From contig JANFNE010000087.1 of NCBI GenBank assembly GCA_024867545.1, forward strand, positions 1 to 64,000: a stretch of 64,000 bases of DNA, read 5' to 3'. The DNA comes from Phytopythium helicoides. Lineage: Eukaryota; Oomycota; Peronosporomycetes; Pythiales; Pythiaceae. How positions within the stretch are numbered: the first letter of the stretch is position 1; each line of letters opens with the position of its first letter. This document shows positions 1 through 64,000 of this stretch, piece after piece. The position numbers were made by a program, and so were the translations under genes. Under the pieces are notes generated by a model. It did not search any database and had not been told where the DNA came from. It was given only the letters and a program-made list of their open reading frames with translations.

Positions 1-317
1 GGAGGCCGGTGCCGTCATCATGAGATTCACGGGGGGATCCGCATCCTATTCACCAACTGTGGCAGGTTGCGTCGATACAAGTTATGGAGATTGTACCGTG
101 GGTGTAAGATACGTATCAAGCTAATGATGACGACATCACGCTATCAATAAAGCCCATAACATGTATTAATACAGGATCCACATACATCAACCATGTCGAC
201 CGCATGCCTTCTCGCGGTGCCTGACTACCTCACCGCCCGGAGCGCCGTGCGGTTCCTCAACTTGTCGCCGCGCTCTTTTCCGCTTTTGCCGCGCGCCGCG
301 CAGCCGCCGCCTGCCCC

Positions 318-1474
318 ATGGCCTTCGTCGTCAACAAGCGCGTGCAGCAGCAGTTCCTGCAGGACCTGGAGCTGTCGCCCGCCGAGCTCGACCGCCGCGA
401 GCGCAACCGCAGCAAGGTGCGGCGCAGCTACTACCGCAAAATCGTACGTGCCGCAGTCTGATGGCTGCCCGCCTGTCTCCGTTGGTCGCTCTCGCCTGAC
501 GCCTGCATGCACGCCAGTACAACCTCAGCGAGCTGCGCGCGCAGGTGGCGGCGCTCGAGGCGCGCTACGAGAAGCTGCTGCTGGCCGCGGGCCCCAACGG
601 CGAGGCGGCGCAGGCGATCGAGGACGGCGAGGAGCAGGCGTCGCCCTCGCGGCTGCTCAAGCTCGCGCACGCGCGCCAGGCGCTGTACGCCGAGAACGAG
701 GCGCTGCGCGTCAAGCACATGGACTTCGCCAAGGCGCACGCGAGCCTGCAGCACCTGCTGGACGCGCGCCCGCTCGAGGACGACGACGCCCAGCGCCAGC
801 TCGTGATCCTCGCGCGCCGCTTCTCCATGGGCGAGTGCCTCGAGGCCAGTCGCGTGGGCTACCGCCGCGTGACCGCCTACCTCGACGCGCAGCGCAACGT
901 GCCACCGCCGCGCTCCGCCATGGGCTGGGAGGACCGCCGCGCGTACTCCGACGGCGTGCTGCGCTTCTGCTTCTCCAAGACGTTTGCGCACCGCAGCGGA
1001 CAGCAGCTCGCCGACGCCACCTGGAGCCTGCTGACCTCGCCGCGCCGCGTACAGAAGCTCTACTCGCACTACCTCAACATGTCCATGCACGTCGTGCAGC
1101 GGCTGGACGTTAACAACGTTGTGTGCCTCCGGACGTTCAACCAGACCGGGGTACACGTTGTGCTCAAGAGCCTCTTCCTGCTCACGCGCTTCGAGACGGA
1201 CCACGGCTTGCTCATCCTCTCGCACTCGCTCGACCCTACACGCCTCGAGGACGACTTCCTCACGGTCGACATGGTCGGCAAGCGCGAGGTCTGGCACGAC
1301 GAGTTCACCTGGATGCTCGTCGAGGATACACCCGACGGCTGCCGCTTCTCGTACGGCGGCTCCACGCACGCGGGCGATCCCTCCACCATTTTCTGGGGCA
1401 TCGAGGTGCTGCTCATCATTTTGCGCTGGCAGACGACTTGTGCTGCGCCGCTCTTTACGCTGCGTTGCAACTGA
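318..1474 (+). CDS. bZIP-like / START-like oomycete family protein
   Basis: Two exons, 318-443 and 518-1474, joined across a 74-bp GT..AG intron (gtacgt donor, gccag acceptor) in phase 0, giving about 360 residues. The start at 318 was chosen because it puts the basic region in frame with the downstream exon. Residues 20-60 hold an Arg-rich stretch (RRERNRSKVRRSYYRKI) followed by heptad-like leucines (LSELRAQVAALEARYEKLL), which looks like a divergent bZIP. The C-terminal two thirds, ending in an FWGIEVLLIILRW-type helix, resembles the START-like domain of a large oomycete family. The usual Arg at the end of the N-x7-R basic signature seems to be Tyr here, so DNA binding is not certain. GC content is very high, as in host genes. 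The likely role is a nuclear regulator; no target can be inferred. Confidence 0.75.
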
Positions 1475-1480
1475 TGTCAT

Positions 1481-1516
1481 CGCCGCCGCCGCCGCTGCTG
1501 CTGCTGCTGCTGCTGC
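1481..1516. repeat. (GCC)n/(GCT)n trinucleotide microsatellite
   Basis: A run of cgc/gcc triplets passes into gct/ctg triplets just after the stop codon of the preceding gene, in its 3' region. It creates spurious poly-Ala ORFs in other frames. Confidence 0.85.
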
Positions 1517-1652
1517 CATTGTCGCTGTCGTCGCGTCGAGTATTTAGGGCACGTACACTACCCACCACTTGCTCGCCTGCTCCAGTAAACCCCACCAACA
1601 CGCTCTCGTCCATTTACAACTTACTTTACTTGATAGCGCTTGATGTTCCCGC

Positions 1653-3477
1653 TCACTCCCACATTTGCAGGCTACGCACGGCCTCGTCCAGCAGCGCGCT
1701 CTCGATCATCTGGTAGCTGGTTATGATGTTGGCGGTCGTTGAACTTAGCACCGTACTGGTAACTTCGCTGCGGTCCTGTGCGTCCAGCATGCATGATGCC
1801 TCCCACCGCGGCGTGATGAGGTAGCACGTCTGCACAAGAGCGCCGTCCATGGAGCCCGCGGTTGCCTGGCGAACCTCCAAGTAGCCCTTTTCGTGGTAGC
1901 ACGCGCCGCGCACAGCCTTGCCTCCAAACTCGAACACATCCGTGGTTGCGCGCCAGACCATCACCACGCGACCTTCAGTGTGCTCGTGCTTGCGCAGAAC
2001 TTGATGCACACGTGCACACACACGACGTCGACCATGCGGGGCCAGCTCGAACCGGAAGCCTTCAACGACGGTGTTGTCCGACACGTTCAGGTTCTGCTCA
2101 ATGCTCACAACAGAGTTCATCAGTCGGCAGTCTGAACGGCATTGCATTCCTACTTGATCGCACCTGGTTGTCCTTTTTGTAGTAAAATCGAAAGTCCACG
2201 CGCTCGAGCACGTGGGCAAGGTATTGCCATGTAGCCTCGCCAGTTGCCTGCACATCGAACGGCATGACCTTGCGGGCAGTCACCTCCAGTGACTCGGCAC
2301 ACGTGTCGTGGAAATCGTGCTCGCCAACAGAATGCGACGTGAGCTGACCCCACGGGCTGTCGGGCTGCAGCATGGCGTCCAAATCACTTGTGGATGCAGC
2401 GAGATGCTTTTGGAAACTGTTATCCGAGTGCGGACACCTCCGTGATGCGTTGAACTCGACCTCGGGGTGCGAGAGGTGACCGCCGAATAGTGTCGCCAAG
2501 CTGGTGTCGGGACTGGACCCCCATTCGATCTCGATGCGCTCGTTCTCTTTGGTCTTCTTGAGGAACTGGTACACGTGTTCTGAATCGAAGGACTCGGACG
2601 CGTACAGCTTGACACCGCAGCTCTCGATGATGGTCGGCTCCTTCCTAGGCTCGGAGTCGGGCTATCTCAAGATAGGAGCCAAGGTCAGTCGCGGTCTACA
2701 AGCTGCGAAGAGCAATGAAAACGGACCTGTTCTGGCTGCACGGAGACCCGCCACGGCATGTACTCGATGGGCCGCGCAAAGTACCGCCAGCTCACCGCTT
2801 GCCTCTGGCTGGACCCACGCGCATTGACCCCGTCGACCCGGCGCGCCATGATCTCCATTGGCGCGACCTCCTCGTCGGCTTCGCTTGGGAGCGCGTCGTC
2901 GGTGCCGTACGCGACGAAAATGGCGTCCACCTCGCTGAAGGAGCGCGCGACGCCCGCCAGCAGCCGCTCGAAGATGGCCGTCTCGGTTCTCGCCGCCAGG
3001 CACGGCACGCCGCTGTCCCTCACGCTCTATCCGTTGGTTCGTCAGCGTTTGCATCCACACGAGCGCCTTGGACCGAGCGCGACTCACCTCCCAGCGCAGC
3101 TGTGCCTGCAGCATGCGCTGCATGGCGCGGCCGATCTCGATCTGTCGCTGCACCACGGCGCGAAGCTGCGCGTTCTCTCGCTGCGCCTGCTCGCTCAGCT
3201 CTCGCCTGGACGCCGCCAGCTCCCGCCAGGCGCCGCCGCCCGCCGCCAGCTGCCGCCTGCGCCGCCGTACGCGCCACTTGAGCCGCGCGAGCGCCTGCTC
3301 GAGCCGCGGCGCCTGCTCGCGCAGCTGCAGCAGCTCGCGCCGCTGCTCCTCGCGCGCGCGGTTCGGGTTGGGCGCGCGCCGCTGGCCGCTCGACAGCTGC
3401 GCCACGGCGCTCGACTGCGCCGCCAGCAGCGCCGCAAGCGCCGCCGAGTCGCCCGCCATGCCCGCGGTGGGCTCCAT
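1653..3477 (-). CDS. coiled-coil / START-like oomycete family protein, multi-exon
   Basis: Read on the minus strand from an ATG at 3475-3477. The first exon (to about 3080) encodes a basic, Leu-rich coiled coil (KWRVRRRRRQL, RRELSEQAQRENAQLRAVVQRQ). The frame then moves to about 3020-2690 (ERLLAGVARSFSEVDAIFVAYGTDD...), then 2574-2170 (KENERIEIEWGSS, RKVMPFDVQATGEATWQYL), then about 2105-1653 (EGFRFELAPHGRRRVCARVHQV). Each switch is consistent with a short GT..AG intron; the last is about 65 bp, with gtgcga near 2170. Architecture and the LEVRQ/ITPRW-type C-terminus resemble the M96/START-like family of oomycetes. The gene is convergent with the bZIP-like gene at 318-1474. Exact splice sites are inferred; transcript data would fix them. 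Confidence 0.65.
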
Positions 3478-4379
3478 GTCGCCGAGTGACTTGCTGGCTG
3501 AATGCGCGGACGAAGTCAAAAGGGCTACGGTGATTGGGCAGATGCCACGCTCTGAGGGACGCCCGATTGGCTGAATTATATGTTTAAATGCGTTTGCCTC
3601 TAGCGGAGGCGTATAAAACAACTCAGACGCGTGCGAAAAGTGGATGGAGTCACGGCCAAGGACACTGACAGCCACATCCTTGTGCTTGGACTCACTCTTG
3701 TTTCTGTAGAGAATGTTGAAATTTGGAACTGGGTTTTACAGCATTTAGGCCGACAATGAAGACGGTGAAGACCGCAAAGGTGACGCATGAGGCTGTCACG
3801 CGCGGAGGGGACATTGGCGTAGGAAGGTGACGAAGAGGTACGCGAACAGAGCGCTGTAGAACGGAAAGTGCATTGACAATTACTTGGTTTGCAAGACGCG
3901 TGGCGTTCTGCGTGCTGGTAGCACAGCTACCAGTTCCTACTCGGGTAAGTTTTATATAGGTTTTACTAAGCCATAGCTTGTTCCCCATAAAGTGTCTCTC
4001 CAGTCACTAACCTGAGGTCGCTAAGCCTCCACAGAGGCGACAGAAGAGGAGATGACAGCGTCACTGAGACCGCGCTCGCCGCAGCTGTCGACGTGGTGGC
4101 CGTGACCCTTACTGCCAGGTCGCGCAGAGCTTGGATACGCACTCCACATATGCGTTGCTTCAGTGCGCACCCACGCCCAACATCGTACGAACATTTGAAG
4201 GAAAGTTGATGTGTGGTATGTGCCATGCAATTGTCAGCAATATATACTGTAGATATATATGTAGATATATATATTTATAAAAATCGCACAGGCACGTTTT
4301 GGATATGCGAATGCCTTATTGTGCATTTTAGGAGACCAACAGTTATCTCAGCTTTTGTTTGACTTTGCCGGAATCAAGT
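3478..4379. other. intergenic stretch, no supported gene
   Basis: No reading frame here has recognisable protein features. Positions 4230-4280 are extremely AT-rich with repeated atatat steps. The small ORFs are short and of low complexity. Confidence 0.6.
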
Positions 4380-5208
4380 TTAGCTTGTGCAAGCGTCGAT
4401 GTTTGTAGTAGCTCGACTTCGTCGCGAAGTGAAACATGTATTCCTCGCAGAAGCATGGCTTGTTGTTGTATTCTGACGCCTGATCTTCTCTTTCGCTAGA
4501 CGCGCTTCATGTCCTGGCCCTTTACAGCTGCGCAAATGACTGTGTAGCTCCGTTGTCCCTGGATAGAATTTCGTGCAGTGAGGACACTTCACAAGATTTC
4601 AGCCGAAACTTGAGCCACATTCCTGGCTCGATCGAATCCTTCAAGCTTGAGGACAGCACGGACACGGTAGTTTGTGTGATTGTACGCTGCACCTGCAAGA
4701 ACAAGGTCGCCTCGAAACAAGAGAGCATCATTGCGGTTAATTGAAACCTCTTTCTTGCTGCGCTTGTTGTAGTTGCCGAAGCACTTCTCATACACAGTCA
4801 GCCTGGTAGCTGGCATCAGAGACACTATGACATCAGCTTGTATCCCAACCTGAACCTTCCTTGACGTGACTTCGCTCTTGCGGCCGACATGAACGGCGAC
4901 TTTCAAAGCTTGGCTTGTCTGGAACGTCGGAAAGTCGTGGTGCGGGTCTTGCTCGTCGCGACCTGCAAACTTCTTCAAGACGACCCAGTCTACAGGTGTC
5001 CAGCACTTGTCATACTAGGCCACCAAATCGCAGATACGCTCTCGAAACTCCTGAAATGCATTGCTTTTGCTGCGAGGAAATGATGCTTGGAAACGCTTGT
5101 CATCGAGACAGCGCTGAAAATATTGACGTAGCCGAACTTGACGAAATCGGCAGGTTGTGACTGGATGTTAGGAGCTGCTCCGGGTAGCGCGCCAGGGGGG
5201 CACCGCAC
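4380..5208 (-). pseudogene. broken oxygenase-like protein with C-terminal C2H2 finger
   Basis: Minus-strand fragments in two or three frames read as one protein. The upstream part (about 5208-4990) has FVKFGYVNIFSAV. The middle (4978-4589) has VSINRNDALLFRGDLVLAGAAYN, which resembles the end of a phytanoyl-CoA-dioxygenase/cupin-type 2-oxoglutarate oxygenase core. The end (4592-4380) has a C2H2-type finger (CPHCTKFYPGTTELHSHLRSC). At least one stop and one 1-nt shift at about 4590 separate the pieces. The position where the family would have a metal-binding His appears as Leu (GDLVLAG), so the copy is probably dead. The oxygenase assignment is by pattern only. Confidence 0.4.
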
Positions 5209-5597
5209 GCTCCATCACGTCCTGGCAATTTGGCATACGCTAAACGCACAAAGAATTTTCCGATTCCAGCACAACCCTGGTACACTATAACGGGCCACCC
5301 GTTACCGACACACACCTTTGGTCTGAGGAAGCAAAGTCAACTCTGTTTTATTAGGAGCCATGGAGCGAGACGCCTTGGCCACTCAATTGGAATGCTGGTT
5401 GGTGATTGGCCGTAATCGGGCTGCGTCCCCAATATCGACCAATCGGACCCCACATAGTTAGGTGAACTCCAAGCCAAGCTAGAAATGTAAACCTCAACCT
5501 ACAGATGCACCTACATATGTAATTTTATATAACGGGCACACCCCGTTACATACACACAATAAATATATACGATGTAGCCCTCTAATATACTAAACCC

Positions 5598-5685
5598 TAG
5601 AGGGGCTCTTATATACGAGTTCACGCCCTCTAATATACAATTTAGTATATTAGAGGGCGTGAACTCCTATATAAGAGCCCCTCTA
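5598..5685. repeat. long perfect-type hairpin (40-bp stem, 8-nt loop)
   Basis: Positions 5598-5637 and 5646-5685 are reverse complements with one mismatched pair, around an 8-nt loop. The arms begin tagaggggctcttatata and end tataagagcccctcta. A third partial copy of the inner arm (ccctctaatatactaaa) lies immediately upstream, from about 5577. It may be the fused ends of a miniature inverted-repeat element or a hairpin RNA source. Confidence 0.85.
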
Positions 5686-6501
5686 GTGCCTTCTCGTGCA
5701 TAGAAAGACCGCGCTTTGAAATGTCATTATTTCACGATTTTGAGATCTCTCCTGCATATAACCGTTCATACAATGATACGTATTCCAATGATATTTTGCG
5801 CTATCGCTCAATGATTCTATTATATTGCAACCTATTACGAAACTCAACAATGCATTCATCTAAAAATACTAAGCCAGAAACGACTGAGCCACTGTCTGTG
5901 GTGGGCACGGTTCTGCGCACTTTCGGTCACGCTGTTGACGCAATTCCATTAGTAGATACACTGTTTTTGTTACCTATGGTACAAACAAGAAGGGGATGGC
6001 CAAAGAGTGGTTGCTCAGGTCAGTCCAGAACTGAGCATGCCCGTGTGCCGCTGCGCTTGCGCCCCCACCAGCCCACTCGGGCAAGGATCTACCATGCAGG
6101 CGGTGCGTCTGCTGCGAGGACCTGGTCCCATTTGACATGTTTCCGAAGCTCGGGAGCCAGAGGTCCGGTTGCACCGGAAAAATGCTTTCGATAATAGTAC
6201 TTGAACGGGCGATTGGTTTCCAAATCAAACCACTCATCGATTTGGCGCGTGAGTCTTTCCAAGCGTCGAAGATATTCCTCCCATACCAATGAGATTTCAG
6301 TTTTTCAATTCCTCCATTGAACCATGTATGCACGATGGGGATGGTGGTCCGCGGCGCAGGTGCACCGCCTGCGAGAATAGGCCCAACAAGCAGCGGTACT
6401 GGCAGGGCCAGCCCCCTCCCGCCCCAGCCCCACCGCCCTCACCCACAGAGCAACGCCTGGAGGTGCTAGCGGTTACGATGGGCCCGCCGCCTCCACCAGC
6501 A

Positions 6502-6532
<31 letters not shown>

Positions 6533-7788
6533 GCGGCAGCGGTCTCGCCGCCACTGGCGCGTCCGCATGCGCCAGAAGCGCCAACGCGATGAGGCCAAGG
6601 CGGTATACCTTTAGTTCCTTATAATTAGTACAATTTGAAAGGTTCCACTTTATTTCAGTGCATCTTCGTTCAATGTTGTGATATATACTGACTTTTCGTA
6701 TTACTAATGATAAGGGTTACCACGGTAATTGTCGGCGCGTGTCCAACGCAAAACGGCAGATCGGCCAAGCGTGGAGACGTCGGCAAGGTGCGGTGCGTGT
6801 TGCGTATTTGTATATGCATGTGAACCACACTCAACGGTACCAAGCCTCGCACAGATAGTCCTTGGGCATTGGTGGGGGCAGTGTATATAGCCCTACGTGA
6901 TGGGGGTGGAGCCCATGTGTAGGGGGGCACGGTACTAAGGGGGTTAGTCCACCGTTTACTTGCCATTTTTATGGTATAGAAAACGAGAGTACTTACTGGG
7001 AGGTATACATCCGGTGGCAGTCCCCGTAATATTTACGGGTTATAGCCCCATGTGCCTGTCTATTGACCATAACTGCCCTCATAACACAACGCCAAGGAGC
7101 GGCCGAGCTGCAAATATGGGATTTCCCATATTTTCCTGATTAAACCAGTAAATGGTTTTTCAGGTGATTCAGCAAAGGATATCGCACGAAGCCTAACCAG
7201 CGCGGCCACCCGCCCCCGGAATAGACGTCAGAGAATGCAAAAACCGCTCCGGCTTGCCGGTGCAGTGGGACATGCGACTGTCATACTGAGATGGGGGTTT
7301 AAAGTGAGGTCGAGCGGTAACAAGATGACAACGTTAACATTATCCCTATTGGCGACCCTATAAGGTTTTTAACGGCTCCGCCTACGCCTCTTGGACAGTT
7401 CGGTTACGGATTAGCGTACGATTGGCTCCGTTCTAGCCGAGCTCGCGTGCGTTGCAAAACCGTTACGTTATATAAAGCCCGAATAAGACATTACTACTTC
7501 GGCTACCACTTGAACTCGCACGTGCGTTTATTGATATGCGTAGCAATCTCACAACTCATCAACACGCCAATTTTCCGACACAAAAAGCAGGTCTCTCACG
7601 AAGTCAGGCATAAGACTGCTGCACTTAACCGTTATTGTGTTCCCGCTTGCTGAGAATGCTCGCTCGGATGGCACACTTGTAGCTACCGTACCGAGTCACT
7701 TTCTGGCGAGCAATTTGAGGTGTGAATAAAGGCGATCATTACAAAAATGGATCGTCAGTTTTCTTACTGTAGCGGAATCAAGCAAATA
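5686..7788. other. decayed DNA with no intact gene
   Basis: A minus-strand fragment at 6289-6089 (EEYLRRLERLTRQIDEWFDLETNRPF) looks protein-like but is stop-bounded and was not identified. Positions 6340-6480 on the plus strand encode a CxxC-containing, Pro-rich stretch leading into the poly-C run. From 6600 to 7780 no coding signal is seen; the segment around 7180-7650, with a tatataaag box near 7468, could be a relict LTR, but no partner was found. Confidence 0.4.
6502..6530. repeat. poly-C homopolymer (29 nt)
   Basis: An uninterrupted run of 29 C, read as proline on the plus strand or glycine on the minus strand. The length is unusual for a eukaryotic chromosome and may be inexact in the assembly. 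Confidence 0.9.
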
Positions 7789-9702
7789 CTACTGCAAGTC
7801 GCCCTCGCACGCGCGCTCTAGACCATTGACTGGCCTAGAAACGCTGTCAGATCCGAAAATAAAGTCATCCACAAAATACAGCATTAATTGGCGAATGTTG
7901 TCATCAGCTGGGTATGGTTCATCTCGGCGAGCAATCTCCACCATAGCTTGAATGACATCATTATACGCGGGATCTTGAGCTGTCACCCAAATGTGCCATC
8001 CGTTTCGCCACACGAGGATCAAGAAATGATACCCATGACAAATTGCTATGTCGAAGCGAGGAAAAGCGCTTATTGTAGGGCTTCAGCGTCACCATGCGAC
8101 AGTCTTGCATTATCACTTTAGTCTCGCCCACAAATGGATCATTTCCTGCAGCCCCAATGTCGAGGTCGAACAATCACTGCGGCTGAGATGCGCATAAATT
8201 CCATGTAGTGCTGGCAGAACAAGTGGAATCGTGGGGTACAGCTGACCGCTAAGTCCTACTGTCGCCACTGCAAATGCACCCAAAGGTGTCCACAAACACT
8301 TAATAGTTAGCCAATTCGCTGTTCCTGGCTGTAGAAGCCTGCCTGCCATGTCCTTGAACTCTCGTCGGCCTTGAGCTGACCTCAAGTACCCAAAAAAACT
8401 CTGTAAGTGCTGGCTGTAGCCGGATGAACCTCTGAAGTATGTCCCAACAGCTGTTCCACCTCGTTGGGCAGTCTACCTTCACAGCAATTACGTCCTTTGG
8501 GAGAACACCAAGCCTGAATTGGATTGCCGCCAAACGATTGCGTGCTTTTGGAGACTTTTTGAAGTACACTGCTAACGATCGAAAGCTCTGGACAACTTTG
8601 AGAACCGCATCCATCTTGTTACGCTCGAGAGGCGATAGTGTTTTATCGAGAAATCCAACCATCTCGTTCACAGCAATTTCACGAAGATGCTTCATCTGGA
8701 TTCGATCCTCCTCGGAACGGTTGACGTCCTCTTCGTTCTCGAGGAAATAGGTAGCACACTCTTCATCGTCAGATAGCCCCCATGCTGGCTGAGCTCGACT
8801 ACTCACTGCAGCAGCACGCTTTTTCTTAATGATTGAATCAGAAACCACCAAATGAATCGAATGGGCGACGCACGACATGTGATCAACTTGCAAAGTTTCT
8901 GCGGCTTTAACCATGTTAGAACCGGAATCTCGCACCAGTTTCGTGCACCGCTCTCTGGATAGTGACTATTCCCTCATGATTGCATCCAACGCGCTCTTAA
9001 TGGCATCCCAGGGAGTATTTTCATTTCGAGTGTCCAATTGCGTAGTAAAATGCATCATCAATATAGTGAAGCGTGCATGATATGTAGCTTCTCATGTTGC
9101 GAGCTGTCCAGATATCTGCTGTAAGAGAGAAATAGGAGCAGCCAGACACGATTGCAATCTTCAATTGATCACGCATCTCACCCGCAAGGTCGACGATATC
9201 ATTTCGAATCAGCGTTCGTCCAGGAAGCGGGACATTAACGCGTCCAAGTTTAACCGTAACGTAGCGTACAAACTCAATGAAGCCAGTGTCTTCGACAATC
9301 AATAATGGACGGTAGTGACGTGCAATCTAACTTGCGAGTAGCCGACGCACACCGCTGCTTTTTCGCCTTTTTGCCTGTCGCCGCATCTGCAAAAATAGAA
9401 GCAAGATTACGCTCGACTGGTAATGCGTTTTCGTCATAGTCTTTGTTTTCTTCTTCATCTTCGCTTGAATTTTGGGTTTCGCCTTGAAGGTTGTGCTCCT
9501 TCAGGTAATTCGCGTGACGCTGCATCATATGCTGAAGTACCATATGCTGACCTTGTCGAAACGGGATCTTTCTGTCACACCGCAGGCAGTACGCGAACTC
9601 AGCGTGTTAATTTTTCAGGTTATGATCAGGGATATCCCCGGACTTGGGCCGTGCAGAGAGCACCACAATCTTCCACAACTCCTTCCTCTTTTGCTGACGC
9701 AT
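7789..9702 (-). pseudogene. hAT-family transposase, inactivated
   Basis: Read on the minus strand from about 9702. First comes a BED-type zinc finger (YCLRCDRKIPFRQ...HMMQRHANYL, about 9595-9490), then an acidic linker, then the RNase-H-like hAT core: LTADIWTARNMRSYISCTLHYID (about 9130-9060), CVAHSIHLVVSDSI (about 8880-8830) and VDCPTRWNSCWDILQRF (about 8490-8440). The frame is broken by a stop between the N-terminal stretch and the BED finger and by at least three shifts (near 9300, 8940 and 8300). The product would bind and mobilise hAT ends. No terminal inverted repeats or 8-bp duplication were identified. Confidence 0.75.
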
Positions 9703-10530
9703 TATAAACAGCCGCGGGGGTCGTTCTGGTCGAGGTTCTGTGTCGGGCTCGTGGCCTTCATGCCCGTCTCGCGTCACTACTGACCTTGGCCCTGTGAACG
9801 ACTGGCCTCGCATCGATTCGGTTCGTGTTTTTGTCCATGCTGATCGATTTGACGTACATTAGGCGTGTAGTTGACAGATTCTTGATGCCCTAGATGACTT
9901 CTTTGAGAATACTCCAATGGTGATAGAGGCGTAGATTGATGTCGACCAGTTTGCAGTTCGTAAGAGCTGTCGTAGGGGGTGGTCGGCAAGGGTTTGTCTG
10001 TGATCGAACGACCTTCAAGCAGACATCAAGCACACTTCGCGCAACCATCTAGGCACGTTCTGTCAAATATACAGTATGTCCGGGACGAAGTGAGTCATGA
10101 AACAGAATGGTCCGGAACAAATGAGCGGCGAGGGGCGACAGGGGGATGGAAGCAGCCACGCCAGCGTCGTCATCAGCATCTTGGATCACCACGGGGTCAA
10201 CTTCAAGCAGCTCACCGCACGAGCAACAACAACAACACCCGACCGATTGCATCTGTTCAGTGTGTGCAGTGTGCAGCCCCTACGATACGATTGCAGTCCA
10301 GCGCCTTCAAGTGCAGCAACAGCAACAACCGCAGCAGTCGCCACGGCGTTGACCTCGTCGGTCTTGTCGATTGGCATCGACAGCAGCAGCAGGAGCAGCC
10401 GCAGTGTCGGTGTCGGTGTCGGTGTCGGTGTTGACGTTGGCGCCTTGTCGGCGGTAGCGCGAGCAGCAATCTCAACCAAAGCGGTTGTAGCCGTGGCGTC
10501 GGCGTCAGGGGCGACCTCGGTGCCGGTCAA
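9703..10530. other. no intact gene; low-complexity CAG/CAA-rich DNA
   Basis: Positions 10200-10400 are rich in CAG/CAA triplets. A (ggtgtc)n hexamer run lies at about 10404-10433. The segment leads into Copia coding sequence and probably includes its eroded gag region. Confidence 0.45.
10404..10433. repeat. (GGTGTC)n microsatellite
   Basis: About four and a half perfect copies of gtgtcg in tandem. Confidence 0.8.
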
Positions 10531-10739
10531 ATGCAGCATGCCGCCGGTCAGCAGGACCAGGAACGGGGGGACGGAGGAGGGCAAGTACAACCGCGCGGCG
10601 GCAGCGGCGGAATGCGAGCAAGAGACGAGGCAGCAGGCCTACGTGTCGGGGTGCGTTATCTTTACGGTTGGTGGCGGCTTCGAAAGCTGGCGATGGTGCG
10701 GTCACTATGGAGATGGTGGAGACTGTCGGAAGTGGTCGT

Positions 10740-12454
10740 ACAGAGTGGTGCTTGGATAGTGGTGCTCAAGTCAACATCTGTGGTGACCTCGTGTTTTATT
10801 AACATCTCAACAAACCAGGATGGGAAAACAATGCACTGTGCGCATGGTAACTTGATCAATGTCAACCAAGTCGGATCAGTGGAGCTGGCAATCCGTAATG
10901 GAGCGACAGGTGCCATGGAACAGCGTGTGCTGTCTGATGTCTACTATGTACCAGGAGCTGTGGCCAACTTGATATCTCTTGACTACCTGCAATCAGAGTT
11001 AAATTACTTTCTGACAATGGCACCAGATCAAACGGCATGTTATTTTACCAAGAACGAAATGCAGATCGAGTTTGTGAAACTGAATGGGATGTATCGCCTG
11101 TGGTCGAAGCCTGTACACCAAAAGCAGTCGTCGGTTGTCTGTGCTGCTATCGTGAATAAAAGTAACCAGCATTCACTTACGGTGTGGCACAAGCGCTTTG
11201 CACACGCAGCAGAGTTGATAATACTTGAGATGAGTAAGAAGCAGGTCGTCAGTGGTATTCGAGAACGAGTACACGCTGACACTTTAAGGCACTCTGTGTG
11301 CTTACCTTGTGTGAAAGGGAAATCTGTGCGCATGCCCTATCAATAACGGCAAAATTATACTCAGAATCCATTGTAACGCTTGCAAGTTGATGTCTGAACG
11401 GTCAATGAGCTTGCGGTGGATGGTAGTACCTCGTTTCTTCTTGTCGTGGATATTCCTGTTGAAGAGTAAGGGGGAGACAAAACTTCACATTACCGCGCTT
11501 ATAAACCACCTCCACGCTCAATACTGTCTGGAAGGGTGACGTGTTGGACAAATACATTCTGCTCAAGGTGGTGAGTTCGATAATCGCGATTTGCGAGCAC
11601 TCGGCGAGAAAGAGGGCTTCAGCATGACAACCACGAATGCGTACACGCCACAGGAGAACGGTATTGTTGAGCGAGCAAACGGTATAGTGCAGTCCAAAGT
11701 TAGAACGCTGCTGCATATGACCAATCTACCTGACAGCCTTTGGAGAAAAGCTGCACTACACTTGGTGTACACGATCAATGTGACTGCCTCAAGAATTCTA
11801 GGTGGTCAAACACCGTATGAGCTACTGTCGGGATATCTTCCATATGTGTCATGCCTTCGTACATGGGGTTGTCTCTGTTACTATCATATTGCAGGAGCAT
11901 CGAGGGCAATGAAGAAAACGCTGTCTTCTCGAATGGGAACAGGAATTCTTGTCGGGTACTCACCAAGTACACGAGGTTACAAGGTGCTAGATCTCAATTC
12001 TGGTGCAGTATCGACGCACAGAGAGTGCAATCTTGTGTTTGCAGAAGACTACACAGTTGGCAGGCAGTATGTTGAACGCTTGATCCAAAATGCCTACTCA
12101 CACGGCGACCATGAGCATAGTGCCCCACTTGTCCCCATGCTTATGCAGATTGGCGATGTTGTACAGCTTGACTCGCTACCGGACGGTGTACTTGTGCGTC
12201 ACAATACTGTAAACGCATCTGATAATCAAGATACAGGCGAGCCAGAGGCAGCTCACGCCACATCAGAGCAACTGAGTGGAACCACCGAACCTTTTTTGCC
12301 GTATTCTGATAGCTCTAATAATACTGCGGGCAACCAAGTCTCAAGGTATGGCCGCAAACGCAAACGAAGCACGCGACTCGACGATTATGAACTGCATCTG
12401 GTAGGCTCACAGCAATCTTGTACAGTCCCACCAGTATCACAGCATCTTTACTAA
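10740..12454 (+). pseudogene. Copia protease-integrase fragment
   Basis: The protease motif CLDSGAQVN sits at about 10748-10774 in one frame. The adjacent frame gives SVELAIRNGATGAM and VYYVPGAVANLISLDYL, then the gag-pre-integrase LTVWHKRFAHA and CLPCVKGK (to 11346). A broken stretch (11347-11590) covers the first catalytic Asp region of the integrase. The last part (11591-12454) has NAYTPQENGIVERANGIVQSKVRTLL, with the catalytic Glu, followed by TWGCLCYYHI and GILVGYSPSTRGYKVLD, typical of the Copia integrase C-terminus. Several frameshifts make it non-functional. Confidence 0.75.
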
Positions 12455-12479
12455 AAACAATGCGAGATACCCACAACGT

Positions 12480-12660
12480 TCAAGCAAGCAATGAAATCAC
12501 ATTTGACCTAGCTCTGGAAGCGCGCAGCTGAAGAAGAAATAGCTCCGTTACATCGACATGGGGTTGGGATAGTTGTGAACCGAAGCGTTGCTGGTGACGC
12601 TGCGGTGGTTACGAACAAGTGGGTTTCCACTGTCAAGAACGAATAGGCTAGGTTCATCAA
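12480..12660 (+). pseudogene. Copia reverse transcriptase, N-terminal fragment
   Basis: The translation includes VTNKWVSTVKNE followed by a stop and ARFIK. This matches the KWVF-x-K-x(6-8)-Y/F-KARLVA entry of Copia reverse transcriptases. The frame has two stops within 60 codons. Confidence 0.6.
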
Positions 12661-13054
12661 ACGGCTCATAGCCGAATAAGCGAATAATCTAGCCAAGAGC
12701 TCCGCCGGACCCTCTTGATCGTACTAGTGGCCTCTCCTGGGCTCTTTTCTCTTCTTGAATATGGAATCAACTGCTACGGCAAGCGCGTCGCTACAGACAA
12801 GCGCACGTCCACCACAACAGTCGAGAATATGGAACCAACAGGCAAAATGCACACGTTGTGAGCGCGGACACGTACCAATCAGGTGCTGGGGCTTGATGGG
12901 GTGCGCGGTCAACTTCCTTAAGCTCAGCGCAGGGTTTAACCCTTGCAGAGCTTAGTCTCCGGTCCTGCGCGGTTGAGGGAGAAAGCGGAAGTCTGTATTG
13001 ACTGTTTAGTAGTCTCTTCTACCTCTACTCTTTTATGCTTGCAGTGCTGTGGAT
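12661..13054 (+). other. unassigned segment between Copia RT and LINE target site
   Basis: The Copia frame is lost here. A 66-codon ORF with two CxxC/CxxxC pairs (CTRCERGHVPIRC, 12755-12955) is seen, but it is short and not identified. It could be a small insertion into the Copia element. Confidence 0.35.
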
Positions 13055-13069
13055 AAGTTACCAAAATGT
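13055..13069. repeat. target-site duplication of the LINE, 5' copy
   Basis: The sequence aagttaccaaaatgt is repeated exactly at 22551-22565 on the other side of the element, so it marks both ends. Confidence 0.9.
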
Positions 13070-13215
13070 GACATCCAATTTAGCTTCGTCAGACGCACGT
13101 CTACGCAGCCCTCTCAGCCCAGGTGCCAGCTGAGCGGTTGGAAGCAGAACCAGCACCAAGACTCAGAAGTCACTTGATCAAAGTATACTCACTACCTGAT
13201 CTGAACGCGCAGATC

Positions 13216-15525
13216 ATGACGACGGAAGCGCCAGACGACCCGGGGGACCCGGGAGCGGGCCTCCCGATCACGGACGGCGGCAGCGAGACGAACAGCAGCC
13301 GAGAAGCGCAACCTGAAATCAAGGGAACCGAGACGGACGCAGGGCCCGCACAAGACGCCCCTGCGCAAGATTCGTCCAGGAAGCAGAGAGCAGCCGGGAC
13401 ATAGGCGGCGATAGTTTCTACTAGAAACGTGGAGGCAACTGTCAGCAAAGGCGACGCACACCCAGGGCAAGGAATGGTGAGGAGAACCCAAACAGAAGAC
13501 GAAGACAGCAAGTCAGAAAGCGATGAACCACTCTCTATTGAAGTCCTTTATGTAAGCTTAACCTTGGAACTTGAGGCGAACGGGAGGCAACAACTCGAAG
13601 ACAGCTTGCTTCCTCAAACCCAGAAGCTCTTTACCCTCATCTACGCAGGAACCCTGTTCAATCGAGTCACAATCCCAGCCGAAAAGAAACGATATCCATC
13701 CCTAACAAGGAAGGAAGGGGAATTGTTGATCGATGTCATGGAGCTAGCGACACTCCTCCCAGGAAACGGAGTAAGAAGGTTCACCCAAAGCGTTGAAGAC
13801 TGCGTGCGTGGCCTCCACTCTAAATCAGTATGGATGCTTGACCAGTTCATCGAGAACGCTTGCGTGGATATGAGAATTAGAGGACAACCGCAAACCAACC
13901 CTTGGACAGGGAAAACGTCGGCAAGAGACACCGACGATCCTATGGGAGAAACGACTGAGAACCACGGACCGTTCGTGTTCAACACCGAAATGTATACCAC
14001 ACCGGAAATCGAAGAAATGCAAAGACTCTGCACGCGGCCTTGCGATCCCCCGCGATTCATCCGACCAGCGACTGAGCTGGAACTGAAGGTTATCGATGGA
14101 CTCGCAGAAGGAAATATCGTTGGGTACTTTCTACCGCAATTCATCAAAATGGTCATGAGAACGCAACGGCGTCTCCAATTACTCAGGACAATCCAATTGC
14201 AAGTAGAAGGAGAGCTAATTGTTCAGCTTCCACCCGATCTCACGCTTTACCAAGACTACCAATCGACAAAACGGCTGGCCGAAGTGATCCAAGCTGCAGG
14301 ACGAACGCAATCGGTCTGGAACTCAACGCTCGAACAGCTCATGGGGCAAGTAAAAGTTATCCTGTACGACTCCGACCGTCATGCTCTAAGAATGGCGTTT
14401 CTGACCAGGAAGGCAGCTTCGACCTTTCATTGCACAGCGATTCCGTTCCGTATTCGTTTGCTTGAAGCCCGAGACGTCTATGCTGACACCGAGGAACGTA
14501 CATCGGTGTGGGACCGGCAGACGGCAGGATCCACATTGAGACGACGGGCTGCCAACTACAGGGTACAGGTGCTCAATATCTCTCCACTATCGATGCATAT
14601 TAGCAGGTTTCGTGAATTCATCGCAAGCCGCACAAAAGTGCATTTTGACCTAGATCCGGTTGATGATGGAGGGCGGACATCCAATCTCTCACTAGTATGG
14701 GAACTGGTATTCCACATCCCTGGATGCCCTGAATTCCTCAAAGGAATATGCTCCATCACTTGGTTCGGGAAAAATCTCATCCTTCATCACATATCTGTTA
14801 ATCCGCGCCCGCCGTGCCTGGCGTGTGGGGCAACTGGGCATATGGTGAAGAACTGCAAGACCTCCTCTACGCTGGACACCAACCGAATTGTAGTTGCAGA
14901 AGCGGAGGCGGACTGCCTGATTGCGGAGGACTCGCCGTTCAGCAGCATCCAGGATCTTCGAGAACACCTGGAGCAAGACTACAAGGAACAAGAGGAAGCT
15001 CGACAAACGGCATCAAAAGTCCCCTCAGAGACAGCAGCCACCCCAGAGACGGAACGGGCGGTGGAAACAAAGAAGAAAGTCGAAGAGTCGGAGGAGATCA
15101 CATCAGACAGCACTAAGTCCCCTCTTCAACAAAAGCCTGTCGAGACTGCTCTTACTCAGTCAAAGCAGCAACAAGTGCAGGCAGAGCTAAACAATGGTTT
15201 TATGATGATCCAGCGGAAGAAAAAACGAAAGAGCAAAAAGAAGGTGAAGCAACCCAAGATAGTAACGGATATCCAGACCATGCAACAGGGACAAATGCAA
15301 GCTCAAGGCTCGTATTATGCAGCCTTGGGAGAAGATGAAGACGATGATGACGGGGAGACTGACGAGCAAGACCCAGCTCGGAAGAAGGCAGAACAAACAG
15401 ACGGCTCAAAATCGGGGCTCGAGATTGACTTGTCAGCACCTTCTGCCTTCGCGGATGTTAAGTCTCACGTCACCAAGAGAGATAGCAATGAATTGGATGA
15501 AACTATCGACATTCAACAGCGGTGA
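13216..15525 (+). pseudogene. LINE ORF1, gag-like zinc-knuckle protein
   Basis: The frame opens at ATG 13216 and runs to the stop at 15523-15525, with one in-frame TAG at 13402-13404. A restart at 13429 leaves 698 codons open. Near the C-terminal third there is a CCHC knuckle (CLACGATGHMVKNC, about 14815-14856). It is followed by a charged, Gln/Lys-rich tail with a KKKRKSKKKVKQPK basic patch that may bind RNA or act as a nuclear signal. The role is packaging of element RNA. The acidic N-terminal extension before the TAG is low complexity, so the true start could also be 13429. Confidence 0.75.
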
Positions 15526-15567
15526 AGTCAGCGCACCAACGACCAGCAACCAGAGCAATGGACCTCT

Positions 15568-17597
15568 TTGGGGAGGGACGAAGAAATGGACCGCAACACT
15601 GCCCCCATCACGCTGGCAGATGTGGCAGCGAGAGCAGGAATGCGGCTGGAATCCACTAGGGCGACCGGAAATTGTCAATTCTACCCAGTGGTTCAAGGAT
15701 TCCTCCGACTGGAACCCGATCGGCCTGACGATGCTCTGCGGATCGAAAGAGCAGCAGCCCAACTCAAGAGAGACATCAAATCGGTAGCTCAACAAGGTTT
15801 TGACGCTCACTTCCCCCCGAACTGCAGAATGGACACATTACGAAGACTGGGAAGAGAGCCAAAGGACCGGTCGGAAAAATCGCTTGAAGACTCCTTACGC
15901 GGCTACTTCAAAGAGATCGCAGCCAGCCCGTCTTCAATGAACAAAAGCATTGACCGCTTAAGGTGGGGAGGAAATGACACGCTCCAAATGGCCTCAGTGG
16001 TTCTAAACACGCCAATCTACGTCATCAACGAAGATCCCACGACGAAGTATCTCGGCTACGCAAAATATGTTGCAAAGACCCTCCCCAAAGAAGCTGCGAG
16101 ACCGACAACTACAACCGGAGCTCAGTACCTCATGACAGCATCAGAATGGCTGGAAGCAGTTCTAATCGGTCGCGATATGGCTTCTGACGCGAAGACACGG
16201 TGGCCAGTCGTCCTATTGTTCAGACAGAAACACTACTCCAACTTACCTTCGGAAGTAAAGGCGCTGGAGCACTACCTCCAACGAAGGAAGCGGAAGACCC
16301 GGACCCAAAACGACGCCTCAGTTTCAATTCGTTAGACACAAACTCAGACAGTGCAGGCAGCGACATTGAGTTGGAGCAAGAAAGATGGAGTGGGGGAACC
16401 GAGGATATTCAGCGTCTCCTTCAAGCGCCACGAGTCGACCACGTCACACAAGTGGAGCTATGGAACATCCTCCTGTTCGGTGGAGAACGAAAGCGAGAGC
16501 TAGTTCGATTCCTACTAGATGACCCGGAACGGCTAACAATTGAGGATAAACAAAGTCTTCTGAAGCTGGATGTCACGGACAAGAAGGAAGTCGAGAGATG
16601 GATGCAACGCCACAACATCAGCCAAGCGGTGCTACGGCAATGGTACAAGAGAGCCCACGAGATGTTTACAACGCAAGTAAGCTCACAGAGTCCTGCAGCA
16701 GACTACTCGACGGGGTCGGAGTTTGTTCCACCGAGTACGGCGTCCTCAGAGTCAATCGCCAGCAACAACAAGCGGGGAAGAATCGTGACACCAAGAGGCA
16801 CGGAAGATGCAGTTGTGCTCACCCCAGCGCGAGCTCGCGGAGCCGTAACAAAGAAGGGCAAAACTATTCACGAGAAAAGTAGAGGGCAATCTAGAAGAGC
16901 AAGGCAGATCGAACTCATGACCATATGGGAAACTCACCGAGCAAGCTGGACCGCAGAAACTAGTACCCCATTCCCAGATCTCAACTCGGAGCAACCGATT
17001 TGGCAATCAATCGCCCTCCGGGAACCAGATTGCCTTGTCGCCAAACTGGAGACATTTCCAGAACCAGACTTTGTCCTCGACTACATGACAGATGCCACGG
17101 TCGAGGTATGGTCTCGCCAATGGCGGATCGAATGTCTGCGCGACAGTCTAGCAGCGCTGCAAACTATAACGAGAGCAACGGAGACGAAACAATTCCTGCA
17201 AACTTGGCAGAATGCGCTGACACAAGCTGTAACTGATCGTGACAGAAAGGTCTCAGCGGAGGATAAGCAGTGTTGGGAGAAGCTTCGAGAGATCAATTAC
17301 TGCGATGATCGAATTTTGGCTCTATGTGATCCGCGCAGACGGAAAGAAGCCTGTTATCATGCGGTCGCTGTACGCGTTTACAGGTCTAAAGTTGCCATGC
17401 TAGCGGATAAAGAAGGACTGCAGACGTCATCATCGCTGGAGATGATGAATTTGCAACTAACCGCGATCACCAACAGCGCGAAATATCATCAGCAACTGCA
17501 ATCGTGCGCGGATAATCATCCATGGGCCGGCTTGGGGGTCTTCTTCTCACAATGGACAGAAGGAATCCCCGAACCGGAGGCAGAATCTGACTTCTAG
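15568..17597 (+). pseudogene. LINE-encoded OTU-type cysteine protease ORF
   Basis: The first frame (15568-16335) has the OTU hallmarks: TGNCQFYPVVQGF with the presumed catalytic Cys36, a WGGNDTLQMASVVLNTPIYVI block, and LLFRQKHYSNL with the presumed catalytic His222. The protein continues in another frame from about 16270 to the TAG at 17595-17597 (LPPTKEAEDPDPKRRLSFNS onward), so one indel near 16270 splits the gene. The C-terminal part (DDPERLTIEDKQSLLKLDV, YDR-type helices) was not recognised. OTU proteases remove ubiquitin or process polyproteins; here it may cleave element proteins or counter host ubiquitination. The stop overlaps closely with the next start (TAG, then ATG at 17599). Confidence 0.65.
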
Positions 17598-17598
17598 A

Positions 17599-20500
17599 AT
17601 GGTGAATGACCACCCAGAAGTAGACCTTTACACCAAACTGAAGGCTGTAGAGGCAGCGTATTGGCAAGACACGGACAAAAGACATCGAACAACAGCAGGA
17701 CAGCACACACGACATCTCGTATCACAGAATGTTAGCGGGTTTAGAGTGGCAGAACGCATGAAGTGGATGCAAGCATGGAAAGCAAGAAGTACGAAGAGAT
17801 CGCAGTCCATGTGGCTGCTACAAGAAACACATTTACAAACGAGAGAAGAAGCACGGGAACTAGAGTGCGAGTGGAGAACACTATGGGGCAGCCGCTCGGA
17901 CGAAAAACTCCTCTTTTGGGGAGCATCGGACAGGCGAAAGGGAGGAGTTGCCATCCTGATCCACCCCGATCTAGCCGGTAAAATCGAGCCCGTGTCACCA
18001 AAAACTTGGAACGCAAGGCGTATGATGGTGATCGCAGACGGAAGACTGGTCGTCAATATTTACGCTCCCAACACGGGGGCGGAGAGGGAACAATTTTTTC
18101 GCGAACTCTGCACATGGATTCCGGGCTCTGAGGACTTGATTGTAGGAGGAGATTTTAACTGTGTGCTCAACTCTCACCAGGACAGAATCACGCTCCAAGC
18201 CGGCAACAACTCTTCTGGGGAACGCCCAATTTCAGAGAGCCAAGCGCTTGAAAATCTCATTAGCACTCATCAACTAGTCGACGCCAGACATCTGCTGGGA
18301 ACCGCAGTATCAGAAGCAGAACTGACAGACCTAGAACACTTTACCTACTGGCATGCCAGGGGAGCAAGCAGAATCGATAGATTCTACGTGGACTTGAAGC
18401 ACAGCCACGAGATACAGTGGCTAAGTGCGCAGGATCCTGGAAGGTCATCTGATCACCAAGCTCTTCACCTCGAGCTAAAACCAGGGCGGCCGGTTCCCGA
18501 AGGAAACCGACAGCATACGATCAATTACCTCAGACAGAGGGAAGGACAAGATGGGAAAACTGTGGAGGCGATGAGGCTCGATATTGCAGCATTGAGGGGG
18601 AAATCTTGGAGTAGCGGAGTGGAAAGCGTTTGCACGGCACCTTAGGTACATAATGCGTGCGACCAGTAAGGTAACCAAGAAGAGAAGTCACCGACTGAGA
18701 CGCAAACTATGGAGGCAGCTTACAGCCCGAGCGAAATCGCGAGTAGAGGTGCTACAAGGGAAGGATCAGCTCGATGACGACTATCAGCAGCTGAAATACG
18801 GCCTACGCTTGGATCTCACGCCAGAGACGGCGAAATGGCTGTATCAACGAGTAACAATTCGTGAAAAATCTCAAGCAGTATCGGAAATTCATCTCGACGG
18901 TGGATCAGCGGACCCCTCCATCTCGACCGCGACGGCAATGGCCAGAACCTGGGACATCATTTTTGGCAAGAGCCATGTAAAGACACCTCCCTCAGGGATA
19001 AAAGACAGACTCCAGCGATTTGTGACCATCCCTGACTCTAAACGAACAACACCGGCAGACAATAAGATGCTCATGGCACCGATAACGACAGATGAGATAT
19101 CAAGGGCCATCAAAAGTCTCAAGCGCATGAAAGCAAGCGGATCTGACCAAATTGGCAATGATTTTTACAAAGATTTTGAGCCAGAGCTTGCTCCTCGGCT
19201 AGTACAGCTCTTCAACGAGCTGTTAGCAGGGCGCAAACCCCCTGCATCCTTCCTTCAAGCATTGGTGATTCCACTACAGAAGAAAGGGGACTCGTCAAAC
19301 GCTCTCGACTATTGACCGATCATGCTCTTGCAGACTAGCTACAAGTTATTCGCCAAGATTCTGGCTGACCGACTTCAAACCTTCCTGAACAGGATGATCG
19401 GGTCTCATCAGCAAGGGTTTGTCAGAAACCGTCAAATACGCAAGACGATTGCAATGATGTTGGCGCATCTAAGACAAACCTACAATAACCCGGACGAAAA
19501 CAATGCCGACGCTGCTGGAGTGTTGTTTGTCGATATCCGAAAAGCTTACGACACACTCGATCGCGACTTCATGTTAGCGGTACTAGAAGCGTTCGGTTTC
19601 GAACCGGCATTTGTAACACTCATTCACAACCTCCATTGTGGTACGACTGCGCAATTCTTGGTAAACGGAGAGCTGTCAGAAGAGCGCGAAATCAAGTCAG
19701 GAATACGACAAGGCTGTCCTCTCGCCCCCCCCCTTCTCTTCCTGCTAGCGTTGGAATTCCTCAGCCTGAAACTGATTCAAGAACCGGATATCAGCGGTCT
19801 GCGGCTGGCGGGGGCAGCAAGCGCTGAACATAAAGTATCAGGGTTCGTTGATGACACAGCAGTATTCCTCAAACGCAGTGGACAACTCCAGAAAGTGCTC
19901 AAGCTCCTCAAGGTCTTTGGGAATCTAAGTGGGCTGCGAATACAGCCCGAGAAAAGTTGCTTCATATTCCTCAATACCGCGATCACCAGAGCAGAATACC
20001 GCGGAATCCCAGTGTTACGGGGTGGTGGAACAGTACGCTACTTGGGGCTCCAGGTTGGGGTGGGAGATCTACACGATTCCAACTGGGCTGATCGAAAAAT
20101 GAAACTACAAAGACGCATGCTTCCGGCCATCCGGATGAAGCTCAGCGTGGAGGACAAGATAATGGTGTTCAACACCATTGCGTTACCTTCGATCCTGTTC
20201 ACTGCAGCTTACATTCCCCCTAAACCATCAGTACTGGCAGAATTGGTCAATTTCCAGAAACAGTTCGTATGGCAGAACAAGCTCTCATGGAGCGCAACGA
20301 GAAACAAAATCAACCCTGCGCTTCTCCATCTTCCCCGGCCTGCCGGTGGCGCGGGGCTCTTCAGCATTGGACTGGCAATCTCGGCTTTACTAGCAAACCA
20401 TTCATCCAAATGGCTCCTGGAGCGGGAAGACGAATACACGCAAGCGTGGCACACTTTAGTACACCCGAGAGTAACTTTCTCCGAGCGCTGTTGCTGTCTC

Positions 20501-22519
20501 CAACCGACTGAACGGAGGCCGCGAAACGCGCTTATTGACGGATCATGGGCGGAAGGATGGTGGATACTCAGTTCTATTTTAAAGACTCGGGGACAGGCAA
20601 AAGAGCCTAAGGAATGGGGGGCCACGATTCAACAATGGACGGATACAGCTTCGATCGAATGGGGTTCGGGGGCAGACTTACAAATAAGTTGGCCAGCAGG
20701 CCCAATTCCAACTCGGAAAGACACCCCTGAGTGGACTACGGCCTTCTGACCGCGATGGAACTGGTCTACCAATGCCTGGATAACGGATGGCAGCGGGAAA
20801 TCGTTGAAGGCTAGTGCCCACAAGTCGTTCGCTTCCTGTCGACTCGAACAATTATGCATTCGAGAGATCGGCCTTAATCGATTCTCCCTCCAACCTCCTT
20901 TGCAAACTAGAAGCAAAAACCGACCACGGGAAGACGCCAAGATCTGGGCAGCAGCAATCATACTGAATCTACCGCCCCGCCTTCGCATTTACTGCCAAGT
21001 ACCGCTGTTCACAATCTGCAATAAGGAGGATGCTCAAACGGATCAGTGCTGGCAACCACACTCAAACGAATGCGTTGAAAGCAATCTGAACGTGAGAACC
21101 CCCAAAAGACTCCACAAGGCATCTAACGGAATCGGATGGACAGAATCAAGCGCAATCTCGGAAAGGGAAACCGAAGTTGTGCTCTCAGCACATCCGGACC
21201 TCCATAGAATGCCATGGAAACCGAGGCCGGAAGCGACAGCAAGCAACCATCTACGACTGATGAACAAGGAAAGATTCCGCAGTTTACAACAGGAACAGAC
21301 AAAAGGAACGCAAGAAATTGCAAAAAGAATATTAGCAGCAGCTCGCACCTCGCACTGGAAAACTGCTCTACTCCATTACGAGCCGCTAGACGCTTGGAGG
21401 AGAGCGGGAGAGCTTAGCGCATTTCAGGCATGGTTCCGCTACCGAATGGTGACGGGGCAATTGAATCTCTATTACGAAGGTCGGCAAGAAAGGCCCCAGT
21501 GTCGGGTATTCGAGAGTTGCGGCGATTGCAAGGAAACACCAGAGCACATCACATGGGATTGCGGGTTAGCGAGGATGATATGGAAGCTCCTCATTGAAAG
21601 ATGGATAGGAAAGCGAGCTAGCGACGCGGTGGTGAAAGAATACGCATGGGCAGTGGCCACCCGTCGCGCTCCAAGTCCATCGAGAGACCTAATCGACCGA
21701 CTGGAAAAAGACTGGGGTCACCGAAACGCAGATATGAAGCAAGAACTCCGACTTATCTGGCGAGTTTGCACAACGAGCATAGCAGCATCTCTATGGCTCC
21801 ATCGCAATGCGGTGGTCCACAATGGAGCCTCACCGCTACAATCGCTGGCCAAAATCTGGAGTCAATGCGTCATCCAAACCCAAGCGATAGCGGCTCGACT
21901 CAGCAAAAACGGGAAACAACCCAAGCGAGGTCTCCAGCTAAAGCATTGCATCGAGGTGATCAATAGCACAACGATGACTGGGTCCCTGAGCACGCTGGCA
22001 ATGACATACATAGTCATAACGAGAGACGCGGTTCTCGGTAAATGGATTGGACTTGGAGGAACGAGCGCCGCGAGACTGAAACTTTCAAGCACAGCACCCA
22101 GATCCAGCTCCTTCATGCAATTCGTGCTTCTCACTCTGAGCAACATGGTACCGCAGGAGGAGAGCGGAATAATCTCGTTGCACATCATCGGAGGAAATGA
22201 CCACGAACGCGCAGCGCTGGAACAACTTTATGACACAGACCGGCAAATTCCCAAGACACAACACCGAATCCGAGAGCTTCTGCACAGCGTACATCTTACC
22301 CAATGGAGACCGATGAGCTCAACAAGCAACGAAGCGATTCAAATGGCATGGAACCAACTTCCAATTGCGCAAAGAATTCTTAAAACAACATGGCTCACCG
22401 AGACGGATACCGCAACAACCATGTGGCAACAGATTGCAGTAGCAGTGGCGCAGACAGTGGAAACGCTTGAGCCTACAAACGACTTTATACCTCGCATCAG
22501 TCGACATGTTCTAAACTAA
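17599..22519 (+). pseudogene. LINE endonuclease-reverse transcriptase-RNase H polyprotein
   Basis: Part 1 (17599-18645) is an AP-endonuclease fold: SQNVSGF, LLQETHL, VVNIYAPN, GGDFNCV and RSSDHQAL give the N/E/D-N/SDH catalytic set. After a shift near 18605 the frame runs 18653-20749 with one in-frame TGA at 19313-19315. It contains the RT fingers (GSDQIGNDFYKDF), KLFAKILADRL, QQGFVRNRQI, FVDIRKAYDTLDR, SGIRQGCPLAP and the catalytic FVDDTAVFL. Another TGA (about 20747) precedes WITDGSGKSLKAS, an RNase H-like start, and PPLQTRSKNR. The end (20804-22519) has the zinc-binding CGDCKETPEHITWDC typical of LINE C-termini. The protein nicks target DNA and copies RNA. Confidence 0.8.
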
Positions 22520-22531
22520 ATAGACAGTCGT

Positions 22532-22550
22532 TCTCTCTCTCTCTCTCTCT
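22532..22550. repeat. (CT)n 3' tail of the LINE
   Basis: The simple run ctctctct... lies immediately before the downstream target duplication. It takes the place of the poly-A tail in this element. Confidence 0.8.
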
Positions 22551-22565
22551 AAGTTACCAAAATGT
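22551..22565. repeat. target-site duplication of the LINE, 3' copy
   Basis: Exact repeat of 13055-13069 (aagttaccaaaatgt). Confidence 0.9.
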
Positions 22566-22799
22566 ACCCACGAGAAGCCAAGCTGGATGCCGGTCCGATT
22601 CTACAGAAAGGTGTGATCCACATCGACTCTTTCCTGTCCCGACATTAGGTACAGAAATACCTTCTCTAGGGGATATTCCCTAAAGTGATCTGAGGAGTAT
22701 ATTTTATCCTAGAGTGATGGCTTGCCATAGTGAAGAGAAGTGTGGGTGGGTGGCGCGTGTCACAGATATCTGATTCTGATCCACCTCGAATGTGATTTA

Positions 22800-23305
22800 C
22801 TGAAATCTGCGGCCACTTCATCACACGAAACTGGGCAACTCTTCGGTATGACGTGAAATCTGCCTTCTTGCATGGCGTGCTGACGGAAAGAGTGTACATG
22901 GAGTTGCCTCAAGGGTGTGGATCGCCAGGAAACTAAAATTTCTCAACTAATCAAGGCACTCTACAGACTAAAACAGGCACCACATGTGTGGAACAAAACG
23001 CTTCACCTACATCTCGTTGCACTCGGATTTGTGCGTATCGAGAGTGATCATGGTGTTTAAGCTCTCCACGAGAAGGGGGAGATTGTCATGCTCCTGACTG
23101 TCTATGTTGATGATTGATGGACGTAGCTGATCATGGCGAAGACAGGGCACTACCATACCGAGAACTGATAGGAGCATAGCAGTATCTCGTGTCCGGTTCA
23201 AGACCAGATATAGCTCACGTTGTTCGACGACTGGGTCAATACATGTCCTCGTTCAACGCAAGTCATTACACCCAGGCCAAACGAGTGCTGAGATATCTGC
23301 AATTT
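22800..23305 (+). pseudogene. Copia reverse transcriptase, C-terminal fragment
   Basis: Pieces in several frames read YDVKSAFLHGVLTERVYMELPQG, then KALYRLKQAPHVWNK, then LLTVYVDD, then SGSRPDIAHVVRRLGQYMSSF and YTQAKRVLRYLQ. These are the palm motifs of Copia RT and the start of its RNase H linker. The homology ends at about 23305, exactly where the viral-block genes begin, so this marks a breakpoint. Confidence 0.75.
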
Positions 23306-23325
23306 TCAAAGCATTTGGCCTCCGT

Positions 23326-23559
23326 ATGGTTGTCACTAAAGAATCTAAAGCCCAGCTTATCCAGCACGCATTCAAAGAGCAGCTGCCTGATCCTACGGGA
23401 GCACTCAGAGCGGAATACGACAAGCTCAAAGGCGAACTACTCATCGGCAACGACAGCCTCTCAATCAAAACCCAGCTGAAGCCTCTGGTGGTCGATATGT
23501 ACGCTAATCGACTAATTACTGATAAGGAGTTTAAGGAGGATATCGCTTTGCTAATATAG
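23326..23559 (+). CDS. hypothetical protein of the viral block (possibly 5'-truncated)
   Basis: A 77-codon frame rich in charged residues (KEFKEDIALLI at the end, DKLKGEL in the middle), predicted mostly helical. The frame remains open for about eight codons upstream of the ATG, up to the Copia breakpoint near 23305, so the true N-terminus may be lost. It stops 5 bp before the next ATG in the same direction. No function is recognised. Confidence 0.45.
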   Translation: MVVTKESKAQLIQHAFKEQLPDPTGALRAEYDKLKGELLIGNDSLSIKTQLKPLVVDMYANRLITDKEFKEDIALLI

Positions 23560-23564
23560 CCACC

Positions 23565-23831
23565 ATGATCCTGCTCAATACGACGTTCATCGACAAGACC
23601 AATGGACTTTACGCGCTTCAGGCTCAAGAGAACCTCTCCGAGTTACGCGAGCTCATGAAGAACCTCATCATCAAGCGACCGGAGCACTCCGAGACAATCT
23701 GGGCAACCGACAAGCCCGGCGTGAAGCTACCAACGGAAGGTGGCCGCGTCTGGGCTCATACTGGAGTCTACCGTCACAACTACGTGGCTCAAGGGAAGCC
23801 GCAAAAAAAGGTCAAAACGTTCGCCCTGTGA
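23565..23831 (+). CDS. hypothetical protein of the viral block
   Basis: An 88-codon frame with ccaccATG context. It contains LQAQENLSELRELMKNLIIKRPEHSETIW and a basic end (KPQKKVKTFAL). It is tail to tail with the fibre gene and overlaps its last codons at 23727-23831. Not recognised; possibly a small virion or regulatory protein. Confidence 0.45.
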   Translation: MILLNTTFIDKTNGLYALQAQENLSELRELMKNLIIKRPEHSETIWATDKPGVKLPTEGGRVWAHTGVYRHNYVAQGKPQKKVKTFAL

Positions 23832-25410
23832 GCTCAAATATTTTTTTTGGTTTTCGACGAGACGCACTCGTTCTTCTAACTCTTGGATAGCCTTCACAAG
23901 TACGACCACTATCCGCGTGTAGTCCATTGATTGTGTATCAGCACCATCCTTGACGCCATCGACGAGCTCCGGTATCTCAGCTTGAACCTCATGAGCGATG
24001 AAACCGAGTTGCTTGCCATACGCATCGTCGTATTTAAGGTCGTAGCAGATTGGCCTTAAGCGAAGCACTTGGGTTAATCCGTATGGGAGCTCTTCGATGT
24101 TTGTCTTGATACGGTAGTCAGACGGGTTGCTCGTTCCAGTACAGTACAATGTGCAATAGCCTGATCCAGCAACTGTATCAAAGGCATAGTTGTTATCGAC
24201 GCGTTGGAAACGAAAGTGCCTACCAGTGTCGATGTGAGAACCAATACCTACAAATGGAAACCCAGCCGACACATCAGTTGAGTTTGGATTGCGCATGCCT
24301 AAGACTGGTCGAGGCTCGCCGCCAGATGTGCGATCATAATAGAACTCAGCCTGAACATTGCCAGCGACCACGAGACGCTCGGCTATAGATTGCCTCACCG
24401 CTTCCGATATAGACTCGAGCACTTGAATTCCACTGAATTGTGGTTGATGAACCAAACAGACCTAGACCACCGTAACCGCTCCCTACAGCTGTTCTTGTAT
24501 AAACTCGTGTCAGAGCCTCTCCACTTGCTGTATTTTATCCCATGATCATGCTCAAGCTTGCAGATGTGCTTGGTGTCGTGAGTGTCGTATCAAAAGCTAG
24601 GATGCGGCGACTGGCTACAGAGTCCGACGTTACGCCAATGAGTAGCTTGTTCTTTGTCTGCATATTCGAAGCTGTTGGTAGGATGTAGCTTATTAGCAAT
24701 GGTGAAGACATCGATGAGTCTGTAGATAGTTCGCCTGTGTTTGACAGAATCATTTCATTCGATGAGTTGTTAAAGCACATATACGCTGGCAAAAGTGAGT
24801 TTGAGCTGCCTCGTGCCGTGGTAGACCATTGCGACGAAGGTGAGATGTTTTGGAGAGATATTGATGCAATACCAGTCGTGTCATTTTGAATGATTGTCAA
24901 GGCGTTGGTTGTCGTACCAGTGTTTGTGATATTTATACCGCTTGAAGCTGAGCTTACCGACAGCGAGTTTAACGTGTCTAGACTTGTTATTAATGGCTGT
25001 GAAGGCGTTTGCAGCGTCCCTGTTAGGCTAGTTGTCGTCAGCGAATTGATCCCGCTGATGCTACTGGATGAATCAAGAATCAATGCTTTGCTCGCACTTG
25101 CGGCTCCTGCTGTCACCCCTGTCAACGCTGACACATTCACTAAGTTCCCAGAGATCGCCAACGACGAGCATGAGAGAGCACCCAAATCGCTCAAGCTGAG
25201 ATCATTGCCCAGCACAAGAGCGACACCAGACGTCGCAATCCCAGGTGTGACCCCGCTGATGTAGCTCAGCCTGTAATCAAACCTGCTCAGGTAGAGAGTC
25301 TGTGCATAGGAGTAGCTGAGATAGCCGCTAGAGTCAAGTGAGAGATAGAATGCGAGATTGTAAATACTTGAAGAAAACAAAGGTCGTGGGTATGAGAACC
25401 CTGCACTCAT
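23727..25410 (-). pseudogene. fibre/spike-like protein with C-terminal peptidase S74 chaperone domain
   Basis: Minus strand from ATG 25408-25410. The stalk (25410-24535, 291 codons) is Ser/Thr/Leu-rich with repeating short strands (GDLSLSDLGALSCSSLAISGN, SSSISGINSLTTTSLTG), like trimeric beta-helical tail fibres. The end (24455 onward) holds the intramolecular chaperone of endosialidase type: SDYRIKTNIEELPYGL with the presumed Ser/Lys dyad, LRPICYDLK, GKQLGFIAHEVQAEIPELV, MDYTRIVVVLVKAIQELEERV. In this family the domain directs trimer folding and is then autocleaved. A frame change between about 24535 and 24455 disrupts this copy. The natural stop may lie near 23840; the frame as drawn reaches 23727 and overlaps the opposing gene. 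Divergent from the ATPase gene. Confidence 0.7.
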
Positions 25411-25423
25411 AATCTCCTCGACA

Positions 25424-25430
25424 TATATAG
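25424..25430. promoter_or_regulatory. shared TATATA box between fibre and ATPase genes
   Basis: The sequence tatatag lies 12 bp before the ATPase ATG (25443) and, read on the other strand as ctatata, 13 bp before the fibre ATG (25410). Similar boxes precede other genes of the block at about 26122-26129, 27722-27730, 28131-28150, 37556-37565 and 37877-37888. Confidence 0.5.
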
Positions 25431-25442
25431 ACCGCGAGAAAC

Positions 25443-26122
25443 ATGGTAACTGTGATTCCGGACTTCGGGCGTGAGATCCCCAAGAAATACCGTCAGCGCG
25501 GCGCAGGCGACATTGAGCAGCTGGGGATCAAGGCTCTGTTTCGTATGATAGTTCTTGGCCCCTCATTCTCAGGCAAGAACAACCTCTGTATGTTTATTCT
25601 CAAGCATTCTCCGCATGTATTCAGCCACTTGCATATCATTGCGCGCAACCCCCATCAAGAGCTCTACGAGTACCTGAGGGATAAGCTGGAAGGGTTTGTC
25701 ACGTTCTATGACACGCCACCTACTGTCGACACGATCAGACGCACCCCGATGAAGAAGCCCGAGCTCGTCATCATTGATGATTACAGCAACGACAAGGGGC
25801 TACAGAGGCAAGTGTTTAGTCATTTCTTCACTCGTGGGCGGCACTTCAAGCTCTCGACAATCTTCCTATCGCATAGCTACTTCGGAGGAACAGAGAAGCT
25901 CATTCGATTGAATGCCGAGTACGTCGCGATTCTAAAGGCAAACAGTAAACGCGACCTTCAATTGATAGTCTAGGACTTCAACATTCCAGGAGTCGATGAA
26001 GCGGCGATCGTGCGCTACTACAACAAAGCAACAGCTCACAAGGGGCAGATGCTGTTTGTTGATTCAGTCAAGAGCCAGCTGAGGTATAATTTTGACAAAC
26101 CGATCGATGTATCGGAGGAGTA
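25443..26122 (+). pseudogene. A32/FtsK-HerA-type genome-packaging ATPase
   Basis: The frame from ATG 25443 has the P-loop GPSFSGKN (residues 39-46) and Walker B LVIIDDY (108-114), followed by FFTRGRHFKLSTIFLSHSYF, the sensor region of A32-like viral packaging ATPases. An in-frame TAG at 25971-25973 interrupts it after residue 176. The same frame then continues for about 50 codons (DFNIPGVDEAAIVRYYNKAT...) to a TAA at 26120-26122, so the TAG looks like a nonsense change in a protein of about 226 residues. The usual Thr/Ser after the P-loop Lys is Asn here. The product would pump DNA into capsids. Followed after 15 bp by the penton gene. Confidence 0.85.
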
Positions 26123-26137
26123 ATATACGAGTCAGAG

Positions 26138-26984
26138 ATGAGCAGTTTTATGAAAATTGATAGCACCAACCTTGTCCAGAACGGGCTCAACAACCAATGG
26201 CGTTACTCATTCGTCGGCTCGAGTGTCAACTTTCAAGATGTAGTGTGCGCCATCCAAAGCATCAGCCTGTACAATAGTCAATTCAACATCGATGGATCAG
26301 CTTTCTACAACACGAGCTTTAAGATCGAGGTGCCCACAGCAGCCACGACATCAACTTTGACCATCAACCTCTCCGATGGATACTACAGCTACGCAGATAT
26401 CAACCGCACTATTCAGACGACTCTGATTAACGCTGGGGCTTAGCGTGTTCTATTTACAGATAGCAGAAAACTCGACGTATTACTCTTGTCAGCTTGACGT
26501 GACGCCTGTTCCTACCTCGTTACCTGCAGGCTACACTCGTCCTGCTGCGGGTTTGTACTCCTCAGGCGGATCGGGCTTGCCAACTGTTGCAAGAACGCCC
26601 CGTCTGATCATCGACAATGCTTGGTTCGGTTCGGTGCTTGGTTTCGCGCTCGGAACGTATCCATCTGCTAATCCAACAACGACAGCGACCAGTGTGCTAA
26701 GCAATTTGATTCCTCAGATCCATCCAAGTAGCTCTTACATCTTGCGATGCGATCTCGTCAAGAATGATTACGTGGTCAGTGGCGACATCCTTGCTGCATT
26801 TGATCGAGGAGATGCCTCTATTGGCCAACTGATTCATTACTCTCCGTCAGAGTACGCTTGGATGAATTGCCACAACGGACCCCGTAGCTCCATCACAATC
26901 ACCATTTTTGATAAGAACGACCGACCAGTGCACTTCAGAGACCTCTCGGTGTCCATTATGCTCCTATTCCGTTCAAAAAAATAA
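26138..26984 (+). pseudogene. penton / minor capsid protein (single jelly-roll type), frameshifted
   Basis: The first part (26138-26443) reads SSFMKIDSTNLVQNG, VCAIQSISLYNSQFNI and SDGYYSYADINRTIQ. It ends at a TAG, and the fold continues in the next frame from about 26445 to 26984: FYLQIAENSTYY, GFALGTYPS, SSSYILRCDLVKN, HYSPSEYAWMNC, RSSITITIFDKNDRPVHFRDLSVSIMLLFRSKK. This ends in the (I/V)x-L-LFR pattern seen in Polinton minor capsid proteins. A one-base shift around 26435-26445 separates the halves. The protein would form the pentameric vertices. An aatatacg box is 9 bp before the ATG. Confidence 0.7.
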
Positions 26985-27004
26985 AGCTGACTCGTATCTT
27001 TTTT

Positions 27005-27718
27005 TTACTGAAGAGTGAAGCTTCCACCGCACTTCTTACCACGAGCCGCTCGCACAAGAGCCATGCGCTGCTTCGCTTGTTCCGATCCCTTGACAGCTAC
27101 TCCTACGCCATAGCGCTTCTTGATTTCACCTCGCACGTCTTTGATTAGACTTGCCTGAGCAAGTGCACGACTGATGGCAAGCTTCTCAAGCTCATCGACA
27201 GCATCAGATAGGACGCCCTTGTCCTTCATGTACTTGATTGCTTGCTTGCCGCGCTTCTTGACTGTCGACATACTAATCCCTGCACCTTCGCCAACACCGA
27301 CCCCAGTGAGCTTCTTCAACGCGGCTCGTGCTGGAAGAGCCCCTTCAGGGGCACCTAGAGCAGTCGCTGCGGCAGGAACAGCTACGTCAGCGATTTTGCT
27401 CAGCACACCTGATTCTTTAGCCCACTTGTAAGCCTTCTTGATCCCGCCCCAGATCTTGGTCCAGATGGATCCGCCGTAAATACCACCACCTTGAAGATGC
27501 TTGAAAGGGTATCCAATCTCCTTGTGACTGATCTGCAGCCGAGTACCTTTGCCGGCTCGACGTGCCTTGATGGCTTTCTTGTAGGATTCGGGGTGGAGAT
27601 GAAGTGTCGCTCCTGAGCCTTTCAGATCAGCTGTGCTCAGTGTTAGGGTGCCAGACTTGAATGCTCGTTTGAGCTTGGACTCAGGGATGTCACTCGAAAC
27701 CTCAAGCTCCTTGTACAT
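27005..27718 (-). CDS. pVI-like minor virion protein with protease cleavage motifs
   Basis: An intact 237-codon frame. Residues 75-84 (LQGGGIYGGS) contain two sites fitting the adenain-type consensus (M/I/L)XGG/X. They are followed by an amphipathic, aromatic/basic helix (WTKIWGGIKKAYKWAKE) and an Ala/Val-rich hydrophobic stretch (DVAVPAAATALGAP). This organisation, a propeptide then a membrane-active helix, resembles adenovirus pVI and equivalent Polinton/PLV proteins. The basic C-terminus ends in KKCGGSFTLQ. The protease gene lies directly upstream in the same direction, 14 bp away. A tatatt-like box is just before the ATG. The pVI link is inferred from layout, not from alignment. Confidence 0.65.
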   Translation of the reverse strand: MYKELEVSSDIPESKLKRAFKSGTLTLSTADLKGSGATLHLHPESYKKAIKARRAGKGTRLQISHKEIGYPFKHLQGGGIYGGSIWTKIWGGIKKAYKWAKESGVLSKIADVAVPAAATALGAPEGALPARAALKKLTGVGVGEGAGISMSTVKKRGKQAIKYMKDKGVLSDAVDELEKLAISRALAQASLIKDVRGEIKKRYGVGVAVKGSEQAKQRMALVRAARGKKCGGSFTLQ

Positions 27719-27732
27719 CGTGCTATATTTGC

Positions 27733-28110
27733 TTAGAGAATTTTAATATTCAAATCACGGAACCCTTTCGTCAAGAGATTTGGCTTATTGTGCTGCCTAG
27801 CGTAGAGGAACAGCAGTGACCAAACACCGCAATACTCGTCATATGCTCCTTGTAGTTGCACTTCGTTGAACTTCCGTACGCCAAACCGCGAGGGTGGACC
27901 TTCTCCCATCGAGTCAAACCACTCTCCGTTGTAAAGAGCCGTCCAGTGCCCCACCCCACCACCTTTCCGGAGGAGGATTAGATACGAACCGCGACGAGGT
28001 AGGGGACCGATCACTTCTGGTGCATCGTAGATAGAATCGATGCGTACGCCGATTCGATTTGCTAGCCTGATAAGATCCTCATCGCTTGTCACTGCCTTGA
28101 TCAGCTCCAT
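27733..28110 (-). CDS. adenain-like (C5/Ulp1-type) maturation cysteine protease
   Basis: An intact 125-residue frame. The catalytic layout is that of adenovirus-type proteases: GGVGHWTALY (His55), EWFDSMG (Asp66), NEVQLQGAY (oxyanion Gln85 or Gln87) and EYCGVWSLLF (Cys94). It is shorter than adenain (about 200 residues), like PLV and Polinton enzymes. It would cleave minor capsid precursors at GG-type sites during virion maturation, and the neighbouring gene encodes such sites. It is divergent from the major capsid gene, whose ATG lies 44 bp away, and they share the intergenic ctatat region. Confidence 0.85.
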   Translation of the reverse strand: MELIKAVTSDEDLIRLANRIGVRIDSIYDAPEVIGPLPRRGSYLILLRKGGGVGHWTALYNGEWFDSMGEGPPSRFGVRKFNEVQLQGAYDEYCGVWSLLFLYARQHNKPNLLTKGFRDLNIKIL

Positions 28111-28154
28111 TATTTAATTTTTGATTCAGGCTATATGAAGGATCAATATAAGCC

Positions 28155-28169
28155 ATGACGACGCAGCTT
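28155..28169 (+). pseudogene. first five codons of the major capsid gene, cut off by Gypsy
   Basis: The ATG at 28155 opens the capsid frame. The LTR begins at 28170, directly after the target sequence agctt. The same frame resumes in phase at 35661, after the second agctt copy. Confidence 0.8.
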
Positions 28170-28761
28170 TGTAATGGGGCGCTGTCCACGACAGTCCCCA
28201 AAACACGGCACACACGCTTGCGCTTGAGGAAGACTTGGCCTCTCCCGACTTGGAGGGAGGAGGAAGGAGACTTGAGATGAAGGCGGCAAATTTGCAACTG
28301 AATTGAAAAGCTTATGGTTCCTGAATCCTACGAGCATAAAACCACTAGGGTCCTATGGGGTTAAATGCAATCAACCTACAAATGCAATATAAAACCTTGG
28401 GTTGAATCAGGTTGAACTTGAAGCTTGGACCAGGAGAATGTTCTCCAACTTGAACTTGAACTTGAGCTTCGGGTTCTTCAACAAAGAACCTCTCTCTCGC
28501 CACGTGGCACGTTGTGATTGGTTGAAACCACGAACATGTACCCACAATGACACGTCGGCTTCGTCACTAGAGAGAAATCCAGCAGGAACCATCTTCATGC
28601 ACAGAGACACGTGTGCAGAGAGCACTCGAGAATGCTTCGAGAACATTCCGTGCGGTCGCAATCATTGATTGCTCCCGTGAGTGTGTCTCACACCAGTCTG
28701 CTGCCACAGACACCAATCTGTGACCAGATTGTGTCATGTAATGGACATGGGGCCCATTACA
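28170..28761 (-). repeat. Gypsy LTR (3' LTR of the minus-strand element)
   Basis: 592 bp with TG..CA ends (tgtaatggggc ... cccattaca). Sequence identical to 35064-35655 on reading. Confidence 0.92.
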
Positions 28762-28779
28762 TCATCCCCCCCTTAAAGT
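28762..28779 (-). promoter_or_regulatory. polypurine tract of the Gypsy element
   Basis: On the minus strand the sequence ctttaaggggggggatga directly abuts the 3' LTR. It is the expected primer for plus-strand DNA synthesis. Confidence 0.75.
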
Positions 28780-28828
28780 AGCGACCACTCGCTCTCTTTG
28801 GGGTGCTTGACTCACTTTCGAAACCGCT

Positions 28829-29887
28829 ATGAAGCGATCAAGTGACCAAGCATCTCTCGAAGAACCCGCAGTGCGCAAGCATCAGCGCCGGGCTCCAGAA
28901 CTCTTCGATGTGACTTCCATCTGCCGTCGGGTGGGAGACACAGAGTACTATAAGGAGCGGTTCTTCCGTTGGCGTCGGATCAACAATCGTGATGATCCGG
29001 ACCAACCTATCACAGCCAAGGCAGACTCTTGGCGAGCCTTTGTTCGCCTTGAGAACGAGGGCAAGATGGAGCGCTTGCTCAGCAAGACTCCAAGTCACGA
29101 CAAGGCAGCCCATGGCCTTCGTCGCGGTAGCGTCTCCAGCGACGCTACAAGCTTGCCTCGTAGCTGCGGACCACGTCGGGAATATCAGACTCAAGGGTCT
29201 GTCTCGGTTCCCACGTGTCCAAACTCGGTGGGTAGCCGCGCCACCGAACTCGATAGAAGCGTTGACGAGTCAACCGCTTCTTCCCACGAGTCTGTCGGTC
29301 CTCGTGACCAACAATCGACTCCACGATCCATCGATGCTCTCCCTGATGATCGATCAGAGGAGGTGGGGCTGAACGCGAAAACGATCGAGCGGCTCTGGAA
29401 GTGGAAGAGTGCTCATCGTGCGCAGATCGAGGCACTGGAAGTTCGCGACGCGGTTCTCGCTGACCGGTGCGATAGCCTCGAGGACCAGCTGAAGGAGCAG
29501 GAGTCAATACTTGACTCGCTGTCCGATGGTCCAGCCCAGCGTTCGGCATTGGAGTCCCGTTTTGAGCAACGGTTCGAGCAAGTTCAGGCCGAACTTGAGC
29601 GACTCCAGAAGACTCAGAAGGCTCGAGAGGCATTCCATGAGCGTCTGCTTCTCTCTGTGGAGGAGGCAGGGACTGCACTCGAGGTACTTCGTAAGGAGTA
29701 CCAATCTCGCCTTCTTGCGTTGGAAGCAGTGAAGGAGGAGTCCTTCGATGTGCTTCAGCGCCTCTATGCCGAGAAGATGCTCCATGACGATGAGTTGAAG
29801 ACCAAATGGAGCAACTTCATGATCGTATGGATCACTCGCGCAAGGCTCACTAGGGTCTGCGGACCCACTTGGAAGGTAAGGCTTTAG
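28829..29887 (+). other. long ORF antisense to the Gypsy chromodomain region
   Basis: A 352-codon open frame on the plus strand, opposite the pol linker and chromodomain. Its N-terminal hundred codons lie beyond the pol stop. The first part is basic (VRKHQRRAPELFDV, YYKERFFRWRRINN). The last 150 codons predict a strong coiled coil (IEALEVRDAVLADRCDSLED, VQAELERLQKTQKAREAF). The pol linker on the other strand looks like a genuine proline-rich Gypsy linker, so the antisense frame could be accidental. Alternatively it is a captured or evolved antisense gene. No function is recognised. Confidence 0.35.
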
Positions 29888-32800
29888 TCTGCCCACGTAA
29901 AACGTTGGGTGCAGACGCATGCTCGTTGGGATGTCTAGTGTGTAGGCATCACCATTGCATTTCACCACCGTGAACGGTCCAATGAACCTTGGCAGAAGTT
30001 TCGAACTTCCCAGGTTGGACACTGCATATTCAGGCAGGTTCGCCGAACTAAGCAATACAAGATCATTGACCTTGAAAGATTGCTTGTTCTTCCTTCCACT
30101 CTTGTCTGCGTTTTGCTTTTGCAGATCCTGAGCCTGTGCGATTGCGTCTCGAACAAACCTCACAACGGCTTGTCTCCGCACGACAAAGTCATCGACTAGC
30201 TGCTTCTCGCGACCAGTTAGTTTATCTAACGGTTTCATTGATTCAAAATTGGCATTGAACTCGATGGCAGCATTCAGGTCATCATCTGACTGCGGCGTAT
30301 TGTCATTCGCCGTAGTCCCTCCCCCACTTAAGGTAGAGACCTCTCCCACTAGTGACGCTGGTACTCTCGGATGGAGACCGTAGTTCACATAGAATGGGGA
30401 GTGACCCGTCGAGACATGCGTGGAATTGTTCAACGCAAACTCGCAGAGAGGGAGAAATTCACTCCACTCTCTAAATGACGTAGCGTAACTACGCAATACG
30501 TCTTCAAGGACACGATTCACTCGTTCCGTTTGACCGTCCGTTTCAGGGTGCGCCGCTGTTGACATAGACAGCTTGGTGCCCAACAATTTGAACAATGCGC
30601 GCCAAAACTTGGATGTGAAGCGGGTGTCACGGTCTGACACGATCTCAGTTGGCAAGCCGTGCAAACGGAATACCACATCCAAAAAGACCTTGGCTGTCTT
30701 CTCGGCTGAGATCTTGTCCGAAACAGGAGCAAGATGGACCATCTTGCTGAATCGGTCCACAAACACCAGGATCCCATTCCTGCGGTGCTTGTCTCGTGGA
30801 AGTCCGAATATAAAATCCATGCTCACGGACCTCCAACTGTCCTGAGGGACAGGCAATGAACAAAGTGGGGCCTGCGTGGAGCCTGAAGGCTTCACTCGCT
30901 GGCAGATCTCACAGGTCTTCACATACTTGCGAACCCACTTGTACATGTGTGGCCAGTAGTAATCTCGGGAAAGACTGAGAAATGTCTTCTCTCGTCCGAG
31001 ATGGCCACCCGAAGGGCTGTCATGATACTCATACAAGAGTCGATGACGCACACCCTCATCGTTGGGAACAACAACTCGTTCTGTATCCCCATCTTCAACC
31101 GCGTAGTACAACAACCCATTGTGTACTCGAAAGCGGTGAACGCGCGATCTTGTTCGTGCTGGGAGACCTTGCAGTGCCTTGTCAGAGGGATTCTTGAAAT
31201 ACTTGAGCAAGTCCTGACAGGTCTCGTCAGACTTGTATCCCTCGATGATGTCTTCGCGCACTGAAGTCGAAGCTTGAACTGCGATCGCTTGAACATCTTC
31301 GCAGAGTCGACACGCTTCGTCCGGATCCTCGTTCTTGGACTTGGGATCATAGTCCGGACGTCTTGACAAGGCGTCGGCTAGGATGTTCATCTTGCCTGGC
31401 TTATAGTGCACAACAAAGTTGTACTCCGCAAAGAAGGAGAGCCACCTAACCATCCTTTGGGACAAGTGAGGAGTCTTTACCGCTGTTCGCAGCGACGCAT
31501 GATCTGTGTAGATCGCAAAGCGCTCCTCGCCAAGCAAGTATACACGGAACTTGACTAAGGCATACTTCATCGCAAGAAGTTCCTTGTCATGAACTGGGTA
31601 GTTCCGTTCTGCGGGTCGGAGTTGTCGTGATTGATACGACACTACTCGCTCTCGGCCCTCATCATCGTGTTGCATCAAAGCGCAACCGATGGCATAGTCA
31701 CTTGCATCACAGACGACGTGGAACGGCTTGTCGTGGTTCGGAACAGCCAGCACAGGAGCTTCACGAAGACTCCTCTTGACTTCTTCAAACACCGCTTTGT
31801 GATCTTCAGACAACTTCCACTCAACGTCTTTCTTCAACAGTTGTGTGAGAGGCTGCACTAACGCTGCATAATTGCGCGTGTACTTGTGCAAGTAGTTGGC
31901 CAGACCCAACCACTGTCGTAGCTGTTTGACGTTCTGAGGCGCGGGCCAATCGTCAATAGCTTTGACCTTCTCCGGATCGACTCGAACACCATTCTTTCCC
32001 ACAAAGCAACCGAGAACAGGAATCTCAGGGGCAAAGAACACGCACTTCTTTAAGTTTGCGTAGAGCTTGTTCTCACGCATGACCTGGAATACTTGACGAA
32101 GATGATCAAGATGAACATCAACATCAGATCTTCCGTCCACGGCCTTACTATGAACGAATATATCGTCAAAGTAACTTGGTGCAAATGTTCGCAAAGGACG
32201 AAGAACATTCGTGACCATGCGTTTGAAAGTCGCAGGTGCATTCTTCAGTCCTTGTGGCATCACTAACCATTTCCACAGCATACCACTCGGGGTACTCACT
32301 GCGGTTAGTGGGACATCGCTTTAGCGCATTCGAGGCTGATAGAATCCATCCTTCAGATCGATCGCACTGAAAACGGTGCTGCCAACCATTCCATCAAGGA
32401 TCATGTCCTTGCGTGGAACCGGAGTCTGAGCGGGAATAGTTGCATCATTCAGCTTGTTGAAAGCATGAACGATGTGCCATCCGCCAGTCGCCTTCTTCAC
32501 ACAGAAAGTGGGGCTGCAGTGCGGGGACTTGCTTTCTCGCACATGACCAGCCTTTGCGCGTTGTGCAAAGAACTCGTCGATAGCATCGACTTGCTCCTTT
32601 GGCAACGGCCACTGTCTAGTGATACAGTACTTCGTGCCAGGAAGTACATCAATCTCGTGACGAATGCCTCTGTCAAATGGCAGTTCGTCCGGCACCTTGT
32701 CGGGGAATATGTCCTCAAACTCCCGGACAAGCTCATACACGGGGTTCTCCTTGAGGGCATCCCATGACTGCTCCTCGAACCTTTCCTTCCGTGTCTTCTC

Positions 32801-34012
32801 GTGCAACACTTCAGCATCCACACTCGATGATGTGTTGACGAGGTCTTCGTCGATTGCCTCAACAATCGCGCAAAGCTGCGAAATTTCGCCTTTCGCCAGG
32901 CTACGCATAAGCGCCTTCTTGCTCATCACGGGCAAGGAAACCAAATCTTCGACTGAACTTGGAGGATTTTCAATCTTCACGTGACGGAACACATCGACGT
33001 CACCATCTTCACCGTAGACCACGACGTTCGCATAACTGCTTGTGATGCCTCTCTGTGGGTCACCACCTTCATCGCCTTGACTCGCATCTTGATCAGGGAT
33101 GCTTGACGACGGAAAACTCTCTTCGTCGGGTTTCTTCATATCTTGGGAAGGATCTTCACACTTCACGCCATGACGAGCTTTCTCGTCACCAATGGCAAAG
33201 GAGACAGTCTTTTTCTGGCGCCTGACTGCTCCACCTCCAGTAGTCGTCTCGGGCTTGTCTTGTGGGATTGAGGGGCCATCGCACTCCTGAGTCCCAATCG
33301 ACGCATCTTCCACAGACGCATACGCCCAAATCACTTCACCTGCTGCAACGCAGCCCAGGTCTTCGTTGACACTCTTGTCGACGGAAATCTTCATCTTCAT
33401 CCAGTCAATGCGAGGTTGGTAACGCTTCAACCATGGCATGCCCAGGATGATGTCAAACTTGTCATCGAGATCGAGGAGAATGAAATCGTCCTCGCCTCGG
33501 AAATCTTCAAACTCGATTGCCAAGCGCACGGTTCGCTTAGGCATCTTCACAGTCGACCCATTGGCCAACCGAACAACCATATATTTCGTCGCATCGTGAG
33601 GAGTCTTGTCACTCCCGATCACGACTTTCGCTCGAACAAAATTATTCGACGCTCCAGTGTCAACCAAAGCACGTAGAGGCGTTTCAATACCATCTACATG
33701 AACTTTGAGCATGATCAGAGCAGTGCTCTGACTGACACTTCCATCACTCCTCGTGGAAACTGCACGTGCCTCATGCACATCGGGGCCAGAGTCCTGTGTC
33801 TCCACAACATTCACAGTCCTCTTGTCGGGCCCAGTAGGGAGCCCCGCCCCTACTGGTCGTTCCCGTTTTTTGACCCTTGGGAACGGTCGAACCGGCGGCC
33901 GAAATTTCGGTTGCTGTTCTGGTTCGAACGCGATCCTTGTGTCTCTTGCCGATTCGGCAAGGACATCTTGCAGTTTCGAGCGATATGACCCGGCTTCCCG
34001 CAACGGAAACAT
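29145..34012 (-). pseudogene. Gypsy pol: protease, RT, RNase H, integrase, chromodomain
   Basis: The pol frame overlaps gag by about 160 nt in the -1 frame, suggesting -1 frameshifting. Protease: LRALVDTGASNNFV. RT begins FCVKKATGGWHIV and FSAIDLKDGFYQ, is hit by a TAA at 32321-32323, and continues in the same frame with SGMLWKWLVMPQGLKNAPATF and SYFDDIFVHS. RNase H: FHVVCDASDYAIGCALM. Integrase: an HHCC finger (HLGREKTFL...CEICQRVK), MDFIFGLP, VSDRDTRFTSKFW, HPETDGQTERVNR. After GRLKPYLPSG a one-base deletion near 29805 shifts into the frame with the linker and chromodomain (HRWIVESIVGHEDRQ, FYRVRWRGYPPSLDTWEPR), ending at 29145. The chromodomain directs insertion to marked chromatin. Confidence 0.88.
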
Positions 34013-34893
34013 TTCCCATCGTTGCGAGGACGCTTGTTGTCGGTATGTTGGACATACGACAGATCCATCGGCTCTGGTCCATTGTTAGCCGACGATGTCA
34101 CGCGGACTTGACGTGGAACTGGTCCACCGAACTTGGCTTGCTTGATGCTGAATTCTTCTTGCATCGCTCTCTCGATGGCTTGATCCAGCGTCGTCGGGTA
34201 TTCGCGGAACAGTTGGTTCCGGATCGGTCCATCGTCCAGACCGGCCATGAATGTGACAACTTGTGTTGCCATATCGATCGGCTGATCCACAATGCACGAC
34301 ACGAGATATCGTGCGCGTTGTGCATACGAGTGGAGGTCTTGGCGTCCTTGTTGAAGCTTGAGAAACTCGGCACGAGCACGAAACTCGCTCTGCGGAGGCT
34401 CGAACGCGCGCTTTAGCTCTTGCTTGAAGTCGTCGAGGTTGTAGAAGCATGTTGGCTCCGCCAAACGCTTCCCAAACGCCCAACTCTTCGCTCGACCCGC
34501 AAGGTTGGACATTGCGAACAACACTTGCTGCGTCGGGTCCCGGAGCTGTCTTGCAGTCACTGCTGCATCCAACTCAACGAACCATCTCGCCAGAGGTTCG
34601 TTCTCTCCGCCGCGATACGGGGAGATGTCGAGCTTCAGAGGCGTTACTTTCATCGTCGAGACAGGAGTTGCGGGCTGTCGACGAGAGTCCATGACCTCAT
34701 GGTGCATGAAGCTCACTGCCGCGCTTCGCTGCTCATCCGGAGAGGCTGATCTCAACAGTGTGATCACAGCTGCCTCACCGATGACTGCGCTCATCCGCTC
34801 GAGGGCTGCCCACTCATGACCGGACAAATGAGGAAACTGCTCATTCGTCAGCGTCACTTGGTCTTCGTGCAGCACACTCGTCGGAGTCTCCAT
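33850..34893 (-). CDS. Gypsy gag (retrotransposon gag domain, zinc knuckle)
   Basis: The start ATG at 34891-34893 gives METPTSVL; the frame is also open upstream to 34968. The gag core includes RGGENEPLARWFVELDAAV, GRAKSWAFGKRL and EFRARAEFLKLQQGRQDLHSYAQRAR, the capsid-like retrotransposon_gag pattern. Near the C-terminus is one CCHC knuckle (CFRCGKPGHIARNC) followed by an Asn/Arg/Gln-rich tail. The frame is intact. The protein forms the particle that packages element RNA. Confidence 0.85.
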   Translation of the reverse strand: METPTSVLHEDQVTLTNEQFPHLSGHEWAALERMSAVIGEAAVITLLRSASPDEQRSAAVSFMHHEVMDSRRQPATPVSTMKVTPLKLDISPYRGGENEPLARWFVELDAAVTARQLRDPTQQVLFAMSNLAGRAKSWAFGKRLAEPTCFYNLDDFKQELKRAFEPPQSEFRARAEFLKLQQGRQDLHSYAQRARYLVSCIVDQPIDMATQVVTFMAGLDDGPIRNQLFREYPTTLDQAIERAMQEEFSIKQAKFGGPVPRQVRVTSSANNGPEPMDLSYVQHTDNKRPRNDGKCFRCGKPGHIARNCKMSLPNRQETQGSRSNQNSNRNFGRRFDRSQGSKNGNDQ

Positions 34894-35043
34894 CCCTTCT
34901 GCTGTCTGCGCAATAGACAGGGAGAGTCTTGAAAGGAAGTGCACAAAGGGCGAAAGCCTCTTTGTCAATCCTCTTCTAGAGCAGGGTTCACGAAGTGCTC
35001 AGCGCAACTTCGGCAATCCCTTCTAGGAAGGTCGCAGGAAGGA

Positions 35044-35061
35044 CCTCTCGAAGTGCTACCA
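35044..35061 (-). promoter_or_regulatory. primer-binding site of the Gypsy element
   Basis: On the minus strand, two bases after the 5' LTR, the sequence tggtagcacttcgagagg starts with the TGG expected to pair with a tRNA 3' CCA. The exact tRNA was not identified. Confidence 0.6.
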
Positions 35062-35063
35062 GG

Positions 35064-35655
35064 TGTAATGGGGCGCTGTCCACGACAGTCCCCAAAACAC
35101 GGCACACACGCTTGCGCTTGAGGAAGACTTGGCCTCTCCCGACTTGGAGGGAGGAGGAAGGAGACTTGAGATGAAGGCGGCAAATTTGCAACTGAATTGA
35201 AAAGCTTATGGTTCCTGAATCCTACGAGCATAAAACCACTAGGGTCCTATGGGGTTAAATGCAATCAACCTACAAATGCAATATAAAACCTTGGGTTGAA
35301 TCAGGTTGAACTTGAAGCTTGGACCAGGAGAATGTTCTCCAACTTGAACTTGAACTTGAGCTTCGGGTTCTTCAACAAAGAACCTCTCTCTCGCCACGTG
35401 GCACGTTGTGATTGGTTGAAACCACGAACATGTACCCACAATGACACGTCGGCTTCGTCACTAGAGAGAAATCCAGCAGGAACCATCTTCATGCACAGAG
35501 ACACGTGTGCAGAGAGCACTCGAGAATGCTTCGAGAACATTCCGTGCGGTCGCAATCATTGATTGCTCCCGTGAGTGTGTCTCACACCAGTCTGCTGCCA
35601 CAGACACCAATCTGTGACCAGATTGTGTCATGTAATGGACATGGGGCCCATTACA
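35064..35655 (-). repeat. Gypsy LTR (5' LTR of the minus-strand element)
   Basis: 592 bp, identical on reading to 28170-28761. It is followed by the target copy agctt at 35656-35660. Confidence 0.92.
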
Positions 35656-37377
35656 AGCTTGCAGATCAGTTCCTTTTCCAGTCCTCTCTTAAGAGCGATC
35701 CAGAAATCAAGGTCTCTCAGCGTAAGCGGGTCCCTTTTGTAATCGATATCAACCAAGGCAGTTATGCGAATGGTGTTGTTACGATCGATGCCACTTCACA
35801 GCTAAACGGTGCCGAAGGCTTTGGTTCTCTTCGTGATGCCTATCTCATTGTACCGTACAAAGTCAGCATGAAGAACACGCATGCATCGGTTGCTCTCGGT
35901 GCCGCTGCTAATCGTCTCAGTGTCGGACTAAAGTGTGGGGTCTGGAACGTGATCGATAGTATGAGTCTGGAGCTTAACGGCAAGACTGTCGTGAGTATGC
36001 AAGATTACGCTCTATTTGCTAACAACCTACGAGCCCAGACGGAGTACTCAACAGGCTACGTTGACAAGCATGGTGCTGAGTCATACCTCTTCCCCGATTC
36101 GGCGACATCGACGGTGTGGAGCTCTGCCGCTAGCACGAATGGCGATGGGTATTGCAACAACACGGCCAATATTGCGGGTAATCCATCGATTGGAGGCGTC
36201 CTTCCCGCGAACCCTGGCTTTGTGAACCGACTATTGTGTAACCCTCCTTTGTCCTCGACGAACACTTTTGGATGGCCGACTATTCCCTCTGCTTCGTCGT
36301 CTGTAATTTCCAATCAGGTTGGGCGTGGCGCGTTCGTGGCCGGTGCTGCGACGGCAGGGGCGATTGCAGGAACGTGGAACTACATGCTCAAGATTCGTCT
36401 CGTGGATCTCCATCCAATCTTCGACCACCTTGACCTCATGGCGAACCCTCAGATCAAGTTGCGTCTCCGGCTGAACCAGGGGTCGGCTGTGATCACTTCC
36501 AATGCATCATCTCAGATGACTCTATCATCAGTGACGCTAGCAAGCGGCAACGTTTGCCCCACCATGGTCAGCTCATCTCAATCAGGTTCTCCAAACAATA
36601 CCGTTGTACCAGCGAGCGGTCAATTTACGGTTGCATGGGGGGGGGGGGGGGGGGGGGGGGGGGGGGCTGTTACTAACTCGCTTGAACCTGCAGTTGATTC
36701 AACCTACTTGCCGTTTACGACCGTTCGTCTCTACGTCCCATTCTTTGATCTCGAAAACCCTCAGGCTCTTATTAGTAAGCCGGAGAAACGAATTAGATAC
36801 TTGTCGTATTACCCCCAGTGGTTCTACCAGCGCGCCGGAGTCGGTGTGAAGGGGGATGCAGCATAACACCGCTTTCGACCTACAGCTGTCAGCTAGCTTG
36901 AAGAATGCTAAGCTCGTTGCATTGTTCCCTTTCGCAGAAACATCCTCTGGTAATTTTGCTTCATCGACTTGCCAGCAGTTCCAGAGTCCATTCGACAGCG
37001 CCTCATGGACGGTGCAAGCTGGGAGCGCTATTCGGAATTTCAACGTTAGGATTGGCAGTCAGCAAGCCTTTGATTTGAATTTCGATTACAGTTGGCATTC
37101 GTTTGTAAATGAGTTTGCTAAACTAGGAGCTATCAACGGCGACCTGACGGAGCAGCTATCAAACGGTTTGATCGACATGCGTACATGGGATCTGACCAAT
37201 CGAGTCTTGATCGCCGACGTAAGTCGTATGACAGAGAAGGACGTACCTCAATCGATCCAGATACAAGGAGTGAACGCTTCTGCGCAAGGAGTCAACCTTC
37301 TGGTACTCGTAGCGTACGAGAACGAGCTGGTGGTTAATCGACTCACAGGGGAAGTCACTGATTACACGGCGTCGTGA
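35656..37377 (+). pseudogene. major capsid protein (double jelly-roll type), main part
   Basis: The frame resumes at 35661, after the target duplication, and runs to 36866. It then needs a one-base change near 36850 (a run of five G) to continue from about 36856 to 37377. Motifs include SQRKRVPFVIDINQGSY, GSLRDAYLIVPYKVSM, GVWNVIDSMSLELNGKTV, YMLKIRLVDLHPIFDHLDLM and LKNAKLVALFPFA, with an ending VNLLVLVAYENELVVNRLTGEV. Size (about 575 residues), strand-rich content and neighbours fit Polinton/PLV double jelly-roll capsids. The first five codons lie at 28155-28169, beyond the Gypsy element. Inside the gene is a 30-G run. Product: hexon-like capsomer. Confidence 0.8.
36637..36666. repeat. poly-G homopolymer (30 nt) inside the capsid gene
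   Basis: Thirty consecutive G, encoding a Gly run between VAW and AVTNSLEPAVDS. It keeps the frame. The length may be an expansion or an assembly inaccuracy. Confidence 0.9.
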
Positions 37378-37553
37378 TCAAGAAAAAATTTACATGTTCT
37401 TGTAGCATTCGGATCATATTCAAGTGGTCTTGTTGGCAGCTGACGGAACGTCGGTGGCTCATACCGGTACGGCTGGGGTGGAGGCTTACAGACGTATTTG
37501 ATGCGATTGTCGAATGGCGGTGACTCGGGCACGTCAACGTACTCGATGTCCAT
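37362..37553 (-). CDS. small Pro/Tyr-rich hypothetical protein of the viral block
   Basis: A 63-codon frame (YVDVPESPPF, CKPPPQPYRYEPPTF) that overlaps the end of the capsid gene tail to tail by 16 bp. A ttatatctag box begins 3 bp upstream of the ATG. Pro/Tyr-rich motifs such as PPxY-like runs could interact with host sorting factors, but this is speculative. Confidence 0.45.
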   Translation of the reverse strand: MDIEYVDVPESPPFDNRIKYVCKPPPQPYRYEPPTFRQLPTRPLEYDPNATRTCKFFLDHDAV

Positions 37554-37561
37554 TGTTATAT

Positions 37562-37873
37562 CTAGAGGATCTTTGCTAACTCAGTTCGCAGCTTGTTCAT
37601 CTTCTCTGAGAATGGAGACGTCATAAGCCATTGGAGATACGGGCGGTCAATTTCCAGCACCTGTAATATTGATTTGTTTTTGTACTTGCCGAAGGTAAGC
37701 AGGTAGCTGTCATCGCTGCCCTTTAATTTCTCGTCGAGATACGCTTTGAGCTTCTGCTTGGCCTGCGTGATGATCTCCTGGCTGTGCACCCACCGCATGT
37801 ATCTCGGGTCTTCTGCGTACACCTCATCGAAGGTTTTCCCCTTGTACTTCCCGAAATCGATCTCGGCCATCAT
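37562..37873 (-). CDS. protein with two exonuclease-X C-terminal-like (FGKYKGK) repeats
   Basis: 103 residues with two related halves: FGKYKGKTFDEVYAEDPRYMRWV (about 7-29) and FGKYKNKSILQVLEIDRPYLQWL (about 61-83). The FGKYKGK...V...D..Y..W pattern is that of the small domain at the end of exonuclease X-type proteins and related short phage/viral proteins. It probably binds nucleic acid or a partner, and no nuclease core is present. A ctatatacctag box is 3-15 bp upstream of the ATG, so it belongs to the same expression set as the capsid genes. Confidence 0.6.
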   Translation of the reverse strand: MMAEIDFGKYKGKTFDEVYAEDPRYMRWVHSQEIITQAKQKLKAYLDEKLKGSDDSYLLTFGKYKNKSILQVLEIDRPYLQWLMTSPFSEKMNKLRTELAKIL

Positions 37874-37888
37874 GTCCTATATACCTAG

Positions 37889-38749
37889 CTAGATCTTTTT
37901 CGTGAAAAAAAAAAAATATTTTTTGCAATCTGACCAGCACGTCCCTGAAGATCTGGAGGTACCCCTTTATTCTCGATCAGCAAAGGATATTGAGATTGCA
38001 AAATTGATGAGGGATTCTCGCTGATTGGCTGATGAGGTTCTCTTTTGTCCAATGAGCGCACATGAACGCTTCTGATTGGTTCATTAAATCAAGGAGACTT
38101 TTCATCAATTCTAGGAGACTTTTCATCCTGTATGGGAGGATTTTCATCCTGTATGAGAGGTTTTGTGTCACTATGAAGGGGCGTGGTGACCAGAGACCCA
38201 GAACTATAAACCGCACTGCTTCACATTTGTAGGGGCACCCTACGTACCCATCACTTGCACCTAGTATGAGGAGATCGTGACTTGCTTTTACTATTGAGCG
38301 CAGGGAGGGAGGTCATGGAGCAGTAGTATTTGTCCTTTGTATGCTTCCACCGTCACGCTAGCATTGATTATGAGGAGATCGTGACTTGCTTTTACTATTG
38401 AGCGCAGGGAGGGAGGTCATGGAGCAGTAGTATTTGTCCTTTGTATGCTTCCACCGTCACACTAGCACTGAGTATGTGGACGTCATAGAGCTGCCGACGC
38501 AGGGTTGAGAGACGGCATTCTCGAAATTTCCAGACAAGAACCACAACGACGCACAGCCGCACACTGCCAATGCCGCACGCCACCACGCCACGCTGAGCTG
38601 CAGAACCAGAGCCACGCTCCGACAACCGCACGCATGCCACCACGCAGAGCCCCACACGCCGAGCCGCACGACGCACGCCACCGCCAAGAGCCCACGCCAC
38701 GCAGAACCGCACCACGCACCACAGGGAGGGGTAAAACCATCGCTAATAA
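37889..38749. other. repeat-rich non-coding DNA right of the viral block
   Basis: A run of 12 A near 37906-37917, then near-repeats of aggagacttttcatc / aggattttcatcctgtatg at 38090-38160, then the 104-bp tandem duplication, then a CAC/GCC-rich stretch at 38530-38710. No gene is supported. A terminal repeat of the viral element could lie here but was not identified. Confidence 0.5.
38265..38472. repeat. 104-bp tandem duplication
   Basis: The unit starting tatgaggagatcgtgacttg at 38265 is repeated from 38369, with only a couple of substitutions (for example cgctagcatt versus cactagcact). Confidence 0.9.
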
Positions 38750-39253
38750 AGGAGATTCTCTGAATTTCATTCTCGCTTTTGCGACTACACCCCGATTCCA
38801 TCGTTTACCGAGCTGCAGTGCGCCAAGTTCCAGGCACGCTACCTCTCTCTTTCCCCCTACGCCGAAGCATACAAGAATGGTTCGATCAGCTGCAGCGCCT
38901 TCAATGTATCCGGCGATCGATGCAGCAAGATGGTGAAGACTAACGTTGCTCCAGCATTCTGCTCCCACGTACATGCGAATGGAATCCCATCACCTGAACT
39001 CACGGAACTGGTTGGTGTAGAGAGAGAAATCGTATCCAACATCAGACAGATGATGAAGATGGGTGAGCCTGCGCTCCAATACTTTCTTCATGAGTCGCGC
39101 CGCCACCTCCAACGTATCCTCGAACAAGAAGCTATGAAGCAGATGGAACGCATGCGCCTTGCCCCGTCCTCCCAGCCACGCATCGAGCTCGTTGAAGAGG
39201 GACAGCCGATGGTGAGCTACGGCCCCTACCGCGACCCGTACCCAGATCTTTAG
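38750..39253 (+). CDS. hypothetical protein, 5' end unclear
   Basis: The frame is open from 38750 (after a TAA at 38747-38749) to the stop at 39251-39253. The first ATG in it is at 38930. The part before that ATG looks coding (TELQCAKFQARYLSLSPYAE, CSAFNVSGDRCSKM), so it may be an exon whose start is upstream or lost. The C-terminal part is charged and helical (LHESRRHLQRILEQEAMKQM). No family was recognised. Whether it belongs to the host or to the viral block is open; there is no TATATA box near it. Confidence 0.4.
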   Translation, partial: RRFSEFHSRFCDYTPIPSFTELQCAKFQARYLSLSPYAEAYKNGSISCSAFNVSGDRCSKMVKTNVAPAFCSHVHANGIPSPELTELVGVEREIVSNIRQMMKMGEPALQYFLHESRRHLQRILEQEAMKQMERMRLAPSSQPRIELVEEGQPMVSYGPYRDPYPDL

Positions 39254-39423
39254 GTAGAGCAGGGGCGCGGAACAATGCGCTAGTCGAAAGGCTACAGTGA
39301 GTAACGCTGAATACTTGACGTCGTTGACGTGGATTTCATTTTGAACATTCTTGAAGTACGGTGGATGATCCGCGACCTACTGCTTAGCCTCGTGGTGACC
39401 TCACTTCGCATTTCGCATTGAAG

Positions 39424-40093
39424 ATGAACGACCCGTGCGAGGAGAAGATCACGTTTGGTCCGACTACAACCAAGCTAGCTGTCAAGCCTGTGTATGGTCG
39501 GTTCTCGTTTGGATCCGTCAAGCCAGTGACGAACATCGATTACCGCAGGCGTGCGACTGAACTCCGCGATGAAGCTCGTCGCCTCGATGAGGATGCTGCT
39601 CGATATGAAGAAATGCTGGTGACCGAGGGCGCGAGCAAGGCGGAGTTTGCCCCAGCTGCAAGCGACCAAGCACCAAGCAGCATTATGGTCGCCCGTGCAC
39701 GTCGCGGCAGGGGTCCTCCTCGCCCAAAACCATTGAGATGTGCACGTCGCTCCGGGGGCCCTCCTTCACCCAAATACACCGACAATTCCCACGATTCAGG
39801 AGCTGCTGTTGGAGTCGTATCAACAGAACAGGTTGCTCCTGCGCGAGCAGTACGTGGCGGACAAGATCGAGTACCCTGCTCTCCGTGAATGGATCGAGAA
39901 GCAGGTTGGTAAAGATTTCCACCCGGAGCACGTCGAGCACTTTGTTCGATGCGCAACACCAGCGGAGCAAGAAGAGCTCGACCGGGAAAGTTACTTGGCC
40001 ATGGCGATGGAGGACTACGAGAAATGGAAGGAGCAGAAGGCCGAGGAAGAGGAGATGAAGCGCCTGCACGAGAAGTACGCGGTTCGGAAGTGA
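39424..40093 (+). pseudogene. hypothetical protein broken by a short internal duplication
   Basis: From ATG 39424 the frame has KLAVKPVYGRFSFGSVKP and a helix RRRATELRDEARRLDEDAARYEEM. At about 39688-39775 an imperfect tandem repeat (gtgcacgtcgc... twice, about 44 bp apart) occurs. After it the protein-like sequence continues in another frame to 40093: IQELLLESYQQNRLLLREQYV, EHVEHFVRCATPAEQEEL, EEMKRLHEKYAVRK. The duplication probably shifted the frame. It is a helical, charged protein of unknown role. Confidence 0.45.
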
Positions 40094-40469
40094 GAGGACG
40101 ACGAAATGAAGGAGTGATTGCATGATGAGTTCTGAGCGGTAGGTTGTAGGAGAGGATAACCTATCATACATGCATTGATGTTTACATCCACGATCGTGTA
40201 TCCGCGTATGGTCTGGTGCTTAGGAGGACTTTATTTGGGAGAAACGATGTGTCTAGAGGTGTTGTGCGCGCGTGTAATGCAAAGGAGAAATGGGCGGTGA
40301 TAGATTGTTTGGCTGAAATGACTGCATTCGCTGAGAGGCTACGATCCGTCTGTTCGTTGAAAACATTTGCTCATGCCGAGAGGCAACGAGAGGGTTATCT
40401 TCGCGAAAGATACGATGTGAAGGTACATGAATCAAAAACCGTTCGCGTACCGTGCTGGTACATACTACT
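40094..40469. other. intergenic, no supported gene
   Basis: Only one ORF of weak character (about 40216-40500) is seen. It runs into the inverted repeat, and no features support it. Confidence 0.5.
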
Positions 40470-41040
40470 CGAGCTCCACGAGCACGTTTTCGGTGTGTAG
40501 TGGTGTTTGGTGTGCAGCTCGTCGCTGGTTCTCCTGTTGGGGGCTGCGGGTGGCGTCACTTCAGCGTCGGGCGACTTTGGAAGTTCGCTTAGAGGAAGCG
40601 TGGTGTGCTGGAGCAGCGGCGGCATCAAGCTCAGTTGTTAACTGTAGTAATTATAATGGGATTCCATATCACATCCAGAAAAAGTGCAGTGGAAGCAGGA
40701 AAATGTGGAAATGGAGGTCGCGATCCCGAAGCTCACGCTGCTTCCATGACCTGTAGCTGCTACAGCAGTCATAGTTGGTGTGCACGAAGGCAGTTTTGGA
40801 ACTAAACATCCTACCGAGTTTCATGCCGTATCGATCGATTCTTCGTTTACCTCGTAAGTGTCCCATTTGGCTTCATGGTTAGTACAGGCATTTCGTGTTA
40901 GTGAGAGCCGTCTCCAAAGTTTGCTGTCCACACATTTTTCGCTTATCCGTTTTCAGCATGCATGTCTAATTCGATGCTAGAAGCGGGCTTTACTAGGAGT
41001 GTTGTGGTGTGGCATCTAGAAGGCCTGCACTCGCTCGTGA
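40470..41040. other. left arm distal segment, no supported gene
   Basis: Contains part of a Ser/Gly-gene-adjacent sequence and short ORFs only. The mirror segment is 58282-58852. Confidence 0.5.
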
Positions 41041-42406
41041 TCAGCAGCCAAGCGGATTGCTCCCAACACCTCGGATTGGGATCGACGGCTGTACCAACGC
41101 GTTCTCAATACACTGGAAAATCGATGCAGCTGAATGCTCGTACAAGCCACCAGCGAGGTCTAGAAGCCAGCCGGCGCGTGGCTCCCGCTCAATCGTGTTC
41201 ACGAACTCGGGCACAACTCGGATGCAAACCTTAACCGTCGTACATACGAAGCCGCACGGCTTCTCACCTGCCTCGATCAGAATGTACCCGCGCTCGCGCA
41301 AAATGACACGCTCATTCATCACCAAGGGTATCTCAGCCACTCCCACAGACTCGAACACGATGGCCGCGGTCGAAGAGTCAACACGACGAGCGCCGCAGCC
41401 ACGGAATGTGAGTGGGGTCTGAACACGCCGTACGTTTACACTTGTGACCACTTGGACTTCGCATATCGTGTCGGAGTATTGGGCTCCGTCGAATGATCCA
41501 TCCTTAAGCTTGATATTACCGCCGCTAGTGCATTGCCACACAGCCTCGGCAACCTCAGGGAACGGAAACGGGAAGATTTTCGCGAGGACCATTTCCAACG
41601 AGGAGTCATCGATCGACGTCTGAAGATGATCGACCTCGTTGACTATGACGTCGAGATTACATCGCTTCATCATATCGCTCAATTCGTCAAAGCGAAACTC
41701 AATTGTGTCACGAATGCCGTTTACAAACCTACGCAGCTCCCGCGATGGTTGACCGCACACGCGCTTGGGCTGCGCTAGAAGAATCTCCAACTCCACTGGC
41801 TGAGGCAATGAAGAATGAATTCGGTAAGCTCCATGGACAATCCCAAGACGCAACAGTCATCGTGTGTACCGGTTTCTTGTGCAGCAGCTTCTCTAGACTC
41901 TGCGCGACGCGCAATTGGGACTCGAGCGCTAGGCGAAGCTTGAGATTCTCTAGTTCGGCTCGGTTCCTGTCTTCTAGTTGTCGCTTCAGAATACTCCCCC
42001 AGAGCCTCGCGAGGGGCTCGTCTTGGTCGGAATCTCCTCGACGTACTTGCTGCCGGCCCTGGGCACCGCTAGATGCCTCCTGAAGTCGCTGCAGTTCTGC
42101 GCTCAGCTCTAGAGTCTGGGCCCGCAAAGACTCGATCTCGCGCTTCTGTCGCTGGTACGTCCTGGCTGGCTTGGGCTTTGGTGTAGATTGGCTGGGGGGG
42201 ATCGCAGACGCCTCATCGGGCTCTGTCACTTCTGTGCACTCGGAGGAGGAGATGTCAATACTACCAAGCCGGCCTGGGATCACGCCCGGGGTGTCGTCGA
42301 GGTGGTCGAGGAACGAAAGCGTGGAGTCAAACGCCAGAGCCGATAGCAGCGGAGACCCAAGGGCGTCTTCCATCGCGAATTTTGAAATACTGGACAGAGG
42401 AGTCAT
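41041..42406 (-). CDS. bZIP-like coiled-coil / START-like protein, left copy
   Basis: Two exons on the minus strand, 42406-41870 and 41799-41041, joined across a 70-bp intron (gtacac donor, cctcag acceptor) in phase 0, giving 431 residues. An acidic N-terminus (DALGSPLLSALAFDSTLSFLDHL) is followed by KPARTYQRQKREIESLRAQTLELSAELQRLQE, a basic plus heptad region, then a second coiled coil (ENLKLRLALESQLRVAQSLEKLL). The C-terminal half (FVNGIRDTIEFRFDELSDM, FPFPEVAEAVWQC, VFESVGVAEIPLVMNERVIL) matches the START-like domain common in oomycetes. The same family occurs at 318-1474. The mirror copy at 56916-58281 appears identical. Probable role: nuclear or lipid-responsive regulator, inferred. Confidence 0.75.
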
Positions 42407-42738
42407 TTTAGGGCTCGGCGACCTGTTCTGATACCGACAAGAACGCTCTTGGAACAAGATTACTGGTTACGTGTCCATCTGCCTCACGGTACGGCCACTG
42501 TTGACAACAGTCTGACGTTGAGACCCTCGCCTTTTCTAGTATTCTACTGTACAGTAGTATGCATGAAGCGCTGGCTCGAGAAGACTGTAGACGCAACATT
42601 GTCAATCGAGTATTGCACAGCATTGCTGACTCGCTAGGCCTCTACGGCATGATCTAAGGTATGTCTGATTCTTGCACCTAACGTCCTGTCACAACCGTTT
42701 CACCACCACGCCACCGTTCACATCACGCGGAGCTATGC

Positions 42739-44601
42739 TCAAGCCGACTTGGCGCCGAAGAGCAGTCCGAGGAAACCGATGGCGCGGAAGCCGATATTGA
42801 TCGCGACGAGCAGCAGTCCGTCGACGAGAGCCGAGCGGTCTGAAACACTGAAGTTGCGCAGCACGTCTGCGCCGTCGAGTGCAGAGCAATTCTCAACGAG
42901 CTCATTGCACGGGATGTACGCGACTTGCGACCAGTAGATCTTCATAAGCGCCTCGAAGGCGTACTTGATGGGCGAGATCCATTGGATCCAAACAAAGTAG
43001 TCGGGTGCGTCGTCCGAGTTGATAAGCAATCCGCCAAAGAGCAGGAAGGGCATGATCGTGACGACGCCGATGATTGGCGCGACGTCAACGCGGCGCGTGA
43101 GGCACGAGACCATGTAGCCAAGTCCGACGGCGCAGCTGTGGACGAGCACGAGGATGATCTGCATTTTGATGAAAACATTAAAGCCGCCGCCGATACCGAT
43201 GAGAAAGTAGGTTGGCACGAAGGAAGTCACTGGCATGAGGATCTGGAACGGCAGCTCACTGACGTTTTTCGAGAGGTACCACGCGAAGAGGCGGTAGAGT
43301 CCAGACTTGTATTCGCGCATGATGATCGGCAACTCGAGCGGGACGCTCACGAACGTGGGCTCGGCGGCGCCGAAGATCTCGTTGACGACGATAAAGAAGA
43401 AGGCACCCACAAAGTTCTGGATGCCTTTCTGGTTCAAGTCAAGTTGAAGGAATATGAGCCCGACGATGAGAGCGACGAAGATTGTCTGGCCGAGCGCGGC
43501 CTGGAACGCGATCGGGTCGCGTGTAAGTCGGAGCATATTGCGCTGCGCGAGCACGACTATTTGGCTCATAACCCCAAGACGCTTCGACTCGTACGTGGTG
43601 CCGTGGCTCGTGATGTCTGTGAGATCGAAAGCAGCGATGCTTTTCAAATGAGCCCCGCGGCGTTGTTTCCACTCGTTCTTCAGTTGCTCGAGTCGCTCAA
43701 CACCTGCTGGATCGGATGCCTTGTCAACAACCACAAGCTGGCGCATGAAGTAGTCAGACGGGTTGATGAATGGCGGACACTGGTACCCGATGGCCTTGAA
43801 GTAGTTAACCGACTCGAAGGCTTCGCCGTGGTACACGGTGGCGCCATCCGAGAGCAAATAAAGTTTGTCGAAGAGTGCGAAGAGCTCACTGGACGGTTGG
43901 TGAATGGTCGCGATGACCGTGCGTCCGTCGCGCGCAATCTGCTGGAGCTGCCGGACGACTGCCTCGGCCATGAAGCTATCGAGTCCGGACGTGGGCTCAT
44001 CCACAAACAGGAGTGATGGGTTGGTGAGGATCTCGGCGGCGAACGACAGCCGCTTGCGCTCACCCCCAGAGATGCCACGCAGCGCCGAGCCACCAATGAG
44101 CGTGTCCCGAGACTTCATGAGACCGAGCTCCTCCATGACGGCATCGACGCGGTCCGAGTACTGCTGGACCGTGTGGGTCTTACCCATACGGAGCTTGGCT
44201 TGAAACATCAAGTGCTCATGCACTGTAATGGTCTCATAGAAAAGGTCGTCCTGAACAACGTACGATGCAAGTTGCTTCAGGCTCTTGGTCCATGGTGCGC
44301 CGTTAACCGTGATGCTACCTTCGATGTTGGCCTTGCGACCAGAGATGCAGTCGAGGAGCGACGACTTGCCGGCGCCGGACGGTCCCATGATCACGAGCAG
44401 CTCTCCAGGATGAGCGGAACCCGTGACGTTGTCTAGGATAACCTTTTCTTCCTCAATGTTGTTGGCTCCATTCCGTTTGATCGGCGTTCGGAGCGACAGG
44501 TTCGTCCACTCGAGCGTGAGCAGAGCTGCGCTTGGCGCGAACTTGGTGTCGTCGGGTGTATGAACTGAGATGAAATGGTCGCCAGTCGGAGCAAACGCCA
44601 T
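42739..44601 (-). CDS. ABCG (White/Brown-type) half transporter, left copy
   Basis: A single 620-residue frame. Nucleotide-binding domain first: Walker A GPSGAGKS (73-80), signature GISGGERKRL (176-185), Walker B LLFVDEPTSGLDS (197-209), H-loop IATIHQPSSE. The membrane domain follows from about residue 365 with six predicted helices (ALIVGLIFLQL, FFFIVVNEIFGA, LILVLVHSCAVGLGYM, IIGVVTIMPFLLFGGLL, ALVDGLLLVAINIGFRAIGFLGLLF). The NBD-first order and an extracellular Cys-containing loop before the last helix are typical of ABCG. It exports hydrophobic molecules across the plasma membrane, probably as a dimer. Residue 600 is Ala here and Val in the mirror copy. Confidence 0.95.
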   Translation of the reverse strand: MAFAPTGDHFISVHTPDDTKFAPSAALLTLEWTNLSLRTPIKRNGANNIEEEKVILDNVTGSAHPGELLVIMGPSGAGKSSLLDCISGRKANIEGSITVNGAPWTKSLKQLASYVVQDDLFYETITVHEHLMFQAKLRMGKTHTVQQYSDRVDAVMEELGLMKSRDTLIGGSALRGISGGERKRLSFAAEILTNPSLLFVDEPTSGLDSFMAEAVVRQLQQIARDGRTVIATIHQPSSELFALFDKLYLLSDGATVYHGEAFESVNYFKAIGYQCPPFINPSDYFMRQLVVVDKASDPAGVERLEQLKNEWKQRRGAHLKSIAAFDLTDITSHGTTYESKRLGVMSQIVVLAQRNMLRLTRDPIAFQAALGQTIFVALIVGLIFLQLDLNQKGIQNFVGAFFFIVVNEIFGAAEPTFVSVPLELPIIMREYKSGLYRLFAWYLSKNVSELPFQILMPVTSFVPTYFLIGIGGGFNVFIKMQIILVLVHSCAVGLGYMVSCLTRRVDVAPIIGVVTIMPFLLFGGLLINSDDAPDYFVWIQWISPIKYAFEALMKIYWSQVAYIPCNELVENCSALDGADVLRNFSVSDRSALVDGLLLVAINIGFRAIGFLGLLFGAKSA

Positions 44602-44790
44602 GTCGAAACCGTGGAGCTAGTTTGTCGTGTGAATGGTAGATTCGATTGTGTGAGTGCCGCCTCTCGGGTCGGCATCGATGCGAGGACGACGAAAGCGGCG
44701 ATTATCCTGTTGCATCCGGAACTCTGGGCGAGTAACAGCAGGGTCGCCTCCAGACTCCATCCAGCGATTACGACAAGTCTCAAGGCAAAA
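44602..44790. promoter_or_regulatory. 5' region of the ABCG gene
   Basis: The intergenic stretch between the transporter start and the 122-bp repeat. No clear motif was singled out. In the right arm the same sequence forms one divergent promoter region with the uS11 gene. Confidence 0.4.
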
Positions 44791-44912
44791 TCTCTCGCCG
44801 GTCGTGTCACCACAGAGAATGCTCTCGGACTAGCTGTTGCCGCCCGTTGGGGACAAAAAACAGGCGTTTTCGGAGATTATGACTTTGAGATCGTCACAAT
44901 CAAAGCCACATT
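44791..44912. repeat. 122-bp direct repeat, copy 1
   Basis: Matches 47187-47308 in the same orientation (tctctcgccggtcgtgtcac ... caatcaaagcc) with one clear difference near the end. The two copies bound a 2.27-kb segment absent from the right arm. Confidence 0.9.
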
Positions 44913-45014
44913 TGTCAGCATGCAGTGTTCGAAGCACTGTTCGTCGTTGTAGGACAGCTAACTTTCCCGTCAAGTCTCACTTTGCATAATACGACGGCCA
45001 AGGCGAGAGACCTA

Positions 45015-46061
45015 ATGGAGCTTGAGAGCAGGCTACGACGCGGATCTCACGCTGCTTGGCGCCTGCACCGTGGTGTTGCTCTGCTTGCTATCCTCGTATT
45101 ATGTACGGTCGTCTCCCTCGTCATCACAGCATCCGCGATCAACCATTCTGGGCCAGGGAGCAATGCGTTCATCACAAGAGCGTCTGGAGACTCATCAGTG
45201 CACGCTGGCATCTTCGTAAACGCAACTGGAGAAGGCCCGGAAGCAACTCGTGTCGATCATTCAGCTACCAAACGATTTGCCTACATGTTCTATGTCACAA
45301 GCGATCAATACGCGTGTTCGGCGCTGCAGCTCATCGACGGCCTTGTCAATCGACTCAGTGCCGTTACGAGTAGTATTGACTTTGTCATCTTGCATGGGAA
45401 TGGCATCTCCGATAGACACCTGACGCAAGCGCGAGAGAAACTAAGCGTGCGAACAGTCCACATCGATTTGATGCGAGCCAAGTCTCGAGATCCAACTTGG
45501 AAGAATTCGTTGACAAAGCTGCGAGTCTTCCAAGAATGGGGGTACGATCGCGTGGTGTTCCTCGACTCCGATGCTGTCGCAATGCAGAATCTCGACCATC
45601 TATTCTACCTGCCGCCAGCGCCGTTGTACGCACCAACCGCATACTGGCTACCCCAACCATTCTTTACGAGTTCCCTCATGGTCATCGAGCCAAGTAACGC
45701 CGTATTCGACGAGATGATAGCGTGGGCAAACGCTCAAGGTTCTTCCGCTGGCTACGACATGGATATCCTCAATACCTTCTTCAACACAACGGCTCGCTAC
45801 CTCCCTGGAGAGTACACGGTGCTGAATTCGGACTTTCGCCAGCCGTCCGATGCAGCGAACAAGCTGTTCAACTCGACGGCCGAGCTCGCCATTAATGCCA
45901 AGTTTGTCCACTTCTCGTGTAACCCAGATGGGTCGTACGGCAAGCCATGGAGTTGGCCGCGGAATGAATTGGGATTGCTTGATAACTCCGACTTCGACCC
46001 GCTTTTCCGCGAGTTGTTTGAAGATTATTGGGAAGGAGAAGACAAGTGGTGCGGCCAATGA
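45015..46061 (+). CDS. GT8-type (glycogenin-like) glycosyltransferase, type II membrane protein
   Basis: The start at 45015 is preferred because it places a short basic N-terminus before a hydrophobic anchor (VALLAILVLCTVVSLVITASA), as in Golgi type II enzymes; the frame is also open from 44925. The lumenal domain begins RFAYMFYVTSDQYACSALQLID and has the metal-binding DSD in VVFLDSDAVAMQNLDHLF (45564-45572). Also present are FTSSLMVIEPSNAVFDEM, YDMDILNTFF and the terminal VHFSCNPDGSYGKPWSWPR. This is the GT8 pattern of glycogenin/galactinol-synthase-like enzymes that transfer sugars from UDP-sugars. About 348 residues. Only the left arm carries it. Confidence 0.85.
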   Translation: MELESRLRRGSHAAWRLHRGVALLAILVLCTVVSLVITASAINHSGPGSNAFITRASGDSSVHAGIFVNATGEGPEATRVDHSATKRFAYMFYVTSDQYACSALQLIDGLVNRLSAVTSSIDFVILHGNGISDRHLTQAREKLSVRTVHIDLMRAKSRDPTWKNSLTKLRVFQEWGYDRVVFLDSDAVAMQNLDHLFYLPPAPLYAPTAYWLPQPFFTSSLMVIEPSNAVFDEMIAWANAQGSSAGYDMDILNTFFNTTARYLPGEYTVLNSDFRQPSDAANKLFNSTAELAINAKFVHFSCNPDGSYGKPWSWPRNELGLLDNSDFDPLFRELFEDYWEGEDKWCGQ

Positions 46062-46301
46062 AGGCGGCTGCATCGAGGTCTTCTGCACTGCGTGACCACT
46101 TCACAGGTATCAGAACCTCTTCACTCCTGGACAGAACTAGCAACACGACTTGGCGGTCATGACACCTCATGGCGGCCTTGGATTCGAAGGTGTAGCCATG
46201 CGCGAGCAGAATCGGATATTTCAATCCTGGCACCGACACTCGTCATTGCCGCTTCAAGCCCCGCAAGTGCAAGCTTTTGTCCGCGGTGGAGGTCACGGAG
46301 G

Positions 46302-47111
46302 ATGGCCGACGCCGCTGCGGATGTGGCGACGCTACGCGACTTTCGGCGTCTCCTGAGCCACGCGGACGTGCTGGTGGGTCGCTGCGGGTCGCTAGCGGCG
46401 GTCGCTGCGCGGTTGGACGAGCTGGAGCGCCTCAACGAACTCGTGAGGAACGAGAACGAGCTGCGGAAGCTGCATTTGGACGAGTTGGTGCGGCGGAGCA
46501 CGCAGATCAAGACGGAGAACGAGGCGCTGGAGCATCGGTGCGCTTTGGCAGAAGCGCGCGTCGACCAGCTGCGCAGTTTGAACCTGCAGGCGACGAGAGA
46601 CAACGAGGAGCTCACGCTGGAACTCCACGAGCGGGGTGCGGAGTTGGTCAAGGCGGGACTGAAGACTGGCGAGATGGATCGTCAGAACAAGGAGTTCAAG
46701 AGACAGATTGGGGTCATGTTGCAACAGCTTCGTGAAAAGCGCGCGTCATTCGTTGAGGCTTCTGAGCGGTTGGTGGAGCTGGAGCGGCAGCACAAGCAGA
46801 TTGAGAGCGAGAACGCAGCGTTGAAGCAGAAACTGCGTCAACGTACGGTGCCACAGCAGCAGTACACCCGGACAACAATCGAGAGCTGCGTGTGTGGAGC
46901 AAACGCCAGCGCTTCTATAGGCGGATGGAGAGCTGCTTTAGTACATGTATTCGGAGCGTTTGAGCCGTGGAGGTTTTTGCTCATCCTATGCATGACACCG
47001 TGCCTCAGGCTAGGTGTTGTTGCCGTTCTGGCAGGACTCCTGCGTCCTCCTCCAGTACAAGTATCGCAATCGATTGGTGGCAAGAAGTGTGACGTCCTGG
47101 TCCTGGAGTGA
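46302..47111 (+). CDS. coiled-coil protein with C-terminal membrane segment
   Basis: From ATG 46302 (MADAAADVATLRDFRRLL) about 200 residues form an almost continuous coiled coil (LDELERLNELVRNENEL, ENEALEHRCALAEARVDQL, LVELERQHKQIESENAAL). Near the C-terminus there are hydrophobic stretches (RFLLILCMTPCLRLGVVAVLAGLL) that could anchor it in a membrane. The frame is open further upstream to 46092, but that part lacks coding character. Third-position GC is high, like host genes. It is possibly a golgin- or tether-like protein; no family is certain. Located between the GT8 gene and the second 122-bp repeat. Confidence 0.6.
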   Translation: MADAAADVATLRDFRRLLSHADVLVGRCGSLAAVAARLDELERLNELVRNENELRKLHLDELVRRSTQIKTENEALEHRCALAEARVDQLRSLNLQATRDNEELTLELHERGAELVKAGLKTGEMDRQNKEFKRQIGVMLQQLREKRASFVEASERLVELERQHKQIESENAALKQKLRQRTVPQQQYTRTTIESCVCGANASASIGGWRAALVHVFGAFEPWRFLLILCMTPCLRLGVVAVLAGLLRPPPVQVSQSIGGKKCDVLVLE

Positions 47112-47186
47112 GATGAGCGTCCTGCAGACTCGAAACGCGAGGCATTTGACCCACCCAATCGCTAGAAATCGAAGCCACCACCTGAG

Positions 47187-47308
47187 TCTCTCGCCGGTCG
47201 TGTCACCACAGAGAATGCTCTCGGACTAGCTGTTGCCGCCCGTTGGGGACAAAAAACAGGCGTTTTCGGAGATTATGACTTTGAGATCGTCACAATCAAA
47301 GCCGCATT
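47187..47308. repeat. 122-bp direct repeat, copy 2
   Basis: See 44791-44912. This copy runs directly into the 5' region of uS11. Confidence 0.9.
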
Positions 47309-47367
47309 GGGCTTCACTCAGCCAGCTCGCTCACATTCTTCTATTGTGAGCCGGTCGTCAAAACGCC

Positions 47368-47898
47368 ATGGTGAGTCTGCTGTATCCTTCCCGCGATACC
47401 GAGAGCTGTAGTTGTTTTCGCTGACGTCCGTGACTTGTCTGGATGCAGTCAAAGAAACCCGACAAGAAAAAAGTCGAAGAGGTGACGCGTGTTAGCCCAC
47501 TGCTCAAGGACGGCAAACTAGTTTTCGGTATTGCACACATCTACGCGTCTTACAACGACACCTTTGTGCACGTCACCGATTTGTCGGGCCGTGAGACCAT
47601 CGCGCGCGTGACGGGAGGGATGAAGGTCAAGGCCGACCGAGACGAAGCTTCGCCGTACGCGGCCATGCTTGCGGCCCAGGAAGCCGCCGCCAAGTGCAAG
47701 GAAGTTGGTATCACCGCTGTCCACATCAAGGTGCGCGCCACTGGTGGCAATCGCACGAAGACCCCCGGACCTGGTGCACAGGCCGCTGTTCGAGCGCTCG
47801 CGCGAAGTGGACTCCGGATCGGACGTATCGAGGACTGTACGCCGATCCCAACTGATAGCACACGTCGCAAGGGCGGCCGCCGTGGCCGGCGCCGCTAA
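47368..47898 (+). CDS. RPS14: cytosolic ribosomal protein uS11 (S14), left copy
   Basis: Exon 1 is just the ATG at 47368-47370, followed by a 78-bp intron (gtgagt ... atgcag) and exon 2 from 47449 to 47898. This gives [13 protein letters not shown] and about 150 residues. An in-frame ATG at 47443 could also start the protein. The body is almost universal for uS11: [87 protein letters not shown]. It is a 40S platform protein near the mRNA exit site. The second, mirror copy is at 53820-54350. Confidence 0.95.
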
Positions 47899-48035
47899 GT
47901 TAGGTGGCACCGTGAAATCGACAGGCCCTCCGATGCGGAACTGTCCGGCCCATTGGTTAGGAGACTGCACGTGAGGCTATAAGCTCCATCCAACCAAGTA
48001 ACCTTTGCCTAATAAGGGATTGACTCGGCGGTTAC

Positions 48036-48052
48036 CGCTACGACGTATCTTT
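48036..48052. repeat. 17-bp motif present three times near the centre
   Basis: cgctacgacgtatcttt here; its reverse complement aaagatacgtcgtagcg occurs at 53666-53682 (the mirror position) and again at 52932-52948, where the flanks differ. Confidence 0.8.
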
Positions 48053-48153
48053 GAGAGAGAGAAATCGACCGTCTATTTTACTGTAGACTAGAGCCTGTCG
48101 ACTGATTCGAGATATGAAACTGCTCGTTGGCTCGCTCGCTGTCGCTGCTGCTG

Positions 48154-48349
48154 TGTAACGGGACCGCGCCCGCGTTACGTTGGACGAAGCGCTAGAAGCG
48201 TGCGATTTAAAACTGACGAGGTTGCACAGCGTCAGCACCTCGGTTGTGGTGTGGACCACATAAGAGCAACTTGCTCCATGAGTGTTGGTGACTTACCGAA
48301 GATTCGAGAACCGCTGAAGTGCAATCTCCGAGGTAAGTTCTAGAACACA
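48154..48349 (+). repeat. putative Copia LTR, left
   Basis: Starts tgtaacggga and ends tagaacaca, followed three bases later by ttggtagagcatgc, which could be a tRNA primer site. It stands just before the Copia gag start. The boundaries are tentative, since no same-orientation partner was found. Confidence 0.5.
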
Positions 48350-48444
48350 GAGTTGGTAGAGCATGCAGATAGCAACAGCAGGATCAATCCACTTTCCATT
48401 TTTCACCGTGAGAAACAAGTGAGCACCCGAAGTAGTTAAAGGTT

Positions 48445-51400
48445 ATGAGCCCAAACGCTAGCGAGGAGAACGAGATCCTGCGGGATGACAACTACTTTCT
48501 GTGGGAATTCAATGCTCGGATGGCGCTCGCGCGAAAGGATCTCCTGCACCATATCATGATCAAGTCGGACGACGCGGTGAAGCACGACACGTCGGAATGG
48601 AAAGTCTCCGACTTGAAGGCGCTAGGAGTTATCTCCAAGATGCTAGGACCGGTGTACCAGACAATGATTCGTGAGGCCAAGACAGCTGCGGAGGCGTGGG
48701 AGACACTCCGCTCATTCTTTGTGAACCAGAATCTTTACAATCGTGTTGCCCTTCGGAAGCAGCTACATGAGTTTGAGATGAAGGCTGGCGACAGCCTGAT
48801 GGACCACCTCTATCGATTTGATGATCTATGTTTACGACTGGCTGCGGTTGGTGATGCACTGAATGAGGATGAGAAACTAGTGATTCTGCTCGGCAGTCTA
48901 TCGCGCGATTATGATGGCATGGTGAAGATTATTGAGGCTCACAGAACTATCACACTACTGGAGGCGAAAGAGATGCTGCGACGTGAGTTTGAGACACTCC
49001 AGAAGCGCGAGAAGCAAGAGGAAGCGTTCAGAGCACAAGTGAGCAATGGAGGGCGTCGTGGGCGCGGCTGGCGCGGGCAGTATGGACGCGGTGGGCGGCA
49101 AGTGCCGCACGGTGGTCGCCGAAATGTACCGCAGCGTGGGCGCGGTGGCGGCTCCAGCACGTTTGGCGGTCAGTGCTTCGAGTGCCACCAGTACGGGCAC
49201 AAGCAGCATGAATGTCCCCGTCGCAAGAGAGGTCAAGATGAGGGGGAGCAGGTGTTCTCCGCCGGCACCGAGACCCCAAACAAGTGGCTGCTGGACAGTG
49301 GCGCAAGCTCGCACATGACGTTTGATCGAGGAGATTTTTGTGAGTTTCAAGAGACTGCCGACGGTACCAAGATCTCTGTCGCCAATGGGGAGCGTCTGCA
49401 CGCGGAAGGCGTCGGTGCTGTTCGGTTTGATGTTGGCGACGGTCAGACTGTGAAGATGACCGGTGTGCTGTATGTACCCGGCTTGGACCGCAAATTGCTG
49501 TCAATCCCCGCTTTAGTGGCAAAAGGCGTTGATGTGCAGTTTTCAACCAATGGCTGTATGGTTGTTGCGAATGGAAAACCTCTTGCGAGTGTGTCGATGC
49601 ACGGGAAGCTGTACGTGTGGGAAGGAAGTGTGGTTCGTGATCATTCTGAAGAGGATGCTGTGTACTCTGCAGTGGAAGACCTGGCGCTTTGGCACGCGCG
49701 ACTGGGTCACGTGGCTCCAGCGCGGGTACAAGCAGCATTGCGTGCTGCTGGGGTCGCTGACAATTCCCCATGATCTCTCGATGAGCGCTCCTTGTGCAGG
49801 GTGTGCGTATGGAAAATTGTCAGTCTCTCCATTTGTTCGACAGTCAGGGAGCATGGTGAAGACCAAGTCACTGCTTGAACTTGTACACAGTGATGTCATG
49901 GGGCCTATGAGCCCATCGTCGAAGGGCGGAGCTCGCTATGTGGTGACGTTCATTGATGATTTCTCTAGGTATGTCCATGTGGCGCTGATTAAGTCGAAGA
50001 GCGACGTTCTATCCGAGTTCAAACGCTACAAATCACTTGTCGAGACGCAGACGGGAGCGGTTGTGAGGTGCCTACGCAGTGACAACGGTGGCGAGTACGT
50101 GGGTAAACGCTTTCGCCAATTTTGCTCGTCCAATGGTGTCATGCAGCAAACAAGTGTTCCGTACACACCGCAGCAAAACGGGCTTGCTGAACGCATGAAT
50201 CGAACGCTGGTTGAGGTGGCGCGATCGATGCTACACTACCAACACATGGATCGCCAGTGGTGGGGAGAGGCGATTCACACTGCTGCATACCTGGTTAACC
50301 GACTGCCAAACTCGGCAAACACCACAGTTTCTCCATTCGAGCTCTTTTGGGGAAAGCGACCTGACCTCATGAATGCTCGAGTTTTTGGCGCGCGCGGGTT
50401 TGTACACATTGACCAATCCAAGCGCTCAAAATGGGACAAGAAAGCTCACCCCTGCGTGTTTCTTGGTTATGCTGATGGTACGAAAGGATATCGTGTGTGG
50501 GATCTTCAAGACGAGAGACTTGTCATCTCGCGTACTGTGGTGTTGAATGAGCTAGCTCCTGATACGTTCCAGACAATCTCAAGCGACACCACTCCCCCAT
50601 TGATCAAATTTGTGAATGATGTTGACGTTGAACCTGTCGCGGGACCAAGGGGGAGACAGATCGGACTCAAAAGGAGCAGACACTACTGTATGCGAGGATA
50701 CTGCAGTCGATATGGACGTTGAAATGTCAACTGCGTCCGATGAAAGTGGCCCCGCTCCTGCAGATCTTGTTGTTCCAGCACCTGGTGATCAAGTTGTTCA
50801 GATGAGTGTCAATCGTCCAGCTGAGCAAAGAAATAGCCCTCTCACTCAAGTCTCGTCTGTCCCGGAATCAAGACTGATGACACCTTACAGCTCGCATCCC
50901 AATGACTCTCTCAGCAACTCACGCATTGTCTTCAGTGGAACGCGTAATCGCCAATTACCACTACCACCAGCAACGTCTTTTCCTCAGCTACTCCCGAGCA
51001 ACGATGACCATCACCTGTACGTAGCAATGTTCAACCTCTTCCTCCTACGACACCTGCATTGATGATTGAAAATGGTACTGTGGAGCACGACCAAGGTGAC
51101 GACGAGCCGATGCACGAACTTGAAAACAAACGACCTCGATTGGATAGTGGGTATGAAATTGCTCTGTCAGCTGTTGAAGTTCCAGAAAGCTACCGTCAAG
51201 CAATGTCTTCAACCGAAGCAGACAAATGGAAAGAAGCTGTGCGCACTGAGCTTCGAGCACATTTCAAGAATCACACGTGGGATCTAGTTTACAGGCCACC
51301 CGGAGCCAAAGTAATTGGTCACAAGTGGGTTTTTGCACTCAAGCGAGATGAACAAGGCAATATCGTTCGGTATAAAGCTCGTTTGGTGGCGTTGGGTTTC

Positions 51401-52530
51401 CTACAGACCTTTGGTGTGGACTATTCAGCAACCTATTCGCCAGTAGCAAGTCTCAACTCAGTACGTCTCTTCCTTGCAGTTTGCTGTCAGCTCGGCTTTT
51501 ATGTGAAGCAGTATGACGTCGAAACTGCGTTCCTTCATGGAGAGCTTGAAGAAGACGTGTACATGGTTCCACCACAAGGAATCAGAGTGGCTCAAGGCAT
51601 GGTATGCAAGTTGCGACGCAGTCTGTACGGTCTAAAGCAAGCTGCAGCCGTTTGACACAAGACAATCTGCTCAACTCTGACTTCAATGGGGTTCCAGCAA
51701 TGCCAATCTGACTCTTGCATCTTCGTTCAGTTGGATCACAATGAGCCTGTCTTTATCGTTCTCTACGTGGATGACTTACTGGTTGGCTGCATCACTGAGC
51801 AATTAGCTGATAGCATTGCACATTGCCTCAATCGTCGATTTAGTCTCAAGGCACTTGGCGATGCGAGATTCATTCTGGGAATGGAAGTGCAATACTTCAG
51901 GACCAAGGGGGAGCTTCGTTTGGGCCAATCTCAATACATCACCCGACTACTCGATAGATTTGGCTTATCGGATGCATTTCCTGTTCGCAACCCAAATGTC
52001 ATCGGCCAAGATCTCCACCCATCCGATGAGCACCGACCACTTCAAGCAAAGAAGCCATACCGTGAACTTATTGGTGCACTTCTTTACGTTGCGAATGGAA
52101 CCAGACCCGACATTTGTGTGCCTACAAGTATTCTATCTCAGTACCTTGAGAATCTCTGTGAGATGCATTGGCAGGCCGCAGTTCGTGTTCTCCGATACTT
52201 GAAGGGTACTGCGAATATGGTCATCAAGTACAAGCGCGGCAGTAAGCTAGATTTACTTGGCTACTCCGATGCGAACTGGGGAGGCGACCTTTCAACAAGA
52301 CGCTCCACGTCAGGTATACTTCTACTACTGAGCGGTGCACCTGTTGCTTTCAAAAGCAAGAAGCAGAGCTCTGTGGCTTTATCGTCAGCTTAAGTGGAGA
52401 ACGTTGCACTGGCCTCCATGACACAGGAGGTGATTTGGGCTCAACAATTACTGCTAGAGATGTCGCTCAAGCTTGACTAGCCCACTCGCATATTAGTCGA
52501 TAATCGTGCTGCCATCAGCATGGCCTCCCG
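48445..52530 (+). pseudogene. Copia gag-pol
   Basis: Gag (UBN2-like) from 48445: ILRDDNYFLWEFNARMALA, LHEFEMKAGDSLMDHLYRFD. CCHC knuckle CFECHQYGHKQHEC, protease KWLLDSGASSHMTF. A frame change near 49765 leads to the integrase: LELVHSDVMGP, CLRSDNGGEYVGK and TPQQNGLAERMNRTLVE provide the D, D and E. Linker shifts near 50640 and 51060 precede the RT: HKWVFALKRDEQGNIVRYKARLVA, YDVETAFLHGELEEDVYMVPPQG. A TGA at 51653-51655 and a TAA at 52391-52393 break the frame that includes YVDDLLVG and the RNase H part (LGYSDANWGGDLSTRRSTSG, ILVDNRAAISMA). Confidence 0.9.
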
Positions 52531-53364
52531 AGGGGAAGTCGAGGAGGGGGCAGTCGAAGGGGTGGATGTGAGGGATATATTCGCCAGAGACTTGCATTGC
52601 AGATGCCCGAGAGCACCTACCGTAAGCGGCTAGCGAAGAATATGCTGCTAACCGTGAATTTGGGAGGTCGTCACCCCTACCCGAACAAAATAACACATGA
52701 ATGCCGATTTTCTTGATCTATCCGACGATCTTGTCAATTGAGCAGGTTACCGCAACGACGCATCATCAGTTTAGATGTGCAATAGCTCTGTCATCTCGCA
52801 CTACCGTTACCGGTACATGTGTCTGTCAGACGCGTTGTGGTGGATTTGCACAAGGGAGGCTCTCACACAGCGATTTGAAACTTGGTCGTAGTACTACGAA
52901 ACTTAGAGCTATTGTATTGCACAACTAAACTAAAGATACGTCGTAGCGCTTGGCAAAATGGAGTTCAACACCTATGCCAACAAAGTGGACGAGGGTAACG
53001 CAACTCACGAATGCGGAAGCAGCACCACCACCATGGGATCTTTTGACAGCAGCAGCGACAGCATGTGACGGGATGTCCCCCCTATTACACAAAAGTGGGT
53101 GAGTTGCCACACACCTGTGACGCGGACCGCACAGGTTGTGACACTCAAGTGATGCCAATCAATGATTAGCTAATAATAGCCCATTTTGGCCAATAGGCGT
53201 CGATCACTGTATCCAGTGGCCCACAGTGCTCCAGAGCTTCGCTCTGACTGACACTCAACACAGGATTTTTTTTTTTAACTGCTTCGGGTGCTCACTTGTT
53301 TCTCACGGTGAAAAATGGAAAGTGGATTGACCCTGCTGTTGCTGTCTGCATGCTCTACGAACTC
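52531..53364. other. unassigned centre of the inverted duplication
   Basis: After the RNase H frame ends, no gene is supported. The segment includes the 17-bp motif (52932-52948), a stretch whose minus strand reads tgttgagtgtcagtcagagc (about 53238-53260), and an 11-T run (53266-53276). The last items lie where the inverted similarity stops. Confidence 0.5.
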
Positions 53365-53564
53365 TGTGTTCTAGAACTTACCTCGGAGATTGCACTTCAG
53401 CAGTTCTCGAATCTTCGGTCAGCCACCAACACTCATGGAGCAAGCTGCACTTATGTGGTCCACACCACGACCGAGGTGCTGATGCTGACTGTGCAACCTC
53501 GTCAGTTTTAAATCGCACGCTTCTAGCGCTTCGTCCAACGTAACGCGGGCGCGGTCCCGTTACA
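53365..53564 (-). repeat. putative Copia LTR, right, inverted
   Basis: The reverse-complement counterpart of 48154-48349, 4 nt longer and about 5% different. It is in opposite orientation to a normal 3' LTR. Confidence 0.5.
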
Positions 53565-53819
53565 CAGCAGCAGCGACAGCGAGCGAGCCAACGAGCAGTT
53601 TCATATCTCGAATCAGTCGACAGGCTCTAGTCTACAGTAAAATAGACGGTCGATTTCTCTCTCTCAAAGATACGTCGTAGCGGTAACCGCCGAGTCAATC
53701 CCTTATTAGGCAAAGGTTACTTGGTTGGATGGAGCTTATAGCCTCACGTGCAGTCTCCTAACCAATGGGCCGGACAGTTCCGCATCGGAGGGCCTGTCGA
53801 TTTCACGGTGCCACCTAAC

Positions 53820-54350
53820 TTAGCGGCGCCGGCCACGGCGGCCGCCCTTGCGACGTGTGCTATCAGTTGGGATCGGCGTACAGTCCTCGATACGTCCGAT
53901 CCGGAGTCCACTTCGCGCGAGCGCTCGAACAGCGGCCTGTGCACCAGGTCCGGGGGTCTTCGTGCGATTGCCACCAGTGGCGCGCACCTTGATGTGGACA
54001 GCGGTGATACCAACTTCCTTGCACTTGGCGGCGGCTTCCTGGGCCGCAAGCATGGCCGCGTACGGCGAAGCTTCGTCTCGGTCGGCCTTGACCTTCATCC
54101 CTCCCGTCACGCGCGCGATGGTCTCACGGCCCGACAAATCGGTGACGTGCACAAAGGTGTCGTTGTAAGACGCGTAGATGTGTGCAATACCGAAAACTAG
54201 TTTGCCGTCCTTGAGCAGTGGGCTAACACGCGTCACCTCTTCGACTTTTTTCTTGTCGGGTTTCTTTGACTGCATCCAGACAAGTCACGGACGTCAGCGA
54301 AAACAACTACAGCTCTCGGTATCGCGGGAAGGATACAGCAGACTCACCAT
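53820..54350 (-). CDS. RPS14: cytosolic ribosomal protein uS11 (S14), right copy
   Basis: Exon 1 is the ATG at 54348-54350 and exon 2 is 54269-53820, mirroring the left copy. The translated protein is the same in every residue compared. Here the gene is divergent from the ABCG transporter, with only about 370 bp between the starts, so they may share a promoter region; this is the simpler and perhaps ancestral arrangement. Both copies look functional, giving two genes for a dosage-sensitive ribosomal protein if the assembly is right. Confidence 0.93.
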
Positions 54351-54720
54351 GGCGTTTTGACGACCGGCTCACAATAGAAGAATGTGAGCGAGCTGGCTGA
54401 GTGAAGCCCAATGCGGCTTTGATTGTGACGATCTCAAAGTCATAATCTCCGAAAACGCCTGTTTTTTGTCCCCAACGGGCGGCAACAGCTAGTCCGAGAG
54501 CATTCTCTGTGGTGACACGACCGGCGAGAGATTTTGCCTTGAGACTTGTCGTAATCGCTGGATGGAGTCTGGAGGCGACCCTGCTGTTACTCGCCCAGAG
54601 TTCCGGATGCAACAGGATAATCGCCGCTTTCGTCGTCCTCGCATCGATGCCGACCCGAGAGGCGGCACTCACACAATCGAATCTACCATTCACACGACAA
54701 ACTAGCTCCACGGTTTCGAC

Positions 54721-56583
54721 ATGGCGTTTGCTCCGACTGGCGACCATTTCATCTCAGTTCATACACCCGACGACACCAAGTTCGCGCCAAGCGCAGCTCT
54801 GCTCACGCTCGAGTGGACGAACCTGTCGCTCCGAACGCCGATCAAACGGAATGGAGCCAACAACATTGAGGAAGAAAAGGTTATCCTAGACAACGTCACG
54901 GGTTCCGCTCATCCTGGAGAGCTGCTCGTGATCATGGGACCGTCCGGCGCCGGCAAGTCGTCGCTCCTCGACTGCATCTCTGGTCGCAAGGCCAACATCG
55001 AAGGTAGCATCACGGTTAACGGCGCACCATGGACCAAGAGCCTGAAGCAACTTGCATCGTACGTTGTTCAGGACGACCTTTTCTATGAGACCATTACAGT
55101 GCATGAGCACTTGATGTTTCAAGCCAAGCTCCGTATGGGTAAGACCCACACGGTCCAGCAGTACTCGGACCGCGTCGATGCCGTCATGGAGGAGCTCGGT
55201 CTCATGAAGTCTCGGGACACGCTCATTGGTGGCTCGGCGCTGCGTGGCATCTCTGGGGGTGAGCGCAAGCGGCTGTCGTTCGCCGCCGAGATCCTCACCA
55301 ACCCATCACTCCTGTTTGTGGATGAGCCCACGTCCGGACTCGATAGCTTCATGGCCGAGGCAGTCGTCCGGCAGCTCCAGCAGATTGCGCGCGACGGACG
55401 CACGGTCATCGCGACCATTCACCAACCGTCCAGTGAGCTCTTCGCACTCTTCGACAAACTTTATTTGCTCTCGGATGGCGCCACCGTGTACCACGGCGAA
55501 GCCTTCGAGTCGGTTAACTACTTCAAGGCCATCGGGTACCAGTGTCCGCCATTCATCAACCCGTCTGACTACTTCATGCGCCAGCTTGTGGTTGTTGACA
55601 AGGCATCCGATCCAGCAGGTGTTGAGCGACTCGAGCAACTGAAGAACGAGTGGAAACAACGCCGCGGGGCTCATTTGAAAAGCATCGCTGCTTTCGATCT
55701 CACAGACATCACGAGCCACGGCACCACGTACGAGTCGAAGCGTCTTGGGGTTATGAGCCAAATAGTCGTGCTCGCGCAGCGCAATATGCTCCGACTTACA
55801 CGCGACCCGATCGCGTTCCAGGCCGCGCTCGGCCAGACAATCTTCGTCGCTCTCATCGTCGGGCTCATATTCCTTCAACTTGACTTGAACCAGAAAGGCA
55901 TCCAGAACTTTGTGGGTGCCTTCTTCTTTATCGTCGTCAACGAGATCTTCGGCGCCGCCGAGCCCACGTTCGTGAGCGTCCCGCTCGAGTTGCCGATCAT
56001 CATGCGCGAATACAAGTCTGGACTCTACCGCCTCTTCGCGTGGTACCTCTCGAAAAACGTCAGTGAGCTGCCGTTCCAGATCCTCATGCCAGTGACTTCC
56101 TTCGTGCCAACCTACTTTCTCATCGGTATCGGCGGCGGCTTTAATGTTTTCATCAAAATGCAGATCATCCTCGTGCTCGTCCACAGCTGCGCCGTCGGAC
56201 TTGGCTACATGGTCTCGTGCCTCACGCGCCGCGTTGACGTCGCGCCAATCATCGGCGTCGTCACGATCATGCCCTTCCTGCTCTTTGGCGGATTGCTTAT
56301 CAACTCGGACGACGCACCCGACTACTTTGTTTGGATCCAATGGATCTCGCCCATCAAGTACGCCTTCGAGGCGCTTATGAAGATCTACTGGTCGCAAGTC
56401 GCGTACATCCCGTGCAATGAGCTCGTTGAGAATTGCTCTGCACTCGACGGCGCAGATGTGCTGCGCAACTTCAGTGTTTCAGACCGCTCGGCTCTCGTCG
56501 ACGGACTGCTGCTCGTCGTGATCAATATCGGCTTCCGCGCCATCGGTTTCCTCGGACTGCTCTTCGGCGCCAAGTCGGCTTGA
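54721..56583 (+). CDS. ABCG half transporter, right copy
   Basis: A 620-residue frame with the same motifs as the left copy (P-loop 73-80, SGGER 178-182, DEPTSGLDS 201-209 and six membrane helices). Two differences were seen: GCG to GTG at codon 600 (Ala to Val, last membrane helix region) and a silent GAC to GAT at codon 579. Both are C to T on the coding strand of this copy. Intact and presumably expressed. Confidence 0.95.
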   Translation: MAFAPTGDHFISVHTPDDTKFAPSAALLTLEWTNLSLRTPIKRNGANNIEEEKVILDNVTGSAHPGELLVIMGPSGAGKSSLLDCISGRKANIEGSITVNGAPWTKSLKQLASYVVQDDLFYETITVHEHLMFQAKLRMGKTHTVQQYSDRVDAVMEELGLMKSRDTLIGGSALRGISGGERKRLSFAAEILTNPSLLFVDEPTSGLDSFMAEAVVRQLQQIARDGRTVIATIHQPSSELFALFDKLYLLSDGATVYHGEAFESVNYFKAIGYQCPPFINPSDYFMRQLVVVDKASDPAGVERLEQLKNEWKQRRGAHLKSIAAFDLTDITSHGTTYESKRLGVMSQIVVLAQRNMLRLTRDPIAFQAALGQTIFVALIVGLIFLQLDLNQKGIQNFVGAFFFIVVNEIFGAAEPTFVSVPLELPIIMREYKSGLYRLFAWYLSKNVSELPFQILMPVTSFVPTYFLIGIGGGFNVFIKMQIILVLVHSCAVGLGYMVSCLTRRVDVAPIIGVVTIMPFLLFGGLLINSDDAPDYFVWIQWISPIKYAFEALMKIYWSQVAYIPCNELVENCSALDGADVLRNFSVSDRSALVDGLLLVVINIGFRAIGFLGLLFGAKSA

Positions 56584-56915
56584 GCATAGCTCCGCGTGAT
56601 GTGAACGGTGGCGTGGTGGTGAAACGGTTGTGACAGGACGTTAGGTGCAAGAATCAGACATACCTTAGATCATGCCGTAGAGGCCTAGCGAGTCAGCAAT
56701 GCTGTGCAATACTCGATTGACAATGTTGCGTCTACAGTCTTCTCGAGCCAGCGCTTCATGCATACTACTGTACAGTAGAATACTAGAAAAGGCGAGGGTC
56801 TCAACGTCAGACTGTTGTCAACAGTGGCCGTACCGTGAGGCAGATGGACACGTAACCAGTAATCTTGTTCCAAGAGCGTTCTTGTCGGTATCAGAACAGG
56901 TCGCCGAGCCCTAAA

Positions 56916-58281
56916 ATGACTCCTCTGTCCAGTATTTCAAAATTCGCGATGGAAGACGCCCTTGGGTCTCCGCTGCTATCGGCTCTGGCGTTTGACTCCA
57001 CGCTTTCGTTCCTCGACCACCTCGACGACACCCCGGGCGTGATCCCAGGCCGGCTTGGTAGTATTGACATCTCCTCCTCCGAGTGCACAGAAGTGACAGA
57101 GCCCGATGAGGCGTCTGCGATCCCCCCCAGCCAATCTACACCAAAGCCCAAGCCAGCCAGGACGTACCAGCGACAGAAGCGCGAGATCGAGTCTTTGCGG
57201 GCCCAGACTCTAGAGCTGAGCGCAGAACTGCAGCGACTTCAGGAGGCATCTAGCGGTGCCCAGGGCCGGCAGCAAGTACGTCGAGGAGATTCCGACCAAG
57301 ACGAGCCCCTCGCGAGGCTCTGGGGGAGTATTCTGAAGCGACAACTAGAAGACAGGAACCGAGCCGAACTAGAGAATCTCAAGCTTCGCCTAGCGCTCGA
57401 GTCCCAATTGCGCGTCGCGCAGAGTCTAGAGAAGCTGCTGCACAAGAAACCGGTACACACGATGACTGTTGCGTCTTGGGATTGTCCATGGAGCTTACCG
57501 AATTCATTCTTCATTGCCTCAGCCAGTGGAGTTGGAGATTCTTCTAGCGCAGCCCAAGCGCGTGTGCGGTCAACCATCGCGGGAGCTGCGTAGGTTTGTA
57601 AACGGCATTCGTGACACAATTGAGTTTCGCTTTGACGAATTGAGCGATATGATGAAGCGATGTAATCTCGACGTCATAGTCAACGAGGTCGATCATCTTC
57701 AGACGTCGATCGATGACTCCTCGTTGGAAATGGTCCTCGCGAAAATCTTCCCGTTTCCGTTCCCTGAGGTTGCCGAGGCTGTGTGGCAATGCACTAGCGG
57801 CGGTAATATCAAGCTTAAGGATGGATCATTCGACGGAGCCCAATACTCCGACACGATATGCGAAGTCCAAGTGGTCACAAGTGTAAACGTACGGCGTGTT
57901 CAGACCCCACTCACATTCCGTGGCTGCGGCGCTCGTCGTGTTGACTCTTCGACCGCGGCCATCGTGTTCGAGTCTGTGGGAGTGGCTGAGATACCCTTGG
58001 TGATGAATGAGCGTGTCATTTTGCGCGAGCGCGGGTACATTCTGATCGAGGCAGGTGAGAAGCCGTGCGGCTTCGTATGTACGACGGTTAAGGTTTGCAT
58101 CCGAGTTGTGCCCGAGTTCGTGAACACGATTGAGCGGGAGCCACGCGCCGGCTGGCTTCTAGACCTCGCTGGTGGCTTGTACGAGCATTCAGCTGCATCG
58201 ATTTTCCAGTGTATTGAGAACGCGTTGGTACAGCCGTCGATCCCAATCCGAGGTGTTGGGAGCAATCCGCTTGGCTGCTGA
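56916..58281 (+). CDS. bZIP-like coiled-coil / START-like protein, right copy
   Basis: Exons 56916-57452 and 57523-58281 around a 70-bp GT..AG intron, phase 0, 431 residues. The encoded protein matches the left copy. It starts 332 bp after the transporter stop in the same direction. The presence of the same intron in both arms shows that the duplication was of DNA, not by retroposition. Confidence 0.75.
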
Positions 58282-58852
58282 TCACGAGCGAGTGCAGGCC
58301 TTCTAGATGCCACACCACAACACTCCTAGTAAAGCCCGCTTCTAGCATCGAATTAGACATGCATGCTGAAAACGGATAAGCGAAAAATGTGTGGACAGCA
58401 AACTTTGGAGACGGCTCTCACTAACACGAAATGCCTGTACTAACCATGAAGCCAAATGGGACACTTACGAGGTAAACGAAGAATCGATCGATACGGCATG
58501 AAACTCGGTAGGATGTTTAGTTCCAAAACTGCCTTCGTGCACACCAACTATGACTGCTGTAGCAGCTACAGGTCATGGAAGCAGCGTGAGCTTCGGGATC
58601 GCGACCTCCATTTCCACATTTTCCTGCTTCCACTGCACTTTTTCTGGATGTGATATGGAATCCCATTATAATTACTACAGTTAACAACTGAGCTTGATGC
58701 CGCCGCTGCTCCAGCACACCACGCTTCCTCTAAGCGAACTTCCAAAGTCGCCCGACGCTGAAGTGACGCCACCCGCAGCCCCCAACAGGAGAACCAGCGA
58801 CGAGCTGCACACCAAACACCACCACACACCGAAAACGTGCTCGTGGAGCTCG
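58282..58852. other. right arm distal segment, no supported gene
   Basis: Mirror of 40470-41040. It ends at the breakpoint, beyond which Ser/Gly-rich coding sequence begins on the minus strand. Confidence 0.5.
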
Positions 58853-59824
58853 TGCCGCCAGATAAAGTCTCGATTTTCCTCCGGACAGGCTGCCAGAGCC
58901 CCAGACACGCTCACCACACCGTCAGATGCAGTCGTGGACGCACCCGATGAGATCGACACTGACCCGGACGCACCGCCAGATGCAGAGCCACTTGAAATAC
59001 GCACGACTCCGCTCTCCACAGCCCCCGTAACAGCGCTTCAACCCACGTTCACCGCGCCGCTTGTCATCGAGTCGCTCGCACCGCTCAGGATGCTCGCGCT
59101 GCCGCGCGTGCTACTCGAGGACGAACTACTCGATAGAGAGATGGACGCGCCGCTGCCACTCATTGAAGTTCCGCCCGCGACCTCGATCTTGCCGGCAACA
59201 GACGACGTCGACGATCCACTTCCAATGCGCACGGACCCGCTCAACACGCCAGAGTCGCCGCTCGTCACGGTCACGTTGCCGCTGCTGCTACTGCCGCTGC
59301 TCGCAGCACCGTGCTTCAAAATCACCACCGAGCTGCTCGTTGACAAGCCATCGCCACTTGTCACAGACAAAGAGCCGCCAACCGAGCTAACCGACGACTC
59401 GACATCCACCGTCACATCGCCGCCCACTCCCTGCGCGATGCTGGCGCCGAGGATCTTCACAGACTGCGCCGCACTCGCGCTGTCCATCGATCCGCCCTGC
59501 AACAACACGTCGCTGACTACGCTGCTTCCCTGGATGATACAGATACCACCTTCAGTGCCGCTTGACGACGACACACCGCGGCTTACAGACACATTGCCGG
59601 ACAACCCGCTCGCAGAGTCGCCTCCGCTCGCCAACACAGACCCGCCGGACGCCGACGTGCTAGAGCCGCCGACAACGCGCACAGCACCGACAACAGACGT
59701 CGTGCTGGACTCACTGCCCACCTACACTTCGCCCGACGCGCCATCCACAGTCGTGCCAGGCTGCACACGAACCACACCCGACACGCTACTTCCGGATAAC
59801 GCGGTGATACAGTAGGCACGGACG

Positions 59825-59834
59825 CGTCGCTGCC
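59825..59834. repeat. MULE target-site duplication, left
   Basis: cgtcgctgcc, repeated exactly at 62960-62969. Confidence 0.88.
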
Positions 59835-59835
59835 G

Positions 59836-60232
59836 GACTTTTGACAAAAGTGGTGGCTATTTTGCTAATTTAGTCATAAGAGGAATTGGCACGACAAAAG
59901 TGGTGGCTGGATTGTTGGTTGTGGTGCTTTGATAATCAGTGGTCAAAACGGCCACCACTTTTGACATGGACTTTTGACAAAAGTGGTGGCTATTTTGCTA
60001 ATTTGTCATAAGAGGAATTGGCACGACAAAAGTGGTGGCTGGATTGTTGGTTGTGGTGCTTTGATAATCAGTGGTCAAAACGGCCACCACTTTTGACATG
60101 GACTTTTGACAAAAGTGGTGGCTATTTTGCTAATTTGTCATAAGAGGAATTGGCACGACAAAAGTGGTGGCTGGATTGTTGGTTGTGGTGCTTTGATAAT
60201 CAGTGGTCAAAACGGCCACCACTTTTGACATA
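59836..60232. repeat. three tandem 132-133-bp copies of the MULE terminal repeat
   Basis: Units begin at 59836, 59969 and 60101 with gacttttgacaaaagtggtg. Each also contains internal cacgacaaaagtggtggctg and the inverted gccaccacttttgac, giving many copies of one putative transposase-binding core. Confidence 0.92.
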
Positions 60233-60264
60233 GTGGCCATGCGTTTCAGAGTCATTTTACAACC

Positions 60265-60648
60265 ATGGCCGCCGACTTCCCATGCAACAAGTGTAAAAAG
60301 GTGCTAAAAAGCAAGCGCAACCTACTCGAACACCGCCAGCGTCGCGTTTGTAGAGAGACGGGCAATCCAAAGCTGAGGGCTAAGCGTCTGCAGGAGTCGA
60401 AGGCCCGCGCACGAGCGCTTGACGCTGCGAGAAAGCGTGCGAAGTACACGCCTAAGCTCCCGCAGTGTCACTTCTGCGCCAATTCAGTGCGAAAATGGGC
60501 TGCATCGCAAAATTGCGACCACCGTTTGCACTACAGGTGCTACCGTCTCATGCTGGACAAGCATGAGTCTGTTGATCCAGTGTTCGGACGACGTGCTGGA
60601 GCTCTGCCGTGTCCATTTTGTCGCAATGCCTTCATTCTGAAGCAATAG
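60265..60648 (+). CDS. C2HC/C2H2 finger plus RING-H2-like protein carried by the MULE
   Basis: 127 residues. The N-terminus has CNKCKKVLKSKRNLLEHRQRRVC (a finger-like CxxC...H...C), then a basic helix (RAKRLQESKARARALDAARKRAK). The C-terminus is a RING-H2-type set: CHFC, then CDHRLHYRC (C-x-H-x2-H-x2-C), then CPFC. RING proteins of this kind act as ubiquitin E3 ligases, so it may bind element or host DNA and direct ubiquitination, for example to protect the transposase or evade silencing; that role is inferred. The frame is intact, with cccATGGcc-like start context, just inside the tandem terminal repeats. Confidence 0.7.
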   Translation: MAADFPCNKCKKVLKSKRNLLEHRQRRVCRETGNPKLRAKRLQESKARARALDAARKRAKYTPKLPQCHFCANSVRKWAASQNCDHRLHYRCYRLMLDKHESVDPVFGRRAGALPCPFCRNAFILKQ

Positions 60649-61026
60649 GGTAGTTCCGTAAAAGCGAAATACAGTGGTACCGTATTGACCGATGGCGGAC
60701 CAAAAAGTCATGTTTAATTTGAAATGTTGCACAATTGTAAAGCCCCACTTCAACTTGCACCACCAAATACTGTGCTCTTTTTTGTGATGATGTCGAATCG
60801 TGGTCTTGTCCTTGCGTCAACGAGAATGCAAATGGTGAGCAATGAGCCAGCGCATGTCTGACTCAAAGGACCGAGAGACTTGTTCCAAAGTCCAGGATAT
60901 TTGCTGAAAACTGCTGGAGTTTTGTTGTATACTAGTGGAGATTTGCTTTAAACTAAAGGATATTTGCTCTAAAGTGCAGGAGATTGCGTTAAACAACCGG
61001 AGGTTACCAAGGTGGCTCGTGGCTTA

Positions 61027-62796
61027 TCACTGTCGCTGGCATGTTCGCTTGTTGTGGCCTTTTTCGCCACACAAAGTGCACTTACGTACCGGTTTTGCTG
61101 TTGCAGAGCTTGGACGCTCTCCCTCGCTAGCAAAACGCTTCGTTCGCTTCCGCCCAGCTCTCATGATAGCTCGAACTGGTGCCAAAACGTTCGACTCTGT
61201 GAGTTCACTGCCGAGCACCATCATTATTCCACTAGTTTCCCCGCATCTGTAGCCTTTTTTATAGTTTTCAACCAAATAGCACGAGTCGCATGCAGAGAAA
61301 AGTTGATCTGTGCACTCAAACCTCACCAGGGCAGCGATGTAATGGCGACATGGCAATCCATGTTGTGAAATAAACGAACACGTGCATGTCCGTTTAGTAA
61401 GGTCCACTCTGTACTGCGCCCGAACACCACGGGTGTCTCGGACAAATGCCTGTCCAGGTGCACTTGGATGGACTTTGTAAAATCCCGTCTGTGATTGCTG
61501 GCTGTCTATCAGCTGCTTTGCGTATGGCGTTACAATGCGTCGCTCAGCAAGCCATTTTTCGCAAGTGACTCGTATTTTGTAGGCTTCATCCATGAAATCT
61601 ATCATGAATTCCTGAAAAAATTCAAACGGAAATCGAGAGCGCGCTGGTACTGCTTTGCCATTTATTGACTCAACAAAGCTTGTAGTGTACCATCCATACA
61701 TTTTAATCTCTTTGACAGCAGAAGGATGCATTGTCCAGAGCTTCGGGTCAATCCCTTCTATGTAAGTCGCAATCGCAGGATGAGTGAGCGCAAGAGTTGC
61801 AATTACAGAGGTGTACTCTTCTGCAGTTTCTGCTGCTTGGATTCTGTACAACACCGATTCAATGTCAATTGGAAAGTTGCCACGAAATGTGGACTTAATG
61901 TTCCCTAGAATATGGCGGGTGCAGTATCTCACTACAGCTTGTGGTGTAATAGTTTTCAAAGCAGAGCAAAGACCTTTGCCACGGTCTGTAAATATCGGAA
62001 TCCCATCAAACCTTATACCAGCACTCAAGCAATTGGACAGAAACCAGTTGCAGTTGCGCCTGTCTTCTTCAGCACAGAGTGCTACGGCTAGCGTGATGCT
62101 GTGATTATTCCCGTCTCTTCCAACGAGGATAAGCATTACTTCGCGGTAGATTTGATGACGCATGAATGAGCCGTCAATACCTAGGATAGCTTGCCCAAAC
62201 TCCTGGTGATCTCTCGCAAAAGGATGTGATAGAAACGCTCGCTCAAATCTCCCTTCATTGTCGCACTCAAACGCATAATGGCAAGAAGGATTTCTTGCAC
62301 AAAACTCTGATAAGAGCGACTGGACTTTCTTGAAAGCAGCCATATAATCTCCTACAACTTCATCAACAATTTTGTCACGTGAACGATAAGACATTCGTAG
62401 AGGAACCTCTACTCCCGTTGCTGCTTGAATCTGCCCTTGTAGCTCACTTGCAGGAATTTTTCGGTTAGCCCCAACCGCATTTTTTGCCACCGGCAAATCA
62501 GCAACCTGCCGAGTTGTCGGTCTGGATGAGCCCGAACAACCGTTATGGTCAACGTTGTAGCTGCTGATGTAAAACCCATGCACATCTTTTTTTCGGGACA
62601 AATATGCTCGCACTTCGAATGTGCATGGCGTCGTACTTGAACACCGGAAAACAATGTTCCGACCCCCGCTCTTTCCTTTATCTATCACTGCGCGCTTGCC
62701 TTGTGCTAGTGCGAAATCTTGAACAAAATTACGGCATAACTCTCGAGTAGGGAACAGCTGGTTCTTCTCGATACGCGGCACATCTGCACTTTCCAT
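61027..62796 (-). CDS. MULE transposase (SWIM and CCHC zinc domains)
   Basis: An intact 589-residue frame. An N-terminal FAR1/WRKY-GCM1-like DNA-binding part (ELCRNFVQDFALAQGKRAVIDK, CSSTTPCTFEVRAYL) is followed by the DDE core: AILGIDGSFMRHQIY, GIPIFTDRGKGLCSAL, and a Glu in TSFVESINGKAVPAR. The SWIM finger is RTCTCSFISQHGLPCRHYIAAL. The C-terminus has a CCHC knuckle, CTLCGEKGHNKRTC. Together these are the full Mutator set, and catalytic residues appear present. The enzyme cuts at the terminal repeats and yields 8-11-bp target duplications, as seen here (10 bp). Confidence 0.92.
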   Translation of the reverse strand: MESADVPRIEKNQLFPTRELCRNFVQDFALAQGKRAVIDKGKSGGRNIVFRCSSTTPCTFEVRAYLSRKKDVHGFYISSYNVDHNGCSGSSRPTTRQVADLPVAKNAVGANRKIPASELQGQIQAATGVEVPLRMSYRSRDKIVDEVVGDYMAAFKKVQSLLSEFCARNPSCHYAFECDNEGRFERAFLSHPFARDHQEFGQAILGIDGSFMRHQIYREVMLILVGRDGNNHSITLAVALCAEEDRRNCNWFLSNCLSAGIRFDGIPIFTDRGKGLCSALKTITPQAVVRYCTRHILGNIKSTFRGNFPIDIESVLYRIQAAETAEEYTSVIATLALTHPAIATYIEGIDPKLWTMHPSAVKEIKMYGWYTTSFVESINGKAVPARSRFPFEFFQEFMIDFMDEAYKIRVTCEKWLAERRIVTPYAKQLIDSQQSQTGFYKVHPSAPGQAFVRDTRGVRAQYRVDLTKRTCTCSFISQHGLPCRHYIAALVRFECTDQLFSACDSCYLVENYKKGYRCGETSGIMMVLGSELTESNVLAPVRAIMRAGRKRTKRFASEGERPSSATAKPVRKCTLCGEKGHNKRTCQRQ

Positions 62797-62869
62797 TCTT
62801 CACTCTGCTATCTGATTGTGTTGCGTCGGAGCTCCCTTGTTACCACAGGCCCCAATTTTGTCAGTCCGA

Positions 62870-62959
62870 AAATAGAGCACCACAACCAACAATCCATTGT
62901 CGTGCCAATTCCTCTTATGACTAAATTAGCAAAATAGCCACCACTTTTGTCAAAAGTCC
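62870..62959. repeat. right terminal inverted repeat of the MULE
   Basis: Inverse of the left unit over about 75-90 bp (ccaccacttttgtcaaaagtcc at the end, minus about 13 bases present in the left copy). Only one unit occurs here, against three on the left. Confidence 0.85.
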
Positions 62960-62969
62960 CGTCGCTGCC
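62960..62969. repeat. MULE target-site duplication, right
   Basis: cgtcgctgcc, an exact copy of 59825-59834. Confidence 0.88.
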
Positions 62970-63117
62970 GGAAAAACACCCGATCCACTCGACAAGGACA
63001 CGGAACCTCCAATAGACTTATGCCGTGCTATGCACGGGGAAGCTCTGGATTCACAAGTTGGGGTGCCCGACTTGAAACCTGGTTGTTGGTGCACACAGCC
63101 GAAACAAGGAGATAGGC

Positions 63118-64000
63118 ATGCCAACAAGCTCACTGTCGTACGCTGCGACGGTGGTGTCGGGCGAATCTGTGAGCACAAGCAGTAGCAGCGGCAGCTCGGT
63201 CGGCGTGTCGTCTGGCGCGGCGGTGTCTACTGCCGGTTCTGTGTCTGTTTATGGCAGCGGAAGCGGTCAGTCAGCGGGAGGTTCCGTGTCGTTGTCGAGT
63301 GGATCGGGTGTTTCCGGCAGTGGCGACGTGTCCGTGTCTAGCGCCGTGTCATCTAGAAGCAGCGTGTCGGGTGCGGTTCGAGTGTAGCCTGGCTCGACTG
63401 TGGATGGCGCGTCGGGTGAAGTGTTGGTAAGCAGTGGATCCGGCGCGATGTCTGTCGGCGGCGCTGTATGCGTTGTCGGCGGCTCTAGCACGTCGGCGCC
63501 TGGTGGCTCTGTGTTGGCGAGCGGAGGCGACTTTGAGAGCGGGTCGTCCGGCAATGTGTCTGTGAGCGGCGGTGTGTCGTCGTCGAGCGGCTCTGGTGGC
63601 TCTGTGCGTGTGTTCAGCGGTTCTTCGTCGAGCGGCGCTGGCGGTGATGTGAGCGTGTCAAGCGGCAGATCAAGCAGCGGTTTGTCTGTTTCGGTGCTAG
63701 TGTCAAACAGCGCAGTTCAAGCCCGTGGAGAGTGGAGCTGTGTGTGTTTCAAGAGGCCCTGCATCTGGCTGTACGTTCGGGTCGGTGTGGATCACGTCGG
63801 GTGCGTCCACGACTGCTTAGGTATGGGAGTTTGGTGAGCGTGTTTGGCGGCTCTGGCGGCTTCGACGGCTCTGGCGGGTTTTTCGGAGAAAACGCGGCGA
63901 ACTCTGCGTCAGTTGGCAGTGTTGGGTCTTTGTCGGTGTCCAGCGCCGCTGGGTCGGTCGGCGGCGACGTGAGTGTGTCGGGCGGTACAAGCTCTTCGAC
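63118..64000 (+). pseudogene. Ser/Gly/Val-rich repeat protein, runs off the window
   Basis: From ATG 63118 (PTSSLSYAATVVSGESVSTS) the frame encodes repeats such as GGSVSLSSGSGVSGSGDVSVS. It has an in-frame TAG at 63385-63387 (the left paralogue has cag there) and continues to about 63715, where the repeat pattern moves to another frame (SVGSLSVSSAAGSVGGDVSVSGG near the window end). It is a head-to-head paralogue of the minus-strand gene to the left. Probably a secreted or surface low-complexity protein gene that has decayed; function unknown. Confidence 0.5.

Follow-up and report, generated by a model that had tools for sequence, protein, structure and literature searches.

A truncated Polinton in Phytopythium helicoides and possible exchange of fibre heads between co-resident virus lineages

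Integrated viral elements with capsid genes have been described from oomycetes. The available text of PMC7805220 counts 15 elements from oomycetes: RVE and pPolB occur together in four, only one of the two is present in three, and five have a helicase-primase and a tyrosine recombinase. It also reports a Gossevirus capsid in Phytophthora infestans; the text of PMC10120064 gives as many as 299 capsid copies for a single oomycete genome. For polinton-like viruses (PLVs), the accessible part of PMC12220804 describes S74 fibres as ubiquitous in PLVs of most eukaryotic groups and retrotransposons as breaking PLV genes. The original prediction for the locus studied here, that it is evidence of a virus of oomycetes, is true and, going by the same portions of PMC7805220 and PMC10120064, was already published; capsid-bearing Polintons are on record from oomycetes, and the fibre heads are the less expected part of our results. 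We propose that the locus is, with high probability, what remains of an integrated Polinton, namely its right (virion) half, the left half having been lost, and that this copy is dead.

The DNA analysed (the window) covers the initial 64 kb of the 85-kb contig C87, in an assembly of 49.06 Mb and 100 contigs. The host is an oomycete, because 64 elicitin-domain matches were found in its assembly and none in 14 control genomes; to our knowledge the elicitin family is confined to oomycetes. The surroundings of the element are rich in transposons: besides the Ty3 element treated below, there is a copia element at 48.4-52.4 kb, a MULE at 61.0-62.8 kb and, at about 13.4-22.5 kb, a LINE-like element recognized by eye from its reading frames. 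Scans for tRNA genes and Rfam families (the latter at gathering thresholds) were uninformative.

Polinton-type genes occupy 23347-28169 and 35656-37938, with a retrotransposon between them, and encode an S74 fibre, an A32-type ATPase, a penton candidate, a pVI-like protein, a C5-type protease, a capsid and a small ExoX-C-like protein. The stretches 23958-28168 and 35658-37938 are colinear with 37281-41530 and 41529-43794 of contig C40 (88.5% and 78.6% DNA identity), where the two blocks adjoin each other. Since a colinear second locus exists in the same genome and dN/dS between the copies is low, the virion cluster is not a chance assembly. The intervening 28170-35655 (minus strand) is a Ty3/gypsy LTR retrotransposon that interrupts the capsid gene after its fifth codon and was recognized by its LTRs and by gag, aspartic protease, reverse transcriptase, RNase H and integrase encoded on the minus strand between them. 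Its LTRs (28170-28761 and 35064-35655) start with TG, end with CA and are identical over 592/592 nt, indicating a recent insertion, and they are flanked by the 5-nt target site duplication AGCTT (28165-28169 and 35656-35660). The only part of a single element spanning 23306-37888, as originally drawn, that stands is thus its virion genes: 28170-35655 is Ty3/gypsy, the rve integrase within that span belongs to the retrotransposon, and the Polinton itself runs on to 40469.

The gene at the left of the cluster, absent from the original prediction, encodes a fibre (23727-25410, minus strand) with a C-terminal S74 chaperone of endosialidase domain (Pfam PF13884, E 5.4e-12; 23961-24122), with 92% amino acid identity, spread over two frames, to its C40 counterpart. 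The ATPase, protease and pVI-like protein had all been predicted and were recovered. The A32-type DNA-packaging ATPase (25443-25973, plus strand; Pox_A32 E 2.7e-6, 27.5 bits against a cut-off of 22.8) carries GPSFSGKN and LVIIDDY and is 96% identical to that of C40 by tblastn, with similarity running on to 26120. An open frame at 27005-27718 (minus strand) encodes a basic protein without a Pfam match, which by resemblance we take to be pVI/pX-like; it has relatives in four other copies, at 92% (C40), 84% (C97), 67% (C80) and 38% (C88) identity. The neighbouring open frame at 27733-28110 (minus strand) is assigned to an adenain-type (C5-like) cysteine protease by motif only, as it has no Pfam match; its H, D, Q and C occur in that order and are invariant in the four copies aligned. 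Right of the capsid gene, a small protein (37562-37873, minus strand) has two ExoX-like C-terminal repeats (Pfam PF20600, E 1.9e-21, in two stretches) and relatives in C40, C80, C97 and C88.

The capsid and penton assignments fared less evenly. The major capsid gene starts with five codons at 28155-28169 (plus strand; the C40 frame begins MTTQLADQ) and resumes at 35656-37377 (plus strand), in two pieces 92% and 88% identical in amino acids to C40. The predicted capsid candidate (35661-37377, plus strand) therefore keeps its body but not its start, which is LTR-derived: the methionine at 35526 was rejected in favour of the true ATG at 28155, the first ~45 residues of the open reading frame at 35526 come from the LTR, and 60 of the 67 matches of that frame fall in its first 60 residues. 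A capsid in any frame of 28170-35655 was likewise ruled out, the region being Ty3 gag-pol. Profile comparison gave no Pfam or PDB-sequence match for the capsid or for the penton candidate (26138-26984, plus strand), families that these libraries may simply lack. When the C40 capsid model was compared by Foldseek, all seven hits at E <= 0.001 were capsid proteins, from adintoviruses, mavirus, a virophage, an ascovirus and giant viruses; the model is poor (mean pLDDT 35), and the adintovirus and mavirus hits have 12-13% identity and TM-scores of 0.14-0.19. The capsid identity is thus supported by the Foldseek ranking, not by a confident model. The penton candidate has 90% amino acid identity to C40 in two frames and is 34% identical between C40 and C88, and its model (mean pLDDT 42) gave no significant match in a fold search, leaving nothing comparable to the capsid ranking.

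A more distant relative on contig C88 has its own capsid (a 582-aa frame), an HNH endonuclease and a 1093-aa protein with primase-helicase matches (DUF5906 at 66.6 bits, and phage primase families). Its end repeats are identical over 774/774 nt, and no target duplication is seen at the ends. According to the accessible part of PMC12220804, tyrosine recombinases leave no target duplication and rve integrases leave 6 bp; the lack of duplication fits a putative tyrosine recombinase in C88, a candidate named from reading of its sequence and its context that had no meaningful match in the libraries searched.

At all five loci of this genome matched by the ATPase query (window, C40, C97, C80 and C88), an S74 fibre gene lies head to head with the ATPase gene. 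Another S74 protein, at C9:536414, was not accepted as an additional copy of the virus, its neighbour being, as judged by eye, a glycoside-hydrolase-like frame; a second C9 match lies at C9:36723. C80 is close to C40 in its backbone (capsid 74%, ATPase 65%, pVI 66%, protease 61%) and far from C88 (capsid 22%, ATPase 26%, pVI 36%, protease 36%). Its fibre base is 57-59% identical to that of C40, with 74% reached in two short N-terminal pieces that lie in broken frames, whereas its fibre head is 76% identical to that of C88 (423 aa) and only 31% to that of C40 (151 aa). A converse case is provided by C40 and C97, the fibre bases of which are 92% identical over the first 52 aa and 63% over the next 62. 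In these alignments the fibre bases follow lineage and the heads do not. Exchange of heads on conserved bases is the simplest account of the four fibres compared, a small number, and the C80/C88 pair suggests that a fibre tip has moved between two otherwise distant virus lineages. Two observations count against exchange: beyond the head, the C80 and C88 fibres are 40% identical over ~105 aa in a shifted register within a repetitive shaft, and the frames encoding the C80 fibre base are broken.

The shared C80/C88 head might instead reflect slow evolution under strong constraint with no exchange, and the dN/dS of the shared fibre region is indeed low (0.10). We consider this improbable. C40 and C97, despite their common backbone and fibre base, have heads that hardly resemble each other (39% over just 46 aa, within the S74 part), and the head thus is not slowly evolving in this lineage; moreover, the DNA similarity of the C80 and C88 elements sits in the fibre (1105 nt at 73%, with a 94-nt piece beside it), the one other match inside the elements being 138 nt at 70%. 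A longer repeat common to the C80 and C88 regions lies outside the C88 element. Between the window and C40, the fibre head is 97-100% identical in 60-nt steps over 24678-25217 and 95-96% further in, the base and intergenic DNA (25218-25457) 63-87%, and the ATPase 90-100% except for one step at 77%; these steps could be due to recombination or to uneven constraint.

The same arrangement extends beyond this genome. A scan of viral contigs with the ATPase alignment returned six relatives at 30-32% identity, and in all six a divergent fibre-like gene adjoins the ATPase gene, its start being in another frame in L069. Ten fibre-like genes of viral contigs were scanned, of which four have a phage tail collar domain and six no Pfam match; two compared with PHROGs gave no match there. 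Within our genome, the C80, C97 and C88 fibres have good matches to phage tail-fibre families and the C40 fibre a weak one. Among the fibre bases compared with environmental ones, a comparison in which C97 was not counted, only that of C88 was tied to them (28.3 bits; best shuffle 3.9, or 10.7 in another run); for the window and C40 bases the scores were 2.5 and 1.1 bits, lower than the best shuffles gave. No relatives of the capsid, polymerase or pVI-like protein were found in the viral contig collection. Taking the fibre comparisons together, we lean towards the proposal that heads move as cassettes between co-resident Polinton and primase-type PLV lineages, on lineage-specific bases and at a head-to-head fibre-ATPase locus that also occurs in environmental viral contigs. 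Heads would be swapped in cells that house two such viruses, and the binding of the virion would thereby be altered.

Neither a polymerase nor an integrase of Polinton type has a match within the window, and the original prediction accordingly left open whether the element is truncated or polymerase-less. Truncation is the part that survives, as polymerase and integrase accompany the same virion genes in the Polinton copies on C40 and C97. The gene order of the sister copies is left terminal repeat, family-B polymerase, rve integrase with chromodomain, accessory open reading frames, fibre, ATPase, penton candidate, pVI-like protein, protease, capsid and small ExoX-C-like protein; the right terminal repeat of the family is seen in the window copy. 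The polymerase family PF03175 exceeds its cut-off on C36, on C40 and, counting neighbouring stretches, twice on C50, and in none of 14 control genomes; when the C40 and C50 frames were scanned singly against Pfam, PF03175 was not matched. The C40 polymerase frame (760 aa) is internally deleted relative to the longest, of 1346 aa, on C50. The C40 integrase (rve 31.9 bits, just under the cut-off of 32.6; Chromo 37.9 bits, cut-off 25.1) lies ~1.1 kb from the C40 fibre frame, the end of which runs into unrelated sequence, and C97 has polymerase, integrase and virion genes like those of C40, with stops and frameshifts. Integrase genes occur at six element loci in the genome, a count that excludes a weak 38% match on C90, and four of them have open 392-aa frames. 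Open frames are present on C50 (two copies) and C41, with polymerase and left end also seen on C50 and the left end on C41; capsid, ATPase and pVI were sought on these two contigs and none was found, and in one C50 copy similarity stops ~0.5 kb past the integrase.

The left-end motif AGTAGTATGTAATGGCACGGT occurs without mismatch at five places (C50 twice, C97, C36 and C41) and with four mismatches at the C40 left end. The sequence outside differs among the independent left-end sites compared, namely C50 twice, C40 and C97/C36, of which C97 and C36 share one flank and were taken together; C41 was left out. In the window, the complement of the motif ends the element at 40469 with three mismatches (0/100 shuffles matched), occupying the last 21 nt (40449-40469) of a right terminal inverted repeat at 40191-40469 (minus strand). 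This repeat is 78% identical over 148 nt, and 81% over 37 nt further in, to the left end of C97, a comparison that pairs ends of different copies; no copy with both Polinton ends was found, and the left end of the window copy is lost, so that no target duplication is shown. The stretch inside the right end (37940-40190) has partial relatives on C27 and C24. Host flank starts at the next base after the element, as a 4456-nt segment (40470-44925) with an inverted copy at 54397-58852 that has 10 differences; at the matching point the inverted copy continues into MULE-like sequence with no Polinton, which is no proof of an empty site. At the other side, the surviving element begins at 23347, its leftmost match, in the 3' part of a small Polinton open reading frame (23347-23556, plus strand) that is 81% identical over 70 residues to a C97 frame by tblastn. 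The sequence to the left of 23347 is degraded and copia-like, as judged by eye.

A truly polymerase-less lineage of PLV or virophage type, relying on another virus, would also leave a window devoid of polymerase and integrase, and a primase-type relative does exist on C88. This reading is largely refuted and very unlikely, since C40, the closest copy at the DNA identities given above, and C97 have both genes, and the left edge of the window element cuts an open reading frame that continues in C97. A plausible misreading is thereby settled in favour of a truncated, retrotransposon-split Polinton. That it is endogenous to an oomycete, as predicted, is borne out by the elicitin counts and by the sister copies with their terminal repeats, polymerase and integrase. 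By analogy with Polintons, adenoviruses and S74 fibres, an undamaged element would replicate by protein priming; the ATPase would load its DNA into a double-jelly-roll capsid, which the protease would mature, S74-trimerised fibres on pentons would mediate attachment, and the rve integrase would insert the element into host DNA.

The window copy has been inactivated by truncation, frameshifts, stops and the recent Ty3 insertion: the ATPase has an in-frame stop at 25971-25973, the penton candidate a frameshift near 26440, the fibre a stop at 24535-24537 and a frameshift near 24400, and the capsid, besides the insertion, a frameshift near 36860. Between the copies the virion genes are under purifying selection. 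For the window and C40, dN/dS is 0.08 for the ATPase (176 codons), 0.10 for pVI (237), 0.09 for the protease (125), 0.06 (390 codons) and 0.03 (170 codons; dS 3.2, near saturation) for the two capsid pieces, 0.08 for a penton piece (185), 0.09 for the small protein (102) and 0.20 for the N-terminal part of the fibre (279); dS was saturated in most C80 comparisons, which hence give no ratio. It follows from these low ratios that the copies separated while the virion genes worked and that the defects came later. The pattern fits separate integrations of a replicating lineage, and gene conversion between copies may also have contributed. There is next to no chance that the oomycete has domesticated the capsid-like genes and keeps them as its own, a reading for which low dN/dS might speak, given the broken frames in the window, C97 and the C80 fibre, the several loci with virus-type ends and the retrotransposon inside the window capsid.

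This is one genome in which attachment modules and capsid backbones seem to differ in history. If heads do move as proposed, distinct virus lineages would draw their attachment modules from a common pool, as is the case in tailed phages. Separate fibre and capsid histories would help to explain host changes of capsid-encoding mobile elements and their repeated re-entry into oomycete genomes.

Among known systems, adintoviruses and mavirus have different hosts, and the capsid of the window family ranks with theirs by Foldseek 3Di+sequence comparison. No account of fibre heads passing between Polintons and PLVs was found in searches of the open-licence literature or in the available portions of PMC7805220, PMC10120064, PMC8204020 and PMC12220804. 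The PLVs of cryptophytes and other protists share S74 fibres and retrotransposon-disrupted genes with the elements described here (PMC12220804); in the accessible part of that paper polymerase replacement is discussed, but no fibre-head exchange between lineages was found. Unlike our elements with their S74 fibres, those of PMC7805220 and PMC10120064 are presented with no mention of S74 or endosialidase in a word search of the available text. In several respects the oomycete Polinton/Maverick elements with Gossevirus-group (GKS1) capsids are, as far as the accessible portions of these two papers describe them, like the present ones: they have an oomycete host, pPolB and rve integrase together with capsid and other virion genes, and terminal inverted repeats; Polinton-type and helicase-primase/YR-type elements are both present, and Ty3/gypsy elements often lie near the insertions.

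The 99% identical polymerase-integrase halves at C36:442732-450000 and C97:24258-31530, on two other contigs of the assembly, have a left flank in common, and because this flank is shared we infer from the sequences that the halves are one duplicated locus, not two insertions. At the right end of the virion half in the window, the DNA that separates the last Polinton gene from the terminus (37940-40190) contains a 104-nt tandem repeat and has partial relatives at C27:5419-6945 and C24:2240281-2241512.

The host sequence of the window contains a large inverted duplication (40470-44925 and 54397-58852; 10 differences in 4456 nt) with further arms at 47187-48229 and 53489-54531 that show 0 differences in 1043 nt; its arms enclose a copia element, and an ABC-transporter frame was identified by eye within it. 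This arrangement could be real and recent, or it could be an assembly fold-back. A MULE lies at 58928-63816, with long, imperfect terminal repeats in which one strand reads as Gly/Ser-rich repeats.

Two mutually facing end motifs of the type found in the C88 element, a primase-type relative, are located at 5597-5857 of the window, separated by a 6-nt spacer (AATTTA). Positions 5645-5857 share 76% identity with the outermost 234 nt of the end repeat in C88, and the match on the opposite side of the pair extends over 41 nt. The same paired arrangement, likewise spaced by 6 nt, occurs at C81:58736-58779. The pair in the window is possibly a junction left by a recombinase-type element, or a remnant of such an element's target.

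An additional divergent element or remnant, L047 (C84:1-10000), features a fragment resembling pVI (32-36%), a frame that looks ATPase-like by eye and a Ulp1/C48-type protease. Two primase-helicase copies are present in opposite orientations at C24:1065002-1067260 and C24:1083616-1085874, with 52% identity to the primase-helicase of C88. In the polymerase frame of locus L044 (C50:157991-161971), residues ~780-865 match HNH/endonuclease VII families.
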